27,246 nucleotides of DNA from IMG/VR virus record IMGVR_UViG_3300009149_009958, positions 1-27,246 of that record, one strand, 5' to 3'. Source of the DNA: a virus. How positions within the stretch are numbered: the first letter of the stretch is position 1; each line of letters begins with the position of its first letter. Positions 1-27,246 of the stretch are shown piece by piece. The notes beneath the pieces were generated by a model, which did no database searches, had not been told where the DNA came from, and saw only the letters and a list, made by a program, of their open reading frames with translations. The position numbers were made by a program, and so were the translations under genes.

Positions 1-635
1 GCCAAGAAACGGGCCTTACAGTGGTGATTCCCAGCTTTTATAAGCTCAAGCATCTTCCTGCTCTTTTAGAGTCGAAAAGCAACTGGATCTTGGGCAAGCT
101 TACAAGGTACGGGCAAGTCCAATCGCTTTCTGACGAAAAGGAACCCAAAAGTGGCGACACCATTTCTTACCTTGGCCGAAATTTGGAGGTGGTAAAACGA
201 CAAAACCGCAGGAACGCTAACAGCATAAAGCTGGAGAGGAACAGGCTGGTAGTGGCCATTGGATCAGCGAGCAGTAGATTGAATTTGATACTGGAGCAGT
301 GGTATCGAATGCAGGCCGCGAAACTGATAAGGGAGAGGGCGAACAAACTGAGTGCTCGCTTGGGGCTCACCTATAACCGAATTCTCATACGAGGGCAGAA
401 GACCCGTTGGGGTAGCTGCTCCTATAAAGGCAACCTTAGCTTTAACTGGAAGCTTATAATGGCCCCGGAGACTGTCATTGACTACGTCATCATCCATGAG
501 CTTGCCCATCTGAAAGAGATGAACCACTCAAAGAGATTCTGGGAACTGGTAGCTGAACACTGTCCCCAATGGCGTGAGCACAAGAAATGGCTCAAGGATC
601 ACGAGACAGAGCTGGCTGACAAACTATCCCGGTAG
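1..635 (+). CDS. YgjP/SprT-like zinc metalloprotease (5' partial)
   Basis: Predicted zinc-dependent metallopeptidase of the YgjP (DUF45, WLM-like) family; substrate unknown. The C-terminal half carries the family signature: a KTRWGSCS stretch, then NFSW-like NLSFNWKL, then the zinc-binding HELAH helix near codon 160 of the visible ORF, with HSKRFWELV following, where families of this type supply a third ligand. The first GTG is at 21, but the frame is open to the left edge and the codons before it read QETGLTVVIP, which fits the usual beta-rich N-terminus. I therefore treat the gene as starting outside the window. It ends at TAG in 633-635 and converges with the next gene across 107 bp. The family assignment is firm and the biological role is unknown. 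Confidence 0.82.
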   Translation, partial: QETGLTVVIPSFYKLKHLPALLESKSNWILGKLTRYGQVQSLSDEKEPKSGDTISYLGRNLEVVKRQNRRNANSIKLERNRLVVAIGSASSRLNLILEQWYRMQAAKLIRERANKLSARLGLTYNRILIRGQKTRWGSCSYKGNLSFNWKLIMAPETVIDYVIIHELAHLKEMNHSKRFWELVAEHCPQWREHKKWLKDHETELADKLSR

Positions 636-742
636 AAACAGCACTGATTAGACAAAGGCAAGAATAAAATGTTTTAGCTGACACTTAACAAAATAAGCCA
701 TTGTGCTATTTACTCAGGATATCTATCTGTGCTTACCGTTTC

Positions 743-1279
743 TTACCTCACCCTTTTTAACGCCCGGTCAATAGCCACCAGGTCAAACTTCTTCGGGTCA
801 TACCTTCGGCCAACCCATTCCAGCAGTTCATTATGATCTTCATACTTTGGGTCTGCCAGCGCTTTCAGCAGATGCTCATATCCTGGAGGGCCACCACAGT
901 CTTCGGGCGGACAAGCCCTGGCTCCGGCAATGCAGGCGGGTCCTTCCTCGCCTTCAGCTTCAACAGTGCCGAGCAGTTCGATGTCGTGCCGCCAGCCATC
1001 ACCCATATCATAGTCGTATATGAAGGACTCGGTTCCACTGGAGAATATTTTATCCAGGGTCATCTTGCGGGAATCATTAACTTCGGAGTCCCACCGTCGG
1101 GGATTTTCTCCATACCGCTTCCATTCCACTTCGAATAAATGGAGGTGGTAATTCTTCCAGCCCATAGCCCGCTGTATGAATTTATGAAGCTTGAGCAGGC
1201 TGGTGCAGGATAGGATGCGAAGGACACGGTAGATCGGGGGATTGATGTACCGGAGTTGGATTTTGATTTCGTATAGCAT
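743..1279 (-). CDS. Plasmid pRiA4b ORF-3-like protein
   Basis: A 178-residue protein of the pRiA4b ORF-3 family (IS1096 TnpR-like), found on plasmids, phages and chromosomes; function not established. Hallmarks are the N-terminal YEIKIQLRYINPPIYRVLRI strand pair, LHKFIQRAMGW followed by HLHLFEV, then the DYDMGDGWRHDIELL core and an acidic Cys-containing GACPPEDCGGPPGYEHLL-type motif (here ARACPPEDCGGPPGYEHLL). The length is normal for the family and the protein looks intact. The ATG at 1279 follows a GAGGT-type ribosome-binding site about 9 bases upstream. It is divergent from the type III methyltransferase gene, sharing a 171-bp intergenic region with it. The family call is confident; the annotation as a transposon resolvase seen in databases should not be taken literally. 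Confidence 0.88.
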   Translation of the reverse strand: MLYEIKIQLRYINPPIYRVLRILSCTSLLKLHKFIQRAMGWKNYHLHLFEVEWKRYGENPRRWDSEVNDSRKMTLDKIFSSGTESFIYDYDMGDGWRHDIELLGTVEAEGEEGPACIAGARACPPEDCGGPPGYEHLLKALADPKYEDHNELLEWVGRRYDPKKFDLVAIDRALKRVR

Positions 1280-1405
1280 GGTGCTGACCTCAAATTAACC
1301 AGGTGAGGCTATTTTACACTACAGGATCGATATGGGGAAGTATAATCAATTTATGGCAGATGCACTGCACATTACGCTACTTTGTTACCCTCCCCTAGTC
1401 ATTCG

Positions 1406-1435
1406 TTGCCAAAGGTCATACGGACGGAGTAAAAT
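1406..1435 (+). promoter_or_regulatory. Sigma-70-type promoter for the mod-res operon
   Basis: TTGCCA at 1406-1411 (five of six matches to the -35 consensus), an 18-base spacer, and TAAAAT at 1430-1435 (five of six matches to the -10 consensus). A start point near 1442 would leave a 9-nt leader to the GTG at 1451, or a leader of about 42 nt to the TTG at 1484, which has a good GAGGAG ribosome-binding site. Confidence 0.6.
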
Positions 1436-1450
1436 ACACATAAATCACTG

Positions 1451-3370
1451 GTGTTATCAGATAAATATGGTGAGGAGTTAGGTTTGACCGAACTCATCTG
1501 GGAAGGGAAATACAATAAGGAAGGCCACAAGGTAGCCCCGCTGCGGGTACGGCTGCCTTTTCAGACCGTAGAGACTGTCAATGAGTCAGTTCAGCAGCGC
1601 CAGCGCACTCTTGATTTGTTTTCCTTCGGTCGCCCTGCCGAGTGGCGTAACCGTCTCATCTGGGGAGACAAGAAATACGTACTACCAGCCCTGCTGGACG
1701 AATTTGCCGGGCAGGTAAATCTGATTTGCATAGACCCGCCATTCAACACTGGGCAGGATTTCTCCTTCCGTGTTGCAGTCGCTGACGAGGATTTTACTAA
1801 AGAACCAAGTATGATTGAGCAAAAGGCGTACCGAGACACTTGGGGAGTGAATCCCGAAGAACGCGCGGCGGGGAAAACACAACTGGATAAGTACCTTCAA
1901 TGGTTTTACGAGACTGTTGTAATTCTCCATGAGTTATTGGCAGAAAGTGGTAGTATTTTTGTACATGTAGACTGGAGTATATCGGCATATGTAAGAGCTG
2001 TTTTAGATGAAATATTCGGTGGGACCAACTGCCGAAATGAGATTGCTTGGTGGTACTACAACAAACTGCAGGGCAATGTTGGGAGATTTCCTAAAAATCA
2101 TGACACCATTTTTTGGTATTCCAAGGGTATTAAATTCACTTTCAACAAACTTGAAGAAAAACGAGATGAGGCCGAAAGGCAACAAAAGAGGGTTTGGGAT
2201 AGTGAAACCGGTAGGCTGAAACAAGCTAGGGATGAGAGTGGTAACCTTCTATATTACGAAGTTACAACGAGAACCATAGACGATGTGTGGCGGCTTCCCT
2301 ATCTAATGCCAGCTGATCGCACTGAGAATGTAGGTTTTGAGACGCAAAAACCTGCCAGACTATTGAGGCGTATTATTCTTGCCGCATCAAACGAAGGGGA
2401 TTTAGTCCTTGACTGTTTCTGCGGCTCTGGAACAGCTTTGATTTGTGCAGAACAACCACTCTATAATTATATAGAAAAGCATGAGAAGCTAGTTTTGGAC
2501 AAGCTACAACTGGGGTCTCGGCGTTGGATTGGTTGTGACCTAGGACGCTTTGCCATACACACCACCCGGAAGCGGCTCCTTTCTATCCCTGGAGTCAAAC
2601 CGTTCGTTGTTCAGAACCTCGGCAAGTACGAGCGTCAACTGTGGCAAACAGCGGAGTTCGGGGAGCATACCGAGGAGAGAGCGCTTGCTTACCGACATTT
2701 CATTCTGGAGCTTTATAACACCCGGCCTATTACTGGCTATACTTGGTTACATGGTATCAAAGCAGGACGTATGGTACATGTGGGTGCGGTGGATTCACCG
2801 GTCAGCCCCGGCGATATCACTCAGATAGCCGCTGAGTTCAAGCGGGCGGTCGGCACTGGCAAAGAGGCTCCGGCGACCAATGGGGTTGATATACTGGGCT
2901 GGGATTTTGCCTTTGAGCTTAATGAGATTGCCAAGCAGCAAGCGGCCCAGGCTAACATCAACATGCGATTCCTGCGCATCCCCAGGGAAGTACTGGAGAA
3001 GAAGGCAGTGGAGCAGGGCGATATCCGCTTCTTCGAGCTGGCCGCATTATCCGTGAACTTAAAGCAGGAGGGCCGAACTGTCACGCTAAAATTGACTGAT
3101 TTTATTATCCCGCCGGATGATGTCCCCGAAGACATACGGCAAACTATCACCAATTGGGAGCAGTGGATTGACTATTGGGCAGTTGACTGGAACAACCGCG
3201 ATGATACCTTCCACAACGAGTGGCAGGACTACCGTAGCCGCAAAAAGCGGGAACTTCAGAAGGAAGTAAGTCACACGTACGAGGAACCGGGAACCTATAT
3301 TATCATGGTCAAAGTGATTGACATTCTGGGCAATGACACCACCAAGACACTCAAAGTAGAGGTATGCTGA
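1451..3370 (+). CDS. mod: Type III restriction-modification methyltransferase (Mod)
   Basis: DNA N6-adenine methyltransferase subunit of a type III restriction-modification system; Mod also supplies sequence specificity for the Res partner. The catalytic DPPF motif (IV) is near residue 96 and the AdoMet-binding FCGSGT motif (I) near residue 325. This IV-before-I order is that of beta-class enzymes. The variable stretch between them, roughly residues 190-290, should hold the target recognition domain. The last 35 residues (YEEPGTYIIMVKVIDI) look like a PKD-type beta strand pair. The GTG at 1451 has no clear ribosome-binding site. An in-frame TTG at 1484, 8 bases after GAGGAG and giving MTELIWEGKYN, is an attractive alternative start. 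The stop lies one base before res, so the two are an operon. Confidence 0.93.
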   Translation: MLSDKYGEELGLTELIWEGKYNKEGHKVAPLRVRLPFQTVETVNESVQQRQRTLDLFSFGRPAEWRNRLIWGDKKYVLPALLDEFAGQVNLICIDPPFNTGQDFSFRVAVADEDFTKEPSMIEQKAYRDTWGVNPEERAAGKTQLDKYLQWFYETVVILHELLAESGSIFVHVDWSISAYVRAVLDEIFGGTNCRNEIAWWYYNKLQGNVGRFPKNHDTIFWYSKGIKFTFNKLEEKRDEAERQQKRVWDSETGRLKQARDESGNLLYYEVTTRTIDDVWRLPYLMPADRTENVGFETQKPARLLRRIILAASNEGDLVLDCFCGSGTALICAEQPLYNYIEKHEKLVLDKLQLGSRRWIGCDLGRFAIHTTRKRLLSIPGVKPFVVQNLGKYERQLWQTAEFGEHTEERALAYRHFILELYNTRPITGYTWLHGIKAGRMVHVGAVDSPVSPGDITQIAAEFKRAVGTGKEAPATNGVDILGWDFAFELNEIAKQQAAQANINMRFLRIPREVLEKKAVEQGDIRFFELAALSVNLKQEGRTVTLKLTDFIIPPDDVPEDIRQTITNWEQWIDYWAVDWNNRDDTFHNEWQDYRSRKKRELQKEVSHTYEEPGTYIIMVKVIDILGNDTTKTLKVEVC

Positions 3371-3371
3371 A

Positions 3372-5930
3372 ATGGTGCGCAAGAGGGTACCCAGGGAGCA
3401 ACTCGGTTTACTGGAAGCAAGGACGAGGACGGCACCCTGTGTCCCAGCCATCCGTGAAGCCGTGTCCGAGTGGCGGCAGAATGGCTATAAAGGAATCACG
3501 GACACCTCTCGGCTGCTGCTGAATTACTGGTTTCATACTGATCACCGTCTTCCCAATGGCAAAGCCTTCAGGTACCACGACTCACAGCGCGAAGCTATGG
3601 AGACACTAGTCTATATCTACGAGGCGGCTGGCATTAGGCGACATAAAGACCTACTAGAGAAATACGCTCCTAATATCGCAAACCTACGTCTTCTTCAATA
3701 TGACGACTTTACCCGGTACTGCATTAAAATGGCGACCGGCAGCGGCAAGACCAAGGTGATGTCTCTTGCCATTGCCTGGCAATATTTCAATGCAGTGGTT
3801 GAGGGTCAGAATGACTATGCCAAAGTATTTCTGGTTGTGGCTCCGAATGTCATTGTATTTGAGAGGTTACGAACTGACTTTGCGGGCGGTCATATATTCC
3901 GTGCTGACCCGGTGATACCCCCTGAGTTCAAGCTTTTCTGGGACTTTGATTGCTATATGCGTGGTGAGGAAGAACGTGCCAGTTCACAAGGAGCACTTTA
4001 TCTCACCAATATCCAGCAGTTCTACGAGCGGCCAGATAAAGGGGCGGATGCTGAGACAGACGTGATGACGGCAATGCTGGGACCACGCCCGCCAGCCAAT
4101 AATCTGGAAGTAGAAGATTTTGACAAACGTATTGCTAAGAGGGGTGGCCCATGCCTAGTGGTCAACGATGAGGCTCACCACACTCATGACGAAGAAAGCG
4201 AGTGGAACCGTGTCATCCGTCGCCTGCACACAACCACCCCTGGCGGTCTGTCCGCTCAATTGGACTTTACCGCCACGCCAAGATACAGCAAAGGATCGTT
4301 GTTCACATGGGTGATATATGATTATCCCCTTAAGCAAGCTATTATTGACAACCTGGTCAAGCGCCCCATCAAAGGTATTGCCACTGGAATACAGGAAGGT
4401 AGGTCAGATATTGCCAGCACCCGTTATCGGGCATATTTAGCAGCCGGGGTAGAAAGGTGGCGCGAATACAGAGACCAACTTATTCCTCTTGAAAAGAAAC
4501 CAGTCCTTTTCGTCATGATGAACACTACCAATGATGCTAATGACGTAGCTGATCACTTGAGAGTCAAATACCCCGAAGAGTTTGGTGGTGATAAGCTTCA
4601 GGTTATACATACAGATAAGTCGGGTGAAGTTACCAAGAGGGAACTGGATATCGCTCGTAAGATAGTCAGGGAAGTCGATGATGCGGAAAGCCCGATCAAC
4701 TGTATCGTCAGCGTGTTGATGCTAAGGGAAGGGTGGGACGTTCAGAATGTGACTGTTGTAGTGGGTTTGCGCCCGTATACGGCGAAAGCCAATATCCTAC
4801 CGGAGCAAACCATCGGCCGCGGATTACGCCTAATGTTTCGTGACTTGGGAACCAGCTACACCGAGCGAGTTGATGTTATCGGCAACAAAGCTTTCATCGA
4901 ATTTGTTGACCAGCTTGAAAAAGACGAGGATATGCAAATTGATACTTTCAATATCGGTGTTGATAAGCTGGTCATTGTCGTTATCGCTCCTGACCCAGAT
5001 AAGCTGGACAAAGATGTTACATTACCTATTCTCAGCCCAATCCTGGCTCGTAAGAAGACGCTAGCTGAGGAGATAGCCGGACTAGATGTTGCTGGCATGC
5101 CCTGTCCTGTGCTGCCTATTAAAGAGAATGATGCTGTCGCTCAGACCTTCAAATATGAGGGCTACGACATCATCACATTGAAAAAACTGATCGAGAGAGA
5201 TTACACCATACCGGAACCGCAGACAGCTCAGGAAGTCATCTCCTACTATGCTAAACGTATCACCTTGGACGTAAAACTACCCTCTCAGTTTGCTGTGCTG
5301 GTTCCAAAGGTCAGGGAATTTCTAGAAACTAAGGCCTTTGGTCAGAGAGTGACTCTGGATGACCCGGTTATGATTAAGGCTATCAGTAGTAATGTGGCAC
5401 AGTATGTCACGGTCAAAACGTTCGTAGAGACATTGCGAGAGCTAGTTGTTGAGGAACTGACGCCGCATCTTCTTAATAAGGGGCGCAAACTTTCGGAGAC
5501 TCAACCGTTCCCGTTCTCCAGACCTACCTGTGGAGCACAAAAGACCATATTCAATCTGGTGCCGTGCGATAATGACTTTGAGAAAAGATTTGCCAAGTTC
5601 CTAGAGGCTGCTCCTGATATAACCGCCTTTGCCAAACTACCAGAGCAGTTTGGTTTTGTCATAGAGTATACTGATGCGGTGAGCAACCTCCGATATTATG
5701 AACCTGATTTTGTAGCGTTTTTATCCAACGATACCCATTACTTGGTTGAGACCAAAGGGCGTGAGGACATTGATGTAGCCCATAAAGACCGGGCAGCACA
5801 AATCTGGTGTGAGAATGCTACCCTATTGACTGGCACCGCTTGGGAGTACCTCAAAGTGCCACAGAAGGAATTTGAAAAACTGGAACCCACTCATTTCTCT
5901 GACTTGTCAGTATTTGCAAGCAGGTTTTGA
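3372..5930 (+). CDS. res: Type III restriction enzyme Res subunit (helicase-nuclease)
   Basis: Restriction subunit of the type III system: an SF2 ATPase that moves or signals along DNA and cuts when complexed with Mod. The Walker A motif is ATGSGKT near residue 120, the DEAH-box-like motif is VNDEAHH near residue 265, and motif III is DFTATPRY. The motif V/VI region contains LREGWDVQNVTVVVGLRP and EQTIGRGLR. The C-terminal PD-(D/E)XK nuclease is visible as YYEPDFVAF, then YLVETKG, near residues 770-795. At 852 residues it is in the usual size range and no motif is broken. The ATG at 3372 begins one base after the mod stop, so translation is likely coupled. The system looks functional. Confidence 0.94.
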   Translation: MVRKRVPREQLGLLEARTRTAPCVPAIREAVSEWRQNGYKGITDTSRLLLNYWFHTDHRLPNGKAFRYHDSQREAMETLVYIYEAAGIRRHKDLLEKYAPNIANLRLLQYDDFTRYCIKMATGSGKTKVMSLAIAWQYFNAVVEGQNDYAKVFLVVAPNVIVFERLRTDFAGGHIFRADPVIPPEFKLFWDFDCYMRGEEERASSQGALYLTNIQQFYERPDKGADAETDVMTAMLGPRPPANNLEVEDFDKRIAKRGGPCLVVNDEAHHTHDEESEWNRVIRRLHTTTPGGLSAQLDFTATPRYSKGSLFTWVIYDYPLKQAIIDNLVKRPIKGIATGIQEGRSDIASTRYRAYLAAGVERWREYRDQLIPLEKKPVLFVMMNTTNDANDVADHLRVKYPEEFGGDKLQVIHTDKSGEVTKRELDIARKIVREVDDAESPINCIVSVLMLREGWDVQNVTVVVGLRPYTAKANILPEQTIGRGLRLMFRDLGTSYTERVDVIGNKAFIEFVDQLEKDEDMQIDTFNIGVDKLVIVVIAPDPDKLDKDVTLPILSPILARKKTLAEEIAGLDVAGMPCPVLPIKENDAVAQTFKYEGYDIITLKKLIERDYTIPEPQTAQEVISYYAKRITLDVKLPSQFAVLVPKVREFLETKAFGQRVTLDDPVMIKAISSNVAQYVTVKTFVETLRELVVEELTPHLLNKGRKLSETQPFPFSRPTCGAQKTIFNLVPCDNDFEKRFAKFLEAAPDITAFAKLPEQFGFVIEYTDAVSNLRYYEPDFVAFLSNDTHYLVETKGREDIDVAHKDRAAQIWCENATLLTGTAWEYLKVPQKEFEKLEPTHFSDLSVFASRF

Positions 5931-6076
5931 CAACAAAACATAAGCATGGCCGTTGGAGGCATTAGATTGTATATAAATAGACATGGACATAGTTCCGGTG
6001 TAGAATGCTAGCGTGGTTTAGGACTCTGTGAGACCAGAGCAGCGCAGTAAAAGCGGGATTATGAGAGGGCGATGGA

Positions 6077-6544
6077 GTGGCCATATTTAAAATAACTCAG
6101 GCGGATTGCGCTAAGATTCTTGCAATCTCCAAGGAGATAGATCAGGGTGTACGCTGGTCATTCAAAGGAAATGAATCGTGGGTCGAAGCAACTTTACCCG
6201 TAAGATCCAAGTGGCCAGGCCGACTGGAACTCCGAATCACTGTCAATACTGAGCTGCCTTCGAAGTATAGCATGAACTTACTGCTGAATCAGGCATATAG
6301 GGTTAAGGGATTGGATGTTAATGGTAGCCATTCTAACAAATGCACTGACGGACAAATATGGCTGTGTCAGACGCACAAACATGACTGGTCTGAAGCCTGC
6401 CCAGATGGGCATGCTTATACGCCCACCGATATCAGTGGTGACACGATAGAAACCGTCTTAAACCAATTCTGCCAAGAGTGCAATATTGTTTTCAAAGGGT
6501 CATTCCGGCCGGTGCCGATGAAGCCAAGAATGACAGGAGTATGA
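6077..6544 (+). CDS. DUF6978-like protein
   Basis: A 155-residue protein with a GTG start. Its middle and end resemble my recollection of DUF6978: a basic-aliphatic strand, then residues around NGSHSNKCTDG and a Cys/His-rich CQTHKHDW stretch, then a terminal helix ending QFCQECNIVF. No catalytic role is known for the family. Five cysteines and several histidines are present in the middle and C-terminus, so metal binding is possible. It sits 146 bp after res on the same strand and its TGA overlaps the next ATG (ATGA), so the two downstream genes are probably co-translated. Neighbouring ATGs in other frames close almost at once, which supports the GTG at 6077. The family call is moderate and the function unknown. 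Confidence 0.6.
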   Translation: MAIFKITQADCAKILAISKEIDQGVRWSFKGNESWVEATLPVRSKWPGRLELRITVNTELPSKYSMNLLLNQAYRVKGLDVNGSHSNKCTDGQIWLCQTHKHDWSEACPDGHAYTPTDISGDTIETVLNQFCQECNIVFKGSFRPVPMKPRMTGV

Positions 6545-7332
6545 AAATGCAGTGTGGAGAGGTTGTTGAAAAGACGCTCAGCGAGTTGAGTAGTTCTTTC
6601 CGATGCATGCCTTACGATAAGGGCCTGTGCATCGTGACGCCTTATCTGTACCCTGACAATGACCTAATTGAGGTCTTTGTAGAAGAATTAACTGGGGGTC
6701 TCGTGAGAGTGACAGACTCAGGCGAAACATTACGTCACCTGGCCTCACAAGCTATCGATGTTCTGAATTCGCCAAAAAGACGGTTCATGCTTGAGCAAAT
6801 AGCAAAGCGTCTTCATGTGGTATTAACTGGTGGCAGATTGGAGAAAGAAGGTACCCCACAAGAGGTAGGGTCACTTTTGCTGGATGTGGCTGCTGCGGCA
6901 CATGGCGCTGCCGGCTTGGCGTATACATCTAAGGCATATGAGCCAGCGGAGTTTCCAGAGGAAGTGAGCGCGTTCTTGCGAGATAACCGGATTGACCATG
7001 AGTCACGGCCACGAATCAAGGGCATGTCGGGGAGAGAATATCGGATCAGTATTAGAATAAACGGGACCGTACGCCCAGAAATTCTAGTTGAGGCAATGTC
7101 ACCATCACAAGAATCGGTAATAACGGCAGTGGTGAACAGGGTGGTACGCGAGTGGGTTGATATCGACGGTGAAAGACACAAGGTAAGTCTGTTGAACGAT
7201 GTAGACTTCCGCTGGCGTTCAGAGGATGTCATCCTTCTTGGTAGTCTCTCAGCGGTACAAAGGTGGTCTGAGAAAGATGCCTTCCTGAAATTCATCCAAG
7301 AACCTACTAGCGACCGGTTCAGCATCAGGTAA
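6541..7332 (+). CDS. DUF1828 domain-containing protein
   Basis: A 263-residue protein whose N-terminal half matches the DUF1828 pattern: an N-terminal helix, then VTPYLYPDNDLIEVFVEE, then a VRVTDSGETLRHL motif near residue 55. The C-terminal half (about residues 160-263) would correspond to the DUF1829-type region, but I am less sure of that part. The function is not established. The start is placed at the ATG in 6541, preceded by CAGGAGT and overlapping the upstream TGA as ATGA; the longer frame upstream is only overlap with the previous gene. The pairing with a DUF6978-like gene directly after a type III restriction system suggests an accessory or defence role by association. A second ATG two codons downstream is an equally possible start. 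Confidence 0.7.
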   Translation: MKMQCGEVVEKTLSELSSSFRCMPYDKGLCIVTPYLYPDNDLIEVFVEELTGGLVRVTDSGETLRHLASQAIDVLNSPKRRFMLEQIAKRLHVVLTGGRLEKEGTPQEVGSLLLDVAAAAHGAAGLAYTSKAYEPAEFPEEVSAFLRDNRIDHESRPRIKGMSGREYRISIRINGTVRPEILVEAMSPSQESVITAVVNRVVREWVDIDGERHKVSLLNDVDFRWRSEDVILLGSLSAVQRWSEKDAFLKFIQEPTSDRFSIR

Positions 7333-7454
7333 CCTAACGACCAAGGCCGGAATTTCTTTTGAGTGTAACATTCACAGCCTCTTTCTCCGAAAGATAATCC
7401 TAGTACAAACTAATCAGACATTCCGATGTTTAGTATATAGAGTAACCAAAAAGG

Positions 7455-7523
7455 GATGGCTCCGGCTACAATAGAAATAACGGTGTGCAGCTTAACACCA
7501 AATCTAAAGTAGAAGGAGCCATC
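7455..7523 (+). promoter_or_regulatory. Inverted repeat that sequesters the transposase ribosome-binding site
   Basis: GATGGCTCC at 7455-7463 pairs perfectly with GGAGCCATC at 7515-7523. The 3' arm contains the GGAG of the transposase ribosome-binding site, 9 bases before the ATG at 7528. A smaller hairpin GGTGT/ACACC lies at 7482-7499 inside the loop. A TACAAT box at 7466-7471 inside the loop could be a -10 element, but I see no good -35 partner. Confidence 0.5.
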
Positions 7524-7527
7524 ACAA

Positions 7528-8799
7528 ATGAAGAATACCGCAGCCCGGAAGCGAAAACAAGTACCTGAGGGATACCTGATTATAGGAGTTGATCCTCATA
7601 AGAAGAAGCATGCCGCGGTGGCCATTACGCAGGACTTCACCATCCGCGATAGATTCAAGTTTGACAATACCAGGGAAGGGCTCGAATTCCTACTACGCAG
7701 AATCAGGATAGAGATGGTAAAATCCGATTGCCGGGGAGTTATGTTCGCGATCGAGACGGGAGGCCACTACTGGCGAAATGTGGCGTATTATCTTGATGAG
7801 AAGGGAATTCCGTTCCGTTTCATCAACCAGTATACCTTGAAGAGGAGACGAGAGGGGAAGGACCTCAATCGTAGAAAGAATGACTATCGCGACAGTGAGG
7901 TGGCGGCGCAGCTCTTGTGTACCGGGGAGTTTGTTGAAAGCGTGATTCCGCAGGGCGTCTATGCAGAGCTTCGCACCGCCCACAATGCGTATCGCCGCCT
8001 GGTTAAGGAGAGAACCAGGATCATAAATCTGGTAAAAGGGCTTCTGGACGGGCTTTTCCCAGAGTTCACCCATGTCTTCAAAGACCCTTGTGGGCTGACA
8101 GCCCTCAGTGTACTCTCCACCTGTTCTATCCCCGGTGTGATTGCTGGGATGACGGAAGATGAATTTGTAGCTACCATTGAAACGAGACACCGGGGGCGGC
8201 TTATGCGGAAGAAACTGATGGCACTTCATTATGCGGCGAGGTCATCTATTGGTATTGCGGCGGGTGCCAAATCGGTATCGTCCGAGATTTCCTTCCTGGT
8301 AGAGAAACTCGAGCTCATCAGAGGGCATATCTGTGCCATAGAGAGAACATTAGTCAGGCTGGTGGACGAAACGGAAGAAGGCAAGTACCTGCTCTCAATA
8401 AGGGGGCTCAATTATATTGCTGTGGCTGGATTACTGGCAGAACTAGGCTGTTTCAAATCGTACCGGAGTGCCAAACAGATGATTAAGATGGCTGGCAGTA
8501 ACCCGACCGAATCAGAATCAGCTGGGAAGAGAAAATCACGAACTCCAATGAGTAAGCAGGGGCGCCCGGTACTGAGATACTGCGCATGGACGTCGGTTAT
8601 CCCGATGCTGCGATTCAACTCTGATTTCCGTGCTTGGGCAAAGCAGAGGCGAGAACGGCCAGCCCATGCCAACCCCCTCAATGGAAGGGAAGTTGTCGGG
8701 GCAGCACTCAACAGGCTGTTGCGTTTGTCCTTTGCCATGGTTAAGAATCAGACCTATTACCAAGTTCCAGAACCAGAATTGGCACCGGCCACAGTCTAA
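7528..8799 (+). CDS. IS110-family DEDD transposase
   Basis: RNA-guided recombinase-type transposase of the IS110 superfamily. The N-terminal RuvC-like DEDD domain begins GVDPHKKKHAAVAI (first Asp near residue 22). It continues with the Glu of AIETGGHYW near residue 75 and the KNDYRDSEVAAQLL Asp pair near residue 118, which together fit the four acidic catalytic residues. The C-terminal Tnp_20-type domain shows IRGLNYIAVAGLLAELG, then MAGSNPTESESAGKR, where a Ser acts as nucleophile in the family, then KQGRPVLRYCAW. At 423 residues it is full length. The ATG at 7528 follows AGAAGGAG. The end and the 3' flank appear intact, so the element may be active. Confidence 0.93.
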   Translation: MKNTAARKRKQVPEGYLIIGVDPHKKKHAAVAITQDFTIRDRFKFDNTREGLEFLLRRIRIEMVKSDCRGVMFAIETGGHYWRNVAYYLDEKGIPFRFINQYTLKRRREGKDLNRRKNDYRDSEVAAQLLCTGEFVESVIPQGVYAELRTAHNAYRRLVKERTRIINLVKGLLDGLFPEFTHVFKDPCGLTALSVLSTCSIPGVIAGMTEDEFVATIETRHRGRLMRKKLMALHYAARSSIGIAAGAKSVSSEISFLVEKLELIRGHICAIERTLVRLVDETEEGKYLLSIRGLNYIAVAGLLAELGCFKSYRSAKQMIKMAGSNPTESESAGKRKSRTPMSKQGRPVLRYCAWTSVIPMLRFNSDFRAWAKQRRERPAHANPLNGREVVGAALNRLLRLSFAMVKNQTYYQVPEPELAPATV

Positions 8800-8830
8800 A
8801 ATATTGGAGGTAACGATAACGCATCAGGGT

Positions 8831-8987
8831 GGGCAGGGAGACGCCGGTCGATGTTTTGGGAGCTCATTTGAGCCAACCCGTGTGCACAACATGGTGCCCC
8901 TGCCCTCCTGGCCAAACCCGTATGTGGTATGATGGGATCTTCCATAGGAAGCGAGCCCGTATCTAACAGCTAAGTTGGGAGCCAGGA
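8831..8987 (+). ncRNA. Candidate guide (bridge/seek) RNA of the IS110 element
   Basis: Immediately downstream of the transposase the sequence folds by eye into two abutting domains. Domain 1 is closed by GGGCAGGG (8831-8838) with CCCTGCCC (8898-8905), contains ATGTT/AACAT (8851-8855, 8888-8892), and has an apical GCTC/GAGC hairpin. Domain 2 is closed by TCCTGGC (8906-8912) with GCCAGGA (8981-8987) and contains CTTCC-ATA-GGAAG (8939-8951). Two stem-closed domains with internal loops are what IS110-type guide RNAs show, and the 3' position is typical of the IS1111 branch. The pairing is seen in the sequence; the function is inference. Confidence 0.5.
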
Positions 8988-9238
8988 AAAGAGAGGCTGG
9001 GGTCTGCCCACCGATGTGAGACAAGAACAAGGAAATTTAGCTGGAACCATTGACCTACAGGAATATAGTATGTTGTACAGTAAATTGCCCAGGAAGTCTT
9101 GTACTTCACTTCGCTATAGAGCAGCCTACAGGTCAAAGGCACAATTCGTCAAAATGTGCAATGAGGACACACCCCGTCAATTCGTGCAGTTCCTAATAGT
9201 CAAGTCCTGGGGCGAGAAACAGTCCTTCCTAAAGCATC

Positions 9239-9270
9239 GGGGGCTCCCCGCCGGCGTGACGGGGAACCCC
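9239..9270 (-). terminator. GC-rich hairpin after the last phage gene
   Basis: GGGG (9239-9242) and CCCCG (9246-9250) pair with CGGGG (9260-9264) and CCCC (9267-9270), giving a nine-pair stem with a small internal loop. It lies 23 bases past the stop of the leftmost phage gene, but there is no U-rich run after it on the minus strand, so it is a weak terminator candidate. The rest of 9016-9292 holds no gene I can support. Confidence 0.3.
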
Positions 9271-9292
9271 TACGGGCCTGCCGGGGACCGGA

Positions 9293-10102
9293 CTACCTGG
9301 TCGCGGTAACCCGGAGCGTCTCCTCTTTCCAGATGCGGATGCCGAGGATGTTCTCAAGGCCGGCCCGGACGAGCTTGCCTACTTTGGCGACGTCAATCAT
9401 CTTGTACTCATCCGGGACCTGGCTGAAGTCTTCTATTGCCCACTTTGGAACCATCATCTTCCCCACGGTTCCCATCTCGGCCCGGATGTGGTCGGGTACC
9501 GGCTCTACCTTAACCATTTCTACCGGCTCAGTGAGCTCACCCCGGAGCTCCATTTCCGCTGCGGCCGCCTCCATCCGGAGCCGGTTGATTCGCTCGGCCT
9601 CCAGGCGCTTCCGGTCCTGCTCTGCCCGGTAGGCCAGTATCTTCTCCCTGGTGACCTTGTTGGCCAGGGCAAGCGGCTCCGTAAGGGTCTTAAAAGCTGT
9701 CCGGACAGCCGTCAAGTGGCTATTGATGGGGCCAGCCCACTTCTTCTGCTCAACCTCGATGGCCTTCATCACGCCGGTGATGATACCCAGGTCGTTGGTG
9801 GCGCCCTTTACATCCTCACCGCTGGCGATGGTAAGCGCCCGGGCATACTGTGCCAGCCTCACCGCCTGGTCATATAAGGCGATGACCGCCTGGTCCCCCT
9901 GGGGCCTGATTTGGATTACGGCCGTGGCCTCGGGCAGCGGCTCCTCGGGTGAGGGGTCGTCGCCCTCATAGATACAGGCCAGCTCATAGGCCCCGCATAG
10001 CTCGGGCCCCAGCTGGGCCAGGCTGTATTCACAGGCCGATGAGCCTTCTCCATTGCCCGTGTCCTTCATGTGCTCGCAATACCGGCACAATTTCTGCTTC
10101 AT
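9293..10102 (-). CDS. Phage protein, nuclease-inhibitor/DUF1351-like
   Basis: A 269-residue cytoplasmic protein. The N-terminus has a Cys cluster (CRYCEHM, then CEYSLAQLGPELCGAYELAC) that could bind zinc or an iron-sulfur cluster. Residues about 90-200 form a long charged helix (KVTREKILAYRAEQDRKRLEAERINRLRMEAAAAEMELRG in pieces), and the C-terminus carries a VPKWAIEDFSQVPDEYKMID stretch followed by a basic helix and IRIWKEETLRV. This helix plus WxxxDxxxVPxEY arrangement is common in phage early-region proteins annotated as DUF1351-like or host-nuclease inhibitors. It is the last gene of the minus-strand operon. The ATG at 10102 follows AGGAGAAAGAG. The family call is moderate and the role unproven. 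Confidence 0.6.
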   Translation of the reverse strand: MKQKLCRYCEHMKDTGNGEGSSACEYSLAQLGPELCGAYELACIYEGDDPSPEEPLPEATAVIQIRPQGDQAVIALYDQAVRLAQYARALTIASGEDVKGATNDLGIITGVMKAIEVEQKKWAGPINSHLTAVRTAFKTLTEPLALANKVTREKILAYRAEQDRKRLEAERINRLRMEAAAAEMELRGELTEPVEMVKVEPVPDHIRAEMGTVGKMMVPKWAIEDFSQVPDEYKMIDVAKVGKLVRAGLENILGIRIWKEETLRVTATR

Positions 10103-10118
10103 TTCTCTTTCTCCTTTC

Positions 10119-10280
10119 TTATTTGAGTATCAGCTCGCTTGTGTTGCTCATTTTTAAGAAGCGCCCCATCGACCTCTTCAGGCGTTCCCATTGTTTTTCC
10201 GTGATAACGATTTCTCGGCCATCGTTATCGAAGATATGCAGGACTGGGTCATTCTCTCCTGGCCTTTTGATTAGCTTCAT
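10119..10280 (-). CDS. Small hypothetical phage protein (53 aa)
   Basis: Encodes MKLIKRPGENDPVLHIFDND, then a strand REIVITEKQWERLKRSMG and a short tail ending LILK. The length and the beta-beta-helix look suggest a small DNA- or protein-binding fold, but I recognise no family. A GGAGAAAGGGAA ribosome-binding region precedes the ATG at 10280. It lies in a regular series of short minus-strand genes, 16 bases before the next gene and 15 bases after the previous one, which is the main support for it being real. Confidence 0.65.
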   Translation of the reverse strand: MKLIKRPGENDPVLHIFDNDGREIVITEKQWERLKRSMGRFLKMSNTSELILK

Positions 10281-10295
10281 TTCCCTTTCTCCTTT

Positions 10296-10472
10296 CTAAA
10301 GTAACGGCTGCTGCTCAGGGGGCGCTGCCTTGTGGCGCTTCCTAGTCGGCGCCTTCCACAGGTCCGGCCGGTCCATAAACATCGCCGCCTGAAGCCGGCG
10401 GGCATCGAAGGGCTTTCTCTTTGCCTCTTCGAAGTAAAGCGTTCCCGTTTTATCAAACTTACCTTCCAGCAT
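10296..10472 (-). CDS. Small basic hypothetical phage protein (58 aa)
   Basis: Encodes MLEGKFDKTGTLYFEEAKRK, then PFDARRLQAAMFMDRPDLWK and a basic proline-rich tail. No family is recognised. The ATG at 10472 follows GGGGAGGCAAG, so the ribosome-binding site is strong, and it abuts a 10-bp GC hairpin at 10484-10507. A longer overlapping minus-strand frame in another register is rich in Arg and lacks this ribosome-binding site, so I prefer this one. Confidence 0.6.
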   Translation of the reverse strand: MLEGKFDKTGTLYFEEAKRKPFDARRLQAAMFMDRPDLWKAPTRKRHKAAPPEQQPLL

Positions 10473-10483
10473 CTTGCCTCCCC

Positions 10484-10507
10484 GGGGGGGCCGTCGCCGG
10501 CCCCCCC
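10484..10507 (-). promoter_or_regulatory. 10-bp all-GC hairpin with GNRA loop next to a ribosome-binding site
   Basis: On the minus strand, GGGGGGGCCG, loop GCGA, then CGGCCCCCCC: ten G-C pairs capped by a GNRA tetraloop. It lies between the stop of the 144-residue gene (10519) and the GGGGAGG ribosome-binding site of the 58-residue gene. No U-run follows, so control of translation or RNA processing fits better than termination. Confidence 0.5.
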
Positions 10508-10518
10508 TAACCCTTCGA

Positions 10519-10953
10519 CTATCTCGCCCACTTGCCGCAGGCCTGGCACTTCCATGCCTCTCTGACCTCCCCGGTCTTCTTATCCTGCCAGTGGATTAGC
10601 TCCATGTCCCCGGTGCTGCCGCAGCTCTTGCAGACGGGCTGGTCCTCACCAAAGATGCCGGCGGGGTCATCTTGAGGCGGCGCCCAGGGAGCCGCTGGCT
10701 GCGGCCTGCCGGCAGTTCTGGGGTCTGGGGTTTCCCCAGTGCTCCTGTGGTTCCTGGCGTTGGCCATGTCGAGCTGCGCCTGGTTCATGTAGTGCGGGTC
10801 TCCGGAGAGCTGCTGCTCCACCGTGGCGATGTCGGCAAATACCTCGTTCAGGGTATTTGCGAAGATGTTTATTCTCACCTCCTTCGATGTGCCGTTGCGT
10901 GCGAGGTATTTCACCTCGGCGTGGTATCGGGTTTCCGGTTGTTCTCCTGCCAT
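10519..10953 (-). CDS. Zinc-ribbon phage protein (144 aa)
   Basis: The protein has a beta-rich N-terminus (YHAEVKYLARNGTSKEVRIN), a helix around TLNEVFADIATVEQQLS, a Pro/Ala-rich linker and a C-terminal zinc ribbon with CKSCGST near residue 110 and CQACGKW near residue 138. The ribbon suggests nucleic-acid or protein contact. The ATG at 10953 has AGGAGAAAGGAA just upstream and lies inside the 3' end of the ArdC-like gene, overlapping it by 43 bases in another frame, so translation is probably coupled. A frame open to 11103 merely runs through the ArdC gene, so the shorter form is chosen. The family is not recognised. Confidence 0.68.
   Translation of the reverse strand: MAGEQPETRYHAEVKYLARNGTSKEVRINIFANTLNEVFADIATVEQQLSGDPHYMNQAQLDMANARNHRSTGETPDPRTAGRPQPAAPWAPPQDDPAGIFGEDQPVCKSCGSTGDMELIHWQDKKTGEVREAWKCQACGKWAR
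10718..10746 (+). repeat. Dispersed palindromic repeat, copy 1
   Basis: GGGGTCTGGGGTTTCCCCAG-type element with a hairpin CTGGGG-TTT-CCCCAG at 10725-10739. It lies inside the zinc-ribbon gene, where it encodes part of the Pro-rich linker (GETPDPR). Other copies are at 24164, 24829 and, in reverse, 26224. Confidence 0.6.
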
Positions 10954-11753
10954 TTTCCTTTCTCCTCTCTCTTGTCTATTTTCCTGATGATGGCCTCTGC
11001 CGTCTTCAATACTCTGCTGCCAGCCCGGCCCAGGTCTTCCTTTCCTGCCCACTTGCCAATGTAATACCTGGCCCGGTCGTTCTGTATCTCCAGGTGGCGG
11101 CATACCAGATAAGCTACAGCCTCAGCTTCGAGCTCCTTTACCGGTTTGGCCATGTCTTTATGGCCGTTCTGGTGTCCCAGCTCACAGTGGGCCAGCTCGT
11201 GAAAGTATGTCGACAGCATGGACGCCTTGTTGTCTTTCCGGGTGACGGTTATAGTCCGGCCGTCTGTATGGCCGTTTGACTGGCTGGCTGCCTCGTCAAT
11301 AACCATTGGATAGCCAAACAGCGCTGCCAGTGTGTCAAGGTCGACCTGGGCGCCGCCATGCACCATTTCCGAATGTCCCAGGTCTACCGGCTCGCCTTCC
11401 GTCTGGCTGACGTCGAACACGTGGACCGGTATGAAATGCCTGACTGTCCCGGTGGCGTCGCCGTCCTCCAGCTCCCCGGTCTCCTTGTCTTTCCTGGCCT
11501 TGCTGTATATCGGGGCGAAGATGGCAATTCCGTGTTCGCCTTTCCTCACGCACCGGTGATTTTTCAGCCACTGGTGGTAGCCGGCACAAAGCGTGGCGTC
11601 TTGCTTCTGGAACAGGATTAGCAGCGTGTTGGTAAATGAGTAGTCGTGGAAGCCTTTCCCCCAGCCTTTAACAAACTGCTCCAGCTTGTCGGGGTCGGTG
11701 ACAATGGAATTTGCCAGTTCCTCATAGTGCTTAAGTAATTCCTGCGTTTTCAT
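10911..11753 (-). CDS. ArdC-like antirestriction/metallopeptidase protein
   Basis: A 280-residue protein with an N-terminal ArdC-type single-strand-DNA-binding domain (KGWGKGFHDYSFTNTLLILFQ, AGYHQWLKNHRCVRKGEHGIAIFAP) and a C-terminal zinc metallopeptidase domain with HELAHCELGH near residue 190 and EAEAVAYLV downstream, supplying the third ligand. ArdC of plasmid pSA protects incoming DNA from host restriction; relatives are common on plasmids and phages. The ATG at 11753 follows AAGGAGGATAAAAGGGAA, and the extra residues upstream in the longer frame are not needed. It is in the middle of the small-gene operon, consistent with early expression. Its presence beside a type III restriction system is notable, but action against that system is inference. 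Confidence 0.85.
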   Translation of the reverse strand: MKTQELLKHYEELANSIVTDPDKLEQFVKGWGKGFHDYSFTNTLLILFQKQDATLCAGYHQWLKNHRCVRKGEHGIAIFAPIYSKARKDKETGELEDGDATGTVRHFIPVHVFDVSQTEGEPVDLGHSEMVHGGAQVDLDTLAALFGYPMVIDEAASQSNGHTDGRTITVTRKDNKASMLSTYFHELAHCELGHQNGHKDMAKPVKELEAEAVAYLVCRHLEIQNDRARYYIGKWAGKEDLGRAGSRVLKTAEAIIRKIDKREEKGKWQENNRKPDTTPR

Positions 11754-11760
11754 TTCCCTT

Positions 11761-11937
11761 TTATCCTCCTTTCTTCGGTCCTCTGATTTCGTCGGCCAGG
11801 CGTAGATGGGTAATGCGTCCGTAGAGATTTCGCAGCAAGGCATAAGCGTGAAGGTCGTATTTTATAAGTTCTACGTAGGCGAGCCTCTCCTCGAGGACGG
11901 CCAGCTCCTCATCCGTGAAGGTCAGCCTGTGTGTCAT
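11761..11937 (-). CDS. Small helical hypothetical phage protein (58 aa)
   Basis: Encodes MTHRLTFTDEELAVLEERLA, then YVELIKYDLHAYALLRNLYG and a basic end. It is almost entirely helical with heptad-like Leu spacing. No family is recognised. The ATG at 11937 follows GGGGGAAAGGAAA. Its stop codon lies in the ribosome-binding region of the ArdC-like gene (GGAGGATAA), so the genes are tightly packed. Confidence 0.65.
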   Translation of the reverse strand: MTHRLTFTDEELAVLEERLAYVELIKYDLHAYALLRNLYGRITHLRLADEIRGPKKGG

Positions 11938-11996
11938 TTTCCTTTCCCCCTTCTGCCGGGCCTCTCACCCCGGCAAGTCCTCGCTGTCTGGCCTGT

Positions 11997-12185
11997 CTAG
12001 GGCTGGGCCGACCAGTCGAGCTTTCTCATCGCTCTTATGGCTGTCTTGATCTCTTGCTGAGCATACCCTTGTCCCCGCCAGGACCAGTAGGTGTGTATGA
12101 TGAGCCGGAGCGCTCTGCGGGCCGTCAGCCACTCGCTGAGTGTCAGCCGTGCCCTGGCTCTCTCGTCCAGGCTAAGTGCTCTCAT
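11997..12185 (-). CDS. Small basic helical phage protein (62 aa)
   Basis: Begins MRALSLDERARARLTLSEWL and continues TARRALRLIIHTYWSWRGQG with a C-terminal helix rich in Lys and Arg. No family is recognised; a small DNA-binding or regulatory protein is possible. The start chosen, ATG at 12185, has GGGGGTAAAG upstream and overlaps the TGA of the gene before it (ATGA). The longer frame reaching 12266 only duplicates sequence of that upstream gene. Confidence 0.62.
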   Translation of the reverse strand: MRALSLDERARARLTLSEWLTARRALRLIIHTYWSWRGQGYAQQEIKTAIRAMRKLDWSAQP

Positions 12186-12358
12186 TTCTTTACCCCCTTT
12201 TCTAGTAAGAATTTCTCTCTTTCCACCAGTGCCGGATGGGGAAGCCCCAGCCGGTGGCGCCAGCACTTAAGGCAGTATTCCTTGCCTCTTATGATGCCTG
12301 AGAGCCCCCACAGGACCTTTCCGCAGTCCTGGCATTTGGGCCGCTTCGCTTTCTTCAC
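12182..12358 (-). CDS. Small zinc-ribbon protein (58 aa)
   Basis: Encodes a protein with CQDCGK near residue 9 and CLKCWRH near residue 29, a two-CxxC zinc ribbon of the type found in many small phage proteins. The GTG start at 12358 is preceded by AAAGGAGGTAACCAG, a near-perfect ribosome-binding site. Both ends overlap neighbours by four bases (GTGA at the start, ATGA at the end), so it is the middle of a chain of translationally coupled genes. Confidence 0.68.
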   Translation of the reverse strand: MKKAKRPKCQDCGKVLWGLSGIIRGKEYCLKCWRHRLGLPHPALVEREKFLLEKGVKK

Positions 12359-12516
12359 CTGGTTACCTCCTTTGCCTTTATTTTCTGGAGCTGCCGCTCC
12401 CGGCGCCTGGCCTGTCTCAGTTCTTCAACCCGCTCACACTTCAGGCAGCGCCGCCCGTAGCGCCTCGGGCAGCGCCGATAGCCACATTCCTGAGCCCTGT
12501 CCCTCAAGCTTTTCAT
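12355..12516 (-). CDS. Small Cys/Arg-rich protein (53 aa)
   Basis: Begins MKSLRDRAQECGYRRCPRRY, then GRRCLKCERVEELRQARRRE. Four cysteines in CxxxxC and CxxC spacing suggest a small zinc-binding knuckle followed by a basic helix. The first gene of the accessory operon. The start at ATG 12516 is chosen because GAGAAGGGAGGGTT precedes it; the longer frame adds only a low-complexity Lys/Glu/Arg leader. Its TGA overlaps the next GTG (GTGA). Confidence 0.58.
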   Translation of the reverse strand: MKSLRDRAQECGYRRCPRRYGRRCLKCERVEELRQARRRERQLQKIKAKEVTR

Positions 12517-12571
12517 AGTTTCAACCCTCCCTTCTCTCTCCTTTCCTTTTCCCTCTTTATTCAATCTGACA

Positions 12572-12654
12572 ATCGGGCTTATAAAGCGGCTGGTAACCTG
12601 TAAGGGCGAAACGAAGAGAAGCAGACGAAGTCTTTACCTGCCGCTGAGCCCGAT
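12572..12654 (-). promoter_or_regulatory. Long inverted-repeat leader of the accessory operon
   Basis: ATCGGGCT, AGCGGC and GGTAA (12572-12579, 12585-12590, 12592-12596) pair with TTACC, GCCGCT and AGCCCGAT (12634-12638, 12640-12645, 12647-12654). That gives nineteen pairs with one small bulge and one mismatch, enclosing a 37-nt loop. It lies between a terminator and the first gene of the operon, so it is likely in the 5' leader or marks a regulatory site. Confidence 0.5.
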
Positions 12655-12766
12655 AGAATCAGATGGAAGAGGGAAAAGAATCAAGAGTGCAGCTCAACCG
12701 GAGGGCGAGTCGGCGATACCGAATACGGCGTAATGCCATCCCCTCCTAATAGAAAACAAATAAAAA

Positions 12767-12798
12767 GAGCCAGCGAGCCCGACAACAGATGGGGCTCG
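12767..12798 (-). terminator. Rho-independent terminator
   Basis: On the minus strand, CGAGCCC (12798-12792) pairs with GGGCTCG (12780-12774). Alternatively GAGCC (12797-12793) pairs with GGCTC (12771-12767), which is followed at once by TTTTTATTTGTTTTC. The hairpin plus U-run is a good intrinsic terminator for transcripts coming leftwards from the structural genes and hairpin array. Confidence 0.6.
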
Positions 12799-12804
12799 AC
12801 AGGT

Positions 12805-12840
12805 GGGGTGGTGTCTGGGGTGGTGTCTGGGGTGGTGTCC
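12805..12840. repeat. Three tandem copies of a 12-bp unit
   Basis: GGGGTGGTGTCT is present three times in a row (12805-12816, 12817-12828, 12829-12840), the last with one changed base. It is adjacent to the terminator and in the gene-free block. On the plus strand it is G-rich with potential to form a quadruplex. Confidence 0.75.
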
Positions 12841-13002
12841 AGTGGCGATGATGAACCGTCCGGCCACTGCTCTGGCACTTCGTGATTGCGTCCCAGGGCT
12901 GCGGAACGCGGGCGCGGCGAATGCCCGCCCGACCCGCAAAGCCCGGGTAAGCTGGGGCAGCACCAGCAGGCGATAAGGCGGAGGGGTGGATGTGCCCAGG
13001 CC

Positions 13003-13350
13003 TACCACTCCCCATAGCTTTCTGGGGTAGGGTGGAAAGGCGACTGGTTACAGTCGATGGGGGGGTATACCACTGCCATAACCTTTAAGGGGGTGGAGGC
13101 CGACTGGTTACAGTCGGACGGGGTGGGGGTATACCACTGCCATAGCTTTCAAGGAGGTGGGGAATGGACTGCGTAGCAGTCCAGGGGGTGGGGTATGCCT
13201 CCCCTGGCCTCCCGTGTGGGGTGGAAAGGCGACTGGAACAGTCGACGGGGGGTGGGGTATACCACCTACTCTCACCTTCAAGGGGGTGGGCGACTGCTCA
13301 GCAGTCGCTGGGGTGGGGTGTGTTCCTCTCGACGGCGACGGCTTCGTCGT
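13003..13350. repeat. Periodic array of six hairpins with G-rich spacers
   Basis: Six hairpins at 13041-13056, 13100-13117, 13165-13183, 13230-13244, 13290-13308 and 13336-13349. The first five are spaced 60-66 bases centre to centre; the sixth is about 43 bases on and less similar. The flanks repeat too: CATAGCTTTC and AAGGGGGTGG before the stem, GGGGTGGGGTATACCAC after it. The stems differ in sequence but keep pairing. The block 12565-13297 contains no gene I can support. Confidence 0.75.
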
Positions 13351-13546
13351 GGTTGCACCTGCCAGCGGTGATGCCTTTGACGGGCATGGGGGGCTGGGTG
13401 GGGGGTGGGGTTCTGCTTACTCTTTCGGCTTCCGTGGCCTTTTCCTCTGCTTGTTTTGTTCTTTTATTCCATGGCTTTACGGCTAGCTTTTGCCCTGTTG
13501 TTTTGACCCCCCAGACGGAAATGGGACTCCTAAAAACATCCCCCAT
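13298..13546 (-). CDS. Small hypothetical phage protein (82 aa)
   Basis: Begins MGDVFRSPISVWGVKTTGQK, continues with a Lys/Glu-rich helix (KPWNKRTKQAEEKATEAERV), a proline-rich stretch and a tail ending HPSDC. No family is recognised. The ATG at 13546 follows GGGGGAAGGGAAAAC. The N-terminal half reads like a real protein; the C-terminal half is low complexity and its TGA falls exactly in the loop of the fifth hairpin of the repeat array (13298-13300). It could be a real last gene of the structural operon whose 3' end has merged with the array, or a chance frame. Confidence 0.4.
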   Translation of the reverse strand: MGDVFRSPISVWGVKTTGQKLAVKPWNKRTKQAEEKATEAERVSRTPPPTQPPMPVKGITAGRCNHDEAVAVERNTPHPSDC

Positions 13547-13587
13547 GTTTTCCCTTCCCCCGGGGGGTGTGTCGGCGGGAACGAAAA

Positions 13588-13782
13588 TCAGGCCGCCGGC
13601 TTGGGCTTCGAACAGGACGCCTCCTCGGGACGGCGAGAGCCGGCTGTCGCTGCCTTCTTCACCGCATCGGCGATGGCGAGCTGCTGGAGCACACTGAGGG
13701 CGGGCTGTATCTCGATATTCCCTGAGAAGGCAGCCTCCCTGGTGTCCGTGTTGAAAGTAAAGACAAAGATTATTTGGGGCAT
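13588..13782 (-). CDS. Small phage protein (64 aa)
   Basis: Begins MPQIIFVFTFNTDTREAAFS and continues as a beta strand pair (GNIEIQPALSVLQQL) followed by a helix and a Lys/Pro-rich tail. Small proteins of this look occur next to phage tail genes, but I know no function. The ATG at 13782 lies inside the 3' end of the previous gene, overlapping it by 13 bases, with GAGGAGAAG as ribosome-binding site within that gene. Confidence 0.65.
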   Translation of the reverse strand: MPQIIFVFTFNTDTREAAFSGNIEIQPALSVLQQLAIADAVKKAATAGSRRPEEASCSKPKPAA

Positions 13783-14018
13783 TTCTTCTTCTCCTCCTCA
13801 AACTTCTCACTCGTAAGCCTCTCGCCCTGGTGGTAATGCTCTACCAGTGCCGACAGCTGAAGCTTTTCGCCGCACTGCCAGCAGAATTGAGCCTCCCTGT
13901 CTACCAGGTGGCGGCAGGCCTCGCAGACATATTCCTCAGTAATTTCCTTCGCCTGCTTACCTGTTGCCGGCGAGAAACCAGCGTCTTTTATGTTCTCCAG
14001 CTTGATAATGTTGGCCAT
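13770..14018 (-). CDS. Zinc-ribbon phage protein (82 aa)
   Basis: After an N-terminal stretch (MANIIKLENIKDAGFSPATG) comes a zinc ribbon with CEACRH near residue 32 and CWQCGEKL near residue 48, then an acidic helical tail. The start codon overlaps the stop of the tail protein gene by one base (TAATG), and a GGAGG site precedes it, so it is translated from the structural transcript. Role unknown; zinc ribbons of this sort may help assembly or bind nucleic acid. Confidence 0.7.
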   Translation of the reverse strand: MANIIKLENIKDAGFSPATGKQAKEITEEYVCEACRHLVDREAQFCWQCGEKLQLSALVEHYHQGERLTSEKFEEEKKKCPK

Positions 14019-16597
14019 TATGTGTTCGTCCTCCAGGCCCCGCTGGAGTAGACATAGATATCCCCGGAGCCTGCACCTTTTATCTTGATGCTGCCCTCGG
14101 TACCCGCTGCCGAAGTCAGAAAGATAAAACCTCCGTCGGTAGAGGGGTAATGGTATTTAGCGTAAACGCTGTGGAAGCGGCGGTTGCTGGCCCCCAGCGT
14201 CCAGGAGCCGTCGTTCTTCGATACGATGGACTGCGTTTCAACATAGTCCCACATGTCCAGCCTCAAGTGCCCGCTGGTATCAATATAGAGCTGGGCGGAA
14301 TGTGCTCCCCCGGAGTCCTTGAGGGTTAGCTTGCCGCCGGTGATGGTTACGCCGGCGGTGGCATCGATGTCCACCCCGCTTTCGCTGTACCAGTGCCCGC
14401 TCACCACAACACTGCTCGTGAGCTTGATGTGGCCTGAGCTTATATCCGTGGCTCTGACTCTCTGATAGGTGGCCCCGTTGGGTAAATCGTCCAGGTTCTT
14501 GCCGCTGAAGTGGTCGACATCGGGGCTGCTGCAGGTATGAAAGCCTGTAACATCGGCGCCGCTCTCTACGCCACCAAGTTTGCCCTGCTCCGTAGAGGTG
14601 TATTTCTTATAGGTGGCATCCTCGACCGTTGAGGATAGCTTGATATGGCCTGATGATATGTCGGTCAGGAGGACTTTGCCGTAGCTTTCCCCTTCCGCTA
14701 TGTCGTCTAGACCCCCCAAACATTCCGCCAGGAGAATGTGCCCCGCAGATATATCGGTCACCGCTACCCTGCCGTAAAGCGCTCCATCCGCTATGTCGTC
14801 GATGTCCCCGGCGGCCTCCGAGAGCAGGACCTTGCCAGCGTCCAGCACGGCAGCCAGTGTCCTGCCGTAAGTCGCTCCGTCGGCGAGGTCGTCCAAATCG
14901 GACGGCGGGACGCCGGTGTCCCACAGATTGACGCCGCCCTCCGCCAAATCGTCCGTGCTGCCGGCGCACTCCGATAGCTTGATATGCCCGGCTTCAATAT
15001 CGGTCTTCGCTACCCTGGCGTAAACCGGACCGTCGGGAATGTCGTCGAGATCGGCATCGCCCGGCATCCTGGTCGTCGGGTCATAGCCTGTCGCAAAAAC
15101 ACACTGGTCCGAGAGCTTTATCTTGCCAGCCTCGAGCTGGGTTGAGAGGACCCTTTGATAGGTGGCTCCCTCCGGAATGTCGTCGAGGCTATTACCAGCA
15201 AGGTCGAACTTGGCCGTCGGGTCATAGCCTGCCTTGTAAAAGATATTCTCGTCCAGCTTAACCTGGCCGGCGTCGAGGTGGAGGCTTTTAACCCGGGCAT
15301 AGGTCTCCCCGTCGGGGAGGTTATCCAGGTTATCGCCTATTTGAGAGAGGTCGACATTGCCGTCCGGGTCGAGCCAGACCATGTCGAGGTTCTCGGCCTG
15401 GATGTTCTCGGCATAAAGGTCTTTGACCTTCAAGCGGGTAAAATACTCCTCGAGCTCATCGGTGCTGGAGAGTCCCAGACTTGCGAGCACCTTTCTGACA
15501 TTCGTCCAGGAGCCGAAGCTGAAGGTCATCCGCCAGAGCGGGCTGCCAGCAGTGTAGCGGCGGGTAAGGGAACCCAGGGTACCTATCCTGAAGTCATTCT
15601 CCCGCTCATCGGTTACCTTCACATAGTCGAAGACCTCGGCGCCGGCATTCAGGGGGACGCTGGCATCTCCTGCCTCGCTCCAGAGCCGGTGCCCGGCCAG
15701 GATAGCCCCGGCAATACTGGCCGCCTGGGCATCGCTCTCAAGCCTCATCTGCTCGTAGTCCCGCTTGGGCAGGAGCGCATAGGACTCGTTATCCTGGGCA
15801 TGCCCGGAATACTGGGGCTCGTCGTCGGGCTGGCTCATGACCACGATGTAATTCGGGACGACCAGCCGGTGCCGGTAAGCTTTAGAGAAAAAGGTGTGCC
15901 CGCTCTCAAGGCTGTATTCATAATCGTAGACTGCCCCGGTGGTAACGGGCTCAAAGATATGGACGCTGCCGTCGGCCCCGGCCCGCATCACGCACTTCGT
16001 GTAAGAAAGCAGCCGCCGCACCGCCGCCAGGCGAGAGCCTCCGACATATATCCGGAAGCTGTCTCTCGGCTTGAGGGAGTCAATCAGGCCGTCCTCGCTG
16101 TCCCAGGCTACCTCATAGGCGGCGCAGTGATTAAAGCAGGCCAGGGTGGCCCCCAGGATTTCACCTGAGAGCGTCTTGACTGTCTTAACATCGGCGGAGG
16201 TTGGAATATAGCTCGTGCTGGCTTTATCGTCGGCCATCAGGTTCGGTATGCCGGCCAGCTCAAGGATGCAGTCCAGCTTACCGGGGGATGAGTTGAATTT
16301 CTGGCTCATCACCCATAGGGGGGCACAGGCGGAGTACTCCTCGCCGGCGGTGGTGACGGCTCCGTAGCTTATAACCGCCTGGTAGCCCTTGAGGTCGAGG
16401 GAGGTCAGCGCCCCGTCGGAATTGTCTAACTTGAGCTCAGCCCGCTGGGTATACGGCTCCTCGGTGTGCTTTATGTCAAGTATGCGGTCCCGGGTGTAAG
16501 TATAAGAGCTTACCCCGTGGGTTAAGACAACCTTGACCAGGGCATCGATGGACGCTGCCTTTTGCGCTGCCTTAAGGGTCTCGGTGAGGGTTCTCAC
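14018..16597 (-). CDS. Phage tail/baseplate protein with seven internal repeats
   Basis: An 859-residue protein with a GTG start at 16597 behind GAGG. Residues about 1-400 are a mixed beta region resembling phage baseplate hub or tail-associated proteins (YTYTRDRILDIKHTEEPYTQ, then AELKLDNSDGALTSLDLKGY). Residues about 425-755 hold seven copies of a segment with consensus DIxDGxxYxRVxxTDIxAGHIKLS, spaced roughly 30-55 residues, of the kind that builds trimeric tail-fibre shafts. The C-terminus (SAAGTEGSIKIKGAGSGDIY) looks like a beta-structured tip. It is the last large structural gene. A baseplate/tail fibre role is likely; the exact part is inference. Confidence 0.72.
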   Translation of the reverse strand: MRTLTETLKAAQKAASIDALVKVVLTHGVSSYTYTRDRILDIKHTEEPYTQRAELKLDNSDGALTSLDLKGYQAVISYGAVTTAGEEYSACAPLWVMSQKFNSSPGKLDCILELAGIPNLMADDKASTSYIPTSADVKTVKTLSGEILGATLACFNHCAAYEVAWDSEDGLIDSLKPRDSFRIYVGGSRLAAVRRLLSYTKCVMRAGADGSVHIFEPVTTGAVYDYEYSLESGHTFFSKAYRHRLVVPNYIVVMSQPDDEPQYSGHAQDNESYALLPKRDYEQMRLESDAQAASIAGAILAGHRLWSEAGDASVPLNAGAEVFDYVKVTDERENDFRIGTLGSLTRRYTAGSPLWRMTFSFGSWTNVRKVLASLGLSSTDELEEYFTRLKVKDLYAENIQAENLDMVWLDPDGNVDLSQIGDNLDNLPDGETYARVKSLHLDAGQVKLDENIFYKAGYDPTAKFDLAGNSLDDIPEGATYQRVLSTQLEAGKIKLSDQCVFATGYDPTTRMPGDADLDDIPDGPVYARVAKTDIEAGHIKLSECAGSTDDLAEGGVNLWDTGVPPSDLDDLADGATYGRTLAAVLDAGKVLLSEAAGDIDDIADGALYGRVAVTDISAGHILLAECLGGLDDIAEGESYGKVLLTDISSGHIKLSSTVEDATYKKYTSTEQGKLGGVESGADVTGFHTCSSPDVDHFSGKNLDDLPNGATYQRVRATDISSGHIKLTSSVVVSGHWYSESGVDIDATAGVTITGGKLTLKDSGGAHSAQLYIDTSGHLRLDMWDYVETQSIVSKNDGSWTLGASNRRFHSVYAKYHYPSTDGGFIFLTSAAGTEGSIKIKGAGSGDIYVYSSGAWRTNT

Positions 16598-16677
16598 TTA
16601 TTGCCTCGCTTAATTTTTTTCAGGGAAACAAATCACGAGCGCACTCCCGTGGGGAAGCGGTATTTAGCTACGATTTG

Positions 16678-16730
16678 TTTTGCGCTTTAGCGCAAATACT
16701 TAATGTATTATTTCTCATCCCCTCCCCTCC
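16678..16730 (-). repeat. Repeated leader element, copy A (degenerate)
   Basis: TTTGCGC-TTTA-GCGCAAA palindrome (16679-16696) plus an AATACxxAATGTATT segment, shared with copies at 23035 and 24059. Here it overlaps the 3' end of the membrane-protein gene and lies 81 bases before the tail protein start. The second palindrome has decayed in this copy. Confidence 0.7.
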
Positions 16731-16986
16731 CGTTTTGCACCGAAGGTGCAAATTTCTGGCCTTCGATGTACTCCTTCCCCCAGAAGAAGTGGCCGAAGAT
16801 AAAGCCGGTGGTGAAGACGCCCATTATTTCGAGCACCCTTATCCAGTCGAAGTGGTGCCCCAGCGCCACGCCGGCGGCCACCAGGCCGATGATCCAGACG
16901 AACTCGGCCTTGTGCCACAGGTCCCGGGTGATATAGGTCCAGGGGCGGCCCCCGATTCTCGACCAGAGCTCCCGGTAGAGGTTCAT
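16708..16986 (-). CDS. Small membrane protein, holin-like
   Basis: A 92-residue protein with two hydrophobic segments, AEFVWIIGLVAAGVALG near residues 27-43 and LEIMGVFTTGFIFGHFFWG near 52-70, separated by a short loop and ending in a charged tail. Two short transmembrane helices in a small protein among phage structural genes fit a holin or a membrane-anchoring tail chaperone; no lysin is visible next to it. The ATG at 16986 follows GGGAGGCAAC and overlaps the previous stop (ATGA). A perfect hairpin TTTGCACC-TTC-GGTGCAAA lies within its 3' coding end. Confidence 0.62.
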   Translation of the reverse strand: MNLYRELWSRIGGRPWTYITRDLWHKAEFVWIIGLVAAGVALGHHFDWIRVLEIMGVFTTGFIFGHFFWGKEYIEGQKFAPSVQNGRGGDEK

Positions 16987-17129
16987 TTGTTGCCTCCCTG
17001 ACGGTCTCCCCTCTCCCGCTTCAGGGCCTCGAGGCCCAACTTGAGTGCGGTGAGTGCGTCCGGGTCAACCTGGAAGACATTCTGCTTGACTTTCCATTCC
17101 AGGATTTCGATAGCTTCTTCTCTGGTCAT
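16983..17129 (-). CDS. Small hypothetical phage protein (48 aa)
   Basis: Encodes MTREEAIEILEWKVKQNVFQ and a helical second half (DPDALTALKLGLEALKRERG). Two amphipathic helices, no family recognised, although the TREEAIxxL-type start is common in tiny phage genes. The ATG at 17129 follows AGAGGAGAG. It overlaps the next gene by four bases (ATGA). Confidence 0.62.
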   Translation of the reverse strand: MTREEAIEILEWKVKQNVFQVDPDALTALKLGLEALKRERGDRQGGNK

Positions 17130-17145
17130 TCTCTCCTCTCTCCCC

Positions 17146-18423
17146 TCATTCGTTATAGAGCTGGCTGGAGCGTATGCGGTTGCGCCTTCCCAGCCTCTTC
17201 AGCCTGTCCTTGAAGGTCTCGAGCCTGCTCTTAGCCCGGGAGGCGAAGGACTTCGAAAGGTTGCTATACTGGGCGGCGCTCGCCTGGTGTCGGCCCGCCT
17301 CGCTCAGGAAAGGCTTCGTCGTGGCGATGTAATGGGAGGCGGTGGTCAGATAAGCCTGCCTCTTCCTGTTAAACTCCCTCGCCTGGCTGGTAAGAGCCAG
17401 GGCGCTGCCGGTATAGCGGCTCCCCGCCTCAAGGTTGGCGTCACGCTTCTTAGAAAGCTCCGAGGCGGCAGAAAGCTCCCGGCCGGCGCCGTCGAGGTTT
17501 CGGGCGGCTTCACTTAAGAAGTCGTCTGCCTGGCGGTTATAGCCCTGGGCAATCCCGGTCTCCCTCTCGGCGTATTCCGCCCACTTCCCCGCGGCATCGC
17601 CTCCGATGTTGACGGTATTGATGAGGTCGCCGCCGGTACCCAGGTCGGCTGCTGCCAGGGTGAGGCGGGCCGGTATGGACGCCAGGGCGGTCTCCGCGTC
17701 GGAAAGGTTAGCAACGGCGGCGTCTATCCTGGCCTGGGCGCTGGTTAAATAGGTCCCGATGGCTTCATCTATGGAGCCGGCGCCGACAGCGATAGCGGCG
17801 GCAACGGCCGCCGATGCCTTGTCAACCTCAGCGGCGGCACCGGTGAGCTTCGTTGCTATCTCGCTATCGACATCGGCCGCAGCGGAGAGGCTGGTTTCGG
17901 CCTTGGTAACCTGACCGGCAACCCGGGCCAGGGCGGTAGAGGCACTCTCGAGGGCAGCCTGGGCCAGCTCGACCAGGGAGTGGTCGGCGTAGGCCTCCAG
18001 GGCGTAGCCCGCCGCCCCCGCGGTAACGATGTCCTCGTGCTTCGTGGGAATAGTGGAGCCGAGGGCGTTCAGGACATGCATCGTCCCGTAATATACCTGG
18101 CAGTTGCCGCCGTTGGGGGCGTCGCCGGTGATTAAGGTCAAGGTGTCCCCCCAGATGGAGAAGCGCTGGTACCTGATGGGAAACTCGTCCACCGGGTACT
18201 CGACCGCCTGCACCATGATGCGGTCTTCCAGGCTCGAGATACCAACCTCCCTCGAGCCGGCGGTGGTGGGGAGTAGAGCCATCGCCGGCAGGGGCACCCT
18301 CTCCGACAGTTCCTTAACGGCACGCTCGATGTGCCGGGTCAGCTCGTCATCCGACCACCGGTAAGGGGAGGTCTCGTCCTTCAGGTCCCGCCTCACCAGG
18401 GTTATCATATCGGTTAAATTCAT
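17146..18423 (-). CDS. Head-tail adaptor-like protein with helical extension
   Basis: A 425-residue protein. Residues about 1-140 (MNLTDMITLVRRDLKDETSP, then YRWSDDELTRHIERAVKELS) resemble phage adaptor or connector proteins that sit between portal and tail. Residues about 145-425 are Ala/Ser-rich helix: a first run of alanine-rich heptads, then a 14- to 16-residue pattern of YNRQADDFLSEA-type segments, ending in a basic tip (RLKRLGRRNRIRSSQ). The extension is far longer than a normal adaptor and suggests a trimeric coiled-coil shaft. The ATG overlaps the TGA of the giant repeat gene (ATGA). Adaptor role by position and similarity; the extension has no known role. Confidence 0.65.
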   Translation of the reverse strand: MNLTDMITLVRRDLKDETSPYRWSDDELTRHIERAVKELSERVPLPAMALLPTTAGSREVGISSLEDRIMVQAVEYPVDEFPIRYQRFSIWGDTLTLITGDAPNGGNCQVYYGTMHVLNALGSTIPTKHEDIVTAGAAGYALEAYADHSLVELAQAALESASTALARVAGQVTKAETSLSAAADVDSEIATKLTGAAAEVDKASAAVAAAIAVGAGSIDEAIGTYLTSAQARIDAAVANLSDAETALASIPARLTLAAADLGTGGDLINTVNIGGDAAGKWAEYAERETGIAQGYNRQADDFLSEAARNLDGAGRELSAASELSKKRDANLEAGSRYTGSALALTSQAREFNRKRQAYLTTASHYIATTKPFLSEAGRHQASAAQYSNLSKSFASRAKSRLETFKDRLKRLGRRNRIRSSQLYNE

Positions 18424-21400
18424 ATGCTCACCTTCCCTCCGGGCGGCAGCCTCATTCCCCCGCCCTTAGCGGCGTGGCTCAGGAGGGCGGCGTAGCGGTC
18501 CTCGCCCTCGCCGGTCTCCGCTTTAACCAGGGCAGCCAGAAGCGATATGAGCGCCTCCGCCCCGCTGCCGCTATCGACCATGACCAGGCCTTTAGCAAGC
18601 AAGGCGTCCGCCCCGCTGCCGCTATCGGTCTTTATCAAGTTTGCCAGAAGCGATATAAGGACTTCAGTCCCGCTGCCGGCTTCGCTCCCGGCCAACGCCG
18701 CTAACAATGATAGCACGGCGTCCGTTCCGCTGCCGGCTTCAGCCCTTGCCAGACCGGCTAATAGAGATAAGGCCTCAGCCCCGCTGCCAGTTTCAGCCAG
18801 GCTAAATAGAGCCGCCAGAACCCGGGCGTCCGTGCCGGCTCCCGTATCCTGGGCGGCAGCCGCAAAGAGAAGGCCGGCAAGCTCGGCGGCAGCTCCCGTA
18901 TCCCCGGCCGCCAGGGCCCCCAGCACCGACAGCGCTGCCTCGAGCCCGCTTCCCGCCTCGCTCGACAGGGCAAGGGCTCTATCACGCAAAGCCTCAAGCC
19001 CGCTGCCAGTCTCAGCTCCGGCCAGGGCGGCCAGCAGTGATGCCAGGCTGTCGCTCCCCGAGCCTGCCTCTGCCCGAACTAAAGCCCCCAGAAGCGAGAG
19101 CACTGCCTCACTCCCTGAACCAACCTCTGCCCTAGTCAAGGCGGCCAACAGTGATGCCAGGCTGTCAACCCCGGTGCCGCTATCAGCCCGGCTTAAAATT
19201 CCAAGCATTGATATGAGCGCCTCGAGCCCGCTGCCAGTTTCGTCCCCGGCGAGCTCTCCCAGGAGCGATAGAAGACTGTCGGCTCCGCTGCCGGCTTCAG
19301 CCCTTGCCAGACCGGCTAATAGAGATAAAGCCTCACTTCCGCTGCCTGCCTCAGCCCCAATGAGGGAAGCCGCTGCCGAGAGCAAAGCCTCAACCCCGGA
19401 ACCGCTATCAGCCCTTGCGAGAGCCCCCAGGAGTGACACCAGGGTGTCTACCCCGCCACCGGTATCGTTAGTAGCAGCCAGCAAAGCGGATAGCAAAGCA
19501 AAGGCCTCGAGCCCGCTTCCCGCCTCGCTCGACAGGGCGAGGGCTCTATCGAGTAAAGCCTCGGCTCCCGAGCCGGTCTCGCTCTTCAATAGCTGGGCCA
19601 GTAACGCCGCACTGGCATCTATCCCCGAACCGCTATCAGAGCGGAGGAGCACATTGGCATATTTAATCAGCTCAGCCAGGGCATCCAACCCGGCGCCTGC
19701 TTCAGTTGAAGCCAGAATTGCCAGAATAAGGCTGGTTTCAGTTCCCAGGCCGGTATCCGCTTTTATAATGCTGGCAAGCTGACCGACCTTCGAGTCCGCG
19801 CCGGCAGCAGTATCAGCCCTGAGCAGGGCGGCTACCAGGGCGGAGGTATCCCCACCGGAGCCTGTCTCGGTATCAAGCAGTGCCGATATAATCAAGCCGG
19901 CTTCAACGCCGGCACCGGCCTCGGCTAACACAATCGCCCTGGCAAGTAACGCTTCTACCCCGGAGCCGGCCTCAGCCCCGGTCAGCGCAGCCAGGAACGA
20001 TAACCTGGCATCCACCCCTGAGCCGGCATCGCTTCTTGCAAGGGCGTTCAGCAGTGAGGTCAGGCTGTCACTCCCTGAACCTGCCTCTGCCCCGATGAGG
20101 GCGGCGGCTGCCGAGAGCAAAGCCTCAGCCCCTGAACCTGTCTCAGCCAGGGCAATGGCCCTACTGAGCAAAGCCTCAGCTCCCGAACCAGTCTCTGCCC
20201 CGGCCAGGGTGGCCAGAAGCGATGCCAGGCTATCAACTCCAGCACCGCTTTCAGCCTTGGTTAAAATTCCCAGAAGCGATGTCAAGTTATCAGCTCCAAC
20301 ACCGGCCTCAGCCTTGCTTAAAGCTGCCAGTAATGATGCCAGACTATCACTCCCTGAGCCTGCCTCTGCCTGAACCAAAGCCCCCAGCACTGAGAGCACT
20401 GCCTCAGCTCCCGAACCGGCCTCTGCCAGGGCAATAGCCCTACTCAGCAAAGCCTCAGCTCCTGAGCCAACCTCTGCCCCGCTTAAAATCCCCAGGAGCG
20501 CTGCCAGGGCGTCGGAGCCGGAGCCGGCCTGACTTGCGGCAATATCCCGCCCGGGCAGTGAATCTATGCCGCCGCCACTCTCCGCCCTGTTGAGTATCGC
20601 CTGAGCCTGGGCGAGGACATCGGAGCCTGAGCCGGTCTCGGTTCTTGCCTGGGCAGCGGCGGGAGCCGACGCTTCGGCACCCGAGCCGGTATCAGAAGAT
20701 TGACAGTCTTTATCCGTGGTAAAATCAATCTCAGCCCCATAGCTATAACCTGCTGAGTTATGGGCATAAGCTCTAGCGTAATATTTAGTTCCCTGGTCAA
20801 GCCCGGTCAGGCTTCTGGTAAAAGCTCCCGTGCCAAAGTCTCCGCTCTGGTCTTCATAGTCATCATAGGCTGTGCTGCCAGGGGCAACATTCCCCGGGTC
20901 TCCCTTGCTTGTCTTTCCGTAAACTATCCCTCTATGGTCAGCATTTGCTCCACCTGTGGCTGTGATATTGCCGTTACCTGTAGCCGTGGCTACTCCTACA
21001 CTGGAGGCTGCCTGAGTGGTGACTGTGGGGGCTACTACTGGTAGTGTGTAATCAACCTCTACGTAAACCTGACTGCACTTACAACTTCCTCCATAAGCCC
21101 CCTGAGACAACCCTACCTGTAAAGATGTGAGGTCAGCCCAAGTCCAGGCAAGCCCTGTTTTAGGATTCAAAGTTTTTTGCTCGCTATAGTCATCCCAACT
21201 AGCGCCTACATTCCCAACCCTAGTCCCAGTATAGGGAGAACCTCCAGCTACATAATAAGGTGTAAATTCTCCGTAATACCACGTTCCATTCATGTCAGCG
21301 TGAAAACCATATTCTCTATAATGGAACTTGATATAATTGATGACTCCTGACCCAGAGGGGCTAGTTAGGTTGTATACATCAGTATTTGAGACGTGACCAC

Positions 21401-21551
21401 CACTGATAACATAGGTTGTGGCGTCATCAGGAGAAGCCTCATCTACTTGCTCAAAATTATGGAGCGGGTCTGCCGCATGATAACTACCGTTATAGTAGCC
21501 ATTTTGAGTGAATAAACCGGCGCCATTCGGTCTTAGGTATTCTTTAACCAT
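18420..21551 (-). CDS. Giant repeat-rich phage fibre protein
   Basis: About 1043 residues. Residues about 1-175 form a beta-rich domain with a DFxxY-like lectin look (NGTWYYGEFTPYYVAGGSPY). Residues about 176-285 resemble a fibronectin type III-like domain (LTGLDQGTKYYARAYAHNSA). From about residue 288 to the end there are some forty degenerate repeats of 17-20 residues with consensus AExGSGxDxLxSLLxAL. The GxGxDxL core recalls half of an RTX calcium-binding turn. The start is put at ATG 21551, overlapping the upstream TGA as TGATG; a GTG nine bases earlier is an alternative. A host-binding or virion-surface fibre is likely; function not proven. Confidence 0.7.
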   Translation of the reverse strand: MVKEYLRPNGAGLFTQNGYYNGSYHAADPLHNFEQVDEASPDDATTYVISGGHVSNTDVYNLTSPSGSGVINYIKFHYREYGFHADMNGTWYYGEFTPYYVAGGSPYTGTRVGNVGASWDDYSEQKTLNPKTGLAWTWADLTSLQVGLSQGAYGGSCKCSQVYVEVDYTLPVVAPTVTTQAASSVGVATATGNGNITATGGANADHRGIVYGKTSKGDPGNVAPGSTAYDDYEDQSGDFGTGAFTRSLTGLDQGTKYYARAYAHNSAGYSYGAEIDFTTDKDCQSSDTGSGAEASAPAAAQARTETGSGSDVLAQAQAILNRAESGGGIDSLPGRDIAASQAGSGSDALAALLGILSGAEVGSGAEALLSRAIALAEAGSGAEAVLSVLGALVQAEAGSGSDSLASLLAALSKAEAGVGADNLTSLLGILTKAESGAGVDSLASLLATLAGAETGSGAEALLSRAIALAETGSGAEALLSAAAALIGAEAGSGSDSLTSLLNALARSDAGSGVDARLSFLAALTGAEAGSGVEALLARAIVLAEAGAGVEAGLIISALLDTETGSGGDTSALVAALLRADTAAGADSKVGQLASIIKADTGLGTETSLILAILASTEAGAGLDALAELIKYANVLLRSDSGSGIDASAALLAQLLKSETGSGAEALLDRALALSSEAGSGLEAFALLSALLAATNDTGGGVDTLVSLLGALARADSGSGVEALLSAAASLIGAEAGSGSEALSLLAGLARAEAGSGADSLLSLLGELAGDETGSGLEALISMLGILSRADSGTGVDSLASLLAALTRAEVGSGSEAVLSLLGALVRAEAGSGSDSLASLLAALAGAETGSGLEALRDRALALSSEAGSGLEAALSVLGALAAGDTGAAAELAGLLFAAAAQDTGAGTDARVLAALFSLAETGSGAEALSLLAGLARAEAGSGTDAVLSLLAALAGSEAGSGTEVLISLLANLIKTDSGSGADALLAKGLVMVDSGSGAEALISLLAALVKAETGEGEDRYAALLSHAAKGGGMRLPPGGKVSI
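18445..20700 (-). repeat. About forty degenerate 51-60-bp coding repeats
   Basis: DNA of the repeat tail of the giant fibre gene. Units of mostly 54 or 57 bases encode AExGSGxDxLxSLL-type segments. They differ by many synonymous changes, so they are old rather than freshly copied, but some neighbours are near identical (for example around 18740 and 19300, and around 20100 and 20160), showing continued exchange. Confidence 0.85.
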
Positions 21552-21928
21552 CAGCGCCACATCCCCGCAAGGGTGTCCATTAAAGTTTCTCCTTCAGGAG
21601 TGTATGCTCGACCAATAACTACATCACCTGCTGGACTTATTATGTCTCGTAATAAGCGAGAGCCTTTTCTTACTTCAACCTTAAATTCTTCCCTAGAGGA
21701 AAAGCCAAGCTCCTGTAGGTTCAACTCATCATTAGAAGTAAAGAACTCACCGAGGGAACTAAAACCCGACTTTCTTAAATCATCCATTAGCTTTTCCAGC
21801 AGCGGGGTGTGGTCTTCGGATATACCTTCATACCAGCCACCAGCGTGGAGTTGGCGGTGCGCCTCACGGTAGGCATCAACCGCCAGCCTGGCACTGAGAA
21901 CCCTGTCATTGTCCGATGCTTCAGCCAT
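21551..21928 (-). CDS. Hypothetical phage structural protein (125 aa)
   Basis: Begins MAEASDNDRVLSARLAVDAY and contains two alpha-helical halves and a strand region near the end (GDVVIGRAYTPEGETLMDTL). No family is recognised; the context between decoration/structural genes and the fibre gene suggests a tail or assembly role. The ATG at 21928 follows GGGGAGC, which lies in the 3' arm of a CCCCCGGGG palindrome. Its TGA overlaps the next start (TGATG). The DNA is less GC-rich than the genes further right. Confidence 0.65.
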   Translation of the reverse strand: MAEASDNDRVLSARLAVDAYREAHRQLHAGGWYEGISEDHTPLLEKLMDDLRKSGFSSLGEFFTSNDELNLQELGFSSREEFKVEVRKGSRLLRDIISPAGDVVIGRAYTPEGETLMDTLAGMWR

Positions 21929-21933
21929 TTACT

Positions 21934-21948
21934 GCTCCCCGGGGGAGC
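21934..21948 (-). promoter_or_regulatory. GC palindrome covering a ribosome-binding site
   Basis: GCTCCCC (21934-21940) and GGGGAGC (21942-21948) form an inverted repeat; on the minus strand GCTCCCCCGGGGAGC ends in the GGGGAG ribosome-binding site of the 125-residue gene. Similar CCCCCGGGG blocks precede ATG 10472 and ATG 13546. Confidence 0.5.
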
Positions 21949-22005
21949 GGAGTTTCCCCCGCCCCCCTGTTCTCGGTCTACCCTATGGAGTATTCCTGCA
22001 TGGGG

Positions 22006-22557
22006 CTAGCTCAGGGTGATAGTGACTTCCAGCGTCCAAGTCCCTGTGGTCTTCGTCCCCAGGGACTCCACCTTGCGGTTCAAGCACTTGGCGCTGGTCG
22101 ATTGCTTGACGACCCACTCGTTCCAGGCGTAGTTAGCGTCAGCCGAGCCGAAGCTGGACTTGAAGGTTGCCTTCTGGAGAGTAGAGGTAGGGAAAGTTGC
22201 CTCCATCGCCTTGTAGGTCTTGTTGGTGGCTGCCTGGAGGTCGGTCTGGGTGGCAGCGGCGGCCGTAGTGGAGTCTCCCACGCCAATCTGGGCATGGGTG
22301 TTATCAAAGATGTGGTCGGCTCCGGTAACTACCCCCGTGACCAGGTCCCATATCTCGTTAATGCCTGAGTTCAAGAGGCAGTTGCCCTCTCCCTCCTTTA
22401 CCTCATAGGGGATGGTGCCCTCCAGGAAGGCTTTCCTTCCCTCCGGGGTCTTTTGAGCATCGATGTCGCCGTGCCTTTTCTCCAGGCGGTAGCGGCAGTG
22501 CCAGTTCGCCCGTTCTTCCGCTTCCCCACTGGAAGTGTGCTCCATTGTTCTTTCCAT
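22006..22557 (-). CDS. Hypothetical phage structural protein (183 aa)
   Basis: Begins MERTMEHTSSGEAEERANWH. It has a middle helix around GTIPYEVKEGEGNCLLNSGI, then NEIWDLVTGVVTGADHIFDN, and a beta-rich C-terminus (WTLEVTITLS). Repetitive Thr/Ala stretches in the middle (TQTDLQAATNKTYKAM) resemble decoration or tail proteins. No family is named with confidence. The start at 22557 follows GAAGGAGGACTAAC; the frame continues upstream through a GC hairpin and is not coding. It carries a 27-bp segment (22515-22541) repeated exactly after the capsid gene. Confidence 0.6.
   Translation of the reverse strand: MERTMEHTSSGEAEERANWHCRYRLEKRHGDIDAQKTPEGRKAFLEGTIPYEVKEGEGNCLLNSGINEIWDLVTGVVTGADHIFDNTHAQIGVGDSTTAAAATQTDLQAATNKTYKAMEATFPTSTLQKATFKSSFGSADANYAWNEWVVKQSTSAKCLNRKVESLGTKTTGTWTLEVTITLS
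22515..22541. repeat. 27-bp direct repeat, copy 1
   Basis: Identical over 27 bases to 23105-23131. Here it is coding (SSGEAEE region of the structural protein); the other copy is non-coding. Contains CTTCC/GGAAG inverted arms. Confidence 0.75.
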
Positions 22558-22578
22558 GTTAGTCCTCCTTCTAGTGGA

Positions 22579-22604
22579 GGGGCGAGGACTCGAACCCCCG
22601 CCCC
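22579..22604. other. GC-rich hairpin between structural genes
   Basis: GGGGCG (22579-22584) pairs with CGCCCC (22599-22604) in the 59-bp gap between the decoration-like gene and the next. The loop holds the 11-mer GGTTCGAGTCC on the minus strand, which looks like a tRNA T-loop, but no full tRNA fits. Could be a weak terminator or a degenerate fragment. Confidence 0.4.
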
Positions 22605-22616
22605 TTCTCACTACTC

Positions 22617-23030
22617 CTAGGCGTGCGTGTGGTCTACGCGGCTGTTTAAGAAAAACATCACCTTTGTTGCCGAGAGGGCAACGCCGATGATGACGTCACA
22701 GTCACCGCTGGTATCAGGCACCGTCTCGGTAACCTTCCCGTTGTCGGTGCCCTCGGCGACATAGACATAGGCGCCGGCGGTAGCCCCGGTGTAGCCGCCC
22801 ACCACGGGATTGGCCGATACGGGGACCTCATCACCGACAGCGCCGCCCCTCAAGGCGACTACCCTGCCCTGGATGGCGGTCCCGACGGTGGCCAGGGCCC
22901 GTTTCCAGCCCGAGCTGTAGCCGAGCACGTCACCCACCTTACATGCCTCAGCCAGGGTGACGGTCTGGGGCTCCGTGCCCCTTCCCGAGTCCAGGATTTT
23001 CCTTCCGGTCGCTGGGTCTGCAAATGCCAT
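22617..23030 (-). CDS. Capsid decoration/stabilising protein
   Basis: A 137-residue protein with the beta-rich pattern of DUF2190-type capsid stabilising proteins: EACKVGDVLGYSSGW, then GRVVALRGGAVGDEVPVSAN, and GAYVYVAEGTDNGKVTETVP. It is directly downstream of the capsid gene, where such proteins usually sit, and would bind the outside of the capsid. The ATG at 23030 follows AAAGGAG and a leader with two hairpins that is nearly identical to the leader of the capsid gene, suggesting strong, shared expression. Family assignment is likely but by eye. Confidence 0.72.
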   Translation of the reverse strand: MAFADPATGRKILDSGRGTEPQTVTLAEACKVGDVLGYSSGWKRALATVGTAIQGRVVALRGGAVGDEVPVSANPVVGGYTGATAGAYVYVAEGTDNGKVTETVPDTSGDCDVIIGVALSATKVMFFLNSRVDHTHA

Positions 23031-23034
23031 AGTA

Positions 23035-23100
23035 AAACTCCTTTCACCTTATTTTGCGCTTTAGCGCAAATACAGAATGTGTTATTCCTTATCCCTCCCC
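23035..23100 (-). promoter_or_regulatory. Repeated two-hairpin leader, copy B
   Basis: Leader of the decoration gene. On the minus strand it reads through an imperfect AATACA/TGTATT inverted repeat, then TTTGCGC-TAAA-GCGCAAA, then AAGGTGAAAGGAGTTT and the ATG. It matches copy C at 24059 almost base for base over about 64 bases. Confidence 0.72.
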
Positions 23101-23104
23101 CATC

Positions 23105-23131
23105 CTTCCGCTTCCCCACTGGAAGTGTGCT
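23105..23131. repeat. 27-bp direct repeat, copy 2
   Basis: Identical to 22515-22541; located immediately after the capsid gene stop, where its CTTCC/GGAAG arms form a small hairpin. Confidence 0.75.
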
Positions 23132-23132
23132 T

Positions 23133-24053
23133 CTAATCCTGCACGCCGATTAGGGCGGCTGCCTTGATAGCTGAGAAGAGCGCCAGGGAGCAGTACCACT
23201 TGATGCGGGTGCGGGTAGCATCCTTGGTCTCCAGGGCGCCGATGGGCTCCACGGTGATGTGCCCCGGTGAAGTCAGGCCTGCCAGGCTCCCCTCACCAAA
23301 CTGCAGGGCGTAGATGGTGGAGTTGGCGGCCCCGGTGGTCAGCGTCTCGACACTGCCACTGAGGGTGTGGGTGTTCAGGATCCAGTCGCTTACCCCGATG
23401 GGGATGCCGTTGTAGAGCTGGACGAACTCCCCCAGGGCGCCGCTCCCGACCTCGAGGTTGTTGCCGGCTGCCCTTGCCAGGGCGTTAATCTTGCGCCTCG
23501 AGCGCCGGCTCATCAGGAGGATGTCGGGCTTGCCTCCCTTCACCGCATCGATGAGCTCGTCAATCTTTGCCAGTGTCAGCGTCGCCCCGGTGGCGGCCAT
23601 CGCAATTACCTGGTCCGATGCGGTGGCGGTATCGATGAGCTTCTTTATGCCGCTGAACTCCTTGGTGCTGGTGGCGGCGTCCCCGTAGATGAACTTCTCC
23701 TCGAAGGAGTGGCGGAGCGCCTTCGCCTTGAGCTCGATGACCGCCGTCTCGATGTCCTGGATGTTGGAGCGGGTCGCCTTCAGGAAATTGTCCACGTCGG
23801 CGTCGCCGCCCATGATGCAGAGGCTGGCCGTCACCTGGGTAAACGTGGGCGTGCTTTCCTGCCAGGTATCCCCGACATCGTAAAAGTCGATGGTGGGGAG
23901 AGCGTTCTCCTTGTTGTAGGTAAGGCCGTTACCCACGATCTCGATAAAGGGGAGGTTCTGGAGGACGGGGGAGTCCTTGATGATGGTCTCGACTACCCCC
24001 TGCACGAGGATATCGTTTGACAGCTTGGCTGCCTCGGTTAGTGTTAATGCCAT
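23133..24053 (-). CDS. Major capsid protein (HK97-fold type)
   Basis: A 306-residue coat protein. The N-terminus (MALTLTEAAKLSNDILVQGV) is the helical start typical of phage coat proteins, followed by an E-loop-like region (TYNKENALPTIDFYDVGDTW), a spine helix (NIQDIETAVIELKAKALRHS), and a P-domain/A-domain pattern with PDILLMSRRSRRKINALARA and an IPIGVSDWIL strand. Length and order after a coiled-coil scaffold fit an HK97-fold capsid protein. The ATG at 24053 follows AAAGGAGTTTAG and copy C of the two-hairpin leader. Assignment is strong from gene order and fold pattern; no prior cleavage site is obvious. Confidence 0.85.
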   Translation of the reverse strand: MALTLTEAAKLSNDILVQGVVETIIKDSPVLQNLPFIEIVGNGLTYNKENALPTIDFYDVGDTWQESTPTFTQVTASLCIMGGDADVDNFLKATRSNIQDIETAVIELKAKALRHSFEEKFIYGDAATSTKEFSGIKKLIDTATASDQVIAMAATGATLTLAKIDELIDAVKGGKPDILLMSRRSRRKINALARAAGNNLEVGSGALGEFVQLYNGIPIGVSDWILNTHTLSGSVETLTTGAANSTIYALQFGEGSLAGLTSPGHITVEPIGALETKDATRTRIKWYCSLALFSAIKAAALIGVQD

Positions 24054-24058
24054 TTTCT

Positions 24059-24122
24059 AAACTCCTTTCACCTTATTTTGCGCTTTAGCGCAAATACAGA
24101 ATGTATTATTTCTTATCCCTTC
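24059..24122 (-). promoter_or_regulatory. Repeated two-hairpin leader, copy C
   Basis: Leader of the capsid gene. Contains a perfect AATACA-TTC-TGTATT inverted repeat and TTTGCGC-TAAA-GCGCAAA ahead of AAGGTGAAAGGAG. Identical hairpin order to copy B. No clear sigma-70 promoter is visible, so its role may be RNA stability, processing or translation control. Confidence 0.72.
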
Positions 24123-24163
24123 CCCTCTCCGAGTTTGCTTCGGCTACGCCTCGCAATAACGGA

Positions 24164-24185
24164 GGGGTCTGGGGTTTCCCCGGTG
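24164..24185 (+). repeat. Dispersed palindromic repeat, copy 2
   Basis: GGGGTCTGGGGTTTCCCCGG form of the element, at the 3' end of the scaffold gene. Confidence 0.6.
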
Positions 24186-24186
24186 T

Positions 24187-24807
24187 CTATTTATTGTTCC
24201 GGGTGATGGCGTACTTGATTTTTTCGGTTGAGCTTAAGCCGGACAGGTCAGGCGCGGTTCTCGCCGGTGCCCCCGCGGGGACCGTCACCGCTTTTGCCTC
24301 GGCTGCCAGGCCTTCTTTCACCTTGCCGACGATGCCCTTCGCCTTCTCCAGGGAGCCTGAAATCTCCTCGATGCTCTCTCCGGTAACGAGCTCCCCGGGG
24401 ACGGCGGGATTTGCCTCGAGCACCAGCGCCTTGTAGCTTCCGACGGCGGAGGTAAGCCCCTCGGTAGCCGCCTCAAGCCTGGCCGTCAGTCCCCCAATCT
24501 CCTCACGGAGTGTGGCCTCCCCCGTCTCGCCGGCTTTGAGCTTCTCGTCCTTCCCGGCAACCGATTCGGTGAGTGCCGTTAGCTGCCCCTGGACTTCGCC
24601 AAGTTTGGAGTCCCTCTCGGCAACGGCCGCCTCAAGCACCCCTATCTCCTCACGGAGTGTGTCCCCGGTTCCCTTAGCCTCGAGCTCCCCCTTAAGGGCC
24701 CCCAGCTCACCGGTAAGGGACTGCTTCTCGGTCTCCAGGTTAGCCACTGCCTCTTTAGATGAAGCCAGCTCGTCCTGTAATGCGTTGACCTCTTCCTCTG
24801 TAAACAT
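24187..24807 (-). CDS. Capsid scaffold protein
   Basis: A 206-residue Glu/Lys/Ala/Leu-rich protein, coiled coil over most of its length (EEEVNALQDELASSKEAVAN, then LETEKQSLTGELGALKGELE and similar), with a Pro/Ala hinge near residue 170 and a basic C-terminal helix (SSTEKIKYAITRNNK) of the sort that contacts the capsid protein. Position between portal and capsid genes is the standard one for a scaffold. The ATG at 24807 has GAGGAGA upstream and sits in the middle of a 15-base palindrome. No protease domain is visible. Confidence 0.82.
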   Translation of the reverse strand: MFTEEEVNALQDELASSKEAVANLETEKQSLTGELGALKGELEAKGTGDTLREEIGVLEAAVAERDSKLGEVQGQLTALTESVAGKDEKLKAGETGEATLREEIGGLTARLEAATEGLTSAVGSYKALVLEANPAVPGELVTGESIEEISGSLEKAKGIVGKVKEGLAAEAKAVTVPAGAPARTAPDLSGLSSTEKIKYAITRNNK

Positions 24808-24814
24808 TGTTTAC
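24800..24814 (-). promoter_or_regulatory. Palindrome over the scaffold start codon
   Basis: GTAAACA-A-TGTTTAC on the minus strand is a perfect inverted repeat whose centre includes the ATG at 24807-24805. It could hide the start codon or be a protein-binding operator. Confidence 0.45.
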
Positions 24815-24828
24815 ATTTCTCCTCTCTT

Positions 24829-24854
24829 GGGGTCTGGGGTGTCCCCAGTGCCCC
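24829..24854 (+). repeat. Dispersed palindromic repeat, copy 3
   Basis: GGGGTCTGGGGTGTCCCCAG form of the element, in the gap between portal stop and scaffold start. Confidence 0.6.
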
Positions 24855-26287
24855 TATTCTTCAGCGCTTTCCCCCTGGGACTCTACAGCTCTCTCTCGCG
24901 CTCCGCCCCTGGTGGACTTGGCGTTAAAGTCTCTATTCATGGAGAGTATCCGGCCCCTCTCCTCAAGCCACCTTGTAAACTCGGACTCGGGGTCCACTAC
25001 CCCCAGCTCGTCCATGGCACATCTCCGGGAGTGGATGCCGGTCTGGACCATGAGCTGCTCACTCTGCACCTGGCGGGCCAGGTCCTGGGGCAGCACCGGC
25101 CCCCAGACAAGCCTTAAGTGGTTGGCTCCAAAGTTTGCGCCGGTATATTTCTCCAAGAGCTTAAGGACCATCTCGTTCCGCCGGTTGTAGGCGGCGGTCC
25201 TGATGACCCTCTTTCGCTTGACCTTCTGGAGGAGCGGGTGCAGCTCAATCTCAAGAGCTACCCCGGAGAGGTCCCGCTCGATGCCCCCGAAGGCCGCCCG
25301 CGGGGACTCCCCGATATCGTGCAGGGTGCGGTAGAGGAGATTGATATACTCAAGGTGCATCCTGACGCCGCCCCCCTGCAGCAGGTCTAAAAGATAGGCC
25401 TTGGCGTCCTCGGGGATATTCCAGACCGCCCCGGGCTTGACGGCGATATCCTCCGACTCCTCAATGTTCTCAAGGACGGCGATGGGGTTACCGGATAGCT
25501 CAAGGATGCGGGAGAGCTGGCTCATCGCCCGGTTGAGCTCCCGCTGCGTCTCCATGATTTGCGGTATATCCGATGCCCCCCAGAACTTCTTGGGCTCCCG
25601 GAGGTTGGGGAAGATGATAAACGGGATAAAGCCGTAGGGGTTGGGTTTGCTCTCGACCGGGGCATTATCGAGCCAGAGCTCGAAGGTTGCCTGGGTCCAG
25701 ACTTCGACCAGGGTCGCTGCCTTTCCCTTCGGGGTGATGCCGTAAAGAAGCTTTACTTCTTCAGCGCTTAAGGTGTACCTCGAGGCGACCCGCCATACCC
25801 GGGAGACGTCGTCCCCCAGCCACCAGGCGTAGATGCCCTGGACATCGGGGGCGGTGACGCGCACCGCTTTATCGCCAACGTCCCAGGTGACCTTGAAACA
25901 AGCGTCCCCCAGGACGGCGCAGTCGATCTCGGTATCGAAGTCGAGCTGGTCTAAGTGGTTGGCCTCGTAGACCTGGTAAAGGGCTGTCTCGGCTGCCCGT
26001 GCCTTACTCCGGGCTTCATCGGAGTCCTCCACGGCGTCCACGGCGAAATCAAGGCCGCTCATCAGGTAGCTCGTGACCTTGTCCACCAGGGTCTTGGCGT
26101 AGTTGAAGGTAAGCCTTTTCTCTCCCCTTATCGCCCTCCCCTCCCAGTGGCTGCCGTGGTAGAAGTCCAGCATCTCCCGGTAGGCCTTCATGCGGTCACG
26201 GTCCATCTGGGCAAGCTGCAGAGGCACTGGGGAAACCCCAGACCCCTTGTTAATGAATTGGGTAATAGCGGCCTCATTCAAAGCCAT
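24854..26287 (-). CDS. Phage portal protein
   Basis: A 477-residue portal protein forming the dodecameric DNA channel at the capsid vertex. The pattern matches SPP1 gp6-type portals: an N-terminal MDRDRMKAYREMLDFYHGSH and WEGRAIRGEKRLTFNYAKTL, a DKVTSYLMSG helix, a wing with WDVGDKAVRVTAPDVQGIYA, a conserved NPYGFIPFIIFPN core, a stem region with QIMETQRELNRAMSQLSRIL, and the PGAVWNIPEDA stretch. The C-terminal helices (KVKRKRVIRTAAYNRRNEM) are the clip/crown region. The ATG at 26287 overlaps the terminase 3' end by 14 bases. No motif is broken. Confidence 0.9.
   Translation of the reverse strand: MALNEAAITQFINKGSGVSPVPLQLAQMDRDRMKAYREMLDFYHGSHWEGRAIRGEKRLTFNYAKTLVDKVTSYLMSGLDFAVDAVEDSDEARSKARAAETALYQVYEANHLDQLDFDTEIDCAVLGDACFKVTWDVGDKAVRVTAPDVQGIYAWWLGDDVSRVWRVASRYTLSAEEVKLLYGITPKGKAATLVEVWTQATFELWLDNAPVESKPNPYGFIPFIIFPNLREPKKFWGASDIPQIMETQRELNRAMSQLSRILELSGNPIAVLENIEESEDIAVKPGAVWNIPEDAKAYLLDLLQGGGVRMHLEYINLLYRTLHDIGESPRAAFGGIERDLSGVALEIELHPLLQKVKRKRVIRTAAYNRRNEMVLKLLEKYTGANFGANHLRLVWGPVLPQDLARQVQSEQLMVQTGIHSRRCAMDELGVVDPESEFTRWLEERGRILSMNRDFNAKSTRGGARERAVESQGESAEE
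26224..26248 (-). repeat. Dispersed palindromic repeat, copy 4 (inverted)
   Basis: Reverse complement of the GGGGTCTGGGGTTTCCCCAG element; it lies in the portal gene, coding for GSGVSPVPL near the N-terminus. Confidence 0.6.
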
Positions 26288-27246
26288 GTCTTGTGCCCCC
26301 CTTTGCCCCCCGGGGCTGGTAACCGGCGACGGCCCGGGCCAGGAGCGCCAGGCTCATCAGGAAGTCGTCGTGTCCCTCTCCCGGGTCGACATAGAAATTC
26401 ATTGTCTGGCTGGGGCGGTACTGGCTCTTTGCCCGCTCCATCTCAAACCAGAACTCCTTAAATTCATCCGAGCCGTCCCCCCGGTACATCTTCAGCCGGC
26501 CCGAGTTGATGGCTGCCAGCAGCCCGAAGCCCAGCTCCGACTTCGACGGGGTAGAAAAGGTAAAGGGCTCCACCCGGCTGCCCAGGGCGCCTTTGAGAAA
26601 CGATGCCACCGGCTGGCCGACCCCGGTAGAGTCAACGACAATCCTTTTGCATTTCCATACATTCTTGAGGATATCGACGAGCTGGGGATAGAGCTCGGCG
26701 TGTTTCTTCCCCGTCCACCGGTAGTGCTCCACGACCTTGAGTCCAGGGCCTTGAGTCTTGAGTCTGGGGTCTGCCCAGCCTGCGGCAGCAAGTGGGGTGA
26801 AGTCGAGCTCGCCGATGGTAACTACCGTCGAGTCCTGGCGGGGTTTTAAGGACCGCAGCATGGCGTCTTCCGCCTCCTCGGCCTCACCCGCCAGGTCGAT
26901 GCCAGCGACATAGGTCTTGCCTGGCTCGGCCTGGTGGCAGCGGGAGTGCTCCCCCTGGAGCTGCGCCCGCTGCTCATGAGACAGGAAACCACCGCCGCCC
27001 CTGATAGGCAATAAGCGGTACTGGGTTAAGAAGAGCGGGTGGTCCTCACCCAGGCGCTCTCTCTCGGCCTCCACATAGGACAGGTATTCGGGGTTATATT
27101 TAGCCACTTCCTGCCAGTCGTAACGGAAGTGCCTTTTTAAGCCGTCGGTTCTCTCCAGTTCCAGGTTGGTCTGCTTGACTTCCTCGAGCAGGGTGCTGTC
27201 GTCCCAGGTCGTCCCGTAGTGGACGGTGGTGACGTTGGTGGTAGCC
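26274..27246 (-). CDS. terL: Large terminase, nuclease domain and linker (5' partial)
   Basis: Phage DNA packaging motor subunit. The frame is open to the right edge (YGTTWDDSTLLEEV near its start), so the N-terminal ATPase with Walker motifs lies outside the window. The visible RNase H-like nuclease domain has YVAGIDLAGEAE (first Asp), KRIVVDSTGVGQPVASFL (second Asp) and EGHDDFLMSLALLARAV (third Asp/His-Asp), in the order of TerL nucleases. It shares a 14-base overlap with the portal gene, the classic terL-portal order. A methionine at 27107 is internal and not the start. Confidence 0.88.
   Translation of the reverse strand, partial: ATTNVTTVHYGTTWDDSTLLEEVKQTNLELERTDGLKRHFRYDWQEVAKYNPEYLSYVEAERERLGEDHPLFLTQYRLLPIRGGGGFLSHEQRAQLQGEHSRCHQAEPGKTYVAGIDLAGEAEEAEDAMLRSLKPRQDSTVVTIGELDFTPLAAAGWADPRLKTQGPGLKVVEHYRWTGKKHAELYPQLVDILKNVWKCKRIVVDSTGVGQPVASFLKGALGSRVEPFTFSTPSKSELGFGLLAAINSGRLKMYRGDGSDEFKEFWFEMERAKSQYRPSQTMNFYVDPGEGHDDFLMSLALLARAVAGYQPRGAKGGTRHGFE

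Follow-up and report, generated by a model that had tools for sequence, protein, structure and literature searches.

A tandem array of five GTGG-headed hairpins behind the late genes of a virus related to Dehalococcoidia prophages

We analysed the viral contig IMGVR_UViG_3300009149_009958 over its whole length of 27,246 bases, hereafter the window. Bases 1 to ~9200 are host-like DNA with a G+C content of about 0.48 and genes mainly on the plus strand, including type III-like restriction-modification and IS110 transposase genes; a pRiA4-ORF3-like gene in this part lies on the minus strand. From ~9290 onward, G+C is mostly 0.55-0.65 and the genes are on the minus strand. The switch of both G+C and coding strand (8500-9300) is abrupt, adjoins an IS110-type transposase gene and probably marks the border between prophage and host or that of an island. 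The second part encodes a terminase fragment together with an SPP1-type portal and a capsid protein and is therefore of phage or prophage identity. Since the relatives of the portal, up to 77% identical, are nearly all found in Dehalococcoidia/Chloroflexota genomes, we place the host in this lineage.

The late ORFs (terminase, portal, capsid and tail genes) run along the minus strand down to ~13298, where the array follows (Table 1). ORFs flanking the array on both sides are on the minus strand, and the next plausible co-oriented ORFs lie ~0.5 kb beyond it. The array itself is situated between ORFs, with unit 5 overlapping the end of a small orphan ORF; scans with this 82-aa ORF and with the early-side gene revealed no new relatives. 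A coding origin of the array was rejected, as the unit lengths are not multiples of three. The first-pass annotation had located the array at the end of the structural genes and before a terminator. It does lie after the last structural ORFs on the minus strand, but the terminator-like stem is weak and at chance level, with two such stems found on this strand versus a shuffle mean of 2.3.

Table 1. Coordinates of the array and of neighbouring features in the window.
Feature	Position	Strand	Remarks
Terminator-like stem, then TTTTT	12767..12783	-	Not above chance in scan
TGGGGTGGTGTC, three perfect 12-base copies	12804..12839	+	Between array and terminator-like stem; transcribed strand C-rich (CCACCCC)
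Five-unit tandem array, ~60-66 bp units	13000..13318	+	Each unit: GTGG-headed GACTG/CAGTC hairpin and G-rich flank
Unit 1	13032..13056	+	GTGG head, 5-nt gap, CGACTG-GTTA-CAGTCG; 6-bp stem, 4-nt loop; hairpin 13041-13056
Unit 2	13093..13117	+	GTGG head, 3-nt gap, CCGACTG-GTTA-CAGTCGG; 7-bp stem, 4-nt loop; hairpin 13100-13117
Unit 3	13157..13183	+	GTGG head, 4-nt gap, TGGACTGC-GTA-GCAGTCCA; 8-bp stem, 3-nt loop; hairpin 13165-13183
Unit 4	13221..13244	+	GTGG head, 5-nt gap, CGACTG-GAA-CAGTCG; 6-bp stem, 3-nt loop; hairpin 13230-13244
Unit 5	13286..13308	+	GTGG abuts GCGACTGC-TCA-GCAGTCGC; 8-bp stem, 3-nt loop; hairpin 13290-13308
Small orphan ORF, 82 aa, last of late run	13298..13546	-	TGA stop in hairpin-5 loop region; holds the "sixth hairpin"
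Late ORF, 64 aa	13588..13782	-	Similar in L005
Zinc-ribbon-like late ORF, 82 aa	13770..14018	-	
Large ORF, 859 aa, probable tail/receptor-type late protein	14018..16597	-	No family match

The five hairpins between 13041 and 13308 share the exact core GACTG..CAGTC, a pattern with five matches in the window versus 0.15 expected; no shuffle gave five. Their centres (13048.5, 13108.5, 13174, 13237 and 13299) are 60, 65.5, 63 and 62 bases apart, and an independent run of Tandem Repeats Finder returned a 64-base period, in agreement with the 60-66-base periodicity described before. Six hairpins had originally been counted. The sixth (CGACG/CGTCG, 13336-13349) has neither the core nor the flanks, lies inside the minus-strand ORF 13298-13546 and is not a member. 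GTGG stands co-oriented 0-5 nt 5' of every array hairpin (5/5), while only two other GTGG-headed hairpin sites of this kind exist in the 27-kb window, both on the minus strand. GGGGTGG occurs at 16 sites in the window, 12 of which are on the plus strand within 12805-13408. The repeats previously noticed in the flanks (CATAGCTTTC, AAGGGGGTGG, GGGGTGGGG and GGTATACC) are present, but some units lack them. G-quadruplexes had been suggested for the units; strict G3+ motifs on the plus strand are confined to the flanks of the array (12791-12832 and 13382-13405). The five-hairpin tandem array is real and lineage-specific.

Stem sequences were said to change while pairing is kept. This applies to the stem edges only: the 5-bp core never varies, and pairing is lost in some units. 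The single clean swap is one pair of hairpin 3 (C-G to G-C). One position further out, hairpins 2, 3 and 5 carry a C-G, T-A or G-C pair and hairpins 1 and 4 a G.A mismatch, and the inner C-G pair is found in hairpins 3 and 5 only. Compensatory change is true, but thin. Across the five units, 10/10 core bases are invariant versus 14/33 ungapped columns of the spacers between hairpins, a modest difference given that neither paired sites nor units are independent; the GTGG head is invariant too. Both observations speak against neutral tandem-repeat evolution, in which a palindromic unit of ~64 bp would have been duplicated by slippage or unequal exchange and would now be decaying, its palindromes being kept perfect, without selection, through template-switch correction of quasi-palindromes. 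Such a history would fit the spacers, which are 60-79% identical from unit to unit, as well as the absence of the array from relatives, its lack of recurrence outside the same virus in IMG/VR pattern scans and the difference of contigs within the array (see below). Although doubtful when taken by itself, neutral evolution is a serious rival that comes close behind the explanation we prefer.

Folding of both strands, proposed in the first-pass annotation, was carried out with RNA and DNA parameters, and the array region proved more stable than 100/100 shuffles on either strand (z -4.4 to -5.8). Because both strands fold more stably than shuffles, folding cannot choose between RNA and DNA or between the strands; G.U changes, which would favour RNA over DNA, are absent from the core hairpin pairs. 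Between the half-sites the spacer is 3, 4 or 5 nt long in different units, whereas the loop keeps a length of 3-4 nt, and a folded single strand is therefore favoured over a dimer bound to duplex DNA. Among the functions put forward earlier, a structured RNA or hairpin thus gains and a protein site on the duplex loses ground.

A DNA-level site would consist of palindromes that are extruded as cruciforms or bound by a phage or host protein, with a repressor, gyrase, an integrase accessory factor and a packaging or partition protein as candidates. Five co-oriented palindromes about six helical turns apart and two strands that fold about equally well are consistent with this, and gyrase binding has been described for BIME-2 elements, BIMEs being clusters of REPs (PMC2817692). 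However, half-sites 3 to 5 nt apart are unusual for a dimeric duplex binder, the terminase genes lie at the opposite end of the late block, and the related phage L005 has the same packaging genes without the array. The virus also carries palindromic iterons elsewhere, in an O-like gene, and altogether we regard a DNA-level site as rather unlikely.

This O-like replication gene has a TIGR01610 N-terminal domain (below cut-off) and contains three internal palindromic iterons, with the same 23/22-bp spacing in three contigs (L015:1701-1761, L022:5709-5769 and L043:7364-7424). The half-sites of L043 read TCGTC instead of TCGCC, and pairing is kept in all three sequences. These iterons are likely replication origins of Dehalococcoidia viruses. 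They resemble the array as short tandem palindromes of the same phage group, but differ from it in their spacing of 22-23 bp, their location within a coding gene, their sequence (TCGCCA..TGGCGA) and their presence in relatives. The repeats of an iteron-type origin would be expected in or near the initiator gene, whereas the late block separates the O-like gene from the array. The iterons are the better origin candidate, and the replication site once considered for the array is less likely because the O-like gene carries its own.

At the RNA level, the units might form a structured non-coding RNA, probably from the plus strand, with a role as, for instance, a decoy or a regulator. Each unit would then be a three-way junction with an outer CCAC..GGTGG stem, a variable hairpin and the GACTG hairpin. 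The consensus fold indeed comprised an outer stem and two inner hairpins with three pairs changed on both sides, and a covariance model of units 1-3 recovered the held-out unit 5 (E 9e-9) and the unit of a second contig (E 2e-6) and missed unit 4. But pairing of the outer stem relies on G.U and differs among units, the window has no match to an Rfam 15 family at gathering score, no sigma-70-type promoter was found near the array, and the searches found no homologues on which covariation could properly be judged. A structured RNA of this kind is very improbable in our judgement. A tRNA search was likewise negative.

We then looked at the distribution of the array. It recurs only in one other contig, IMGVR_UViG_3300024262_000405 (L004/L012/L015), which represents the same virus and matches the window at 100% identity along 13,966 bases (13281-27246). 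The last 32 bases of this contig (L012:1-32) fall inside the array and show 8 mismatches and 2 indels against window positions 13251..13280 of the plus strand. The difference reflects either variation of the array between viruses that are identical elsewhere or an error at the tip of the contig. The first-pass annotation had named recurrence in related phages as the sign that would tell the array from a chance or decaying repeat; L005 (77% in the large late protein) and L218 are both without such an array. In L005, the 64-aa ORF region is joined straight to the small-terminase region. This fusion of the late-gene end (L005:7480-7750) occurs at a CACTTCCAGTGAGGA-like motif, which is also located upstream of the terminase in L015, and points to a circular junction or to loss of the early region.

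The covariance-model search that had been recommended found, with the model of units 1-3, no further array in ~1 Mb of related loci. With a six-unit model, nothing convincing was detected in 50 prophage-bearing genomes, 393 class genomes and 156 order genomes, and the number of covariance-model matches in host-lineage genomes (L175-L179) was about that expected at the E-values applied; for more than 40 genomes at a time the search filters were strict and may have passed over weak members. In 393 Dehalococcoidia genomes, a pattern scan gave three matches, no more than the reversed-pattern control. Pattern scans of IMG/VR returned the same virus and otherwise single matches, those examined being chance-like and mostly in coding sequence. 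BLAST against phages and plasmids yielded nothing.

The statement that no named family matches the array is too strong, given its resemblance to GTAG-class REP/BIME elements. In GTAG-class REPs, a GT(A/G)G head is combined with a perfect stem of 6-13 bp and a loop often of 2-4 nt; such elements have been reported in Chloroflexi among others and are hypothesized to stabilise mRNA (PMC3733652). In addition, REPs were reported to facilitate Rho-dependent termination (PMC2817692). All five array hairpins agree with the stem and loop dimensions of the class (PMC3733652), and 5/5 have the GT(A/G)G head on the same strand. Like these REPs, they are clustered, GC-rich perfect palindromes, extragenic except for the overlap of unit 5 with an ORF end, (6-8 bp stem, 3-4 nt loop) with the head 5' of each stem and with pairing kept despite changes at the stem edges. 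Unlike them, the array has a head-to-stem gap of 0-5 nt with a direct junction only in unit 5, its units of 60-66 bp are repeated whole, and no copies were found outside the virus. BIMEs alternate in orientation, whereas the five units are all co-oriented, and no REP tyrosine transposase gene was recognised in the window, as would belong to a REP/RAYT system. Dispersed copies were not above chance in the sampled genomes, all of them from relatives. Because alternating orientation and a matching transposase both fail, we file the array as a variant of REP clusters and not as a member; its appearance is that of a REP cluster, and its function may be similar. CRISPR arrays and type III toxin-antitoxin RNA repeats are also tandem repeats of a few tens of bases. 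Here, however, the "spacers" are mutually alike and the repeats diverge to 61-89%, and a toxin-sized gene as in type III toxin-antitoxin systems does not adjoin the array.

REP-type transposase genes above cut-off were present in 10/156 genomes of one Dehalococcoidia order. Several of these loci (L235, L239, L243 and L250) are flanked by GTAG-headed palindromes, with alternating clusters in L239 and L250. These share headed palindromes, some of them clustered, with the array, but have GTAG as the head, which abuts 8-9 bp stems of other sequence in often alternating orientation. The array could thus be one phage-borne copy of a mobile GTAG-class REP/BIME family that has multiplied in the host genome with the help of a REP-associated transposase. 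Its GTGG head and its stem and loop lengths fit the class, GTAG repeats are reported in Chloroflexi (PMC3733652), and transposases with flanking GTAG palindromes exist in the order just mentioned. Yet none of the palindromes at these transposase loci has the GACTG core, the head-to-stem distance of 0 to 5 and the single orientation differ from the alternating clusters of L239 and L250, and the three matches among 393 genomes do not exceed the control. A mobile origin consequently appears quite improbable.

The explanation we prefer, tentatively and with less than even confidence, is a lineage-specific, REP/BIME-like cluster of tandem palindromes in the untranslated tail of the late transcript. 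Late transcription of the minus strand would run on through the array and produce an RNA in which CCACCCC-type stretches separate five short stable hairpins; three CCACCCC repeats and, near 12770, a weak terminator-like stem would come next. The hairpins may keep exonucleases from attacking the late mRNA at its 3' end, or aid termination, possibly together with Rho, or do both, and late transcription would thereby be kept out of the co-oriented accessory genes below 12516. Units would be gained, lost or replaced via recombination between tandem copies.

Several observations support a late-transcript tail. The array follows the last late ORFs with minus-strand ORFs on either side, its GTGG heads are co-oriented on stems of 6-8 bp with loops of 3-4 nt, the loop is held while the half-site spacer varies, and the fold beats all shuffles. 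Over most of 12820-13459 the minus strand is C-rich and G-poor (~39% C versus 20-26% G). The sole independent contig matches the window throughout 13,966 bases and departs from it in the array alone. By analogy, the reported link between REPs and Rho (PMC2817692) and the mRNA-stability hypothesis (PMC3733652) point in the same direction, as does rho in host-lineage genomes, where 3/6 sampled Dehalococcoidia had it above cut-off and two more gave strong partial matches. On the other hand, the nearest relatives have no such array, so that it does not count as a conserved part of the late operon, the terminator-like stems are no more frequent than chance predicts, and the core has no G.U changes while both strands fold well. 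Hairpins within C-rich RNA could also hinder Rho loading.

If the late-tail explanation is true, a phage of an uncultured bacterium ends or protects its late message with a REP/BIME-like string of hairpins, which would link the ends of phage late transcripts with a class of repeats that has mainly been described on bacterial chromosomes. The string would change faster than the rest of the known sequence of the virus and could serve as a strain marker. If the array is neutral, it is an ordinary tandem repeat. A bolder interpretation, which we consider unlikely, is a phage-borne GTGG-hairpin array with rapid turnover, in which units are swapped as modules between phages that are otherwise identical. 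Such an array would be the phage counterpart of BIMEs or a hypervariable regulatory RNA, of a kind so far undescribed in viruses of Dehalococcoidia.

Two further repeats were observed in these sequences. One Dehalococcoidia genome contains intergenic strings of differing hairpins beside CCCTCACCCC / CCCTCTCCC tracts (L178, L184, L188 and L196). Hairpins of the type GCGACTGC..GCAGTCGC occur near C-rich tracts in two of these loci (L178 and L184), but they are single and in other contexts, and were rejected as copies of the array. In the late block of the window, a minus-strand ORF of 1046 aa (18420-21560) consists mostly of short AGSGSDSLASLLAAL-like repeats, and this repeat protein differs in length between the window and L005, where it measures 829 aa.
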